A DNA stretch of 64,000 nucleotides, taken from the NCBI RefSeq assembly GCF_000219625.1, contig NC_018203.1, positions 543,045-607,044 of the forward strand, written 5' to 3'. Below are positions 1-64,000 of the stretch, piece after piece. Origin of the DNA: Zymoseptoria tritici IPO323 (lineage: Eukaryota > Ascomycota > Dothideomycetes > Mycosphaerellales > Mycosphaerellaceae). Position 1 is the stretch's first letter. Each line of letters opens with the position of its first letter. The notes below the pieces were generated by a model, which saw nothing but the letters and a program-made list of their open reading frames with translations, was not told where the DNA came from and ran no database searches. The position numbers and the translations under genes are program-made.

Positions 1-662
1 ACCATTAAGCGTTTCTGGGGTCTTAGTGCATCAGCGGCGTTTAACCGGTGGCGTAACCTCTTCATTAAGCTCCGCAACAACCGTCTATATGACGAGGATT
101 AGCGGGCTGACCGTGTGGCCTTCCTCGCTGTATACGTGCTAATCATGCGATACACAGTCTGGCTGTTCGTTAGCAGCCACAACCGACACCGCATTCGCAA
201 GCACCCTAAGATCACTGGCCATGTTGCCGGTATTCCGAACACACTCTACGCATATCCAGAGTTGAAGGGGACCGAGAACTATGGCATCTACATTGACACT
301 GCTCATCCTGAGATCCGACAAATGGTCCAAAACAAGGACGAATTCGGTGCGTATGCTATTAGCTAGGATCGCCGCTAAGATCCACCTGAGATCGTGCATG
401 CCGCGTTACACCAGCGCTAATATGCTAATTAATTCATGCAGACCTTATATTATATCTTCCCCTAGCCACGATGCATTGGGTTAATCACACGCTTGTCGAA
501 GGCGGCTTCCCTACTAAATTAGATGGTCGTAAGCAGGCTGCCAATAGCGAGAAGCTCCATGTTGTTGCATATCTCCACCTCCGCGCTGCAGCCGCTGCTC
601 ACCTCGCCGCCGGTAGTAAGCTAGTAGAGTTTCAGAGGCCTGCACAGGGCGCTAGCCTGTAG
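1..662 (+). pseudogene. Integrase/transposase-like protein, C-terminal part, 5'-truncated by the window edge
   Basis: The frame is open from base 1 except for one TAG at 100-102, in a context (ED*RADRVAF) where Trp or Gln is likely. A plausible intron spans 347-441 (GTGCGT donor, CTAAT-type branch region, CAG acceptor). The spliced frame then runs to TAG at 660-662. Visible features are an aromatic/basic stretch (FWGLSASAAFNRWRNLF), the string HRIRKHP, then AGIPNTLYAYP and, after the intron, ILYLPLATMHWVNHTL. This order resembles the tail of fungal DDE/integrase-core proteins that end with a 'W-N-x-H-R-I-R' helix, but the catalytic core lies outside the window, so the family call is inference. 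It sits 240 bp upstream of another plus-strand gene with the same single-stop pattern and is probably part of the same mobile unit. Confidence 0.42.
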
Positions 663-900
663 CTAAGAGATCGCATAAGGGAGGTATTTGCAGCGAATGG
701 CTTCCCTCTGTGAGATACAGAGTGGATTATGCTAAGATCGCGAGATAATAGGCCCTTAAATGAAAACTCTGCTCTCTCGCACCCTCTATCGTCTGCACCC
801 TTACCCTCTGTTTTCTCTGTATCCTGCACTATTTACACCTCTAACCACTTACACCTCTGACTATCCACACACTCGAATAAACATCTAACAGCTCCGAACT

Positions 901-2709
901 ATGGCTCCTGGACCATTTACCAAGTTCTGCACTAACGGCGGGGCCCTTCACAATGTCGGACTCACCGAGAACTGTAGCAACTGCGGCTGCGACCCCCTAA
1001 CGACCGAGATCGCTGCTGAGATCGCTGCGCCGGTGAGAGATACTAGCGCTTACAAGGGCTATAACGTCTTCCACTCCGGTCGTGCTAATACCGTCCGACA
1101 GAGCACTTCCAAGAAGCACACTCGCCCTACTAATGCCGGCACTCGCGCTCTATTGCTTAGGTATGCTGCTCAAGCTGGAGCCGCCGCTCTTGCTGCAGCC
1201 GGCAATAGTACACCACGATCTTCTAGTCCGGCTCCACCTCCAGCCTTAACTACCAAGCAGCAAGGCAACAAGCCACAAGAGCCTATCGTGCAGGAGGTCA
1301 GCCTCGCGTGCACTATGCACACGGTCGAAGTGGATACCACAACTGCGGTGCACACCTACAGCCCTCGGAAGGAGCCCTTCGAGTGGACTGGCCAAGGCGT
1401 TGTTGCTAAGATGAACTCTAATCTTAGTGCCCTCTCGGCGAACATAAGAAAGGGCTACCTGCTTAAATACCTCCTTAAGGAGAGCGAGCATGCTCGCAAG
1501 CGTGTCGAACGCAACGCCTACTACGACTGCTTCCTTACCGTGAAATACAACAGCTCAAATCAGCCTATTAGGCCTGGCGACAAGAGCACTGTATCGCAGG
1601 ATCTCCACCGGATGCTGGCGCCCTTCCACCCTAACACTACAGTCAAGCTCGTCAAAGCCACTGTATATATTACGCTGCTTGTAAACGAACAGTACACCCG
1701 CAATCGCCGTGGAGGTTATCTTAATAAGATGGCCGAGAACGAGGCCTACCGGAAGTTCACAGGAAGTAGCAAATCCTGGAGACAAGCCGACCTTAATAAG
1801 AAGCGCGCTGCTGAGCTAGCTTACAAGGCGACCAAGGACGCTCTCAGAGCCGATCTTAACAAGGATCTTACCAAGACCGCCGCCGGCACCTCCGCCGGCA
1901 CCTCCGCCGGCAAGGGCAAGGACACTGGCAATCCATAGGACGCTGCGTTTGCCGCAGCCCTTGCTCTTAAGACTGACGACGATGATCTTAGCGATGATCC
2001 TAACGCTAATCTCGATGCCGCGATCGCTGAATCCCTGAAGGTCAAGGCCGAGCCTGCTGCCGGTCCCTCGAGGGCTGGTAAGCGAGCTGCCAGTTTAGAG
2101 CTTCCGCAGCCATCCTTACCAGTGAGACATGACGACTCCATTATTATCCTTAACGACGTTGACGCCCCGTCCAGCTCGCACGATATAATGGCAGAGGCCA
2201 AGGCAGCTGTTGCCAGAAGAGAGAAGGAGAAGGCGGCCGAATCCAGCTCAGTAGCGCCACCACCGTCGCTACTACCGCCGCCGCCAGCACAGACGCCAGT
2301 TAAGGCAATGGCCATGGCATCTTTAACGTCCTCCAGAGCAGTCAATATGACAGCGACTCTACGATCTTCGTTGACCAAGCCGAAGAAGAAGAAGGATAGC
2401 ATCCACGACCGTGTCCGCAAGCTATTAGCCGCTCCAAACCTTACGCTATTGCAAGAGCGCTCTGAGATACCGAATACGCCTGTTAAGCAGGAGCCGGAGG
2501 TAAAGATGGAGTTATCCATAGACGAGCCTATCGTTAGTGAGTCTGCGGTCGACGAGCCTGCCGCTGCCGCTGTGGAGGAGCATGTCGATAAGCCTGTCGT
2601 CAATGAGCCTGTCGTTAATGAGTCGGTAGAGCAGGAGAGCAATAGACCGAGACGCAGTGGCAGGAAGAGGATTGCGTCGGAGAAGAAGAGGGCTAAGAGC
2701 GAATCTTAG
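901..2709 (+). pseudogene. Unrecognised Ala/Lys-rich nuclear-type protein of a probable transposon, one internal stop
   Basis: ATG at 901 opens a frame that runs to TAG at 2707-2709 and is broken only by TAG at 1936-1938. The frame continues identically beyond it, so CAG-to-TAG (RIP type) is the simplest reading. The full frame is 603 codons including the final stop. The N-terminus has a Cys cluster (FCTNGG, then CSNCGC) that could bind metal. Residues ~160-320 are helix-rich and basic. A (TSAG) repeat lies near residue 338. Just after the stop come acidic DDDDLSDD and a DAAIAESL string like a ubiquitin-interacting motif, then Pro-rich and Val/Glu repeats, and a basic tail (RPRRSGRKR) that looks like a nuclear localisation signal. 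I do not recognise the family. It converges with the minus-strand gene at 2942-3770 and follows the integrase-like fragment in tandem. Confidence 0.5.
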
Positions 2710-2941
2710 TGTAATCTCAGTGCGTTTCTCGGTGTGGTATACAGCAAGGGTAGCATATATAAAGGAAGCAGATACAATAGAAGTATATACAGAGGAAACT
2801 TAGGTATCATTTGGCAGCTCGAGAGCCGATCTCACCGTATCTTAGTGCGTTTCTCACCTATTTGCCCTCCAACTTCGCCAAACGCCGCTCAATCGCAGCA
2901 TCCTTCTCCTCCAACGCCTCTCTTACCGTCGTTAATTCCTC
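2710..2941. other. Convergent intergenic stretch
   Basis: This is the short gap between two converging genes. The string AGTGCGTTTCTC occurs twice (about 2719 and 2844), so the shared 3' flanks carry a small direct repeat. I see no gene in it. Confidence 0.4.
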
Positions 2942-3770
2942 CTAGTTCAGCTCATGGCTCGCTAATAAATCTACCTGCTGATCTTTAAGGAGTTTGATCT
3001 TACTTACGAGTCCCTTAATCTTAGCGCTATAGCTACCTTTGAGGAGTTCGATCTTACTCAGCAGTGCCTTGCCCTTGTTCTCTAGCTCCAAATTCGCATC
3101 CGTTAACAGCTTAATATCATCCTCTATTGCTGCCATCTTCACCTCTATATCTGCTATTATTCCTCTGCCAGCAGCATCCTCGACAGCAGGCTCTGCTCCC
3201 TCATTAACTAGCTTGCTAGCACCGCAGTTAGCCTTGCTACGGCTAAAGCAATATCCGCAAGTCGTCTTGTGCGTCACAATGTCCTTGTATGCGCGACACA
3301 CGTAGCCTGCTCGCTTGCAGAGTCTGCACTCGGTAAACGCCGGCAATCCTAAAACGGGATAATTAGCTAAGATCGCACCAGGATATGCCAAGATCTCCTA
3401 GCTTGAACTTACCTTCGTCCGTCTCCTGCACTCGACCTGCATGATTGTAGCGGTTGAGCGTCTGACGACCGCTTCGACGTACAGCGGCGTCTGCTAATTA
3501 CGCCTTAGTAAGAGCTTCGGTCCATGCCTTAACGCTAATGTACTGCGGAGCGAACTGATCCATTGTAGTCGGCATGCGGAAGGCTTGGAGATCTGCAGGC
3601 AGCGATAAGGTTGCTGGCGGCGGTGTTGGAGTTAGAGGGTCGCCATTAGACGGAGGATTATTAACATCTCGCATTAGTGTATCGTCGCGCTCGATCGGCA
3701 AGCCCTGCGCTTCGAGCCTGGCTTTCTCAACAGCTTCGCCTTGTGGTGTGTTCCAAGCAGTAAAGGCCAT
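2942..3770 (-). pseudogene. Cys-cluster plus coiled-coil protein, two exons, one internal stop
   Basis: On the minus strand ATG is at 3770. Exon 1 is 3770-3413 and exon 2 is 3348-2942, with the stop at 2944-2942. The 64-bp intron (3349-3412) has a canonical GTAAGT donor, a GCTAAT branch-like site and a TTTTAG acceptor. Splicing joins ..QETDEG to LPAFTECRLCKRAG in phase. Exon 1 has one TAA at 3500-3498 (LTKA*LADAA), fitting a CAA-to-TAA change. Exon 2 holds a Cys cluster, C-x2-C-x6-C followed by C-x2-C and C (ECRLCKRAGYVC; CGYCFSRSKANC), then a heptad-rich coiled coil (IEDDIKLLTDANLELENK and onward). This looks like a DNA- or RNA-binding accessory protein. I do not recognise the family. Confidence 0.5.
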
Positions 3771-3880
3771 GGTGAGATCGAGATCGAGAGCGAGAGCGAG
3801 AGCGGCAGAGATTGGTGGTAGTGGTAGTAATGTTGGTGTTCGAGAGAGAGAGAAACGACCGCGGAAGGGGATATTTAAAC
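3771..3880 (-). promoter_or_regulatory. Pyrimidine-rich and TATA-like promoter region of the Cys-cluster gene
   Basis: Read on the minus strand, a pyrimidine-rich stretch dominated by CTC/TCTCGAT motifs lies just upstream of the ATG at 3770. A TTTAAATAT box lies about 100 bp upstream (3868-3878). CT-rich tracts and a TATA-like box at this spacing are usual for fungal promoters. Confidence 0.3.
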
Positions 3881-3921
3881 CTACCAAACGCCCTCATTAG
3901 CATTGTGCGCACTTACATGTG

Positions 3922-3962
3922 ATTGTCAGCTCTCAGCGTGATCTTAGTAACCGGCTGACAAT
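3922..3962. repeat. Short inverted repeat with 9-bp arms
   Basis: ATTGTCAGC at 3922-3930 faces GCTGACAAT at 3954-3962. It lies just beyond the last gene of the left-end gene trio, so it may be near the end of that mobile unit. No longer terminal inverted repeat is visible inside the window. Confidence 0.35.
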
Positions 3963-4199
3963 AGGTGGTAATATATACAACAATAGGAGCGTTTATTAAG
4001 GGAGTGAAGTCATTTAAGCCCTGCACGTGACCATCAAAATCACGGAATCGACGTAGTAAGGGAAACTAACGTATGGTACACCATCCCACCTTCTCCACTT
4101 CCAATCCCGTGGTTTAGCCGAAGCCATCCAAGAGCCGCCGATCGAAATGACATCTGCGCCGCCTGAACACTTCAACCGTTGCGCAACTTCTCTTTTCCG

Positions 4200-4400
4200 G
4201 CCATCGAATGTCATCATACCACGATCTTGACGTTGCCGCTTTGTCGTTGCCGCCGTCGCCAAGGATTGGTGTGAGTGTTCGCTCCATGTCGACTGCGTCT
4301 CGACTGTGAAGACACGGTGGTGGAATGGTAGGTGTGTAGGTCGGAGGCGGTGGGGGCCTGAGTCGTCATCACGGTTGCGCCGTTTGCAAGAAGCGGCACG
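4200..4400 (-). pseudogene. Dispersed gene family A, fragment 1 (C-terminal module)
   Basis: The minus-strand translation contains SDLHTYHSTTVSSQSRRS, which matches the SDLHTYHST..SSPSLRSRDA module of the open copy at 18398-18856. The match also holds at nucleotide level: a Thr-Val-Glu-Thr-Gln/Arg-coding stretch, the GGTGTGAG string and the tract around 4288-4360 align with 18536-18610. The reading frame is broken after this module. No function is known. Confidence 0.5.
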
Positions 4401-5430
4401 GAGCGGCACGGAGCGGAGATGAGGAGGGCGATATCGAGGTCGTCGCACGCATTGATGAGGATGTCTTGACTGCGTTGTCAAAGGAAGACGTACGATGGCC
4501 AGTGAGCAGCAGTCCGCAATGCCAGTGTCCAGCTGTCTCGCAACCAACGACGACCTACGCCTGGTGGAAAGTGCCTTCATTTGGTGCCATCCGGGGAAGG
4601 ACAACAGCCGCCCGCGATCCTTCCGAACTCATGCCCGAGATGGTCGTCTTGCAGTGCTTGCTCCTCGATGTCGTGGTAGGTCAACGATTTCTGGGAGACA
4701 CAACGGACACAACGGACAAGGCTGCTAATCGGTCGCCAGTGCACGTTGAAGCTGCCAGATCCCCGTCCCACGATGGTCAACTTCGCTGCGGCTTCCGAAA
4801 CACCCTCGCAACATTACCTGATGCGATCGAAAGTGCAGGATCGCCCGCGGCCTACCTTCCACAAACAAGACGGATTGCACGTCCACCTTTGCTCAATCAA
4901 CGTCTGCTCCATCATCGCCTTCGACCGCTCGCCAACGCTTAACGACTACCCGCCATACTTCCTGCACGATTCCAGGTACAGGCTATCCTTCGATATTGTC
5001 ACATCATCGTGGTTTCCGCAATGGAGTTGCAGTCTTCGCATGAACTGTATGTGCAGCGTCCACCTTTCTGTTGCTAGAGCTAGCTAACAGTTCATCAAGT
5101 GGCCTGATACATAAGTCTTGCCCACGTCTGGCCGCTTCCTCGAAAGCCCTTCAGCCTCCGAGATTCCGACACATCCTCTTCTATGGCCAAGTCCTCGACC
5201 CGGCGTAACAAGATCTACTCCAGAGGTCGCCAAAAGCCTCACGTGGCGCAGAACTCCACACTTGGTCCCTCCGCGGCAAACGACTCCCCTTCTAACATCA
5301 CACTTCCTTTCCTCGTGGACGGCTTGCTGTCCTTCTACCGTCGCGCTTCCTCTTTCATCGGCTCATCTGATCGGTTCGTCTCCCCCTCGACACCTTCACC
5401 ATACCTCCGCCGGGTTCCTTTCCTTCTGAC
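4401..5430. other. No supportable gene
   Basis: The stretch is GC-rich. Open frames up to 158 codons exist on the plus strand, but they overlap one another, start anywhere and show no recognisable motif. I treat them as chance frames or old coding debris. Confidence 0.3.
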
Positions 5431-5815
5431 CTCTAACTCTCTCTTTCATCTCACTTAACCTCTGCATACCAACCACCTCACTTAGCCTCTGCATACCAAC
5501 CTTCCCCTACCTGACTCCTTAACCTAACTCTCCATACATCTTTAAGATAGCTCTACTACCCATCAACTTCTCCCACCTCGCTTCTCTACGCACATCAACT
5601 CAAGCGCGAGCACGGCTTTCTTCTAAACCGAATACAGCTTTGGCCACCCCGCCCACCGACTTCTCCCACCTCGCTTCTCTGGGTACAACAACTCAAGCGT
5701 GAGCACGGCATTCTTCTAGACCGAATGCAGCCGGCCGAGATCGCTGGGCCCAAATCGCGCAGTGAGGCCATCGAGACGAACGCTACCAAGATGAGCGAAG
5801 CCCTGGCAGTACAAA
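5431..5815 (+). pseudogene. Dispersed gene family A, fragment 2, with the N-terminal module duplicated
   Basis: The leader (CTCTCTTTCATCTCACTTAACCT region and the phrase CCTCTGCATACCAACC, present twice at about 5460 and 5490) matches the upstream flanks of the copies at 18856-18990 and 26660-26850. The N-terminal motif follows twice. About 5586-5631 encodes HQLKREHGFLLNRIQ, and about 5676-5725 encodes QQLKREHGILLDRMQ, continuing PAEIAGPKSRSEAIETNATK. The frame is lost soon after. The homology therefore covers both promoter and coding start, which implies segmental duplication rather than domain shuffling. Confidence 0.5.
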
Positions 5816-7200
5816 TTCCGGTGTGGAAGGCTTTATTTTACCTGAAGACCAGTTTTTTGAGGTGTGTTTTGTCTCTCCGTCGCGTCGCCGTTCTGAAAGT
5901 CTGCAGAGTTGGCCAGTGGCGTGGTTGGTAGCGAGTTCTGCGGGATTCGTTGCGAAGGCTACCAAGAACGACCTTGCTGCGCTATTGTGAGCAAGTGAGG
6001 CGGCCAACGACTCCTAGGCATACCAAGATTGGCTGTTAAGGAAAGGCGTGGATTGATCTGGGCGCGAAGCGCACATCTGCTGGCTCGAAAGAGTAACCGA
6101 GGCACCTCCAATGCCCTGGCGCGCAATCTTCCCCATCCCCAACAAACCATTCTGCATGAATGATTTCCCGGCCGCCATGTTCCCGGCCACGCCGACAATG
6201 ATCTCGCATGTCGCCCTGTCTTCCAGAGGCGCGAGATCTGCGACCAGGCTCACGACACTTTCCTAATGACGGCGGAGGAAGCTTCCCATCTCGCGACCCG
6301 TCGCCGGCGAACAGACGGCTGAACTTTGCTGGAGCTGAAGATGAGGCTGTGAACATTAGCGAAGGATCTTCGAACAAGCGTGAGTGCAGACTCGATATTT
6401 ACTTCCTATCAGGGCCGGCCGACTATTCATTCAGCAGCTTGCCGTCTCGACGCAGACACTCTCGTATTCTCAGAGTGCTCGAGCACAACGCCGCCTGGGA
6501 GGGCAACGTCGGTCCAGAGAGCGATGGAAATGAGGGTGGCGATGGTACTCCATCCCTGAACGAAAAGCTGCAGAAGACATTCAAGCCCACTGACCCGCCT
6601 CGAACTCGCACTCCCTCCGTTCCATCATCCCCGGGATCTGATTCTCCAGGCAGCGGTAGCCACGAAAGACATCAAGCCAACGAGCAAATCTCTGCCGCCT
6701 CGATCCCGGGTTTCCTCCGTTCTATCATTCTCGGGGACATGATTCTCCAGGAAGCGGCAGCAACGGCAACGAGCCCGAGCCGTGAAAGAATACCCTCAAG
6801 CCACATCAGATGAATCTCTACAAGGATCTTGTTAATATCGCCCACCGTCTGACGCAGTATCTCGCCGACCAAGAGAAGTCCACCGGGACCATGACGGACG
6901 CGAATCGTTGCCAACATGTGCGTTGTCCGGAGCGGAATGAAGATGAGACGACGGTGAAGGTGAGAGCAACGCCGGATGAGAGAGCAGCCCTGGTTGAGAG
7001 ACCAGTTTCGGCGTCGGTACCGCCGTCTCCTGCTTCCGACTTCGACGACAGTGTTGCATCCGAGCTCTACTAAAGATCATTGTTCGGTTTCCTTAATCAC
7101 TGCAGACAATCCTTGACGGAAAAGAATCATCTGGGATACGTGTTCGGGATAAGATCTGGACGGCCGTAACCCAATCGTGACCAGACTTGGCCGGAGCAGA
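5816..7200. other. Coding debris, no intact gene
   Basis: Plus-strand frames of 201 codons (6208-6813) and 87 codons (6810-7073) are Ser/Pro/Asp-rich and partly overlap in different frames. They may be disordered parts of the gene whose BRCT/Myb remnant follows at 7200-7806, but I cannot join them convincingly. Confidence 0.25.
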
Positions 7201-7806
7201 ACCCCTCCATGCCGGCGAGGCTCCTTCTTCGGCAAAGGGATTTGCGTATTCTGAACGACGGTGCTTCGGCGCTTAGTGTGGGTATTCCTCCTTCTTCACA
7301 CATTCGACACTTAAGCGACCTCTACATCGACGTCGCTCCGTTTGACGCAGGAGCTAAGCAGCGAGCCTCCAGAATCAAGGTTCTGTCCGATCGCGCACAT
7401 CGAGAGCAATGCACATCGCATCGCAAAGCTCGAAACGAACCCCGACTATGTCATCACCGACCATGTGCGCAAGGACACACCCGCCGGCAGTCTTTCCTAC
7501 AACTTTGTCGAGCAGGCAATTCGCAAAGGCGCACTTCCAGAGCTTTTGTGCTACACCGCAGGACCTCAAGTCGGAATACCGCCGGAAGCAGAATCCAGGA
7601 TACCAGGGAAGTCATTCGGGACTCCATTCTCGGGTGCGGATGATGTGATCTCTGGCGATGTGTGGAAACGGCGAAGGCGGACGGAGAAGCAATGACGGGG
7701 AGAGTCACGACGTCGAGGAAGAGGACGCTGGATTCACTCGGAGCTGGAGAGAATTTTTGGCTCGAGCAACTACCGCAGCACTCGTACACTTCGCCCACCC
7801 CGAGGT
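7200..7806 (+). pseudogene. Rap1-like (BRCT plus Myb) telomere-binding protein pseudogene
   Basis: The frame at 7342-7695 encodes RIAKLETNPDYVITDHVRKD, then TPAGSLSYNFVEQAIRKGAL and, after a short gap, TAGPQVG. This is the pattern of the N-terminal BRCT domain of fungal Rap1/TRF2-interacting proteins (V-x-KLE, D-x-x-I-x-DH-x-RKD, PPGS-x-SY-x-F-I-E, G-x-L, AGP). The next residues KSFGTPFSGADD match the R-TPFT-x-x-DD start of the Rap1 Myb domain. In another frame, about 7746-7805 encodes ENFWLEQLPQHSYTS, like the L-x-x-x-x-PQHSYQSW end of that Myb domain. A further frame upstream (about 7225-7250, FFGKGICVF) could be the BRCT beta-1 strand. At least two frameshifts are needed, so it is a pseudogene. 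In the living gene Rap1 binds shelterin/telomeric DNA. No search was run. Confidence 0.5.
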
Positions 7807-10200
7807 GATGAGAATGAGCATCGGAATCATCTTTCTGGTTGTTATATTCGTTATCGAGACGGCGCATTGGACACAGTCAGACATCAATGGGCGAGTCCCA
7901 AGAGGTCGGCCGAGACATTTGGCAGTCATTCATGATGACAAGCTGTACGAGCCGTCCGGACAAGGGTGCGCTGAGCGACATGTGCTATCTCGGTCACAGT
8001 ACCTGGACGTTAAGTCGGACATGGCGGTCTCGTATTGCTGATGCCGCTTAGCGGACACCGTGGGGCCGTGAGCTAGTGACGGCTATCTTCAGCAAGCAAG
8101 CCAGGGAGCAGCGCAGCGCAGCGAGCGAGCAAAACCAAGCAAAGGCCTCGCCGTGACATCCTGCGGCGGCGACCAGGACCACCTGTTCCCGCTCCTCTTC
8201 CTTTACTATGGCAGACGACTTCGATTGCGACCTGGACGGCTTCGATAACGACGCTTGACTGGATGTGGACGACGAGTTGTGGTCAAATTCTGATCGCATG
8301 CTGGTCGATCACCAAATTTTTCGATGTACTGGGACCACGGAGCATCATCCGTCTCCGAGCAGCAGCTCCTTTACTATGGCTATCGTAAAGGCTATGGCTA
8401 TCGTAAAGGACAGCATGCCTGTGGTCCCTCGCTCCTTATCCGAGAGCAGTGTAACAGCTGCCTCTGGCAACAGCAGATCATTACGTCCGCGAGCTGCGTA
8501 GAATCCGCAGGCATTCGACCGGTTCGACGCCCCTCATTCTCTGGGATACTTTTACTCGGTCCGACAATTCTTAATCTCTACGATCTTATCTTGCTCGGCT
8601 CCGAGCAAGCTTTTGGCCACGACCCTTGAAAGCTTGTCGGACAACATTGGAACGAGGCAAAAGACACCATATGGGCCTTTCTGATCAGGCTATAGAAAGG
8701 CCTGAAGAGTGATGGAGACGCACCGGAGCCGGCTGCCCTGCCGTCGAGGCGCTTGGTGCCGCCATGCTGTCGGGCGTGTAGTGAGCATCTTCACGGCGAT
8801 CCGCGACCACTGCCCGCCCAGTGCGCCACTTTCTACCGGACTCGACCTGCCCGTCGTGGAGCAAATGATCTCCACTACTTCGTAGAGCCCGCGAAGAAGC
8901 ACTTTGACCGAGGGAAACTGCTCCTCGCGAGGTAGTGGTGAAGCAGGAGCGCGCCCCTCGTCCGGAGATTCGACCACTCCAGCGGCCACAGCCTCCGTCT
9001 CCCCTATATAGAGCAAGCAACTGACTGACTCATGTCGGCTGCACAGAGCGGAGTCGAGAACTCGGCGTCGAAGCATCGTGCTGCACCGGACAGCGCCCAT
9101 TGGACAGTACCGTCGTTAGCGGAGATGAGTTCTACTTGCGATGCGAGAGCGTGTTTGAGGACCTGTTTTGGATCAGTGTATTCAATGTTTTTGATGGCCG
9201 TCGTGGAGGAGAGCATCGTCATCAGCGGGTTTCGCGGCGCAGATACCTCTCACGGAATGTGACCTCCATTCACACCAGACCGTCCTACTTACGGCCACCT
9301 GCTCGCCCGGCAACACCCTCGATCACGATGACAGCCTTCCAGTCGTAGGCTACCGAGTCCCCGCCGACAAAGCTGCCAATTCGAACACGATAGGACTACT
9401 CAGCGGTTCTTCGAACAATAAGTGCTAATCTCGCATCCTGAATCGACCAAGCTCGTCTCCTGCAACTAAAGCGAACACCCAGCAGAAAGGGACAGCAACA
9501 GCCTCACACCATTCAAGCAAGTTAACTTACGGCCGTCTTCTCCGGCCACACCGAACAGCGAATCGGGTGTGGACGACAGCAGTCTCTTGTCGTGTATCCT
9601 TGGCCGACGACACGATCCTCCTGGAATCGCACCAATTGCAACGCCCGCTCGGAGCATCGATGCTGCCTGATAAGGTATGTGAGATGAGCCTCGTTGCATT
9701 GCAGGCTGGACACACCATCAGCAGCACTTCCAACACCAGCGATTCTCGTTCTGCGATCTCTAATGACTGCAATGCTTCAAGACAACCTTCTTATAACGAC
9801 TGAGTAGAACGTACTGACACATCAACCCCACCAGCGGCCAGGTCCTCGAGATCAAGGGCACCTCGAACGCTACTCCGACTCCACCGGTAGCTTCATCTTT
9901 CCCGGCGGATCGCATGGACAGAAGGTGTTGATACATGTGAGTATGATCACCTCGAACATCCAGCACAATTCGACAGCTATGCGATATGCGCACGAAATCT
10001 CGAGCGCTGAAAGAGAGACCAGCGCCTGATGTAAACGAAGTAAAGGAAGATACCTTACATCCAGCAGGACCGCAAACTCGTCAAGAACAGTTCCACACAG
10101 TTCCCAAAGGTCAGAAGTCTTTATCACCTGCAGCAGCACCGACGCCGAGCTTCGTCACGTTTCCCAACAAGTCACTCAATTTCAACGTCTTGGACGCAAC
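7807..10200. other. Relic zone, no supportable gene
   Basis: Only short frames are seen. At 8209 a Met-Ala start leads into an Asp/Phe-rich string (ADDFDCDLDGFDNDA) that stops after 16 codons and resumes after TGA. An 18-bp unit (CTATGGCTATCGTAAAGG) is repeated in tandem at about 8374-8409. At about 9860-9935 a plus frame reads RYSDSTGSFIFPGGSHGQKV, which looks protein-like but is isolated. Confidence 0.3.
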
Positions 10201-10212
10201 CGAGTCGTTGTA

Positions 10213-10766
10213 GTGATTGCGAAATCGGATGAAATCGACGCAAAGATCCCTGCGGGCGAAAAGAAGACGATCGAGACGGCGAAAGATTTGAAGAACGAGC
10301 TTGCAATTTGGCAGAAGAAGATCTCGGATATCAAGACAAAGAAGAATGGTCACAAGAAAGAACATGGCAACGGATGGCGAGCAAATGCCGCCGAACTTCA
10401 CCCTGCCTTCCACCATCAACCACCACGCGCCGCGTACGTCTCCGCCTATATCACTTCCTTCAATCCACCGCTGACCATACCACTAGGCACATCACCATTA
10501 TGCCGTGCACACACTGCGAGAGGGAGGGGAATGAGTACTGCCACCTCGACTCTATGTACCCGTGTACCCCATGCAGCAATAACAGGGAGGTACAAGATGG
10601 TAAATTGGTGCACAAGTCGCGAATTTGCGTCCACATACCGAAGCAGCGCGAAGGCTTGCTTCCCATGAGTACAATGTCTCTTGCAGCCGCCTCGGGATCC
10701 GTCTTCCGCAAAGAAGCAGCAGTCGATGAAGTTGTTCAACTCCAGCGTTCCACCACAAATGCGTGA
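10213..10766 (+). pseudogene. Lys-rich helix and Cys-cluster coding fragments
   Basis: One frame from 10213 encodes a charged helix (EIDAKIPAGEKKTIETAKDL, then KNELAIWQKKISDIKTKK). A second frame from ATG at 10500 encodes MPCTHCEREGNEYCHLD, then MYPCTPCSNNREVQDGK and LVHKSRICVHIPK. The Cys spacing (C-x2-C-x7-C, C-x2-C) is like the small zinc clusters of fungal regulators, and is similar in style to the cluster in the 2942-3770 gene. The two frames differ, and the second ends at 10766, so an intact gene cannot be built without assuming a frameshift or an intron near 10400-10490. Confidence 0.33.
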
Positions 10767-10843
10767 GATTAGGGTAGCAAGCGTAAGAGTGAAAAGAACA
10801 AGCAGAGGCATCGAGGATATCACGAGGAGACGAGTGGGGACCG

Positions 10844-11521
10844 GTGGGTGCGATAAATCCGACGATGAGATATCACCGCGCCTTGACATTGACGACATCG
10901 CGGAAGCAATTGCCACGTGACTGCGTCTGTCGCAACAGGCCACACGTCCGGCCGAGCCCTCGCGAGGTGGAGAAACCTTGCCAATTGAAACCTCACCAGG
11001 TGGAACCTCGCAAGCCGGTACCTAGCAAGCTGCCTCTATGCAATCGACTTCGACCGAGCCGTTTACGTTCGCGGCGAACGGTCCATCCCAAACACCACAA
11101 GGGAAGCGAGGATCCACAAGAGAAGCGAGGTTCTCCGCCGAGCGCTTCGTTCCAATCCTCGGCTGCTTCTACGCAAGCGGCCTCTTCGCAAGCGGCCTCC
11201 TCACAATCGACCTCCTCACAGTCGATCTCCTTACAATCGACTTCGACTGAGCCGTTCACGTTCACGGCGAACGATCCATTCCAAACACCACAGGAGAAGC
11301 GATCGACAGGTTCCTCTCGACCTCCCTCCTCTAGAGCTCCTTCCTCTCGAGCTGCTTCCTCCCGAGGCCGCAGCTCCCGCCGATCTAATAGCTCGAACCG
11401 AAGAGCCGCAAGAATAAGAAGGCATTCCTCGCAACATCCGACACAGTGCAGCTCCTGCCGACCTACCAGGTCTCGAACCGAAGGTGCGCAAGAATACGAA
11501 GCTACTCCTTACAACATCTGA
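10844..11521 (+). CDS. Ser/Gln/Arg-rich low-complexity frame with an internal duplication
   Basis: This open frame of 225 codons is dominated by Ser-Ser-Gln and Ser-Ser-Arg runs (AASSQAASSQSTSSQSISLQ and SSRAASSRGRSSRRSN). About 65-80 bp are duplicated: the segment around 11038-11100 (STSTEPFTF in another frame) recurs at 11235-11300. The composition is driven by the repeat, so coding status is doubtful. It may be the disordered tail of the Cys-cluster fragment just upstream. No family is recognised. Confidence 0.25.
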   Translation: MGAINPTMRYHRALTLTTSRKQLPRDCVCRNRPHVRPSPREVEKPCQLKPHQVEPRKPVPSKLPLCNRLRPSRLRSRRTVHPKHHKGSEDPQEKRGSPPSASFQSSAASTQAASSQAASSQSTSSQSISLQSTSTEPFTFTANDPFQTPQEKRSTGSSRPPSSRAPSSRAASSRGRSSRRSNSSNRRAARIRRHSSQHPTQCSSCRPTRSRTEGAQEYEATPYNI

Positions 11522-11689
11522 CACAGCACAGCACAGCACCGTCTCTTCCGGTGGTGTACACAGTAATAAGCAAGCACGCGAGGTCGACGGGGTCCTTGAA
11601 AGAGGGAGACGAGCATCTTGCACGCAAACGATCGGCATCGAGACGCTCGTTACCTTAAAGACTTGTTGAACAGGTGTCAGCGCATCGAC

Positions 11690-12030
11690 TCTCCGCCGGC
11701 AGATACGTTACTAGATCGCCTAGCTTCTTTATCTAAAAACAATGTTTAGCGCCAAAGTCGCTACTTACCTTAAAGCCTCGAGAGTAATAAAAACCTATAG
11801 GAAGAGCTTAGAGCTCGACGGCTATAGATCTACACCTGTTAGAGCGGTGCAGCATCTGCTACGCTAATACTTAAACGAGCTGAATCGAACACTGCGGGGC
11901 GTAAGCGTTTGCGAGATTATAATAGAGCGTTAGCTACAATAGATAATAATTAATATCGAGTAACCAGACTAAGTGTAGACTACGACGTAGCACAAGTCGC
12001 CTACGAGGTATAATGTACTAGTTCGCACAG
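11690..12030. other. RIP-mutated AT-richer scrap of an old repeat
   Basis: The composition changes abruptly here. TA dinucleotides and TAG/CTA triplets become frequent, as in the retroelements further right, and the flanks are GC-rich. A plus frame reads NRALATID-like strings between TAG and TAA stops. It is probably a fragment of a repeat inactivated by RIP. The family is unknown. Confidence 0.35.
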
Positions 12031-13560
12031 AATGCGGCACCCGAAGCCTATATATTCGAGCTGTTCGGTCCAGAATTAGGAAGTAAGGAGGAATAAGATA
12101 CGGTTCGCTAATTCTTTGATGTTCAGTCCAACGCATACACCGCCGCTGTGCTGGCCAGCAAGATAACCGTACTGCGAAGGGGAATGTAATGGAGCAGACT
12201 TCAGCGGCCCTCTCAAAGGTTTGGAATAGGACATCGTGCGCCATATCTCGTTTCAAATCTCACACCACTGTTCGGGTTACAATCGAACCAGCAACCGACC
12301 GCTAGTCTGCGTACAAGATCATTCGAACGCTAGAGAAAGCCATGGTCAATTTATTGATGCCCGAGAGCACAACGTCCTCGAAGACGTTCCGTATTCTAAC
12401 ATCGTATCGCTTGAAAAGGTCGTCCGCACAACACACTGGATTTGCGAGCTTCAGGAGCTCTGTCACCTCCAGGAGCTTACTACAGCAGCCGATTCGATGA
12501 CTCGAAGTACTGGAGGGAGTATGTATGCATGCCAGTCATTAGACTGAGAGAGCACTAACTGATCTTCGCATGCTGGCTTGTGAATGGTACACATCTCTCA
12601 GATACCGTTTTCAAGCAGCTTGTTGACCTTCTATCAGACCCTTTCCCTCCTTTCTCCACGCTGGTAGCCGATCGATATTTTCTCGGCATGGCCAATATGA
12701 ACCTCCAGCCCTTCTTGGCATCGATCCGCCTATGACCACAATGTCGTCGGCAATTATGATCAAGACCATCGATAATATGGACCGAAGGAAACCTTTTTCC
12801 TCTTTGAACACTTCCATCGCTCACTGGCAATCCGTACGCGACCTAACGGTGGCCTCAGACGGAGTTAACGGTCCAACGGAAGAGACGTTGGAAGAACACT
12901 CCTCCGTCCGTACGGACGAGGCTGCCCCTGAGCTTGGTGATGGAGAATGATGCGGGTGAGCTGCTATGTCAAAGGCTCCGATGCAGCACCAACAAGTCGG
13001 TCTGAGGAGATGGAGATTGAGTTGATTGTGGAGATGAAGTTGAGATTGGGCAAGCAATATGCTCCCTGCGTCAACTGGCTTGCCCTTGTATGTCGATACG
13101 GATCAGGCAAACCTGGTCCCGCTTTTGGAGCAGATGAAATCTGCGAAGGCGCTGTAGTTAAGAACCGGATTTGACGCAGTCCTCCTTGCTGTTGCCCTTG
13201 TTCTCCTGCACGACATGGACACGTTACTTCTCCTCGGACGAGCAGTGGAACCGAAAGGATGGCTGAAATTTGCTGGAGGTTCCCATCGAAATCGTAAGAG
13301 CATTAGTATCCGAGAAAGTGTCAGCCGTTTCAAGCCTCGAAGAACTCTGCGCAGATCATCAGGGCCCGCGCGATCTGGACCATACGAGCACGAACAAGAC
13401 GAGGAGGGAGGAGAAGATGTCGAATTCGAGCGCACCAATGCTGGATTTGCGGGTCAGAGTGCGAAACGCTCGATTGAGCACTGGGTTCGCAGATGACCGA
13501 GCACCCAAGCTACGCACTACGAAGATGCAATCCGCAATAGCCACAGCACCGAGCTAAGAA
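12031..13560. other. Relic zone, small frames only
   Basis: A 72-codon plus frame (12732-12950) and pieces such as STGLPLYVDTDQANLVPLLE (about 13075-13130) look protein-like but end at nearby stops. I cannot assemble a gene or name a family. Confidence 0.25.
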
Positions 13561-13569
13561 GTTATCGCT

Positions 13570-13940
13570 CTTGCTAATGCGATGGCCCACTTCAAGCCCC
13601 CCGAAATGATCATCGACGGTACGTCGCCAATCATCTCCCATCGCATCTGCTTACTGACATTTCCAGGATGCTGTATGACTGCTGCTTGTTGCCACGGCGT
13701 TGCTCATCTTGGATCTCTGATGAGCGAAAATTCCAGTCAAGACGCTCTCCTTGCGATTTGTACCGGCTCTTGCCAATCAGGGCTCATATGCAAGGTCAGA
13801 TCCGGGTCTTCTATTCATACAAAAGACCCGCAAGACTATCGAAACGAGGACATCGTCCCGTGACATCCAACCCTTAGGGCACCCAAAAACCGTAGCGAGA
13901 AGCACGATTCCAAAGTTCCGCCAGCAGCTTCGCTAATCAC
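13570..13940 (+). pseudogene. Possible DJ-1/PfpI-type fragment with an intron
   Basis: The frame MAHFKPPEMIID leads into GTACGTCGCC, followed about 35 bp later by CTGACATTTCCAG, a convincing fungal intron (about 13621-13665). The downstream exon reads SENSSQDALLAICTGSCQSG. The LLAICTGS string resembles the nucleophile-elbow region (x-x-I-C-T-G-[SA]) of DJ-1/PfpI proteins. After it the frame is lost: the expected continuation appears to move to another frame (ALANQGS). The evidence is one motif plus one intron, so the family call is weak. Confidence 0.28.
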
Positions 13941-14870
13941 TTGTCAGAGCCGCTCCACTCAGTGGTTAGCGTTGGGGCGGTGTGCCAAAAGTTACCGGGC
14001 TCAGGCAGTAATCAAAAGACTACACGTTGTCCTTAAAACCATTCTCCACCTAAGGAAAGCTCGAAATTGCCACCATAAGCTGCAAGTTGCCTCTACGAAG
14101 CATACCTCGGACTTCCGTCGAGCATCAAGATCTTGGCTAGCTTCATCTTCCACCTCAAGGATCTGCAAAGATCTAGCACAACAGAGCGAAGGCGCCGCTT
14201 TCGTCGACGATGCAGGTCTGGAGGCGCATCTCCACCACATGACATCAAGGAGACTGCACCTTCACCCATCGGATGCGTTGATTAAGTCAAAGGGCGCGAG
14301 ACGATCCGACTGGTCTTTAAGCCCCACAAGCCCGCTTCTCCCTCCATATCGTCGACAGCGCCACATCTCTCCACCGAATGGACTTCATGGCCCGTGGCGA
14401 GCTCTCGACCGACACACACATCTCGCAAAATTCATGCCCATACTGCAACGACTGGCAGACGAGTTCAAGATTGCGAAGCGGTCGTGATCATGATTCAAGC
14501 TGTGGCTTAGGCCAATAGAAGTACCTCAGCGATGTTCAACCCAGATCCGAAGAAGCTAATCGAAGGCAACAGCATTGCTCATCCCACGACGAGACTGTCG
14601 ATGCAGAGGGTCGTGGTGAGACGATGATTCGCAAGATTTATGATCCGCCGTGTCTGATGGAGTCGGATTGCATGTCTGCCGTGACAGAAGAGGGCATCAA
14701 CGATCCGGCGCCGAAGGATTTGGAGAAGGATTTGTGTTTGTAGGAGAGAAGAAGACGGCAGCAAGAACATGGACATCAGGTCAGCCTAGTGTGATCAGAA
14801 AGCTGCTATGCCCAGCTTCGACCCACCGCATCGTCACGCTTGCCACATGTTCCAAGGACTTTCGTGACGG
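13941..14870. other. No supportable gene
   Basis: Overlapping frames up to 171 codons (13972-14487, plus) show no recognisable motif and no consistent intron signals. Confidence 0.25.
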
Positions 14871-14874
14871 CGAG

Positions 14875-15065
14875 CTTTACTAACGCCAATTCGCACGCCT
14901 ACAATTTCATCGCCAGCTCACCGAGTCTCCGCAGTCGAGATGCAGCCGACATAGAGCGACCGCTCAACCTGGAGCGACCAATTACACCAATCGCCGACGA
15001 TAGCGGCAATTTCAAGGCCGTGGTGCGAGTACGATATTTCATCGGTCGGTGCAACGAGCACAAAT
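14875..15065 (+). pseudogene. Dispersed gene family A, fragment 3 (C-terminal module)
   Basis: The plus frame reads AYNFIASSPSLRSRDAADIE, then RPITPIADDSGNFKAVVRVR and YFIGR. This matches SSPSLRSRDAVDMERPLTPI, DSDGDNGKVVIRVRRF and IKR of the open copy at 18398-18856. A short extra unit (RPLNLE) is inserted. Nucleotide identity over about 150 bp is obvious by eye (shared CCGAGTCT-CGCAGTCGAGA core). The fragment starts and ends without a complete gene around it. Confidence 0.5.
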
Positions 15066-15950
15066 CCGCTGGCGGAGTACATCGTTACTTCAATCGAATG
15101 TTTCTTATATCAAAGGTGTCGGGTAGTCTGTCGTCGATTGGGATAGGCGGCATGGCAAGATTCATTGCAGAAGGCGAAGGTCACCTGCCAGACAATGCAG
15201 CTTTCTCGGTAATCTTCTTATCCCGATTTACGAGTCAAGCGATCCCGACCTGTCTCCCGTTCCTATCGGCGACCTCTCAACCTAGGACATATCGATCACG
15301 ACTCTGTGCATGATACGAACAGCCCGAAGGGCGGGCGAGCTTTTCTCTATAGACTCGATAAGACTCGGAGGTCTGTCACTGAAGCCGAGAGCGACGGAAA
15401 CCGATGCTGGAGCCATGGGAAGCGACTTCATGGTATTGGAAGCGTATACTGTGAATAACCTGCACGACCAGAACATCCCCTCTCCGAGTCCTGAGAGTCA
15501 TTCAAACAGCGAGGTCTACACCCCTTCGGCTCTGGTGACCACGTCTCCGGCATTTGAGAACTTTCCGTTGGGGAACTCAACAAGAGCGATCTTCTCGGCT
15601 TCGAGATATTGAACTTGAGGAACAAAGTGTTCGCCTTCCTATCGCATCCGCCATTCTTGAAACGGAGCTGTACTAGCCGGCTCGGAGCTCTTGTCCCATA
15701 TGATCTGACGCAGCGCAGCGGCAGGAATAATTCAGTCGATTATCTATCCTCCTATCAACTTCATGGCCCTGCCGCCAGATGGTGCATGGAAGGACGCCTC
15801 GCCAGCATGCTTTCTCACCTGCAGCGTATCCACACTGCGCTTAGATATCGTCTTGCCTTCATGTCCATCTGCATTACTGATATGATCGCTTTCGATCGCC
15901 TAAGCCATCAGGGTTTATTACCAACAACTGCCGCCGGCTTTCCCTTCTTT
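15066..15950. other. No supportable gene
   Basis: There are frames of up to about 100 codons and the start of a 320-codon frame that begins at TTG (15609). No motif is seen. Confidence 0.25.
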
Positions 15951-15954
15951 TTCT

Positions 15955-16300
15955 TGACCGCACCCTCCTGGACCGCGATTGGAGGTCTGCCCCGCCAGAG
16001 GACTTCTTCGGCGAGCATGACTTTGACAGCGACATTGATCTGGACATGGGGGAGGCACTGGTTTTGGGTGGCATACGGCTCCCAAGACAGCCTTCTCGGC
16101 AGAGCTCACTCCAACAGGCGCCTCGATTGTCTTCTTTCCTTCTCCCTCTCATCCTCGTACCCTCCTGGTCCGTCATCTGGGGTCTGCCCCGGAAGGGGAC
16201 TTGTTCGGCGAGACGAATTTGACAGCCACATCGATCGGGGTGCGACTTGGGTGTCATCAGCTGTTCCGAGCTCTTCAGCAGACTCCTCTCCAAAAGCAGA
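15955..16300. repeat. Diverged tandem duplication of about 185 bp
   Basis: The segment around 15956-16090 (ACCCTCCTGGACCGCG, then GGTCTGCCCC, then CTTCTTCGGCGAG) recurs around 16158-16270 (ACCCTCCTGGTCCGTC, GGTCTGCCCC, CTTGTTCGGCGAG). A Gln/Lys/Pro-rich short-period repeat (CTCC/CAAAAGCAGA pattern) follows at 16265-16370. It is not clearly coding. Confidence 0.4.
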
Positions 16301-16590
16301 CTCCTCTCCCGAAGCAGACTTCTCTCCCAAAGCCGACTCCTTCCCCGGAGCAGACTTCTTGTCCGAACCCACACGAGCAGGTGCCTTGATCAGATCAAGT
16401 TTCAGGCCGGAACCAACGTCGAATCTCTACCAGACCTGCGTACATACTCACTCCTCAATTCGTCCTCCACTCCGACTCAACAGTATCATCCATACTAAAC
16501 AGCAGCATGATATACTAGCCGCCTCTTCAGCAGCAAAACTCCTGCTAGTCATGGTATACACTCAGATTTAGCAGCCTAGTATTAAGAAAC

Positions 16591-16722
16591 ATGGCTCAAG
16601 GCTACTCCTCCCCCATTCCCTCCGCTATGGAAACCTCCAAACTCGCCGACTTGACCTATAAGAGGAATCTCGGCGGCGCACGCTTGCTCCGCACCGTCAT
16701 CCACCCCTTCCGTGACCATTAA
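16591..16722 (+). CDS. Small frame of 43 codons, unrecognised
   Basis: ATG at 16591 starts MAQGYSSPIPSAMETSKLAD and ends at TAA 16720-16722. The composition looks protein-like, but it is short, and the downstream protein-like stretches (RYSSASGKTARDLTNLL at about 16723-16775) are in another frame. It may be the first exon of a broken gene. Confidence 0.22.
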   Translation: MAQGYSSPIPSAMETSKLADLTYKRNLGGARLLRTVIHPFRDH

Positions 16723-17219
16723 GCGCTACTCCTCTGCCTCCGGCAAGACTGCCAGAGATCTTACGAATCTATTGTCCTTGTCATAAGTCTGACCACTGCG
16801 AGTCGTCATCTGCCGGCGCAATTTCCGAGCAGCGTAATCTCTTCTATTCGATTTGACAAGCGGATGTACTCCCAGGTAACCGGTCCGGCTGTACTGGACT
16901 GACCGTCAAGCGATGCACAAGAGGGAAAAAGCGGCGGTATGGTTCAGATGTCACGGTAAGTCAGACAGCCGCAAGAGTCATCGGACGCCATGTGCAATGG
17001 TGAGGTCGTCAAGGCACACAGTCCGGACCGTCCCCAAGAAAGTCATACGCTGGCAGCGTTGGGCGATCCGCCCGCTTTCAATCTCACCGCCGGTCCAGAA
17101 TTTCCACGGCCTGTGGTCGTTTCTCCGCACCAACAATCGTACCGCAACACACTCGGCGCAGTCGTAGTCCGAGTCTCAGTCCTACAACCCTCGTTTACTT
17201 AGCAGAGCAGGCCGAAACG

Positions 17220-18015
17220 TCACAAGATCTGGAGCCAGACTCGAACGACAAGTTCAACAGCAGCAATAGCAAAGATCATGGCGATCAGTATTGGATCGGG
17301 CAATGCGGTATGCCAATATGGGTTCCGGATCCTCCGCTCCTGGTCGACGACATCTGCCGATGACGCAACTGAGAATGGCAAGGACGAATGGCGGCCACGG
17401 CGGCCACAGCGGCCACAGCGGATACGACTGTGGATCTTCAGATCTGCTGCCTTTAGAGTTGCTGCCTTCAGATTCACTGTTCCCGAACCCTCTGCTCCCA
17501 AATCCAGCGTCGCCGTTATATGCAGCGCAGCCCGAGCCAAAGCTGACCTAACACGAGCAGTAGTTGGCATCGCATCTCCAGTATTCGCCGGCCCTTTGCA
17601 GATTGGCACCCCAGTACCGGTCGACATCCCAGGTTGCGTCGAAGTCGGCATTCCAGACGGAGCACCCGTTGAAAATGCTACGGCGGTTCCTGCGGCCCTC
17701 TGCGGCTTAGGAGAGGTCGGGACTGTCGACGGTGGAGGTTTTTGCATTGTCTCTGAGTGGTTGTCAGTGACGGGCTGAGGCTTTAGAGATGAGGGACGAG
17801 CTTACATTGTTGTATCGACCTCTTCCGCTCCCACCGGAGGACGTACTGTCAGAGAAGCTCTGCGGAAGATGATAACAGACGCCACGACTCGGGGTCGGTT
17901 CCTCGCTGCAGATGACCGCCTCGATTCTCAGCTGTAGCCTTTCTGCGCTCGACTTGCTTCGCTGAGACCCCGCTGCGGGCTTCTGCTCGGCCGCCGGATG
18001 GTTCGACGTGCTCAT
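17220..18015 (-). CDS. Hypothetical Ser/Thr/Pro-rich protein with a C-terminal membrane segment, two exons proposed
   Basis: On the minus strand ATG at 18015 starts MSTSNHPAAEQKPAAGSQRS and the frame reaches GRGRYNN. A GTAAGC donor follows, then a CTGAC branch site and CTCAGAG acceptor region near 17752. Splicing to ACAATGCAAAAACC would continue into the 175-codon frame ending at 17220. That frame is Pro/Ser/Thr-rich, then basic, and ends in a hydrophobic helix (PILIAMIFAIAAVELVV) followed by a few residues, as in a tail-anchored membrane protein. Which acceptor AG is used decides the frame. No family is recognised, and a competing plus-strand frame of 166 codons exists. Confidence 0.28.
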
Positions 18016-18397
18016 GGCCTGAGCCCTCCGTCACATTCATTATTTCAGCTACCGAGCGTAGCTACCTCGCTCAGGTCCATTATTCCCGCCATCTCGAGCG
18101 TATCCGGCATCCTCACTCCCACTGGCGGCAGAGGGGTTCGCCCTCCTTGCGACCCTCCGGAGACCGCTGAAAGAATGCTCTTGTCAGTCGTATCATGCAA
18201 TCGCACACTGCCCGAGACCGTGCATGTACGTTTCCCGTCCGGCCACAGGCGAAGATCCACGTGTAGTACCCATCGAAAGTGAGATCTAGAAACGCCTCTC
18301 CCAACGAAGCGTAGACATCGTGTTGTGGGTTTTCGTCGTTTCGTAATCAGGACGACTTGTCGAATGGGAATAAGTCGTCTCGAGCTGTTTGCGTCTT

Positions 18398-18856
18398 CTA
18401 ATCTTGCGTGACTGGATTCATGCGAATGATGCATAGTGATTGTTTCTCAAAGTCTCGCTTGATGAAGCGTCGCACTCGGATCACGACTTTCCCGTTGTCG
18501 CCGTCGCTGTCGATTGGTGTGAGCGGTCGTTCCATGTCAACTGCGTCTCGACTGCGAAGACTCGGGGAGCTTGCGGTGGAATGGTAGGTGTGAAGGTCGG
18601 AGGTAGAGGAGCTCGATTCGCTAGAGAGAGAGACCGGACTTATTCGACTAAGGCAGGGTGATTGTTTTCTCCACGTCCGGCTTGGTGAGTCGTCGTATTC
18701 GAGGACAACCTGTCCCTGGTTCGGCCTGCTAGATTCGAGCTGTTGTTGGTTCGTGCCTCCCGGCGGTAGCGGAGGGAAAGGTAAAGGACTCGCCTTAAGC
18801 TGCTGTATGCGGTTGAGAAGGGGAAGATGCCCTCGCTTCACAGCGATGTTAGCCAT
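18398..18856 (-). CDS. Dispersed gene family A, open copy (152 codons)
   Basis: ATG at 18856 starts MANIAVKRGHLPLLNRIQQL and the frame is open to 18398. The N-terminal amphipathic helix (VKRGHLPLLNRIQQLKA) corresponds to QLKREHAYLLNRMQKLEA in other copies. The middle is Pro/Ser-rich. The C-terminal module is SDLHTYHSTASSPSLRSRDA, DMERPLTPIDSDGDNG, KVVIRVRRFIKRDFEK. The 5' flank (18860-18990) has a CT-rich strand and is conserved in fragments 2 and 5. It is the only one of five pieces in the window with both modules in one frame. Function is unknown; it is small, charged and probably nuclear or cytosolic. Confidence 0.45.
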   Translation of the reverse strand: MANIAVKRGHLPLLNRIQQLKASPLPFPPLPPGGTNQQQLESSRPNQGQVVLEYDDSPSRTWRKQSPCLSRISPVSLSSESSSSTSDLHTYHSTASSPSLRSRDAVDMERPLTPIDSDGDNGKVVIRVRRFIKRDFEKQSLCIIRMNPVTQD

Positions 18857-18989
18857 GTCGGCGGATGTACTTGGCGGCACCGTGGAAGTGTGAGGGAGTT
18901 AGGTCGAGGGAGTTAGTTGGAGGAAATGGTATAGAGAGGTGAAGTAAGATGAAAGAGAAAGAGAGAGACTTGGCAGTAGAAAGAGGAGG

Positions 18990-21480
18990 AGGCAAGTCTG
19001 GGAGAGAGGAGGGTGAATGTCGGCAGAGCATGAGGTTGGCTCATGCGTGGGGCTGAGCGTGATCTTTACACGACCAAGGCGTGGACTCGAATTCCGTCGC
19101 AGCGTTCTCCACCTCCAAGCTTAAGCTAGTTCTACGACATGACCATCACCATCTCCAAAGCCAAGACCAAGTCATGACCACCTCCCCTTACACACCTACT
19201 CCTCATACACACCTACTCCTCATCCCTCCTCCATCATCTCGCCCAATCCTCCGAATCCTACCCACCTCCACCTCCGCATCCGCCACTCATCCTCTCCGGG
19301 GATTCCATCTCTCTCGCTCCCGGCTCCGGCAGCGAAATGCAAGCTTAAGCGGTATATAGAGAGAGGAAAAGCAGCAAGAGGAAAGGTGGGAAGGGAACAA
19401 ATAGCAGGGTCGGGTGGAAGTGGAAAGGTGGATGTCGCATGTCGTCATTGAAAATGTCAGTGTGCCTGAGGCATGAACGAAACGTCGTCCAGCTGAGCGA
19501 ACGGCAGCGTTCTGATGGAGCATCGACCTCGTCTTTTCTTCCCTTTGAATACCACTTCGCCGCATCATTCTCGAACCGGCCTGGGTGGATTCATACAGCG
19601 AAGAAGACACGCGCACAGGACTTCACCGGATCTCCACCCCGCCAGCGTGCGCGCCTGGAGACATCGCATCACAAGCAGCCAGCGCTGACGGACATCCGCG
19701 TCCACGACGAACGCTGCAACTCGCGTCCACGAAGGAGCGTCCTCGCCGCACGCCGAGCGCACAATATGGCTGACACCAGCATGCAACGCCCAACAAAGGC
19801 ATCCTCCAAAAATCGTCCGAACGCACCGCACGAACGACTCCGCCGCATCCATCACCAAATCGCAACGAGCACGCATGCGAAAGAGCACAGCATTACCAAG
19901 CGGCACAAGCGAACGAGGTGGACATTGTAGATGACAGCGAGCTGTGCATCCCAAGTGATCTTAATGATATTCTGAAAGAGGCGAGTCTGCCAACATACAC
20001 GGTCATCTGCTACATCTCGGCTGTTTGGCCATAGAGGACTTCCGTACGACCGAAGCAGAGCCAGGGAGGCATGCTGCTCAAGGTACGACTGGCCATGGCT
20101 AGTAATGTCGAGTCGAAGGCCCAGCGCTGGCGTACTCGAGTCTGCCTCTGTGTGGATACTTCCAGGTACAGTCCGTGAGATGAGTAGCTCAAACTCCGAA
20201 CCGCAAAGTAAGTGGTCTGTTTCGGTTTTGGACAATGATGCTCAGGCATGCATGACCATCCGCACGTCGCAGAAGGTCTCCCACCGTCGCAGTGAGCCCT
20301 GACCCTCATCTCAATGTTGCCGTCGACATTGCCGGCAACGTGGCCCTCACCACCAACCCCCTCCCTCCTCGCCGCAGACCTCGCGAGTCTCCGGCCACTA
20401 CTCTATTTCCCATGTCCTCCCGCTTTCTCTTCTCTCTGATTCGGTTCCGTTCAGACACGCGTCTCTTTACTCCATCGAAGCCAACAATGCGCAGAAATCC
20501 CCTTTACATACGACCCACTGTACGAGGAATCAATCGGCATATCCTCGACCCATTCTAATCGACTCAGCTGCAACACAACATCACATCACGATACACGCCA
20601 CTCCCGTCTCTGCGGAGTACTATACGAGATCACAGCATCGTCTGCGCAGCGGCCTGATATACACATCTCCTGTCTACTCATCAACGGACATCAGAACAAC
20701 CAAGCCAACGCGCAGCAAATTCCGGCCATCACGAAAGCTGGCCGCACGCGGTCTACTCGTCCTGAGAATTTTACCTGCCCGCGGATCCGTTCTGGTTTCC
20801 TTGCCAATGGAAATCAAGACAAGTACTCCACGCCCCGACCATTTTTTTTCGAGGCTGGTGACGGCTTGGCCGGCGAACTCGGACCTGCTCGCAGTGTTTG
20901 ACTGTTTCCTCTTCAGCAAACATCAGAACAACCATCCCACCAGCTCGTTCCGGCTTCCGCTCATACTCGGAAAACATACCCATCACCCGAGTCGAGTATC
21001 ACCCAACCAGGCTGCCACGCTACCCACTCTACCCACTCTCCCGGCTTGAGCAGGCAGTAGACACCACCACTGAGACGAACGATCATCTCCGGGAGCGGCG
21101 AGGTGGAGTCGGACTTCCAGGTCGAGAATACACCGAGTCATCCTTGACGGCGTCAACATGTCAGTCAGCGTGCGGATGGAGGAGGTGCTGGGAGGCGAGA
21201 GGAGGGATTGATGGCGAAGAAGTGCACTTGAGGAGTGGCGGATCGAGTGGTCGTGTCTGTTGGAAAGGAGAGGTGGGGTTGGCGTGCGGTGGTGTGGTGC
21301 GGTGCGAGGAGCAGACTGGAGTCGAAAGCTTGGAGAAGTGCTCTAAAGCAATTTCTGGCGGTCCGAAGGCAGAGTTCATAGGCAGGGATTGATGGTCAAT
21401 TTGTTTTCGCCAGTTGCTCCTAGCCGCTGTTTCATTGATGAGACTAGCTCCCTCTTCAAGATTCTGCGGTTGGTGAGACA
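18990..21480. other. Relic zone, no supportable gene
   Basis: Frames up to 224 codons on both strands overlap each other, and many are simple His/Pro/Ser- or Arg-rich translations. A CATCAGAACAACCA string recurs at about 20691 and 20921 with similar following text, which suggests an old local duplication. The minus-strand 20674-20986 frames share AGG/VG-x-VVLM. Confidence 0.25.
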
Positions 21481-21483
21481 TTG

Positions 21484-21670
21484 TGCACTCACGATTGTCT
21501 GAGCGAGGGGAGAGCAGGATGGGATGAAGCGAAGGAAAAGCAGGATGGGATGAAGTTGTCGCGAAGAGAGACGAGAATGGGAAGACGAGAATGGGAAGAC
21601 GAGCAAGGAGTTGACGAGCAAGGAAAGACGAGAAGGGAAGCGGAGATGGGCAGGGAAGACGAGAGCAGCT
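21484..21670. repeat. Purine-rich low-complexity tract
   Basis: AGCAGGATGGGATGAAG occurs twice, and GACGAGAATGGGAA and GACGAGCAAGGA repeats follow, giving a strongly G/A-biased plus strand. The long minus-strand Leu/Ser/Pro frames here are its translation and are not gene evidence. Confidence 0.5.
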
Positions 21671-22980
21671 GGTGCATGTACAGACGGCGATACTGCTGAG
21701 TTGACCATTAGCATGAATGACAGCCTGACGAGGCTGGCGTCTTGCTGCGGTAAATTGAGCGGTGGATCTCATTTGTTGTAGACATTTAGCAGGGAGTTTG
21801 AGGGGCTTGGGAGTAGTCAGTCGATCATGAAGCAATAGCGAAGAAGAGATTCATAAGGCGAGACAAGAAGCGAGAAGTGGGAAGAGGTGAGAGAGGCGAG
21901 ATCAGGTGAAAGAGGCGAGACTGCTCCTAAGCCCCGTACGAGGTACCGAGAATGGTATATGCAGCGGGAGGGGCCTTGCAAGCGTATGCGCTTTCACGCG
22001 AGCGTGAGCTATCGACACTTCTGCACTGCAAGAACGATCAAGGTGCAGAGCTATTTGTACACGAGAAAAGAAGATATGCTTCAGCCACGCCATGCCCTTT
22101 GACGAGACTGAAATTCCAATCTGTAATTCGAGAAGTGAGGTTGGAGGCGAAGCCGTAAGTGAGCATTAGTAAGTTGTAAGCGGAATGCCACACTTGACTA
22201 CACTTGACCATGCCATGGCGCAGTAGGAAGGTACACTGTGTATGGATCAAGATGGGAGTTTTCAGTCACACAGAAAAAGGTGGGTTGTGGGTAATGCGGC
22301 AGATATACCAGGGGATGTGTTTGGTCAGGAGAGGCGTTCAGCATTTGGAGAGCAAAGCGGATCAGTTATCAGACTCCAGCTCACAAAGGGCTGCTGCGAT
22401 GCTAATGGACCAGGAGCTGAATGCTGAAATGTCCACAGTCGGAAAGCTCTCGGAGGAGCGGTGCGAGGGTGGAGAGATGCATTTTGCAGGGGTGGAGAGA
22501 TGCATTTTGCAGGAGCCATTCATAGAGCGGGAAGACTTAATGTGGGCTGTTGAGGAGAGAGCGCTGGGTGCGAGAGTGGGCCAGGAGGGCAGGATCTCGG
22601 CTGGAACGGTTTGCTAGTCGACAACCCTTTCCAGACGGAATTTGGGGATTGAAGATGACACTGCCACACCCCGAAATGTTTCTGGGGATAGCTAGGTCCA
22701 GCGGATCGAGCGCAGCTACTTGCGCTCGATGAGCGAGTACGCAAGCTGGAAAATGGCGGGAAGGAAAGAAGCGGGACAAGTCCGGCAAGAAACCATCTCC
22801 CGAGTGGAGACGGTCCGCGAGGAATCATCGAGCAGGAGGATGGGCTGGCAAGGGAGAACTGGGAGCGCACGAATGAGTCTCAAAATTGAGGGATATGTGC
22901 GTGCGCGGGAGACGCTGGGCAAGCAGATGAATGCCGGTGCTCGGAACGACAGAGCGTGAAGGATGCTGGCTGAGATGACA
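21671..22980. other. No supportable gene
   Basis: GAGGCGAGA-type simple repeats lie at 21855-21925. A 22-bp direct duplication (GGTGGAGAGATGCATTTTGC) is at about 22468 and 22491. Small frames only. Confidence 0.3.
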
Positions 22981-22989
22981 TGCTGACTG

Positions 22990-23385
22990 GAGCAGGTCGG
23001 CATCGAAAAGAAGGCCATCGTCGAGCAGGTCAGCATGGAGAGGACATCGTCAAGCAGGTTACCACTGAGATGGAGGCCACAGTCAAACAGGTCAGCACTG
23101 AGATGGAGCCAAGGAGGTCAGGGCGGAGATGGAGACCGTCTTCAAGCAGCTGAGTACCGACATGGAGGGTATACTCAAGCAGGAGATGGTGGCTATCGAC
23201 AAGCAGGCCACCACTGGGATGGAGGCTATCGCCATGCAGGATTGCAGATCACCACCGAGATTGAGGCCATCGTCAAGCACGCCGTCTCCGAGATCGCGGT
23301 TATCGTCGAGCCCTTCATCAACGAGATGGAGGCCATCGTCAAGCACGTCTCTTTGCTCGACCCTTGGATGATCTATCTGTTCTCA
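22990..23385 (+). pseudogene. Degenerate coiled-coil repeats (E-M-E-A-I-V-K-Q type)
   Basis: Imperfect units of about 30-45 bp encode, in shifting plus-strand frames, EMEATVKQVSTEME, EMETVFKQLSTDMEGILKQE, MVAIDKQATTGMEAI and TEIEAIVKHAVSEI, then NEMEAIVKHVS. The heptad-like spacing suggests a long coiled coil or apolipoprotein-like amphipathic helix. At least three frameshifts break it. The run leads directly into the ADFYNT repeat tract and the helical fragment at 24966-25410, so the three may be parts of one large decayed gene. Confidence 0.4.
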
Positions 23386-23679
23386 CATGCAACGGAACAA
23401 AGGCGACTGGCGAGACCGCATGAAATAGGTCACCACCGAGCATCGTTAAGCAGGTGATGATCGTCCAGGATCAGGAGCAGCAAAGCAAGGAGAAGCTGGA
23501 GGCAACATGGCGAGTGGGAACGGGCAAGACCATATCTTCGGCCAACTCGCAGAGCGATGCAGTCGTGATTTCGAGCAGAACGCCATCAACAGCAGCAGGC
23601 TATCTTCAAGCCCTTTCCGGGGAGCCGTCAAGAACAGACGCACAGCGATCGACCGCAATCCCACCCTAAGCACCATCTG

Positions 23680-24890
23680 ATCCAGCCGACTTCTACCATA
23701 CGTCTCCGGCTCCGGGGGACCACTTATCACGAGGCTCCGATCTCAACTCAAGCAAGTCTGCTTCGGCCGACTTCTACAATACATTATTTGTTCGAGAGGC
23801 CGCTCCTCTCCGACGACTGCACGCTCCCCTCAAGCACCATCAGACCCTGCCGTCGATCGCCACCACCATCTGATCCGGCTGACTTCTACAATTGCCTTCG
23901 CCCCATGAACTGATCGACTTATACAATATATTGCTGGTGAGCCCGGTTCTCCGCCGACTGCAACCTCATCGCAAGCACCATTTGACCCGGCCGACTTCTA
24001 CAATACATCGTCGGGGATTTGAGAGGCCTGTTGTTCACTACTGTCATCTCATCGTAAGCACCACCAATGCGGCCGACTTCTACAATACGTTGCTAGTCTG
24101 GGAGGACGCTCCCCAATCGACTGCAGGCTCGTCCCAAGCACCGGCCGACTTCCACAACACATCGCCGGTCCGAGAGGCCGCTCTTCCGCCTCCTGGTATC
24201 GGCGCACTTCCACGAGGCCGACTGATCCGGCCGACCTCTACAATACATCGCCGGTCGAGAGGACCTTCGTCCGTCGAGTGCAACTTCACCCCAAGCACCT
24301 CTGACGCGGGCGACTTCTACGATACATCGCCGGCGGCCGGAGAGCCTGCTCCTCCACGGAAGGGATCTCACCTTAAGGACTACCTGACCCGGCCGACCTC
24401 TACAATACATCGCCGGTCCGAGACGCCGTTCCTCCTCGACTGCCATCCCACTCCAAGCACTATCTGATCCGGCCGACTTCTACAATACATCGCCGGCGAA
24501 CTAGAAGTCCCCTCCTCCGCCGCCTGCAAGCTCATGCCAAGCGTCGTCTGATCCGACTGACTTCTACAATACTCCGCCGCTCCGAGAGGTCGCTCTTTCA
24601 ACTGCAATGTCAGCCCAAGAACTATCTGATCCGGCCGTCGAGTACAGATGGCACAACCACCGACTACGATCTTATTCTCAAGAAGCATCTGATCCGGCCG
24701 ACTTTGGCGATACATTGCCAGTCCGAGGAGCACCATCCGATCCGGTCGACTTCTACGATACATCGCCGGTACGATAGACCGCTGCTCCTCTTCCTGGTAT
24801 CGGCGGGTTTCCGCAAGACGAATGCAATTGCAAGTCCACTCAAACACCATCTGACCCGGCCGACTTCTACAATACCTTGCTGGTCAGGAC
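23680..24890 (+). repeat. Degenerate tandem repeat encoding an ADFYNT motif, about 15 units
   Basis: The core GCCGACTTCTACAATACATC, followed by GCCGGT..GAGAGG, recurs with starts near 23688, 23769, 23881, 23915, 23993, 24075, 24146, 24233, 24312, 24395, 24475, 24559, 24698, 24748 and 24862. Spacing is mostly 70-115 bp. In the right frame each unit reads (P/S)ADFYNTSPVRE or a variant, followed by a Pro/Leu-rich spacer and a Ser-Lys-His-His-like end. Frames shift between units, so today there is no long ORF. It looks like an expanded protein repeat or a minisatellite that has decayed. Confidence 0.6.
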
Positions 24891-24965
24891 GCTCCTCTGC
24901 CTCTTGATACCGGCGCGCTTCTACAAGACAGTCCTTCTGCAGATCTTTTCCACCCGCATACCATT

Positions 24966-25410
24966 TTGATCCTCGCGCCGATCTTCTTCACTGGCTGGAA
25001 GGCGTTTCACCGCGCCGGAGCCGTCAGGCTAACACAGGCTGATATCGTTGCACCAGAGGGATTAGGGATCGCTGAGACTGTTCAGGAGGAGACTAAGGTC
25101 GAGGACGAGCTTCTTGCCAAGGTCTCGGTCACACAAGAGACTGGCGAACAAGCACCGGCCATTCTTGCGGCTGCTGAGGAACACCGCCGACGCTACGAAA
25201 GGAAGACCACATGGTGTCAGTCACTCGTCTACAACGACCGTCTCCGCCATTTCGGAAAAAGTCAAGGAGCCAAAGCGAGCCGCTCATGTCTCCCCTAAAG
25301 TCTTTGCCAACGCCGAGACCATGCGTCATTGTGTCTACAAGAAGGTCTTTCATCGAGCCTTCGCTCGATCCTGGACTGAGGTGAGCCAGATACATGACCT
25401 CAAGAGATAG
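24966..25410 (+). pseudogene. Helical coding fragment downstream of the ADFYNT repeats
   Basis: One plus frame (24966-25298) reads TQADIVAPEGLGIAETVQEE and ILAAAEEHRRRYERKTTWCQ. A second (25114-25410) continues SAISEKVKEPKRAAHVSPKV, FANAETMRHCVYKKVFHRAF. The switch between frames near 25230 suggests a frameshift or an intron. No family is recognised. Confidence 0.3.
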
Positions 25411-25419
25411 CTGGAGCAC

Positions 25420-26650
25420 ACACCAGCTCGGTAGGGTCAGAAGTGCACCGCGGCTTGTGAACAGTAGAAGCAACTCGGACTGCGAATCAAACGCTCCAGA
25501 TGTGAAGCAAAAGAATAAATCCAAAAGTGCAGCTTAAGATTCTTGGCAGTTGAAAGGAGAGTCATTGCTGGTCAGGAGAAACGCGGATGTTGGCGACAAT
25601 ACAGGACGCGTTACTTAGCTGGCTGCAGCAGCATTTCTCTTTCCGCCAAATACTCTACCGTTAATTTGTGTCCCTTCCATTGATCCTCCTCCTTTTAATG
25701 CTTCTCGGGAACAGTTCTTGGGAGGTCTTGCTCCTCGGCCAAGGAGGTCACTGCATCCCCTGCAGAAGAGCCTCAGCCGACAGAATATCAACCTGAAGTG
25801 TAGTTCTGTGCTTGCGGCGGCAGGAGAGCGTCGAACGTGCAGCCATGTTGCGACGCCGCTGGGTGATGTGAGGACCTACTCCCGCGGTGGACGATGTGCT
25901 CGTGATGAAGTGAGCACTGTTTGGGCAGCTTGCCACGGAACGGTTCGATGGTCTGCTGCAGTCCACACTGTCGGATTGAGAGCAGGCGTTTGAGTGGATG
26001 ATGGTGGTGGTGTCGCCAGTGGTATTGCTGGTGTGATGACCTTTTGTTATCCAGCGCAAGTAATGCTAATAGATTCGAAGTGTCCAAGTCTTTGTGAATC
26101 TACCGCATTCTTGGAGAGATGTCACCGAAATCTCATTCCTTGGAAAGGAGTCAGTCCTCGTCATAGAACCTGGGCCCTCCCAACCCTCCTCGCGGCGTGG
26201 GATCAAACATCACACGTGTGTCATCGTCTTCAACTCTTCATCATCTTCCTCGACAGCGCTCTCCGTATCTCGAAGTGAGAGTCGGACGTCGGTCGCGTGG
26301 AACGTCATCACTCCGCGGACGTGAGCGAGATTGGTAGCAGGCGTACGAGCCATGGTTCCCAAAAAGCAATCGCCCAAGAAGCATCAGCCAAAGGACAACG
26401 TCCCGTCAAAAAGCTCAAGCTCACCCTCCAGGACGAAGCGACCTTCACGATGTATTGCAACCACTCCCATGAAAATCTCTACCGACCACGCTATTAGATG
26501 ACTCTGAAGGTTGTCAGAACGGCGGCGCGGCCAGGAAGCAAATCACGCGACGGAGAGGCAAAAATCACCCTCAAATGACTGGCTTCCAAGTGAAGCAAAG
26601 CCTTCTACACCAGAATTTGTACTATACGGACTTTGTCCGGCCTGGTGGTG
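25420..26650. other. No supportable gene
   Basis: Frames of up to about 130 codons are present without recognisable motifs. A GTGAGCGAG-type donor follows a possible coding end near 26320 (plus), but no partner exon is clear. Confidence 0.25.
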
Positions 26651-26654
26651 GTCG

Positions 26655-26850
26655 ACGTGATGGCTTCAAGCTTCTGCATCCGGTTGAGCAGGTAGGCGTG
26701 CTCACGCTTGAGTTGATGTGCCCAAAGGAGCGATGTTTGCGGGGTGCCGCCGTCATGAAGATGTCAAGAGAGACGGCCAAGGTAACAGGTGAAGTGAATT
26801 AGGTGAAGCGAGTCGGGGGAAGGTTGGTATGCAGAGGTTGAGTGAGATGA
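26655..26850 (-). pseudogene. Dispersed gene family A, fragment 5 (N-terminal module and leader)
   Basis: Minus-strand translation gives HQLKREHAYLLNRMQKLEAI near 26680-26740. Upstream (26760-26845) is the leader with CTCTTTCATCTCACTCAACC and CCTCTGCATACCAACC, as in fragment 2. The C-terminal module is absent. Confidence 0.5.
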
Positions 26851-26854
26851 AAGA

Positions 26855-27030
26855 GAAAGTCTGGTGTTGGCGACGTTGGTAGATGTAACGACGGCATCTT
26901 GAAGATTGACGATAACGTCCAGGGTGGATCTTGATGATGCTGGAGACGTATGTGGATGTCACGGCGTCATCTTGAAGATCGATGTTGGCGACGTAGGTAG
27001 ATGTAGCGGAGGTATCTTGAAGATGCGAAG
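26855..27030. repeat. Degenerate tandem repeat of about 65-70 bp
   Basis: Units built from TAGATGTA..CGACGGCATC and CATCTTGAAGAT, plus GATGTTGGCGACG, recur about three times. Not coding as far as I can see. Confidence 0.45.
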
Positions 27031-27239
27031 GTAGTCAGGTGGCGGGAGTCAAGTGTTGAGGATTGGTAAGGAGAGACGAAGGAACAGAAAGTAAGATTTC
27101 AGGAGGGAAGAAATCCATTCATGGGTAAGAAGAGGTGACATGGATTGGGAGACAAAGTGAGAGGTTCGCCGAGAAAAGTCAAAGTCGATGGCTCGACTGC
27201 ACTGCTCTATCAGCGTTGCAGTGGACATTGCGGCGGATG

Positions 27240-27244
27240 CTTGC
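27240..27244. repeat. Target-site duplication of the Copia element, left copy (CTTGC)
   Basis: CTTGC directly precedes the left LTR (starts TGTTGG) and recurs at 43496-43500 right after the right LTR (ends TAACA). Five bases is the usual duplication for Copia integrases. Confidence 0.9.
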
Positions 27245-27518
27245 TGTTGGATTTGTAAACGATAGGATTGAATTGCTTATGCTAAGTAATCTATCTACCG
27301 AGGGGATTCGAGGCCCTTATATCCCCCCTCTGTATATATAGATAGAATCGAGTGCGTAATCCCCTACGTAATAGCCCTGTTTCGTCCCTTTGTTTCGAGC
27401 TATATCTAGTTAGTCCCTATATATTAGCTATATATATCTATATATATATAGCCGAAACAGGTAGTATATATCGTATATAGATAGTATATCCGATCGTCCG
27501 GTATCCCTTATTCTAATA
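27245..27518 (-). repeat. Copia 3' LTR (left)
   Basis: The LTR is 274 bp and, read on plus, starts TGTTGG and ends CTAATA (CTAACA in the other LTR). It differs from the right LTR at nine positions, all TG/TA or CA/TA transitions. Confidence 0.9.
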
Positions 27519-27534
27519 CTCCCCCTACTTCTTA
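27519..27534 (-). promoter_or_regulatory. Polypurine tract of the Copia element
   Basis: On the minus strand AAGAAGTAGGGGGAG directly precedes the 3' LTR, the expected place for plus-strand DNA priming. Confidence 0.7.
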
Positions 27535-27547
27535 TATCCCTCGGGGA

Positions 27548-28691
27548 TTAAGAAGTCCTCTCGTAGCCTAGTAGGCGTACGTTCTCGGCGTACTTTACCT
27601 TAGGTAAAGGCTTCGTAAGGTAGTCGGCTAGTATCTCCTTCGTAGGGCAGTACGATAACGATATCGTTTCGTCTTCGAATAGCTCCCTTACGTAGTATAG
27701 TACTACGTCTAGGTGCTTTATTCTCGAGTAGAATTCCGGGTTCTTTACTAAGGCAATCGAGACTTAATTATCCCCGTAAATACTTATAGTACCTGTAGGA
27801 TAGCGTACTTGTTCGAGGAATCGTTTAATCTAAACGGCCTCTTTTACGGCGTATCCTAGCGAGACGTACTCGGCTTCTGTCGTAGACGTAGATATGCTAC
27901 GCTATAGCTTCGAGGACTAACTTATCGGCCCGCTAGCTAGCGTAAAGACGTATCCTATCGTCGACTTACGAGTAGTAGTCTCTACGGCGTAATCCGAGTC
28001 CGCGTATCCTTCCGGTTTAAGGTTTCCTTTCGGATCGAAGCGTATAGCGTAATCTCTCGTTGTTCCTAAGTACTTTAGGAGGTAGAGGGCTACCGACAAG
28101 TGCCTCTTAGTCGGGTTCGTATAGTGCTAGCTTAGTCGTTACGTTGCGAACGCTATATCTACTCTTATTACTCGTATAATCTAATTTAGCTTCCCGACTA
28201 TCCTACGGTACTCTCTATCGTCCGTAGGTATATCCGAGGCTTCTCGGGGCGTAAGATAGGTATATCCCGCGGCGGGGGTATACGTAGATCGTCCGGTATC
28301 CTCTATATTAAACTCGCGAAGAGTCTCTTCGATATAGTACTTTTAGTCGATTATAATCGATCTATTATCGTTGTATTCGATCCGGATGCCGAGTAGGTAC
28401 TTAGCTATACCTAGATCCTTTATTTTAAATCGATCCGTAAGCTTACGCTTAAGGGAAACGATCTTTTCTTCGTTGTCCGCGAGTATAAGGAGATCGTCGA
28501 CGTAGAGAGCTACGATTAGCGAGCCGTCTTTAGATATAAAGATAGACTAGTCCGCGGGCGTAGCGAGGAGTCCTACGCTTTCGAAGAAGGTAGTTATAAC
28601 TCTATTCTAGTTGCGGCCGCTTTGTTTTAGCCCGTAGAGTCCGCGTTTTAAGAGTATAACGCTACCTTCGTCGATATCTAGACCGTCGAAA
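27548..28691 (-). pseudogene. Copia polyprotein, C-terminal part: reverse transcriptase palm and RNase H
   Basis: Minus-strand translation shows the RT active site YVDDLLIL (28481-28504). RNase H follows with GYADSDYAVETTTRKSTIGY and VFTLASGPIS (about 27917-28030), then DYLTKPLPKVKYAENV and the TAA stop at 27550-27548. The frame carries several TAG/TAA codons where Trp/Gln belong. The upstream end is cut by LINE-A; the same frame continues at 34283. Confidence 0.88.
28679..28691. repeat. LINE-A target-site duplication, 5' copy
   Basis: TAGACCGTCGAAA here and again at 34283-34295 after the LINE-A tail. Confidence 0.9.
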
Positions 28692-29655
28692 CACATCGAC
28701 ATCCGCACTTCCATTGCACACCCAATATTGACCCGATCATCACCAAACACGCACTATTCGAAAGCCCTTATTAAGGCCGTTCCAACGAACCCGCATTCAC
28801 CTCGCTGCCCTCAAAACCCACGCCGCTACTGGAGTTTAAAGATTCACCTTATTGCCCCCTTTAGGGTGCAAATTTTGACCCTAAACTCCGGGATTTGGCC
28901 CCCACCTCCGAAACCTTATTCCGACCTTACCTCCCCCATACTCGAAATATTCCCTGTTTAGGGCATTGCATAAGGAAGGTTTACAACCTGTACTACAACA
29001 TAACACTACAACACTTCAACACACTACAACACAACTAATACGCCGCCGATTCGGACGCCGTGTAGCCCGTTTGAAAGCCCTCGACGAGAGCTTTTATTCT
29101 AGCTATCAAACGCCTGATTTGGTCGAATTCTAAAAGAGCCAAAGGCCAAACAAGAGCAGTGCCCCCAGGATACACAAACATACATATACACTTAGTTCTC
29201 TCTACACTAGAGTTACCTGTTGTCCTACGCCGCCGAGAGAGGAAGCTAAAGGAGCAGTGTAGTTTAGTACGGACGAATTTGCACCTCTAGGGATTAGAGT
29301 AGTAGTACTAGCTGTATAGCTAGATACTCTGTATAGAGTATAGGCCTACCTTTCCCTAGAGACAAAGGTTGTCCCGAACCTGCTACAGCTACCCGCAGAA
29401 CGCCTCTAAAGCCTGCTACAAAGACGCACGTTGCTGCAGGCCAGAGTACTTCCTAGAAGCAGAGGTATATTTATATATCTCTTCTCTCCTCTTTGAAGTA
29501 TACCTTCTCCTACTTTGTATAGTAGGAAGAAGAGTACCCTAGTGTCGCAAGTAGGCTAGGACCCGAACGCGATTAGAAATAGAGACGAACAAGCAGCCCT
29601 CTCGGCGTAAGACTGCTAAGCCTCTTTTCAAACAACAAACAACAATAATAAGACA

Positions 29656-30194
29656 ATGTCTACCAAGACGGAAATGGAAATAACAGACGCAAGCTTAGCC
29701 CCTCAGACTCTAAAAGCTACGGCTAGAGGGGACGAGGAAGTTACGTTTAAGTCTCTTAAAACCCTGCCGTTGCCGGAGGAACTACTGAAAAGAACCGGCA
29801 TTCCTTTTATACCTAGGAAAAGGCAAAACCCCTTCGAATTTAGTATCTCCCCGACTCGCAGCCCTTCTCTCGGAAAGAAACAAACACTCTCTTACACGCC
29901 CGCGAACGAGAAGATCCTACAAGCCCGACAGCTACTAGTCGAAGCGGCGGGGGATCTAGTTGGGTTTCTAGGAGAACAAACCTGGGTTCTCGACCTTCTC
30001 GAAGTCTTTCGGCACTTTACCGAGCATACAGACTTTAGGACAACGTCCTAAATCCTCGCAAAGTAAGTCTCGAACCTAGAAATAACAACAAAGAAACTAG
30101 CAGCACAGGCGAAGAAGCCTACTTTCGCAGACGTTGTTAAGGGAGACAGCGGATCCGCTACCTCTACCTCTACCTCCTCGACAACAAAGACAAC

Positions 30195-30226
<32 letters not shown>

Positions 30227-30834
30227 AGTGGACGACCGTCTCCCGAAGGGCTAGCAAGCCGAAAGAACAAGCAGAACCGATGCCTCTTATCCTTGTACCA
30301 AGGGATAAAGAGAAGGAACTCGACTAGATCGCAACCCGAGACAAAATTAACAACGCTCTTAAAGGCGAAGACTAAGAGCTAGCTGTCCTTGCGATAAAGA
30401 AATTATTTCGGGGTAATATTGTCCTAAACTTTGCAACAGAGAAAGCCCGCTAACGAACGATCGATAGCCTTACTAAGGTTACCGATATCGTAGGCGAGGC
30501 ACGGGTAATAGAGGACTCTCTCTAGCACAAGGTCGTAGTCCACAGCGTCTCGACCGCGAACTTCAACACGCCAACGGGCATACAGGACATTTAACGAGAA
30601 ATTAAGACCTTTAATAGAGGTCTTAAACTCGCAGGCACCCCGATTTGGCTAACAAACGAAGAGAGAAGAAGGACTCTTACTAGGGCGACAGTTCTAGTAG
30701 GTTTTGCCACCGAGGAGGAGGCAAAAAGGGCTATTTAAAACCGTCTATACGTAGGCGCGGACAGCCTAAGAGTCGAGAAGGCGAAGGATCGTATACAACA
30801 GAAAGGGAGGCCCCTAGAACGTTCTATATGTTAG
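29656..30834 (+). pseudogene. LINE-A ORF1 (Gag-like)
   Basis: ATG at 29656 begins MSTKTEMEITDASLAPQTLK. The frame has an intact first 131 codons, then in-frame TAA/TAG codons (first at 30049). It includes a poly-Gln run of about 11 CAA codons (30192-30224), an ADVVKG motif, and a C-terminal RNA-binding-like region (TPIWLTNEERRRTLTRATVL, VGFATEEEAKRAI). The stop TAG at 30832-30834 overlaps the ORF2 start in ATGTTAG, the compact arrangement of many two-ORF LINEs. ORF1 proteins bind the LINE RNA in the ribonucleoprotein particle. No CCHC knuckle is obvious. Confidence 0.75.
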
Positions 30835-33800
30835 AACACTCTCTACGGATTTTCCACGTTAATCTTAACCGATCTATCGAGGCTACAGAGTCTACCTTAG
30901 ACGTCGCGGTTAAGCAGAAAGCCGACCTTCTACTAGTCCAGGAACCGTGGACTATAGAAGACCCGATAACAGGCTACAAAGAGACAAGATCTATCGCACA
31001 CCGGGAGTACAACCAGCTATTCCTAACGACTACGGATTCGACGATCCGGCTAAGAACAATGCTATATATTAGCACAAGACTTAACGTTAATATCTCTCCT
31101 ATTTTATTAGACGACAGCGACATACTTTCCTTTGTTATTTTAGACAAGAAGGGCAACAAGATCCAGATAGTTAATCTTTACAACGAGAAGGACCTTCGGG
31201 ATACCGAGAACCTGCAAAACTGACGAACAACAGAGAGAAGCCTCTACTCTCTACGCAACACATTCCTTCCAAACACTCTACTAGTAGGAGACTTTAACCT
31301 TAGATACCCGTCCTAGGATCCGAGGGGAAAGGATACTACTAGCGCCCGCGAATTTATAGAGTGGATAGAAGACCAGGGCTTTACTCTACGTAATACGATA
31401 GGTGTCGGGACCTTCTATAGGCCGCACCTAGACGCAGAGTCGGTCCTAGACCTTACGTTTACAAGAGGATCCTTATCTACGAAAGAAATCGACTGGAGAA
31501 CGATTCCGACAGGCTTAGACTATAAGGCTATATCTATAGACCTTATTAGCGCGCAAGATCGAGCCCAACAGAAGAAAGTAGTTCTAGATATAGCTTCCGC
31601 GGATTAGGAACTGTTTACAGATCTCCTAATAAGCAAGGCGACGTCTATTAACTATACGAACTCCCTCGACGACATCGCAGACTCCTTTACCTCGTATATT
31701 ACCGAATCGATGCGGGGAGCAATCCCAGAGAAAGTAGTATACGCCTGCGCAAAACCTTAGTGGAATAGAGAGCTACGCACGCTACGCCGCACAATGTCTA
31801 GAACATATAGACAGACCTTTACCTGCGGACGTACGCCGACGCTAGACGAGAAAGAGGCGTATACGAAAGCGAGAAACGAGTACTTCCAAGCTATTAAAAC
31901 AGCTAAGAAGAACTACTAGAACGCTTTCCTCGAAAAAGAAGACTCGAAATCTATCTTTAAAGCTATGTCCTATACTAGGAATAGCAGCCGAAGACAGATA
32001 CCTACGATAAATAACGAAGATTCTTTCGAGGGGAAATGTAAGGCCTTCTCCGAAGCCTTATTTCCGCGCCCTCCTGCCAAGGAACCTCTACCTAGCCGTT
32101 AGGAAGCGTATACAGCCGGGGATTAGGGCTGGACTATGCTAACCGAAGAGGAACTCGCTGCCGCCTGTAGTACGAAGATAGTAAAAGGAAAAACGCCGGG
32201 CCCAGACGGTATTACGCAAGCTATTATTAGTAAAGCGTACAGCGCTATTCCTATTACCTTTCTACGTACATATAGTAGGCTACTCGACGAAGGATACTAC
32301 CCCCGATGCTGGAAAGTTGCGACAGGCGCAGTTCTAGCAAAGCCGGGAAAACCAGACTATTCGGTCCCTAAGGCCTACCGAGTTATCTCTCTCCTAAACT
32401 GCCTTAGCAAGATTAGCGAGAGAATACTCGCAAAACGCCTAGGGATTATCGTAGAGACGAAGCCCCTTCTACACGACTCGTAGTTAGGAGGGCGAAAGAA
32501 GAAATCGGCTGTCGATACGGTGCTTCTCTTAACGAACGAAATCGAGGAGAATCGAAGAAAGAAAAAGAAGACTTCGGTTATCTTCCTCGACGTAAGAGGA
32601 GCATACGACTACGTTGCAAAGAACCGACTGTTAAGAATAATAATCTAGTTAAGGCTTCCGTACAGCCTTATACGTTAGGTTTAGTTGTTTATAAGTAATA
32701 GACGCCTACGAATAGCATTCGACGGACAGATACAGGAATTCTAGGACGTAGAGATCGGCGTTCCGTAAGGTAGCCCAATGTCTCCTATCCTCTTTCTTAT
32801 CTATACGCGCGACATATTCTTCTCGCTATAAGGAGTTACTCCTAGTTCCTACGTCGACGACATTAGACTATCTACCTCGTCTACGTCCCTTAAGAAGAAC
32901 TCTAAGGTACTAGAACGTAAGGCAAGAAGGCTAATAGACCTAGGAAAGAAGAACTCGATTGCTTTCGACCTAGCAAAGACAGACCTAGTACACTTCTTAA
33001 AAGGGAAAGGGTCCGATTGCCCGGTAATTCTTCCAAACGGCGATATTGTTCGCCCGGCAAAGAAAGCAATAAGGTAGCTTAGGATTTAGCTAGACGCCGG
33101 TCTTACCTTTAAGGAGTACATTGCAATAAGATCGGCACAAGCACAAGCAGCATTCTATCGATTAGAAAGACTAGCAAACACCGAACGCGGTCTATCTTCT
33201 ATATCGTTAAGAAAGATCTACCTAGCCTACGTTACTACAATAGCAGACTACGGGGCCCCGGTTTAGTAGCGGTCGAAAAAGAGCATAAAACCTCTAGTAT
33301 CTCTACAAAGTAAAGCTTGTAGAAAGATCCTAGGCGTTTTCCGTACTGCCCCAAACGTCCCGTCCGAGGTAGAGTCAAATCTCTTCCCCCCGGATCTACG
33401 CCTAGAGAGACAGTTAATTTTATACTCTCTACGCGCAGCAAAGCTACCCGAAAACTACCCCGTAAGACTCGCTATCTAAAGCGCGCCTTCGGATACGCGA
33501 GAAGTCCGACACGAGGACTTAAGAGAGATACTTCCGCAAAAACGATAGAGAACATAGATATAACTACTCTGTTATCGACTCCGACAATACAAGCATTTCG
33601 TAGAACACGAGAGGGCTAACTACGCAAAAGACGATCTCTTTAGCGTCTAGAAAACCCGATACGAAATAGCAAGACAACAGGAGATTAACAAGGTACCTAG
33701 GAATACAAATAGCTACCTTAGTCGATTTCTATAGAGCTCGCCAGGAAAACATAGAATAGGAGGTAGACGCGCTTTAACTAGTGCCTTCTATACTATCCTA

Positions 33801-34073
33801 TTAGGACACGGATACCTAAAGTCCTATCTCTATCGCTTTAGACACGTAACGACGCCAGACTGCCCTTACGGACGACGAGAAACAGCAGAACACCTCGTAT
33901 ATAGCTGCCCTATCTACGATGTATTTAGGCCACTACCGCTACGACAAGCACAATCTCTACTAGAAATAGTAGAAGATAAGGAACTCCGGAAACACCTTAC
34001 TACCTTTCTCTCGGATACAAAGATTGCTTCTAGGTCCTGGCACCTAGCAAGAGGCGAAGACGAGACCGTCTAG
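30828..34073 (+). pseudogene. LINE-A ORF2: AP-like endonuclease, reverse transcriptase, Cys/His tail
   Basis: ATG 30828, stop 34071-34073, 1081 codons. The endonuclease shows LLVQEPW, then LVGDFNLRYPS (31281-31313). RT begins with GKTPGPDGIT (about 32190) and continues with YRVISLLNCLSKISERILAK, FLDVRGAYDYV and catalytic YVDD at 32850-32861, which is intact. The C-terminus has a Cys/His motif (DCPYGRRETAEHLVYSCPIY, about 33860-33920). The frame contains many TAG and some TAA codons at expected Trp/Gln positions (KP*WNREL, HDS*LGGRK). The enzyme nicks target DNA and reverse-transcribes its own RNA; this copy cannot make it. Confidence 0.85.
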
Positions 34074-34258
34074 CCTACACTCCTTTTACTTTTCCTTATT
34101 TATCTTTCTTTAAAGTCCTTCGATACTAGCTAGCTACTATCCTAGGCACGGGTCTTTCCCTAAGGTTAAGAGATACGAGAGAACAACGATTGTACATAGA
34201 TAGACTACTGTCGCGAGACAGCCGTCCTATATAGTCATAGACTCCTACAGGACGTAAA

Positions 34259-34282
34259 TGGAACAAACAAACAAACAAACAA
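34259..34282 (+). repeat. LINE-A 3' tail (CAAA)n
   Basis: GGAACAAACAAACAAACAAA and a few more bases end the element and abut the target duplication. LINE-B ends in a shorter version of the same tail. Confidence 0.8.
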
Positions 34283-34295
34283 TAGACCGTCGAAA
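34283..34295. repeat. LINE-A target-site duplication, 3' copy
   Basis: TAGACCGTCGAAA, identical to 28679-28691. Confidence 0.9.
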
Positions 34296-35505
34296 GGTTC
34301 TAGATATATTTCCTCGTCGAGGGGGCCCTCGAGGTATACCGTAATAACGTCCATTTGGTACACTACTAGTCCTCGTATAGCCGTAATAGCTAAGAGGATT
34401 AGTAGGCTTTCGAGACGGACAATAGGCGTAAAGGTTTCGAAGTAATCGACGCCGTATTGTTAGCTAAATCCCCTAGCAATAAGCCTTGCTTTATACTTAT
34501 CGATCTGTCCGTTAGGAAGTAGTTTTATCTTAAAAACCTACTTCGAGGAAACGAGGTTTATCCGGGTACCTTATAGAGTAGATAGCTCGTTTCCCGGTAA
34601 GATCTCGAGCGTTCCTATTAATAAAAGGGATTATATCTCGTCGTCGATAGCCTGTTTCTATTCCCGGCTTTGCTTACTACTTATAGCCTCGTTATAAGTA
34701 GTAGGCGTAGGAATTTCCGTCGTAGGGGAGTAGTCGACCTTTCGTACTTCTAGCCGGTATCTACTAGGTGCTCTTCGCTCCCGAGTAGGTCTACCGTTCG
34801 TAGAAGGTTCCGTATCGTTCGTAGTAAGCCTCCGGGGGCGTACTACTATAGTATCGTCGATATCCTCGTTAGGATCGTTGTTGTCTTCGTTCGTACTATC
34901 GTTTATAGACTCGGTAGCCTCTCTTCCTTCCTCGTCTTCCTCGTCGGGGTCGAAGTCGTACTCCTCGGTAGTACTAGGCGTAGTCTCGATAGGTATAGCT
35001 TCTATACCTATTATATTCGCCGGGTAGAAGACGTCTCCTCCGCGGGTATCTTCGTCGAATCGTATAGACGTAGCGAGCTTTATAGCCTTTATTCGGGGGT
35101 TAAAGATCCGGTACTACTTCGTAGACGGGCTATACCCGATAAAGATGCCGGAGTATACCGAGTCTTCTAGCTTATCTACTCGTTGCTCGTTCGGTATAAG
35201 CGTATAGGTTATATACCCGAATACTCGAAGATGTTTCCCGCTAGGCTTCGTACCGGTAAAGAGCTCCTCGGGGGTCTTATCTTATCCTTTCCTCGGGATC
35301 CGGTTCCTTAAGTAATAGGCCGTACTTATAGCCTCGCCCTAAAGGAACTTAGGTAACCTCGAGTTACCTAGTAGGGACTTAGCTAAAGTAACGAGCGTAC
35401 GGTTCTATCGTTCGGCTACGCTGTTCTACTCCGGCGTATACGGGACTATAGGCTCTATATCAACGTCCTCGAAAAGATTCCCGAGCTTTATAAGCTCTTT
35501 AGCGT

Positions 35506-35519
35506 TATCCCGGCGAATA
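35506..35519. repeat. LINE-B target-site duplication, 3' copy
   Basis: TATCCCGGCGAATA here and at 41107-41120. Confidence 0.9.
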
Positions 35520-35728
35520 TTGTTTTGTTGTTTGTTTGTTCCATTTACGTCCTGTAGGAGTCTATGACTATGTAGGACGGCTGTCTCGCGACAGTAGTCT
35601 ATCTATGTACAATCGTTGTTCTCTCGTATCTCTTAACCTTAGGGAAAGACCCGTGCCTAGGATAGTAGCAAGCTAGTATCGAAGGACTTTAAAGAAAGAC
35701 AAATAAGGAAAAGTAAAAGGAGTGTAGG

Positions 35729-38700
35729 CTAGACGGTCTCGTCTTCGCCTCTTGCTAGGTGCCAGGACCTAGAAGCAATCTTTGTATCCGAGAGAAAGGT
35801 AGTAAGGTGTTTCCGGAGTTCCTTATCTTCTACTATTTCTAGTAGAGATTGTGCTTGTCGTAGCGGTAGTAGCCTAAATACATTGTAGATAGGGCAGCTA
35901 TATACGAGGTGTTCTGCTGTTTCTCGTCGTCCGTAAGGGCAGTCTAGCGTCGTTGCGTATCTAAAGCGATAGAGATAGGACTTTAGGTATCCGTGTCCTA
36001 ATAGGATAGTATAGAAGGCACTAGTTAAAGCGCGTCTTCCTCCTATTCTATGTTTTCCTAGCGAGCTCTATAGAAATCGACTAAGGTAGCTATTTATATT
36101 CCTAGGTACCTTATTAATCTCCCGTTGTCTTGCTATTTCGTATCGGGTTTTCCAGACGCTAAAGAGATCGTCTTTTGCGTAGTTAGCCCTCTCGTATTCT
36201 ACGAAATGCTTGTATTGTCGGAGTCGATAACAGAGTAGTTATATCTGTGTTCTCTATCGTTTTTGCGGAAGTATCTCTCTCGAGTCTTCGTATCGGACTT
36301 CTCGCGTATCCGAAGGCGCGCTTTAGATAGCGAGTCTTACAGGGTAGTTTTCGGGTAGCTTTGCTGCGCGTAGAGAGTATAAAATTAACTGTCTCTCTAG
36401 GCGTAGATCCGGGGGGAAGAGATTTAACTCTACTTCGGACAGGATGTTTAGGGCGGTACGGAAAACGCCTAGGATCTTCCTACAAGCTTTACTTTATAGA
36501 GATACTAGAGGTTTTATGCTCTTTTTCGACCGCTACTAAACCGGGGCCCCGTAGTCTGCTATTATAGTAACGTAGGCTAGGTAGATCTTTCTTAACGATA
36601 TAGAAGATAGACCGCGTTCGGTATTTGCTAGTCTTTCTAATCGATAGAATGCCGCTTGTACTTGTGCCGATCTTATTGTAATGTGCTCCTTAAAGGTAAG
36701 ACCGGCATCTAGCTAAATCCTAAGCTACCTTATCGCTTTCTTCGCCGGGCGAACAATATCGCCGTTTAGAAGAATTACCGGGCAATCGGACCCTTTCCCT
36801 TTTAAGAAGTGTACTAGGTCTGTCTTTGCTAGGTCGAAAGTAATCGAGTTCTTCTTTCCTAGGTCTATTAGCCTTCTTGCCTTACGTTCTAGTACCTTAG
36901 AGTTCTTCTTAAGGGACGTAGACAAGGTAGATAGTCTAATATCGTCGACGTAGGAACTAGGAGTAACTCCTTATAGCGAGAAGAATATGTCGCGCGTATA
37001 GATAAGAAAGAGGATAGGAGACATCGGGCTGCCTTGCGGAACGCCGATCTCTACGTCCTAGAATTCCTGTATCTGTCTGTCGAATGCTATTCGTAGGCGT
37101 CTATTACTTATAAACGACTAAACCTAACATATAAGGCTATGCGGAAGCCTTAACTAGATTATTATTCTTAATAGTCGGTTCTTTGTAACGTAGTCGTATG
37201 CTCCTCTTACATCGAGGAAGATAACCGAAGTCTTCTTTTTCTTTCTTCGATTCTCTTCGATTTCGTTCGTTAAGAGAAGTACCGTATCGATAGCCGATTT
37301 CTTCTTTCGCCCTCCTAACTACGAGTCGTGTAGAAGGGGCTTCGTCTCTACGATAATCCCTAGGCGTTTTGCGAGTATTCTCTCGCTAATCTTGCTAAGG
37401 CAGTTTAGGAGAGAGATAACTCGGTAGGCCTTAGGGACCGAATAGTCTGGTTTTCCCGGCTTTGCTAGAACTGCGCCTGTCGCAACTTTCCAGCATCGGG
37501 GGTAGTATCCTTCGTCGAGTAGCCTACTATATGTACGTAGAAAGGTAATAGGAATAGCGCTGTACGCTTTACTAATAATAGCTTGCGTAATACCGTCTGG
37601 GCCCGGCGTTTTTCCTTTTACTATCTTCGTACTACAGGCGGCAGCGAGTTCCTCTTCGGTTAGCATAGTCCAGCCCTAATCCCCGGCTGTATACGCTTCC
37701 TAACGGCTAGGTAGAGGTTCCTTGGCAGGAGGGCGCGGAAATAAGGCTTCGGAGAAGGCCTTACATTTCCCCTCGAAAGAATCTTCGTTATTTATCGTAG
37801 GTATCTGTCTTCGGCTGCTATTCCTAGTATAGGACATAGCTTTAAAGATAGATTTCGAGTCTTCTTTTTCGAGGAAAGCGTTCTAGTAGTTCTTCTTAGC
37901 TGTTTTAATAGCTTGGAAGTACTTGTTTCTCGCTTTCGTATACGCCTCTTTCTCGTCTAGCGTCGGCATACGTCCGCAGGTAAAGATCTGTCTATATGTT
38001 CTAGACATTGTGCGGCGTAGCGTGCGTAGCTCTCTATTCCACTAAGGTTTTGCGCAGGCGTGTACTACTTTCTCTAGGATTGCTCCCCGCATCGATTCGG
38101 TAATACACAAGGTAAAGGAGTCTACGATGTCGTCGAGGGAGTTCGTATAGTTAATAGACATTGCCTTGCTTATTAGGAGATCTGTAAACAGTTCCTAATC
38201 CGCGGAAGCTATATCTAGAACTACTTTCTTCTGTTAGGCTCGATCTTGCGCGCTAATAAGGTCTATAGATATAGCCTTATAGTCTAAGCCTGTCGGAATC
38301 GTTCTCCAGTCGATTTCTTTCGTAGATAAGGATCCTCTTGTGAACGTAAGGTCTAGGACCGACTCTGCGTCTAGGTGCGGCCTATAGAAGGTCCCGACAC
38401 CTATCGTGTTACATAGAGTAAAGCCCTAGTCTTCTATCCACTCTATAAATTCGCGGGCACTAGTAGTATCCTTTCCCCTCGGATCCTAGGACGGGTGTCT
38501 AAGGTTAAAGTCTCCTACTAGTAGAGTATTTGGAAGGAACGTGTTGCGTAGAGAGTAGAGGCTTCTCTCTGTTGTTCGTCGGTTTTGCGGGTTCTCGGTA
38601 TCTCGAAGGTCTTTCTCGTTATAGAGATTAACTATCTAGATCTTGTTGCCCCTCTTGTCTAAAATAACAAAGGAAAGTATGTCGCTGTCGTCTAATAAAA

Positions 38701-38974
38701 TAGGAGAGATATTAACGTTAAGTCTTGTGCTAATATATAGCATTGTCCTTGGCCGGATCGTCGAATCCGTAGTCGTTAGGAATAGCTAGTTGTACTCCCG
38801 GTGTGCGATAGATCTTGTCTCTTTGTAGCCTATTATTAGGTCTTCTATAGTCCACGGTTCCTAGACTAGTAGAAGGTCGGCTTTCTGCTTAACCGCGACA
38901 TCTAAGGTAGACTCTATAGCCTCGATAGATCGGTTAAGATTAACGTAGAAAATCCGTAGAGAGTGTTCTAACAT
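35729..38974 (-). pseudogene. LINE-B ORF2: endonuclease and reverse transcriptase
   Basis: ATG at 38974, stop near 35731-35729. The RT segment at 37319-37666 is identical in protein to that of LINE-A (MLTEEELAAACSTKIVKGKT onwards). The same Trp/Gln-to-stop changes are present (for example KP*WNREL near 38040, AD*ELF near 38195). The catalytic YVDD is kept (about 36944-36952). Inactive. Confidence 0.85.
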
Positions 38975-40134
38975 ATAGAACGTTCTAGGGGCCTCCCTTT
39001 CTGTTGTATACGATCCTTCGCCTTCTCGACTCTTAGGCTGTCCGCGCCTACATATAGACGGTTTTAAATAGCCCTTTTTGCCTCCTCCTCGGTAGCAAAA
39101 CCTACTAGAACTATCGCCCTAGTAAGAGTCCTTCTTCTCTCTTCGTTTGTTAGCCAAATCGGGGTGCCTGCGAGTTTAAGACCTCTATTAAAGGTCTTAA
39201 TTTCTCGTTAAATGTCCTATAGGCCCGTTAGCGTGTTAAAGTTCGCGGTCGAGACGCCGTAGACTACAACCTTGTGCTAGAGAGAGTCCTCTATTACCTG
39301 TGCCTCGCCTACGATATCGGTAACCTTAGTAAGGCTATCGATCGTTCGTTAGCGGGCTTTCTCTGTTGCAAAGTTTAGGACAATGTTGCCCCGAAACGAT
39401 TTCTTTATCGCAAGGACAGCTAGCTCTTAGTCTTCGCCTTTAAGAGCGTCGTTAATTTTGTCTCGGGTTGCGATCTAGTCGAGTTCCTTCTCTTTATCCT
39501 TTAGTACAAGGATAAGAGGCATTAGTTCTACTTGTTCTTTCGGCTTGCTAGCCCTCCGGGAGACGGTCGTCTAACGTTGTTGTTGTTGTTGTTATTGTTG
39601 TGTTGTCTTTGTTATCGAGGAGGTAGAGGTAGAGGTATCGGATCCGCTATCTCCCTTAACAACGTCCGCGAAAGTAGGCTTCTTCGCCTATGCTGCTAGT
39701 TTCTTTGTTATCGTTTCTAGGTTCGAGACTTGCTTTGCGAGGATTTAGGACGTTGTCCTAAAGTCTGTACACTCGGTAAAGTGCCGAAAGACTTTAAGAA
39801 GGTCGAGAACCCGGGTTTGTTCTTCTAGAAACCCGCCTAGATCCCCTACCGCTTCGACTAGTAGCTGTCGGGCTTATAGGATCTTCTCGTTTACAGGCGT
39901 GCGAGAGAGTGTTTGTTTCTTTCCGAGAGAAGGGCTGCGAGTTAGGGAGATACTAAATTCGAAGGGGTTTTGCCTTTTCCTAGGTAGGAAAGGAATGCCG
40001 GTTCTTTTTAGTAGTTCCTCCGGCAACGGCAGGGTTTTAAGAGACTTAAACGTAACTTCCTCGTCCCCTCTAGCCGTAGCTTTTGGAGTCTAAGGGGCTG
40101 AGCTTGCGTCTGTTATTTCCGTCTCGGTAGACAT
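38968..40134 (-). pseudogene. LINE-B ORF1 (Gag-like)
   Basis: ATG at 40134 starts the same MST.TE sequence as LINE-A. The stop overlaps the ORF2 start. The Gln-codon run (about 39573-39605 on plus as GTTGTT repeats) is shorter and interrupted. In-frame stops are present. Confidence 0.72.
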
Positions 40135-41106
40135 TGTCTTGTTGTTGTTGTTTGTTATTTAAAAAGAGGCTTAGCAGTCTTACGCCGAGAGGGCTGCTTG
40201 TTCGTCTCTATTTCTAATCGCGTTCGGGTCCTAGCCTACTTGCGACACTAGGGCACTCTTCTCCCTACTATACAAGAGTATAGGAGAAGGTATACTTTAA
40301 AGAGGAGAGAAGAGATATATAAATATACCTCTACTTCTAGGAAGTACTCTAGCCTGTAGCAACGTGCGTCTTTATAGCAGGCTTAAGAGGCGTTCTGCGG
40401 GTAGCCGTAGCAGGTTCGGGACAACCTTTATCTCTAGGGAAAGGTAGGCCTATACTCTATATAGAGTATCTAGCTATATAGCTAGTACTACTACTCTTAT
40501 CCCTAGAGGTGCAAATTCGTCCTTACTAAACTACACTGCTCCTTTAGCTTCCTCTCTCGGCGGCGTAGGACAACAGGTAACTCTAGTATAGAGAGAACTA
40601 AGTGTATATGTATATATATGTTTGTATATCCTAGGAACACTGCTCTTGTTTGGCCTTTGGCTCTTTCAAAATTCGACCAAATCAGGCGTTTGATAGCTAG
40701 AATAAAAGCTCTCGTCGAGGGCTTTCAAACGGGCTACACGGCGTCCGAATCGGCGGCGTATTGGTTGTGTTGTGGTGTGTTAAAGTGTTGTAGTATAGGT
40801 TGTAAACCCTCCTTGTGTAATGCCCTAAACAGGGAATGTTTCGAGTGTGGGGGAGGTAAGGTCGGAATAAGGTTTCGGAGGTGGGGGCCAAATCCCGGAG
40901 TTCAGCAAAATTTGCACCCCAAAGGGGGCAACAAGGTAAATCTTTAAACTCTAGTAGCGGCGTAGGTTTTGAGGGCAGCGGGGTGAATGCGGGTTCGTTA
41001 GGACGGCCTTGATAAGGGCTTTCGAATAGTGCGTGTTTGGTGATGATCGGGTCACTATTGGGTGTGCAATGGAAGTGCGGATGTCGATGAGCACGTTCTG
41101 TTTCTG
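40135..41106 (-). other. LINE-B 5' UTR
   Basis: This is the non-coding leader, homologous to 28692-29655 of LINE-A. It holds short purine/pyrimidine runs and a long plus-strand chance frame (40618-40947) that I do not regard as a gene. Confidence 0.6.
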
Positions 41107-41120
41107 TATCCCGGCGAATA
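41107..41120. repeat. LINE-B target-site duplication, 5' copy
   Basis: TATCCCGGCGAATA, identical to 35506-35519. Confidence 0.9.
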
Positions 41121-42724
41121 GCTCTTAAGGTAGAGCCGCATTTCTGTTCTACTCGAGTCCGCTAACGGCGTATACGGTCGTATACCTCGTCCCTTGTCTT
41201 CGTAAGTTTAATCTAGCACTTCCGAGTATAGTCGTCCGTAATTATAAGTATATATCGATTCCCGGCGAGCGTCTTATACTTATAAGGGCCCTAAAAATCG
41301 ATATATACTCGGGCTAGAGGAGTAGTAGCTCGTTCGGGTCGTTCTCTACTTTATATACGAGTAGCCTTTGTTCGCTCGTAAGTATCGTAGAGGCTAGTAA
41401 GAGTAGGTAGCGTAGGTAGTCCCGAGAGTCCTAGGGGAGCTATAGTAAGCTTATCGTTTCCCGGGTACCCTAGACGTCTATACTAAAGTATAGAATGTTT
41501 CGAAGACTCTTTCGGTTCGGTAGAGGTAAAGCGAGTAGGTATAGACTCCTTAAGGACGTAAGAACGTCCTTATCTATAGCTAGTTACGAGGATATATTTA
41601 TCCCGTCGGATCTCGGCTTTCTCTTTACCAAAAAGAGTCGTTATATCGTTGTCGGCGAGCTACCGAATCGAAAGGAGGTTATAGCCGATGTTCGGGACGT
41701 ATAGTACGTCGGATAGCTATACTCTCTTTCCCGGGAGCTCGAATTCGATCGTTCCTTTCCCGGATATAGAGAGTTCTTTCCCGTCGGCTACGGTAATAGT
41801 ACCGCTTTCCGTACTATAGGAGGTATACTTCGACTTATCGAAAGTAATATGTTGCGAGCAGCCGGAATCTAGGACCTAATCCGGCGATTTATAACTACTA
41901 CTCTTTATAGTAGTTACGGTCTAGGCTTCCGTAATAGTCCGGGCCTCGTTCTCGGGCTCGGCGTCCTTCTCCTTAGCCTTACGAGTTCGGCACTCGCTTA
42001 TAAAGTGTCCTTTCTTCTTATAATAGAAGTACTTCTTATCTTTCTTCGAATTCGATCCGAAATCCTTCGTTTCGTTGTTCCTATTTAACTCCCTTAGTCC
42101 GGGGTTAGCCGCGGCGGCTCGGGCGAGTACCTCTTTAGTTTCTTCGAGCCCGTACTCGGTTTCCTTAAGGCGTTAGACTATATCGTCGTACGATAGCTTC
42201 GAAAGTCTAGTAGCCTTAAGAGCGAAAGTCGTAGACTTATACTCTTCTCCTAGGTACTTTAGGAGGATCGTCTTCTTCGCCGAGTCTTTCGGCGCTTCGT
42301 CCTTACTAAGGACAGCGATCTAATTCTATATCGAGGTTAATTTCGAGGCCGTTATATTAATAGAAGTAGTAAACTTTATCCTATAAAACGTCGATAGTAG
42401 AGCTTATATACGCTCTTCTCCGGTTGTCTCGTATATATTCCGGAGCTTCTCGAAGTAGGCCTTAGTATTAGTAAGTCCTAGAAGGTGTACGCGATAGCTT
42501 AGGCCCGCTACGGACTTAATAAGGGCCCTCGCCTTTATATCGTTCTTCTTCGAATCCTATTATTCGGTCCCGCCTTCTATAGTACCTGTACCGCCTTTAA
42601 TAGTCTCGAGTAGGTCCTTAGACTCGAGAATATCCTTTATAAGATCGCTCTAGTCCGGCTAGTTGTCCTTGTTTAACTCGGGAAGGTATATAGAGGCCTT
42701 CGGATCCTTAACGAAGTCGGACAT
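41121..42724 (-). pseudogene. Copia polyprotein, N-terminal part: Gag, protease, integrase
   Basis: ATG at 42724 begins MSDFVKDPKASIYLPELNKD. Gag ends in a zinc-knuckle region at about 42000-42055 that reads YFYYKKKGHFISECRTRK, where the first two Cys of CCHC have become Tyr (TGC/TGT to TAC/TAT). The protease active site DSGCSQHI is at 41846-41869. Integrase follows (RYILIITDDYTRK near 41225-41265, then KTRDEVYDR), and LINE-B cuts it at AIRRD. Stops at Trp/Gln positions are frequent. Normal products would build the particle, process the polyprotein and insert the cDNA. Confidence 0.88.
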
Positions 42725-43196
42725 GTTCGGTAATAGATATCTCGATAAATATCGATCGTATTATTATAATCTTAATACCGTTAAAACCGCGCGGTAATGT
42801 TCTATAATCGTATAGAATATAGTTGTTCTACGTTGTCGACTCGTTATGTTGTTTATTAACAAAGTCGCCTTATATTTAAATCTTTCTCGAGTCTAGATTT
42901 CTTCCGGCGGGAGGTAACGTTAAAATTTAAGTTTACGGAAAGTTGCCCGATTTAGTATAGTCGGCTTTTAAATCCGGGGAAGCAAAGTCTCGTTTCGGAC
43001 TTAGTAGATTTTTGAACCGGCGTTCGTAGGGGCGTAATGCTGAATACTGCGGCCGTGCTGAAATATACACTTCGTAGTTTTTCGAGTCGGTTGTTCGTCT
43101 CGTTTCTCGTAGAATTAGTCTCGAATTTCTCGGTGTTAGGCATTAGGCGTTGGGCGTTAGCGGGCGTTCTTAGATATATAGTTAGGTGTAATTAAA

Positions 43197-43221
43197 AGCG
43201 CGCTACTTCCGGGCTTATAAC
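43197..43221 (-). promoter_or_regulatory. Copia primer-binding site, half-tRNA(iMet) type
   Basis: Just inside the 5' LTR the minus strand reads GTTATAAGCCCGG, then GCGCGC a little further on. GTTATGAGCCC is the complement of the initiator-tRNA anticodon arm (GGGCTCATAAC), so the site fits Ty1/copia priming by a cleaved iMet tRNA with one TG-to-TA change. The match is from memory of the tRNA. Confidence 0.5.
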
Positions 43222-43495
43222 TATTAGATTTGTAAACGATAGGATTAAATTGCTTATACTAAGTAATCTATCTACCGAGGGGATTCGAGGCCCTTATATC
43301 CCCCCTCTATATATATAGATAGAATCGAGTGCGTAATCCCCTACGTAATAGCCCTGTTTCGTCCCTTTGTTTCGAGCTATATCTAGTTAGTCCCTATGTA
43401 TTAGCTATATATATCTATATATATATAGCCGAAACAGGTAGTGTATATCGTATATAGATAGTATATCCGATCGTCCGGTATCCCTTGTTCTAACA
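43222..43495 (-). repeat. Copia 5' LTR (right)
   Basis: 274 bp, starts TATTAG (TGTTGG in the left LTR) and ends CTAACA. It keeps the canonical CA end while its start is mutated; the left LTR shows the reverse. Confidence 0.9.
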
Positions 43496-43500
43496 CTTGC
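43496..43500. repeat. Target-site duplication of the Copia element, right copy (CTTGC)
   Basis: Matches 27240-27244. Confidence 0.9.
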
Positions 43501-43981
43501 TATGTTTGTACAGATTTGGGATTCCACCGCAGGTCTAGGAGAGCCACGTTGAGCTTGATAGTTGATAGCAACTTGCAAGGCCTCATTTCTGGCAGTGTTG
43601 ATGCGAGCCAGGATGAGAGTCTTGCATATCTTGCGGGGATCAGGACGGCAGGCGTGGAAGGTCTGCTCTGCAATGCAGTGACTGGCATTTAGATCTCAAG
43701 CACTCGAAGGCGAGTATCTTACCTGTCGCCGTCTCATCTTGATACAGGCTATCGAGGATGACGTGCTGCTCAAAGCCTCCGAACAGATCACTGTCCAAGC
43801 GATACTGCGAGTGCATGCCATGATGAATACCAGGGCGTCATCAGTCAATGCTGATGGTCGAGACGAAGATGACAGGAGGGACCTCGAAACAAAAGCTCCC
43901 GAGCGTCGTCTCAACAGATTCTTTGCGAATCTCTCGCCGGCCCGAGGTAGATGGCTTCCGCCAGGGATCCAGGCGCTCTGA

Positions 43982-45690
43982 TAAGCAATCCCTCTTTCAG
44001 ATCTCGGCTCGCGCAATGCGGCGGCTGACCTCGGATCGGCGAATTACTGATCGGGTTCTTCATGCCCTTCGATTTCGCTCAAGACTCGATCGTACCTGGC
44101 CCACTTCACAGCCAATGGCATCGGCGAGCGAGTCCAGATTTGGGAATGGGTGTAGTCTTCATCGACGTCATGCTGCGAGCCGCCGCAGCGAGCGTCCTTC
44201 TGAACGCTTGCTGGAAGATGATTTGAATCAGCTCTGTTACGCAAGACTTCTCGATGCTGCCGTCGATCCTCATATGCCGGGGGACCACAGACGCAGATCA
44301 TGTCACACCGCAGCATCAACGATCAGCATCGACAGAGTCCATCTTCCTCGCTGCACGACAGAACAACCTCCTACGTGGAGAGTCAACTGCGTCGAGCCTT
44401 CGGCGATCCGGAGAACGATAGCCATAATGTCATGCCCTCTAGGCTCGAGGATGTAGGGCGAAGAAGAATCCCGAACCCATCGTCTGCCTTGTCGGGCTCA
44501 TTGCGCCGTTCTTGTCCATGAAGTTCAGAATCTTGAAAATGGCGGGCTTGACGGGTGTGGCAGGACGAATTACAGTGACAGCTGCCGCACCGCATTCCGT
44601 GGGGAACCAACGCAGCTCACCCTTTACCCTGTCGAGGCAAGTATATCAAACGATAATTCTGGCTCTGAAGCGAAGGTAGCTGGTTCCAGTATGTCTCGTC
44701 TCGACGATGCGGAATCGGAATGCCAGCAGTGTTTGTTGAATGGAAGATGTCTTGGTCGACGATGTCGAGACATGTGCTATTTTCCAAATCTCCCTTCCGA
44801 AATAGCGTTCCAGGGCATCTTCGAGCAGTTCGTCAGCGCGGACAGAGTATCTCCAGTGACATTCGAGCCAGTATTACGGCGGAAGAGGATGGAACCCCAG
44901 GAGCAGGAGTCGGTGAAATGGGAAGTGCGTAGAGAACGGGCGTCGCAGGAGTGGAGGGGAGATCGTTAGTATGCTCGCTGAAGTCAGCCACCTGAAATCC
45001 CTCCGGCGCGGCCATTTTCTCCTTCCGCATACCTTCCCCAAGATCCGCCAACACTCATCGCCGTGGTTGGTGCCTCCAACTGCACCTCCACCACCTGCGA
45101 CCTCATTCACTGCGATGCTAGCACAGTCTACAACGCTTGTTCCTCTTCATTCGCACGAAGCCCGATGGGAATGATGATTAGAGTGAGGCGAAGAATGGCC
45201 GAGCGGCGACGCGAGTGGCTTGACCGTCAAGCAGCAACGCTCCCGAGCGGCGGTGGACGGGATATCGACGCAGCAGTTCAGCTGGACTCACCGTGATGAG
45301 GCGGGAGGATATTCGCCGTGGCAGGCGCAGGAGGAGTAAAGTTCGTGGCCGGTAGAATTCCGAGCGAGGGAATCGACGTTGTGCAGGCTCGTCGTAGTCG
45401 GCCTCATGTTCGTGTTCGACATTGCTGGGTGTTGCGACGTCCAGCGGAAGTTGGACGGTGTCTTCTGGCGAACGACCGGAGATGTTTGATACGAGTGATA
45501 CGAAGATCCGGCGGCGTGCTCCGGCTTGATCCCGATGCTCTCGAGACCTTCTCCTCCAAGGTCGTCGTTGAACCATATGTGTTTGTACTGTCCTTCGCAG
45601 ACGTGATCTCGTATTCGGTTCTCGTGTCGACAAACGATAGCAGGAGGTGTCGGCGCGAAGGATGGTCGATGGCGAGGTGGTCGAAATTCG
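43982..45690. other. Coding debris, no supportable gene
   Basis: Overlapping frames up to 202 codons occur on both strands. None shows a known motif or a consistent exon structure. Confidence 0.25.
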
Positions 45691-46074
45691 TCAGCACCTT
45701 CTCCCGGAGCGTGGGGGCAAGAACGACGATCGGGAGGGTGTCGTATTTTGGTAAAATGAGATGACTTTAAATGGGTCCATAGGCAGTCCCAAAGGCCGAG
45801 GAATGTAGACTGAGTCAGAGAGGGCAGAGAAAAGACGAGGCGTGTCTCGGACAAGGAGCAGTCCAGGCCGAGTCAAGTGAGGCAAGATATGCCCAAGCAG
45901 ACATAGAATAGAAAGGAAAAGGCCTCCAGCATGTCCAGACCTCGCCGCGAATAGCACCGGCCTTACTGAGGCGCGTGACCGGGAGACCGAGCAGTGCAGA
46001 TCGTGTTCACACCAATGATAACGAGAATGGGAGGAAAGTGCCGCAGAAGCAGGCGGAGAGAAGATGATGAGCAG

Positions 46075-46365
46075 AACTGCACCAACCGAGCGCTTAGAAC
46101 TTACAATACCAACGTGAATCTGTGGCAGCTTGGCTTCAATAGCCGTCAGCTCGGGTCCGATCACTCTGTCGAATGAATAGGCGACCTTGATTTCTTCGGC
46201 AAAGTCCAGGTCCGAACGACTGACGTAGCCTCGATGCCTGGCTCTTTGGCCGTAGAGCTCTTTCGTGCATCCACCGTGGATCGCACTTTTGATCACTGGC
46301 TCGAGCATCGCCGAATTTTCAGAGGGTATTTGTCTCCGCAGGCTAGGCAAGCCGTCTCCGACTAT
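46075..46365 (-). pseudogene. Exon-like fragment, unrecognised
   Basis: A minus-strand frame reads VTIVGDGLPSLRRQIPSENS, MLEPVIKSAIHGGCTKELYG, RSDLDFAEEIKVAYSFDRVI, ELTAIEAKLPQIHVGI. It is bounded by CGCACAG on its 5' side and a GTAAGT donor on its 3' side, as an internal exon would be. The composition looks coding, but no downstream exon keeps a frame. No family is recognised. Confidence 0.3.
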
Positions 46366-46369
46366 TGTG

Positions 46370-47500
46370 ACCTGTGCGCGGGCATTGGTATGTCGAAGTG
46401 TGAGCAGCGAGTGATCATTGCACAGGGTGATCTTTCCTTCCGCTTGGGTCCGAAGGGGAGGTGCGTTTGATTGCGCTTGCATTGTGTAATCTGGAGTAGG
46501 ATGTCCGATCGATGGCTTGTTCTACTGGGCACCAGCGTGGCTTCGGCGTGGTTTCTCCCGGTACTGCAGCGGGTCGAGCTATTGTGCAGGGCATGTTGGA
46601 ATTGCACAGCCAGGTCTGACATTAATCCTTTGAACTTCACCACGCTTAGCGCAGAGGTTGACGTTGAAGAGCAACCGTGAATAACCAATGCGCCGAATAT
46701 GCAACATCACCTGTACCGGCACCAAGACTGCCAGACAGCGGTATTAGCGCCGACCATCTCCTTCAATCCGTGTCCTCCCACAATCCGTATCTTTCATGGC
46801 CATGGCCTTGCTTTCATTCACAGTCACCCAGAGGATGCCCTCAGCAGCATTGTGGAGCCGCCGTCTGACGGGATTCGAATCCGGGGCTTCGAGGGACGGC
46901 CATTGCGATCTCGATGTTCGGTTACGATGCGAGGAGCGATCCATTTCTGATCGGGGCCTTATCGAGACTTCCCAAGCCTGTCGGCGAAGATCTCGGCGCG
47001 TCGAGGCCAGGGCCTTGCATTGATCGCTGTGTTCAAGGTCGAGGTAAAGGTGCGAGCAAAGGGTGGGCTTGAGGGCGATGGCCGAGAGCATCGGAGTTCC
47101 GGTCGAGGACGTTGATGGAGTGTTGGATGGTAGTACAACTGTCCATGTCGGCGTTGAGAAGTGAGGTCGAAGTCTCCTCTCCCAGACTGAAGCGTCGATT
47201 GATGCCTTGATGTCTGGAATCCGGGTCAACTTCGGCGTGGGGAACGCCTCGCCTCGTCTCAAATCAGCATTCCAGTCCAACCGACCTCTCCTTCTGCTCA
47301 ACACGATTCCTTATTGTTATGCTGAACCACTTTCTCATAGACCAAACAAGGTAACCAAGGTAGGAGACACCGCTCGATTCCCTGCTTCTCACCTTTCTCT
47401 TCCATCTCGGTCTACGTTCGCAATGGGAAAGCTCCGAGATCAGGGCATGTGGAGCAAGCGAATGTCAAGACCGCGAGGGAGAAGGACAACAGGACCGAGC
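46370..47500. other. No supportable gene
   Basis: The frames are mostly Arg/Ser-rich readings on both strands. A TTCGAATCC string at 46870-46885 recalls a tRNA T-loop but has no matching arms. Confidence 0.3.
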
Positions 47501-47527
47501 AGCCTGGCCTGACCAAGGAGTCTCTGC

Positions 47528-48196
47528 ATGCTGCCGCGTTCGCCAAGTTCTGATTCGCGCAGCACGACACCACAGCAGCCTCCGCTACCCGAGATCCACA
47601 CGTTCCGCCACAGACAGCACGCCCGACAAAGTTCACTCGCCCGCGCGATGAATGCCCTACTTATCCCGCCGCCGTCCGATCCGGTCGCACAGGAGATGAA
47701 GATTAAGCTATAACAGCAAGAGATTGGACAGTATGACGGCGGAGGAGACGAGCGGAGCAGGGATGGTGAGAAGACGACGGACAGAACGACGGACATGGAA
47801 ATGAGCAGCGTCGCGGAATTTGAGTGGGAAATGTCAACTCAAGAGGTTGTGTCACTTCGGTGAGCTCGGCGCCATCACCTGAACGACCTGCGGGAGTTTG
47901 ATCTGAGGAGTAAATGGATAATGACGCTGGACACCGGGCGGAACACTAGCGACGGCTCTTCTTCGCAGCCATCTCCCTTCGCTAAGGAACCGCAGGACTT
48001 GTTCAGCCATCGGGTCGCAGAGCCGCAAGAAGGTCCGAAGAAAGAGCTTGCAAGTACTCTGGACCGGCTCGCCAAGGCGCTCCCCGACAACGTGAGTGCG
48101 AGGTTGAGCGTATGGGGCCGTTCTGGGGATTTCAACAGCACACGAGATCTCGTCTCCGAGGTCAGAAAGTCGTTCCTCGTTACTGTTGAGAAGTAG
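47528..48196 (+). pseudogene. Hypothetical acidic protein with two in-frame stops
   Basis: One plus frame runs across PRSPSSDSRSTTPQQPPLPE, then RQSSLARAMNALLIPPPSDP, TAA at 47711-47713, EFEWEMSTQEVVSL, TGA near 47862, and TLDTGRNTSDGSSSQPSPFA, KELASTLDRLAKALPDNVSA, RDLVSEVRKSFLVTVEK, ending at 48194-48196. The second stop lies just after a GGTGAGC string, so it may be inside an intron; the first has no such excuse. The last 91 codons from ATG 47921 could be a separate small gene. No family is recognised. Confidence 0.33.
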
Positions 48197-48719
48197 CTAC
48201 GTTTGCTCGTGCACCTCAAATTTCCGCAGTCCATCTTTCGTTCCAGCATCTCTGTACATATCCCTTCACTGTCGCTGTCTTCTTGCACCGGAACGGCCAA
48301 GGTCGACAGCAGGGAGCTATCTTCAACGGCAGAAGATCTCCCCACCACGAGCTGATAACGAGGTCTGGATCAGCCAATCTATCGTGGGATAAAGTGACGG
48401 AGTGGGGATGCATGCATGCAACCCATGAGCTGCTTCGCCCGATGACGCGATCCGCAGCAGCCTTGCGAGCAGTAAAACATCCTGGAAGACCGATGTGTAT
48501 ATATATGGAGCAGTGCGAGCTATGATACTTTGGTCGGAGTTTGGCTCGCTTCTTACTCAACCTCCACACACAACAAACAAACAAACAGATCGTCACGATC
48601 AGGAGTTGGTCTGCAGCGGCAAAAGGCGCACGACCAGTGAGTTCTCCAACTGGAGTCAGACGGCCTTCGAACGTCCAAGCTGACGCAATGTCGGCAGCAT
48701 CTCCCTCACTCGCAAGAAC

Positions 48720-48935
48720 ATGTCGTCCTCTGCTACCAACAACGACAACAACCACCCTGACGATCAAAGCGGGAGTGGTGGCAGCAGCGGCGGCGATCAG
48801 CAGACGGATGTGTCTGACGACAAGCCAAAGAATGAGGCCAATTCGAAAGAGAAGCGCCTGACGGATGAGCAAGTGAAGCAGCTTACAGACTCAGCCAATG
48901 CTGCTAAGACGAAGAGAGGGAGGCCGACTTCGTGA
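48720..48935 (+). CDS. Small disordered acidic/basic protein, 71 codons
   Basis: ATG 48720 (context GAACATGT) starts MSSSATNNDNNHPDDQSGSG. The protein is Asn/Asp/Ser/Gly-rich, then charged (KRLTDEQVKQLTDSANAAKT), and ends KRGRPTS. Upstream is an AAACAAACAAAC run. The size, start context and codon use are plausible for a real small gene. The function is unknown, and the LTDEQVKQL stretch could form a helix. Confidence 0.42.
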   Translation: MSSSATNNDNNHPDDQSGSGGSSGGDQQTDVSDDKPKNEANSKEKRLTDEQVKQLTDSANAAKTKRGRPTS

Positions 48936-49203
48936 TGTGACGACTCGCGAGTGATGGGAGTGGGAGAGGTCGGTGGGGAGGCGGAGGTGGAGGAAGTGCG
49001 GGGTAAACCGGAGGCGGCATCGCTTTCGGGACGGCTCGTTGAGCTTGCCGAAAGGGGGATCTTGCGACTCTTGTGTAGATGTACATCGCCGCCTCCCTCG
49101 TCCATCATATCCATATCGTTTCTACAGCACAGTGAACGATGTTGTTCCTTTCATCAGATCTCATCTCCTCAGACCTGCTTCTTGCGTGTTCTCCCTGACA
49201 AAC

Positions 49204-50955
49204 ATGATCGCAGCCAAGATACGGACCACCAAGTGGAAAGAAGTCACATTGGAACAAGCCCTAGACGACGATTGGGACATGATTCCGACCCTCACGGCCT
49301 TTTCTCGAACACAAGACTTCTGCCAGCATCTCGAGCAACATCGTACCGCGCTGGAAAACATCATCTCACGCCACCTTGGTATTTCAACAGCGGACTTGGT
49401 GCTGCTCGACCGAAAACATTGGGTCTGGGGCTCCTTCAACATCTGTTTGCCGATCGACATCATACGCAGTCATCGAACATCCGCGCTTCCTCGCCAAGCG
49501 ATCTTGCGACTTCCACTGCCGTTCAGGTGCGGTGAGAAGTACAGTCCTGGTAATGTGGAGGAAAAGCTGAGGTGCGAAGCTGCGACTTACATCTGGCTTC
49601 GGCGGAATTGCCCATCGATTCCCATCCCGAGATTACTGGGCGTAGGAATACCAGGCGTGGAAGCGGTACGAAGCCGCGCATCTGTTGTCAAACATGCAGG
49701 ACTGACACTCGTTTTGGTGTAGTTCACAGCGATCGAGAACGAATCGCTATGGCATCGCTTCCTCTGGCATCTACAGCGCTTCCGTGCATGGCTGCAAGGC
49801 GATACGCTGGCGCCTTTCTTCCGCCACGACAGATCTGACACCTTGTCATCTACGCATGGATATCTGCTCTTGGAGTATGTCATGGCCGGCGACCCGTTGT
49901 CTTCGTCTTGGCAAAAGTACCGCCAGCATGGCACTCGCCGTGACAATCTCTATCGAGGCATCTCCAGAATACTGCTTGATCTTGCAAGAGTTCCGCAGCC
50001 TCGCATTGGTTCCTGGACGTTGAACAGCCGAGGCATCATCTCTCTGACCAATCGTCCGCTCCTCGACCTCACGATGCTTTGGAACAGACACGAGATTCCG
50101 ACCGGGATACCAAAGGTTTGTATCACCCCGCTGTCCTCATCTCAGAAACTCAACTCACGCCAGACTTCACAGATCTTGACATACAACTCCTCTCCTTCCT
50201 ACCTCCAAGACCTCCTCTCCTACCAAGACCTCCGACTCCGCCACCAACCCAACGCCATCCTCGGCCGCCCCGACGCAGTCTTTCAACTCTCCGCCCTCGC
50301 AGCTCTGCGAGCTCTCCAACCCGTCTTCTGGAAGTCGCAAGACTCCCGCGAGGAGTCTTTCGTGCTGACTTTGCCCGACCTCCACCAGAGTAACATCTTC
50401 GTAGACGACGACTGGAATATCGTCGGTGTCATTGACTTTGAGTTCGCGCCTGTGCAACCCATCGGGATCGTGCATGTTCCTACTTGGCTTACGGACAAAG
50501 GTGTCGATGAGCTGGTTGGTCCGGCGCTGGACGAGTATCGGGAAGCGCATGATCGGTTTCTTGAGGTTCTGCAGGAAGAAGAAGAATCGGCGGACCGGGA
50601 GCGTGCAAGCCATCACCCCAGCCTCCTTCCACGAGGAGAAGAAGCGGTCCCATCGCCTGCCGCAAAGCATCACCTCAGCAGCCGCCTGCGACAAGACTGG
50701 CAAACAGGAAAGATGTGGTTCAATGCTGCGCTGCGCAGTACGAATGCTTTCCCGCTGGTGTTTGAACAGCATATCCAGCCGAGGTTTTTTGAAAAATTCG
50801 ACCCGGACGTTGAGGGGAATGCGCTTATGCGGCTTTGGAGTGAGGAGGACTGTGAGGAGTTTATTGCGAAGAAATTGAGGGATAAGAAGGGGTATGAGGA
50901 GCGGGTGAGGGGGTTGTTCGATGCGGCAGGAAACCGTGCGCAATCGCAAGTGTGA
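49204..50955 (+). CDS. Aminoglycoside-phosphotransferase-fold (APH/choline-kinase-like) fungal protein, three exons
   Basis: ATG 49204 (context AAACATGA) starts MIAAKIRTTKWKEVTLEQAL. Two 57-bp introns are proposed: 49666-49722 (GTACGA donor, CTGAC branch, GTGTAG acceptor) and 50116-50172 (GTTTGT donor, CACAG acceptor). The first removes the only internal stop. Exons 49204-49665, 49723-50115 and 50173-50955 give 545 aa. The N-lobe has RLPLPFRCGE and CEAATYIWLR, where a Lys-Glu pair would bind ATP. HGYLLLEYVMAGDPL is the hinge, and LPDLHQSNIFVDDDWNIVGV carries the catalytic Asp and Asn, followed by IDFEFAP for metal binding. Fungal members are often of unknown substrate, and this does not imply drug resistance. 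It is the only convincing intact multi-exon gene in the window and lies just before the RIP block. Confidence 0.85.
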
Positions 50956-51655
50956 AGGTCGGAGGAGGGTAATTCCTACTGCGAGGTGAACCACATAGGC
51001 GGCCTGTCAAGTACCTTATGTCGCTTGCAGCTTCTTTCCGACGCACCCTCGTCTCCACCGAGGGCATGTCCTCCAGATCCGGCTGTCGAAGCAGAGATAT
51101 TCCTAACACCGTGTCGTTGCCTGGAATCGCCGCTCGCCTCCCGCCTGTCTCTCGAATACACCTGGCCACTTTGATCATAGAGCCTTCCGAGGGCTCTTCT
51201 CAGGCTCCTGCTGGCACAACAGGAAGGTACTGGCTCTTCGTTAATAAAGCTCCTACTTCGAGGCGACCGAGCGACAATCCCAAAGCTCAGCTTGCGATCG
51301 CTGGGCGAATGCTTTGCGAATGCTACCAGCGCGAGGCCGGTATGCCAGCATCTCCGGGCTGTCAGGCTTTACTGGCGCTCTGTCCAAAAAGTGTGCGCAA
51401 CGAAAGAGGTATGGGAACTGCTTCCCGCAAATTCCGCGTCACGATGGCGGCACGGCTGTTGTTCTGTTTGCGTCTGTGTGTCGAGCGGTCGTCTGACAGA
51501 GCTGGACAACATGGCGCTTTCCCGCAAGGCGAACCGGCGAATCGCTACGCGCTACGCGCTGCACATACGTCGACGAGCCGGCGGCGGCCCTCTTGACTGG
51601 TCCAGAAGATACTTAGCATCGGCGAGGAGCTAGCGGCAATGCGACTCGGCTATGT
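50956..51655. other. No convincing gene between the kinase-like gene and the AT-rich block
   Basis: Two overlapping plus frames (192 codons from ATG 51018; 113 codons from 51292) are Arg/Ser/Ala-rich without motifs. GC-rich sequence continues to about 51655, where composition drops sharply. Confidence 0.3.
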
Positions 51656-52141
51656 GGACAAGACCCTAGCTTTACATAGTGTTACAAAAAAGTAGTTATA
51701 TAACTTTAAAATCACATAATCTGAGGTTAGGTAATTAGACAGGGAATTAATAGCGTAATCTAACATCTAAAAACTCTTTAGTTAAACACGTAGCTAAAAA
51801 AGTAATTTAATTAATTATAAGAGGTACGAGTACTATTTTATAAAAGACTATAGCCGTCTTTCTACGATAATAGGGATATAATAAAGGTCTCTTTTAATTA
51901 GTTTTCCTAACAAAAAGAGAGGTCTATTAAAGCTTACTTTTAATTAGTCGTCGTATCGTTACTTATACTATCGTAATATCGTATTATTACCTTAGGTAAG
52001 GTAAGCTTCCTTACCGCACTTCTATAGTAGAAGAAAAAAAAGAGGCGTCGTATTATCGGTCGTATCGTCGTATCGTCGTATTATTATATCGTTATATTAT
52101 TATAACTATTATAACCGTCGTAATCGAAAGGTCGTAGTTTT

Positions 52142-52300
52142 AATTCCTTCTCTTTTTGCCCTATTATACTATTATAATCTATAAAGGTTAGAATAGTACG
52201 ATTCGATAGGGTAAAAAGAGAAGGAATTAAGCCCGCGACCTTCCGCTAGAAAGCGAGATTTAAACGCTCTTTCTAATCGGCTAAAACGCTAATCTAATAA
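52142..52300. repeat. Inverted repeat with a tRNA-like arm (possible SINE relic)
   Basis: ATTCCTTCTCTTTTTGCCCT at 52143-52162 is inverted at 52209-52229 (AGGGTAAAAAGAGAAGGAAT). On the minus strand the right arm is preceded by TTAGCCGATTAGAAAGAGC, then a stem-loop and GAAGGTCGCGGGCTTAATTCC. This looks like a tRNA A box, anticodon-like arm and B box altered by C-to-T change. The left arm has only the last part (AAAGGTCGTAGTTTTAATTCC). Two head-to-head copies of a tRNA-derived element would give this. Folding was not computed. Confidence 0.33.
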
Positions 52301-53619
52301 TTAGCTAAGAAACTTTCCTAATATATTACTTTACTACTTCTACCTTATATATATACTTAGACGTAGAGAGTCCGCTAGAAACCTTATAGTTTATAAGAAG
52401 TTTAGAGGGCGGTATACTAGCCCCTATATTAGTTATAAGCCCGGATTTATATAAAAAGAGATACTAAATAAGGCTTTAATAGCGAATTTAAGTCTACTAT
52501 TAAAAACAACTCTTCCTAAAGAGAAGTAGTTAACTACTACTTACTTAGAATTAGAAAGAGTAGTATTCTAAATAAAAAGTAGTTAAGACTATCCTCTTAG
52601 ATTTAAGAATACTAGTTTCCTATTAGAAAAGTAATTAACTACTACTTACTCTAATTATAATATCTCTACTAAAACGGAAAAGCTTTACTAAATCGTTACT
52701 AAAATAAGTAAGAACGATATTATAGCGAGTAAGAATAATATTAAAGTAAGTAAAGACGATATTAAGGTAGTTAGGATAGTATTAGGAATACGTCTCTTCT
52801 AAGAGTAATATAACCTAAATATAAGTACCTCGCTAAACCTATTATATTAGGAAGTATTAATACTTTATCTATATATAAGACGAATACTTCTTAAATTAAT
52901 TTTAAATATTAAGCTTAATAGTTAAGATAGTCTATCTAACGTTAAATAATAATAAGAACTATACCCTAAAGCTAATAGCTCCCTAGGACTACTATATATA
53001 GTTTATAATAATAGAAATCTTTATAATATCTCGGGATCTCTAGAAATATACTAATCCTAACGTACTTAAACTAGAATCTCCCTAGGTTACTATACTAAAG
53101 GAAACGGCTACTATAAGGGGGGAACTTCTAAAGGTTCCGATCTCCCGCGGATAGTAGTAGTACGGACGTACGGGGTAGTATAGGGGGCAAAAAAGGGCGG
53201 TAAACTATATAATTAGAGTAAAAGGTAGGGGGGCAAAAGAGGTAGTATTAAGTACTCTATACTATTAGGCCTCGTATTCGTGTCGAAGGTCCTTTTTAGA
53301 GGTCCTCCTAGGTCGGTGTCTATCTAATCCTCCGACCTATATACGAAGCTAAAGCTAGATATAGACTATACGTAATAGTACGATATTCCCTACTATATCT
53401 GTCCCCCTCCTATAGTATCTAACCTAGACACTATAAGAACCTAAACTATACTATTATATACGCTTAAAGCGTAAAAACCCTCTAGATCTAGTACTAGCGT
53501 CGTCCTTTTTAACTTATTACTAACGTAGACTATCCCTATCCTCGGGTTTTGTACCTACTACGTATATCTATCGTATATATTATAGCTAAAACAAAAGAAA
53601 TAATAAAAAGAAAAAAAGA

Positions 53620-55360
53620 ACCTTAAAATAAGCGCTAGTATAGAAAATAGCCGCTCCTTATATCTTGTTCGTACTAAAGGTTTCCTAGACCCGATACGGA
53701 TTTTAGTCTAGTAAAGGCTATAAACCTATCGCTAAGTACTATCCTCCTACTATATATCGCGTCTAGGTACGCGCTTACTATCCTTACCGATAAGTAAGTC
53801 GGGGACTTCCTAGGGTACTACGATGTCTATATCTCCCTACCTAAGTAGCTTACGTTCCCTATCGTCTATATCGTTAGGCGCGACTTTAGCTAGTAGAGGC
53901 TAGTACTTCTAGAAGTCGGTCGGATGCTTATCCTTAGCGTTATAGTACGATCGGTTACCGAACGTATTCCTCTCCGCGTACTTAATATCCTTATAGTTTA
54001 CCTTTACTCGAGCTATAGTCGCATCTCGCTACTTCTTAATCTATACCCTTAGATCGACAACATTAAGGCGTATAAGCCTCTCTAATTCGACGACGACTCT
54101 AGGGCTCTCCTACTTCTCGTAAGTAATAAGTATAGTAGCGATATAGTTGTTAGGTATTAAAGATATAGCCGTAGGGAAGGCGTAAGGAATCTTACCGTAC
54201 TTATTAATAAGCCCGGAGGGTATCTTATCGGGGGCGGTTAGGTCTATATAAGCTTTACGTAGCATCTCCTAGTTACTAGCTTCGGTACATTCGAGAGAAC
54301 TATCTATATATATAGCTACGAACTAGGGAAGAATCGTTCGACGTTCGGTCTCTACCTTAGTATCGATACTATATAGTAGATACGGAACCGTAATACGAAC
54401 ATTAAATGCCTTATAAGGAACGTGTTCCTACTCGAGCTTATAGCGATCTAGGAAGTATTACGGTAGCACCGTAGTATTAATCTTCTATACTACTCCGTCT
54501 ACGTAGTTATTAGCCTTTATCTACTAGTACTATTCCTAAAAGATCTCCTTCTCGTACATCCTCTTAATAAGCACTATATAGTCCTTCTTGCCCTCGTCTA
54601 TTAAGGAGACCGTACCTTAAATCTAGTTAATACCGCGATTCTCCTCGACTATACGGCTAACCGTAAGGTCGATGTACTTAAAGGTAGTATTGTTGCCCTT
54701 CTTAGTACTTTTAGCGTAGTATAGGTATAACACTAGCCGGTGCTTATAGTTACCTCGTAGAAGAATATATAGTAGCTAGTATAAAATGTCCTAGCGGATA
54801 AGCTACTAGATTTAAGAGTAGCATATCGTACGAAGCTATCCGTAGTTAGGCTAGCTATTAATTTCGCGCTAATGCTATAAGTATATATCTATTTCCTTAT
54901 TAATAATCTTATAAAGGGCCTTGTCCTATCCGATCTACGCGAAGAGGGGAATGTTAAGCGTACTATTTCTCTTAAACTCGTGCTCCTAACCGGGCGTTAA
55001 GTATATTACTTAGCGAGCCTTATTAAAGAAGCCGTTAAAGTTAAGCTAGCCGAGTTCTCTACGTAGGACGTTATTATCGAAGCGGTACGGCCTAAGGAAG
55101 TCCGATAGTCGAGACGGACGAGCATCCTTAAACTATATCTTATACGTCTCGGAACCTATCTTTAGCTAGCTAAGCTTATACGTATCGTACTTAAGGGTAG
55201 TAAGTCTAAAGAGCGTATTGTTCTTTACTATTATATTCCCGGTCTTTACCTTAATTCCGAAGTATCGAAGTAGGTCCTTCGTATAATTATAGTATAGGAA
55301 CGTACACTTATCCTTTAGCTTCGTACTGTCCGGATATAGTAGCTATAGGTATCGAAATAG
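53620..55360 (-). pseudogene. RIP-destroyed subtelomeric ORF resembling the N-terminal part of telomere-linked helicases
   Basis: A single minus-strand frame runs from 55360 to about 53620 and is interrupted only by TAG/TAA codons, all plausible Trp/Gln. Readable blocks include LRRELG*LNFNGFFNKAR, RNSTLNIPLFA, RIVEENRGIN, NNYVDGVV*KINTTVLP*YF, PSGLINKYGKIPYAFPTAIS, NYKDIKYAERNTFGNRSYYN, PLLAKVAPNDIDDRERKLLR and LIGKDSKRVPRRDI. I recall this type of sequence from ascomycete subtelomeric proteins that carry a RecQ-type helicase further downstream; no helicase motif is visible here. The 5' part of the gene is missing: the frame is cut exactly at the interstitial telomere tract. The family call is from memory and moderate. 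Confidence 0.45.
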
Positions 55361-55361
55361 C

Positions 55362-55402
55362 TAGGGTTAGGGTTGGTTTAGGGTTAGGGTTAGGGTTAGG
55401 GG
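55362..55402 (+). repeat. Interstitial telomere tract (TTAGGG-type, 41 bp)
   Basis: TAGGGTTAGGG, one variant unit (TTGGTTTAGGG), then three to four further TTAGGG units ending in an extra G. It has the same orientation as the terminal telomere. It joins the truncated helicase-like ORF (left) to the 3' end of the telomeric LINE (right). Confidence 0.92.
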
Positions 55403-56502
55403 TTCATTGTACTTGTTTATATAGGCTAGTCTACCTTTGCACCTGATCTGAACTGAAGCCCCATCCAAGCCCTTGCTCCCGGCTCTTTTGGCCGTCTTCA
55501 GAGGGGAGGAAACAGACCCACGCTCCTACGTAAAGCGCCTTGCGATGCACGGCACCGCAGCTACTCCCAGCCTAACTACGTTTTACGGTGTCCTTTTCAC
55601 TATCTCCCGAGTTGACCAAACCGCCAAAAAGAGAGACTACCGATAGGCTAGTCTGCATCCTAACGTATAATATCGCTCCGGCAATCGCTTACCGTCTATC
55701 GTACCTTAGTTTTCCAAACCTCCTAGGTAACGGACGAGGTGTGCGTCTCCTTATCCGCCCGAAACTGTAACCCCGTCTCGTTAAGGGGGAACATCCCGCT
55801 TTAAGACCGTCCGGTAGAGCTCTGTCCTCCCTTTGTCCGGCGTATCTACTGTTAGAGACATTCGATTCCGATCGAGCCGCTTGCATACTAGTCTACAAGT
55901 GCTTCCTAAACAGTTTAGGGAGTGCCGTCTTCCCTTCGGCTAGAATTCCTCCTCCAGCGATCGTCGTCGTCTACTCCTCTCCCCTACTACGCCGTCGCCT
56001 TCGCTTTCCTCTAAGCCTCCTACTGCTCTGCAGAGGTACTAGTTTTCTTCCTCCCGCTCCCCGGCTTTAAGAGGAAGCAGCCGCAGATCTAGGGTACACG
56101 CCTTACATCTACTGCTAGGCCTTCTAGATAGAGTTGATTGTCCGGTGCGGAGCCAGTCCGGGCCTCGCCAGTCGCCTACGTCTCCCACGTCGCAGCGCAG
56201 CCTTTTAACGTCCTACCGATCGGACGCCTACTTTCATCTTAAGGGAAGAGACTCCTTTTCGATAGGGTAAACGCCTAATTTATCCTTAAGGGATGATCTC
56301 CGCTTTTGCGTCCCGGGTCGACGGAGCTACTTTACGTCCTACCCATCGGACAGAGCCTTTTAACGTCCTACCCATCGGACCGAGCCACTTTACGTCCTAC
56401 CTATTAGACGGAGCCACTTTACGTCCTACTCATCGGACCGAGCCTTTTAACGTCCTACCTATCGGACGGAGCCTTTTAACGTCCTACTTAGGACAGTGTG
56501 CA
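55403..56502 (-). other. LINE-T 3' UTR
   Basis: About 1.1 kb follow the ORF2 stop. The part nearest the stop holds the 29-bp repeats; the rest has no readable frame except short Arg-rich readings. The telomere-proximal 150 bp would be the part recognised by the RT during priming. Confidence 0.55.
56330..56492. repeat. 29-bp tandem repeat, six units, LINE-T 3' UTR
   Basis: ACGTCCTAC..ATCGGAC with CGAGCCTTTTA recurs at exactly 29-bp steps (ACGTCC at 56334, 56363, 56392, 56421, 56450, 56479). A single further copy is at 56208. Confidence 0.9.
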
Positions 56503-59500
56503 CTAGGTCTGTGCCGCCGCTTCCTCCGCTTCCTCCTTCGTAGCTTCCTCCTTCGTAATCTTTGTTAAGATTCGCTCGAGGATCTCGTTAGCTCGCTCCT
56601 AGCATCCTGTATTTAGAAGGAAGTCTACCTCGGTAAACTTCGTGTTCGTAGTGCCTATTTTCTTATGCATCTTCTGCTTCGCCCGTCGTTCCTTCCTCGA
56701 GAGCTAGCTCGTCCTGTCTTCCTAGTAGCAAGTCTCGTGTTCTTAGATGAATTTGCTCGTACAGACGCAGAAACCATAGGTATAGAAGGTTCTACGCCGA
56801 TACTAGAGGAAGCGCTTCTAGAAGGACCGCGGGGCCTTTAAAAAGTAATCGGCTCCTCGTAAGTCCCGCTTTAGGCGGCTTTCTCCCGGTATAATCCAGG
56901 TCAGGCTCCACTTCTTAGCCTCTTTAGCTATATCTTCCTCTCTCTCCTAGCGCAGGAACCGCTAGATAGAACGGCGGTCTTCGCTAAGGCTTCGGTCGCG
57001 AGGCCAGGACTTGGGTGTCTTGCGGTACTTCTCGTAGAGCTTGTCCTCCGTTAAGCGCTGGAAGAACGCTTTAGGTTTCTAGATTAGTAATCCTAACTTC
57101 CGTAGCGGACTTTCTTCCGGAGCGTGCTTCTTTACGACCTAAAAGCCAGTTTTTAGTGCCTTAAATCGCGAGGGTAGGGCGGAGATTCCTAGGAGATTGC
57201 GAGTAAAGTAAGGGTTAGAAGCATAACCCGAGATCCACTTTGTTAGCTTCGCAACGTCCTTAGTCGTCTCGTCCCAGAACTTAGGAGAGTCCTTAGCAAA
57301 CGCCGCGAGGAGAGGCGCGCTATACTCGAACATCGGTGCGAGATACTGCCGATAGACTCGCAGGCGATACGCGAAGCCCTAACTATCCGCGTCGAGGGTT
57401 AGGAAGTCGCTTCGTTTCCCGGCCTGTTCGAGCCGGCTCTTAAGGTGCCTCCTTAAGTCAATCCCTCGCACCGTTACAGGAAATCCGAGGTAGGTATATA
57501 CCTCTCTCCTTAGTACCTCCGCACTAAAGAGGTAGATCGCCTCCTACAAAGACGCCGGCGCCAGATAGGCACATTTTTTAATGTTTAGGGCGATGCGGTT
57601 GGCGGAGGACCAGTGCTCGAAGATCTAGATTAGTATACGCACCTCGTCCAAGTCGGTAGCAAGGAGAACACTATTATCGGCGAAGAACAGCGCGCGAGGA
57701 ATCGGCGGCGCCGTAGGCATTACGTCGGAAGAGCCGGCCAGGGCAAGTGTCCTAGGTCGATTTAAGTCCTCGAGCAAGCTATCGATAAAGATGTTAAACA
57801 GATAGGGCGAGAGGGGTAAGCCCTGCAGAACTCCCCTTGTCCGCGGAAACTACCGAGAAGCCGTACAATCCGAAACGACAAAGGACCAGACGTCGAAAAA
57901 GCAGAGGCTCGTAATCAGAGCTAGCATGTTCTCCGGACATCTCCGCCGGCGTAGAACGTCCGCGAGTAGTACATGATCTACGACGTTAAAGGCGGCTTAA
58001 AAATCGAGGAATACAGCGTGTATAATCCGGCTCGATTCGAGGAGGGCGTGGACGACCGCGGCGTTCGTTATAGTAGAGTAGTGACTTCGAAATCCCGCCT
58101 AGTTAGGATGCATCCTCGCCTATGTCCTACTATTAAAGCGCTAGAGGAGCAGGCGCTCGAAGACCTTTCGAAACATCGTCACTAGCGAGATCGGACGAAC
58201 GTTGTTAGCGTCCTTCGCCGGCATCGTACTATCCTCCTATCGGGTCTTGTCCTTAACGACCAGATAGACAACAGTTTCGTTCTAGCTCTACGGCGTCTTA
58301 CTATCCCGGAGATAGGAATTGTAGAGGGCGGCCAGGATCTAGAGGAAGCTCGTCGTCGCGAGGGTTTTTATTAGACGGATGTGTACCCTATCGTTTCCGC
58401 AGGCCTTCGTAGCATCCTAGTAGGTAAGCTCCTACATTATCTCGTCGATCGAGAAGGAGAGTAAGGCGGATCGATCGTCGACAGGAAACATCTCCCGTAC
58501 TGGGAGGGTCGCTGTCGAGACGAATCAACCGGTAAATCCCTCTATCACCTCGTCGATTGCCGTTATCCCTTTCGCCTTCCCTGCCGGGGTCGGCACTAGC
58601 AGTGTATTCTCGTTCGCGCGGCGCTACGCTCTCTTATAGAGACGGACCGTCTCAAGCGTCCCGCTATCGGCGTCCGGATTCGGCTTCGCTATTGCCTTAA
58701 GATGCTAGTCCTTCTTCTTCTTACTACGGCGGCGTAGCCGCTTTGGCTTGCGAGCAGCGTCGTTATTATCCTCGGCTTGCTTTCGCTTCGGGTCTGTTAT
58801 CGCCTTTCGAGGCCTGTCGTTCTTCTCTCTACCTCTATTCTTCTTCTCTCCCTCTCGATCCTTCTTCTCTCTGCCTCTATCCTTCTTCTCTCCGTCTCTA
58901 TTCTTCTTCTCTCCGCCTCTATCCTTCTTCTCTCTGTCTCTATTCTTTTTCTCTCCGCCTCCGTCACTTATATCCTCCGCCTTTTGTCTACCCGGAGGAC
59001 GATTTCGACAACGCGTAGAGGCGAGTCCTAGCACGGCTTTGCTTACCTGCTGGCAGAGCGACATAATTTCCGCATTCCGCTTGTCTACATCGGCGCTTAT
59101 ATAGTACAGATGCCGTCGATGCCGCGCCCTTCTCTCCTAGCTATAGCAGAGCGCCTGCGCCGTATCGTTGTCGTTCAGCCGGCTTATCGCATAGCGTCGA
59201 AGTTAATACGGCACGGCTAATCTACCTAGAGTACCTGTAGTCGGGTCTAGCTAGAGGTAGAGCTAGTAGACATAGTTAGTATTTATCTTCTCCGTCGGTC
59301 GCGGTAGAGCTAGCGTCGTATATAGCAGCGTCCGGCGGACAAAGTAGTAGTCAGTCGTTAGTTGTTTCTCGCACATAGCGTCCGCAATCGTGATCGGCTC
59401 CTAGATCAGCATTAGATAGGTTATCGCGGAGTCCTCGATCTATTGCGACACAACCTTCCGTCTCGGAAGCGGCGACACCTTCCTGCTCTAGAGAGACATC

Positions 59501-60027
59501 TTACTAAAGCGGACGTTAATATCTCCGAGAACGACATCGGAGCTAGCAACTGCCTCGAGCGTAGACCGGACCTCATCCGGCTTCCGCTTAGGGGGAAAGT
59601 AGACTCCGCTAATCGTTCCCTGGTCCGTCGGCAGGGTTATAGCGTCCGTCCTAATGATCTGCGCCTCGCTAGTAAGCCAACTTCGCGCGCGTACTGTCCC
59701 TATTACCAGAATCCCACAGCCTAAGCGACCCTTTCTCGGCACCGTATCGGGCTTCGCTGTAGTCGCAATCACGCGGTAATCCGCTTAGTGCTTCTTATGC
59801 TCGACGAACTAGGTCTCGACGATAAAGAGGTAGTCGAGGACGTCGTCGTTAATTAGCGCTGCCAGGATCGGCCACCTATTATCCCCCAAGCCCCGGATGT
59901 TAATACATCTAATCCTAGCATTCCTCCTAGTCTCGCGACCCGCGAGAGGACTCGCCTCCCCTAGATGCCTCTCGACTCTCTCTCTTAGAGGATGCTCCTC
60001 GAGTCTCTCTCTTTAAGCCTAGGCCAT
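56503..60027 (-). pseudogene. LINE-T ORF2: AP-like endonuclease, charged repeat linker, reverse transcriptase, Cys/His tail
   Basis: A single minus frame runs from ATG 60027 to TAG 56505-56503 (1174 codons) with roughly 30 TAG/TAA and one TGA at Trp/Gln-like positions. The endonuclease has CINIRGLGDNRWP (about 59903-59865), FIVET, GVYFPPK and VLGDINVRF (about 59529-59503). A Lys/Glu/Arg heptad repeat lies at 58820-58965. RT has VRPISLVTMFRKVFERLL (58200-58150), HPN*AGFRSH, VFLDFKAAFNVVDH (about 58020-57975), GVLQGLPLSPYLFNIF (57834-57790) and FFADN at 57690. The last Asp of the catalytic pair is Asn (GAT-to-AAT), which kills activity. A C-terminal FCVCTSKF..EHETC motif is near 56770-56725. 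It overlaps ORF1 by about 100 bp in another frame. Confidence 0.82.
58820..58967 (-). repeat. 21-bp tandem repeat encoding EKK(N/D)R(D/G)x, about seven units
   Basis: On plus, CTTCTTCTCTC-GCCTCTAT-type units repeat every 21 bp. In ORF2 frame they encode GEKKNRDREKKDRG-type heptads. They sit between endonuclease and RT and form a highly charged linker. Confidence 0.88.
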
Positions 60028-61813
60028 CCTCCTGTCCCGCCGGCTCCTCTTCTAGCCCCTGCTATATTAGCTCGGCTTTGAACTCGTCAAAGACGCCGGC
60101 ACTCTTCGCCTTCTGCCGTACTACTTGCCTTTTGAATTTGTTATCGGCTTCTCGATAGCAATCGACGAACTCGCAGACCTAATCCGCAGACGATCTCCTA
60201 GGAAGGTTTATAGAGCGGGGTTAGAGTGGTTTCCGCTTACAGTCCGCCAAAGGAGAGGTTAGTTTCGTTCGTAGCTTCGGCTCCGCGGAGAGAATCCGGA
60301 AGGTCTTCGCTTTTAGGGAGGGCATTACCAGTTCGGCACGCGTGGCTAGGTCCGCGATCCACGGCCTCTACCGTCCTGACGAAGAGAACGGAAAGGGAGT
60401 AAGCTCCTTCGCCTTTGCGGGAGAGGGCGTGTCTAGAGAGGGCACAAGGGGAGGAGGGACGGATGCCGTAGAAAAGGGCGAGAGAAGGTTGTAGTCCTTA
60501 CTAGGAAAGAGGTCGTAGGGTCGCACCTCGGGAGGAACACTCTTCCCTCCGCGCTTCTCCTTAACGGAACGGTGCGGAAGACTCTTCCTCCGCTATCTCT
60601 CCTTAATCGACTCTGCTCGCGCGTCGTTCCGGCCAGGCGGTAGGGCTCCGTTCGTAGCGGGTCTCGATTCCTTCCGGTGCTTACTCGCGCCGTCTTTAGG
60701 TCTAGGAGGGTCTAGAGGATCTTCACTCGAGCAATAAGGAGGACCTTCGTCTGAGCGATAAGGAGGACCTTCGCCTAGGGTATACAGGAGGCGGTTAACT
60801 GATCGCTTCGTCTCCTTCGCCGCGCAGATCAGGCAGGCCTCGGCGTATTTCTAAAAGAAGGGTATCTGTACGATAGGCTTTAGTACAGGGTCGACTAGAA
60901 TCGCGGCAGGGTTAGTCTCCGGGACGAGGACGGTAGGGATCGTTAAGGGGATATCGATCGAAGGCAGCCTAGTTAAAGGGATGTTAGTAGGGAGCCTCGT
61001 AGAAGGAATGTCCGTAGATGGAATGTCTGTAGAAGGAAGATTCGTCGACGGAATCTTCGTCGAAGGGATGCTCGTAGAAGGAAGATCCGTAGAGGGAATA
61101 TCTAGGAACACGTCCTCCTCACGCCAGATCGTCTTCCTTAACCGACAATCCGCGGACGCCGTCTTAATCGAAGACTCGGACTCGAGTGCTCGCTTCGCCG
61201 GCGTAGTTACCGGCTCCTCTAGTCGATCTTTAATCTAGGCAACGAGCTAGGCCGTATCCTTACTATAGTTACGAAGCTGGTCCAGGATCGTTTGCGCCAC
61301 AAGTGTAAGTCTCGACCGGCCGATTTCCGCGGTAACGCTCTTAATCTACGCCTTAACAGTACGCCTTTTGTTCGTACGACACTTCTTGCACTCGAAGGTG
61401 CAGTAGTATCGTCCTTCCGTATCGGGATGTCCGGTCTTATTCCTTAGGACGCTAAAGTAGTCGATCTCGCTGCCGCACAGGATGACGCCCTTATAGAGCT
61501 CCCAGAGGGCGTCCGCAAAGGCTGTCAGACCTTCCTAGGGCCGTACCGCGCTCGTAGACGGTTTAGATAATATCCGAGGGTTAGAGGGCAGAGAGGGCGA
61601 CGCTAAGGGTAGAGGGGAGGAGGAAGCTACGAGGAACGTCGAGGGAGAGGTCGGCAAAGTAACGAGTCGGGATCGGTAGTAGGAGGCACTCGAAGGAGAG
61701 GGCAACCTAGGCAGAGAGTGCTTATAGATAGTTCGAAGTCTCTACCGCAGAGGAAAACCGAGGCTAAGAGCGTAAACGGGTAGTAGCGAGGCTCTAGAGA
61801 GGAGGGAACACAT
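59927..61813 (-). pseudogene. LINE-T ORF1 (Gag-like) with Cys motif and PST repeats
   Basis: The proposed start is ATG 61813 (MCSLLSRASLLPVYALSLGF); the frame ends near TAG 59929-59927, overlapping the ORF2 start. The start is uncertain because upstream codons are also partly open. A Cys cluster, DTEGRYYCTFECKKCRTNKR, is near 61410-61365 and could bind zinc and nucleic acid. The 15-bp PST repeat follows at 60975-61101. The C-terminus is charged (KRETRGASSKRESREASRGG). The frame has only a few TAG/TAA interruptions, fewer than ORF2. Family: LINE ORF1-like by position only. Confidence 0.6.
60975..61101 (-). repeat. 15-bp tandem repeat encoding (I/L)PST(D/N/K/S/R), about eight units
   Basis: On the minus strand it translates as STDLPSTSIPSTKIPSTNLP and STDIPSTRLP. 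The period is 15 bp, in frame with ORF1. Confidence 0.88.
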
Positions 61814-62602
61814 CCAGCTCTTATAGGGCCGGGGTGTGGTCGTCCTTCTCACAATTACGAGCAGGGTTAGCCTTACGATCGTCGATAGTTATCGTCGATA
61901 GCTATCCTCTTATCTCGCCGTCTACCGGGGTCTACAGCTTAATTACAATCGTCGCACTCGACAAGGTAGTAGTATAAAGGGCCACCCTCCCCTCCGTACT
62001 TACTCGTCCTGCTCGTCGTCTCTTCCTCCACTCCCCGGTCCGAGAATAGGCTATCCCCGGCATCGTTATATCGTCCTCTCCAGGCATCGTTATATCGTCC
62101 TTATCTCGATGCTATCCCGTCCTACTAGGCCTATATCCTCTTTATCCTCCCGTCTTCCTCTCCCTTCGCCCAGCTCGTCTCCGGTCTCGTCTGTTACCTT
62201 ACCGTCTCGCTTTCGAATCTCCTGTGTCCACGTCTTCTCCCTCCTCCTCCTCCGCCCTACTCTCGTTAATCTGTTCTCCGTCGTGCCGTTCTCGTGCCTA
62301 AGCTGTCCTCTATAGGCTGTTAAATCCACGTTAGACTTGCTATCCGCGTATTTTTGCTAACGAGGAGCTCGACGACGTAGTGCAGTGCTCTCCCGTCGTA
62401 GTAATTCCTGCCTACATTTAGCACTACCCCCTCCTTATCGGGCACCCGGTAGAAAGTGTAATAAAGCTGCACGTAGTAGCGCTAGCGTCGCAGGCTCTTA
62501 TATCGTAGGACTTCTATGTCTGTAGAGGTTTCTACGGTAGCTGTTCTTAAGCGTCGAGTAGGAGGTGTATGCTGCTTACGTGTTCGGCTGCTAGGTCAGC
62601 TC

Positions 62603-62727
62603 TCTGCCCATCCTAGCATTAGGCGAGAAATCCGCCTAGCAGCAAGGTAGGCTGGAAATCCGCCTATCCCGGCATTAGGCGGAAAATCCGCCTAGCGGCA
62701 AGGTAGGCTAGAAATCCGCCCAAGGTG
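62603..62727. repeat. 56-bp tandem repeat, block 1 (two units)
   Basis: GCATTAGGCG at 62616 and 62672, spacing 56. Same unit as block 2. Confidence 0.92.
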
Positions 62728-62967
62728 TAGAAGCTAAAACGGAAATTCCGACACACAGTCTAGCAGCGACACCTTAAGTTTCTCGACCTTTTTTAACACC
62801 ACAACAACGATCTTAAATTAAATATAGACACATAGAAAGGAACTTCTTATACTGGAGTTACTCTCCGTGTTCTTAGAATCTTTGAAATTAGCTATGTGCG
62901 CGAGATACGAGAGGTAAAAGTAGAAAGCCATAATTCTTAGAAGTTTCCGTTTTGCTTTCAGGCGGAG

Positions 62968-63290
62968 GCCGCCCATCCCGGCATTAGGCGGAAAATCCGC
63001 CTAGCGGCAAGGTAGGCTGGAAATCCGCCTATCCCGGCATTAGGCGAGAAATCCGCCTAGCGGCAAGGTAGGCTAGAAATCCGCCTATCCCGGCATTAGG
63101 CGAGAAATCCGCCTAGCGGCAAGGTAGGCTGGAAATCCGCCTATCCCGGCATTAGGCGAGAAATCCGCCTAGCAGCAAGGTAGGCTGGAAATCCACCCAT
63201 CCTAGCATTGGGCGAGAAATCCGCCTAGCGGCAAGGTAGGCTGGAAATCCGCCTATCCCGGCATTAGGCGAGAAATCCGCCTACACCCGT
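62968..63290. repeat. 56-bp tandem repeat, block 2 (about 5.5 units) with palindromic cores
   Basis: GCATT at 62981, 63037, 63093, 63149, 63205 and 63261, exactly 56 bp apart. Each unit holds the palindrome TAGGCGGAAAATCCGCCTA (or TAGGCGAGAAATCCGCCTA), then GCGGCAAGGTAGGCTGGAA. The core could form a hairpin or bind a dimeric regulator. Confidence 0.94.
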
Positions 63291-63873
63291 AATCCGTAGC
63301 CGGCCTGCCCTAGCATCGTCTATATCGTGAGAAGGGTAGACTTCAGCTATAGCTCCGGAAAGCGATACAATCCGCGTTTAGGCGGAGGAGGTAGAGCAGT
63401 TCGCAGTGCAGGCTATAGAGGCAATCCCAGCGGAGGAGACGGCGAGGTTATAGCAGAGAGGGAGGAGTCTTAGCGGGAAGTTCAGCGGTGCGCCAATTGG
63501 TCCTAGCGACCAGACACGGACCCTCCTTAGTCAATTAACTAAGGCGTAGGGCTCAGAGTTTACGGTCGACTAATTAGAGGAGCCGGACGGGTCTGGAGCA
63601 GGGCTCTTTCGACAACTCGCTGGACCTCGTCTCCTTCGCGCTTCCTCTTAACCATCGAAAATCCTTCTTAAGGGTCTGCCGACTAGTCGGGGCGAACAGA
63701 CGAATTCGAGGCTCGTCGTATACTTTTAGAACCCAACTTCTTAACCTTACGACGGGTTCTTTCGAAACTAATACAAGCTCCGAGTGCGGGTTATAACAAG
63801 AAGAATTGTCTGTTTTCAATCTTCGATATCGTATATATCAGATCTTCATTCGCCCGCTAGCAGATTTGGAGGT

Positions 63874-64000
63874 TTAGGGTTAGGGTTAGGGTTAGGGTTA
63901 GGGTTAGGGTTAGGGTTAGGGTTAGGGTTAGGGTTAGGGTTAGGGTTAGGGTTAGGGTTAGGGTTAGGGTTAGGGTTAGGGTTAGGGTTAGGGTTAGGGT
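63874..64000 (+). repeat. Terminal telomere (TTAGGG)n
   Basis: About 21 perfect TTAGGG units run to the window edge. The G-rich strand reads toward the end, as it must at a right chromosome end. Confidence 0.98.

Follow-up and report, generated by a model that had tools for sequence, protein, structure and literature searches.

A LINE family joined by its 3' end to telomeric repeats at the chromosome ends of Zymoseptoria tritici

The element at the right end of contig C16

The window, i.e., the whole stretch of 64,000 nucleotides analyzed here, corresponds to the right end of contig C16 in the Zymoseptoria tritici genome (39,686,251 bp, 21 contigs). Its last part contains a copy of a LINE (below, the telomeric LINE) with the following features, in window coordinates.

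55362..55401, plus strand: interstitial telomeric tract, imperfect repeats beside the host flank, then perfect TTAGGG; abuts the element 3' end
55402..63871 (5' limit approximate), minus strand: telomeric LINE copy, 3' end at 55402, 5'-truncated at ~63871
56320..56487, minus strand: 29-bp tandem repeat of the 3' untranslated region
56503..59919, minus strand: ORF2 remains with predicted AP-type endonuclease, reverse transcriptase (RT) and C-terminal CxCx7Hx3C knuckle; ~36 stops
57478..58224 (approximate), minus strand: RT domain, transferred from the RVT_1 match at P0001 residues 566–814
about 59507..59529, minus strand: endonuclease motif LGDINVRF
59915..61900 (approximate bounds), minus strand: ORF1 remains; the counterpart in L006 is 657 aa stop to stop
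62620..63283, minus strand: tandem repeats of the 5' region, unit 28/56 bp, forming two blocks (62620–62720 and 62969–63283)
63872..64000, plus strand: terminal telomere, ~128 nt of TTAGGG, which caps the 5' truncation

Both the interstitial tract and the terminal array read TTAGGG on the plus strand, as the first-pass annotation had stated, and (TTAGGG)2 occurs 23 times, compared to zero expected from shuffles. At the inner junction the plus strand passes from TTAGGG directly into the antisense of the LINE 3' end, without poly(A). ORF2 of this copy has a nearly open counterpart in L006, and no Pfam family scored above the cut-off for ORF1.

The first-pass annotation had described an 8.5-kb LINE between the two tracts; the antisense LINE is indeed there, but as a 5'-truncated and dead copy rather than a complete element. 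Long copies on C2, C7, C9, C17, and C21 continue upstream of its 5' end in one common sequence, whereas here the telomere follows at once, and thus the window copy is truncated. The copies on C1, C7, C9, C17, and C21 match each other for ~1.9 kb beyond this point, which is a lower bound, as the match reaches the edge of the sequence compared; within that sequence the true 5' end of the element was not reached in any of the long copies. From these alignments the full element is estimated at about 10.4 kb or more, the window copy being less than full length. ORF2 of the window copy contains about 36 in-frame stops (counted manually on the translation), the RIP index is 0.96–1.54 across 55400–63000 and 0.39 across 63000–63870, and the catalytic RT motif is FADN vs. 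FADD in the C9 and C21 copies; hence, given the stops, RIP mutation, and the altered motif, this copy is dead. It is the outermost copy on its chromosome end. No undamaged element was seen among the genome copies.

Junctions and placement across the genome

With at most three mismatches allowed, a 24-mer taken from the 3' end of the element occurs at 80 places in the genome; these and two copies with a shorter intact terminus yield 82 junctions, a set restricted to copies with a recognizable 3' terminus. At all 82, the GGG of a telomeric tract directly precedes the 3' end, in the context AGGG (78 junctions), GGGG (three), or CGGG (one), and in 79 the register is exactly GGG|G. The junction at C4:2864068 retains a single telomeric repeat. 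As a check for poly(A) tails, the last 20 nt of the flank were searched for a run of five T, which is absent from all 82. The direct, tailless join described in the first-pass annotation holds throughout this set, and so does the telomeric 3' junction for which it had proposed a test.

The 3' end points away from the nearer telomere in every one of the 82 copies, which occupy 34 of the 42 chromosome ends at distances of up to 85,375 bp (median 23,658) from the nearer end; the zone within 85,375 bp of the ends makes up 9.0% of the genome. Within this set, all copies lie near chromosome ends, another point that the first-pass annotation had proposed to test. A search with two 3'-end patterns found no internal or poly(A) insertions of the telomeric LINE; five internal three-mismatch matches to the second pattern have no counterpart with the first and were taken as chance. 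The junction at C9:19643 was considered as an extreme truncation, with 17 nt of the element, and this was rejected, a (CAAA)n-tailed LINE being nested there; it was retained among the 82, since its 3' junction is intact.

The control was the (CAAA)n-tailed LINE, which also occurs in this genome. Its 3' end is found at 424 places, 207 and 217 by strand, and among the first 100 matches listed (C1–C5), 93 are farther than 85,375 bp from any chromosome end, and the outward direction is found in 49. We take it to be the Tad1-like family 623 of PMC4522978. As the control LINE is dispersed, the telomeric pattern belongs to the telomeric family and is not general to the LINEs of this genome. The first-pass annotation had named mostly internal, tailed copies as the outcome contradicting it; they characterize the control and not the telomeric LINE.

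Truncation was assessed on copies retaining the RT region (50 candidates, 40 scored). In 39 of the 40, a 3' end stands in register at a distance of 1.7–2.4 kb; for the remaining one, on C13, the nearest 3' end is 9.4 kb away. At 22 of the 82 junctions the proximal flank consists of telomeric LINE sequence running the same way, its cut falling anywhere from nt 81 to nt 8430, after which telomeric or telomere-like repeats and then the next copy follow; the same cut is repeated in two of these 22 flanks (a C1 duplicate and a C7 neighbor). The LINE thus joins the telomere by its full 3' end, in one orientation, with variable 5' truncation, and constant 3' ends combined with variable 5' ends are the pattern left by target-primed reverse transcription.

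Among 11 chromosome tips, chosen for a nearby copy and including the window, 10 have 8 to about 8,470 nt of the LINE beneath the terminal array. At the C5R and C9R tips irregular bases, and at the C7R tip other sequence, stand between the LINE and the terminal array.

Some copies have been moved by segmental duplication, as seen from two identical junction pairs on C1; with this duplication, no more than 80 of the 82 junctions can count as independent.

Encoded proteins and published counterparts

The residues of the AP-type endonuclease motifs, which the first-pass annotation had noticed in LGDINVRF, are conserved in almost every one of 103 family proteins. The predicted endonuclease fold, modeled on a relative of the family rather than on the window copy, matches the TRAS1, R1Bm, APE1, and LINE-1 endonucleases about equally, with TRAS1 at the top of the tied matches. 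By motifs and predicted fold, the family endonuclease is AP-type; the domain is N-terminal. A Pfam search of ORF2 retrieved no endonuclease family. P0001 has 74 residues after the knuckle, and no RHD…PD motif of the restriction-like endonuclease was seen in them by eye. The features of a LINE with an AP endonuclease, i.e., RT, an N-terminal AP-type domain, and constant 3' but truncated 5' ends, are all present, as are those of a telomere-specific LINE, i.e., insertions into telomeric repeats in a fixed register. Taken together, junctions, placement, motifs, and fold support the first-pass proposal of an AP-endonuclease LINE family specialized for telomeres in an ascomycete.

The RT tree comprises 27 family rows, 11 rows for the control LINE together with its relatives, three R2 and three other LINEs. 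Within this sampling, and with long-branch warnings from the program, a branch with support 91/94 has the family alone on one side, and other branches set off the control group (100/99) and R2 (99/99). Membership in the Tad1 clade was rejected, as the RT does not group with the control LINE and its ten relatives (taken as Tad1 from PMC4522978). Thus, the phylogenetic placement suggested in the first-pass annotation succeeds in setting the family apart from these relatives and R2, but assigns it to no named clade. Scans of viral and genome contigs (66 and 28 pattern matches) confirmed no relatives with flanking DNA.

The telomeric LINE is very probably the 'family 4' (Dhillon 2014) and RIL2 (2015) of Z. 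tritici. Family 4 has an RT gene, TTAGGG at its 3' end, and the 3' end directed away from the telomere, and was filed in 2014 as an endonuclease-lacking Penelope-like element (PMC4522978); an L1-like RIL2 is reported from 34 of 42 subtelomeres (Schotanus 2015); and RIL_element2 proteins are listed for chromosomes including 1, 9, and 17 (Grandaubert 2015), with the third gene model on chromosome 9 named as one. The assignment to RIL_element2 is based on subtelomeric location and on the coinciding count of 34/42 ends, not on the sequence of the library entry. RIL2 and family 4 are described as 3.4–3.5 kb, in contrast to the unit of about 10.4 kb or more with a predicted AP-type endonuclease found here. 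Because the family is very probably already published, its location and orientation are not new. Within the reach of our literature search, what is new is the AP-type endonuclease, the base-exact junctions with a control, the test of 5' truncation, the corrected filing, and the wide clade of over 100 relatives; the titles and abstract beginnings retrieved by that search name no AP-type telomeric LINE in a fungus. The correction concerns an element that is probably the one reported at about 40% of Z. tritici subtelomeric DNA, and the 82 base-exact junctions and the clade of more than 100 proteins provide material for testing telomere targeting.

Insertion into telomeres with the 3' end against telomeric repeats is also described for MoTeR of Magnaporthe and FoTeR of Fusarium oxysporum, which further share short interstitial tracts, 5' truncation, and tandem arrays with the telomeric LINE, FoTeR having upstream tandem repeats as well. 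Both, however, are grouped with CRE and have a C-terminal restriction-like endonuclease, as opposed to the predicted N-terminal AP-type domain here; hence, we do not file the telomeric LINE with them. This indicates that a fungus has recruited an AP-endonuclease LINE to telomeres, beside the restriction-like MoTeR and FoTeR, and the difference in endonuclease type suggests that targeting to telomeres arose separately. TRAS and SART of Bombyx are LINEs specific for telomeric repeats; SART1 differs in having a poly(A) tail, seen at none of our junctions, and the target TTAGG. HeT-A and TART of Drosophila form end-attached head-to-tail arrays, as the telomeric LINE does, and stand in for telomerase; in contrast, Z. 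tritici tips are capped by TTAGGG arrays.

Mechanism of insertion and alternatives

The best explanation, which we hold with high confidence, is that the telomeric LINE is a LINE-type retrotransposon inserting only at chromosome ends. The element RNA, bound by its own protein, would use as primer the 3'-OH of the G-rich telomeric strand, supplied by an endonuclease nick or by a short or broken end; reverse transcription would begin at one register, GGG|G, and often stop early, and telomerase would then cap the new tip. Repeated rounds would produce the tandem truncated arrays and displace older telomere inward, leaving it as short interstitial tracts, and RIP would afterwards kill the copies.

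One version of this explanation, not exclusive with it, is HeT-A-like attachment to exposed 3' ends, the endonuclease being unused for targeting. Short tracts, tandem truncated arrays, and capped tips would fit it, but the fixed register calls for sequence-specific cutting or pairing and the endonuclease residues are conserved, and we regard it as possible though doubtful. Copying between subtelomeres, by recombination or break-induced replication rather than retrotransposition, appears improbable as the main route of spread; under this reading the telomeric tracts would mark old ends. Blocks common to several subtelomeres have been published for this genome (PMC4522978) and break-induced copying is reported for MoTeR arrays (PMC7367193), and the duplicated C1 junction pairs point the same way; however, just 13 pairs among the 82 flanks match at the threshold used, nine of them because both flanks are the telomeric LINE, and copying alone would not hold 3' ends constant (39/40) while 5' ends vary.

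The filing of family 4 would make the element an endonuclease-lacking, Penelope-like extender of telomeres, in agreement with an RT gene accompanied by 3' telomeric repeats and the same orientation rule (PMC4522978). Against it, the unit carrying RT also carries an AP-type endonuclease, judged by motifs and predicted fold, and among the 50 matches listed for the predicted fold of the relative P0005, LINE-1 (E 4.7e-26) and R2 are far better than the best telomerase (3.4e-07), leaving this reading very improbable. Least credible of all is an assembly artifact joining telomere to LINE, which the first-pass annotation had named as a way to be wrong: the region is repetitive, but an identical base-exact form recurs at 82 separate junctions, most of them with flanks of their own, and the genome is described as finished (PMC4522978).

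Perfect TTAGGG adjoining the junction spans 3–24 nt, with peaks at 12, 17–18, and 23–24 (n = 82), reaching at least 12 nt in 71 junctions, at least 18 in 40, and more than 24 in none; under a relaxed rule the median is 23 and the maximum 58. The terminal arrays examined are 90–162 nt (two measured 12–14 nt short), and 128 ± 20 bp is given in print (PMC4589918). With interstitial tracts of at most 24 perfect nt vs. such terminal arrays, insertion is not random along the full telomere. The short tracts reflect either a preference for short or broken ends, or the loss of long tracts, or copying from the element RNA. Long interstitial tracts of MoTeR are reported to break and be lost (PMC7367193). 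Target-site duplications are indistinguishable inside telomeric repeats.

Copying from the RNA leads to a further, rather unlikely reading, in which the element is a chromosome-end healer. Its RNA would end in two to four CCCUAA units, which its own RT would copy to extend a broken or eroded end ahead of the LINE sequence, so that the short interstitial tracts would be the element's own product, not old telomere; a telomerase-like template would then replace the poly(A) tail of a LINE. The peaks of tract length, the 24-nt ceiling, and the starts at T(T)AGGG, seen in 57 of the 75 tracts that reach 11 nt or more, are compatible with this healer reading without proving it.

Spaced, interrupted and very short copies of the telomeric LINE

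Long copies of the telomeric LINE recur in the same orientation on two contigs of this genome, with a spacing of 23.2 kb on C7 (positions 2613436 and 2636651) and 22.7 kb on C2 (positions 3802638 and 3825289), and therefore these intervals may contain longer parts of the element or nested elements. The copies in the stretches L008 (near C9:19643) and L045 (near C7:3666) contain a nested copy of the dispersed (CAAA)n-tailed LINE. At the right end of C13 (L065), the interstitial and terminal telomeres are separated by just 8–9 nt of the telomeric LINE 3' end, with variant TGAGGG repeats immediately inside.

RIP-marked stretches of the window

The stretch adjoining the interstitial telomere on its proximal side (51200–55350) is RIP-marked and AT-rich (34–39% GC in 2-kb windows); for subtelomeric RecQ genes, low GC has been reported (PMC4522978). 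Further inside, a 16-kb block (27000–43500) with normal stretches on either side carries a strong RIP signature (index 1.34), and probably consists of nested repeats.

Source of one related protein

P0066, a member of the telomeric LINE family, is filed under the plant Escallonia rubra, and is perhaps a fungal contaminant.
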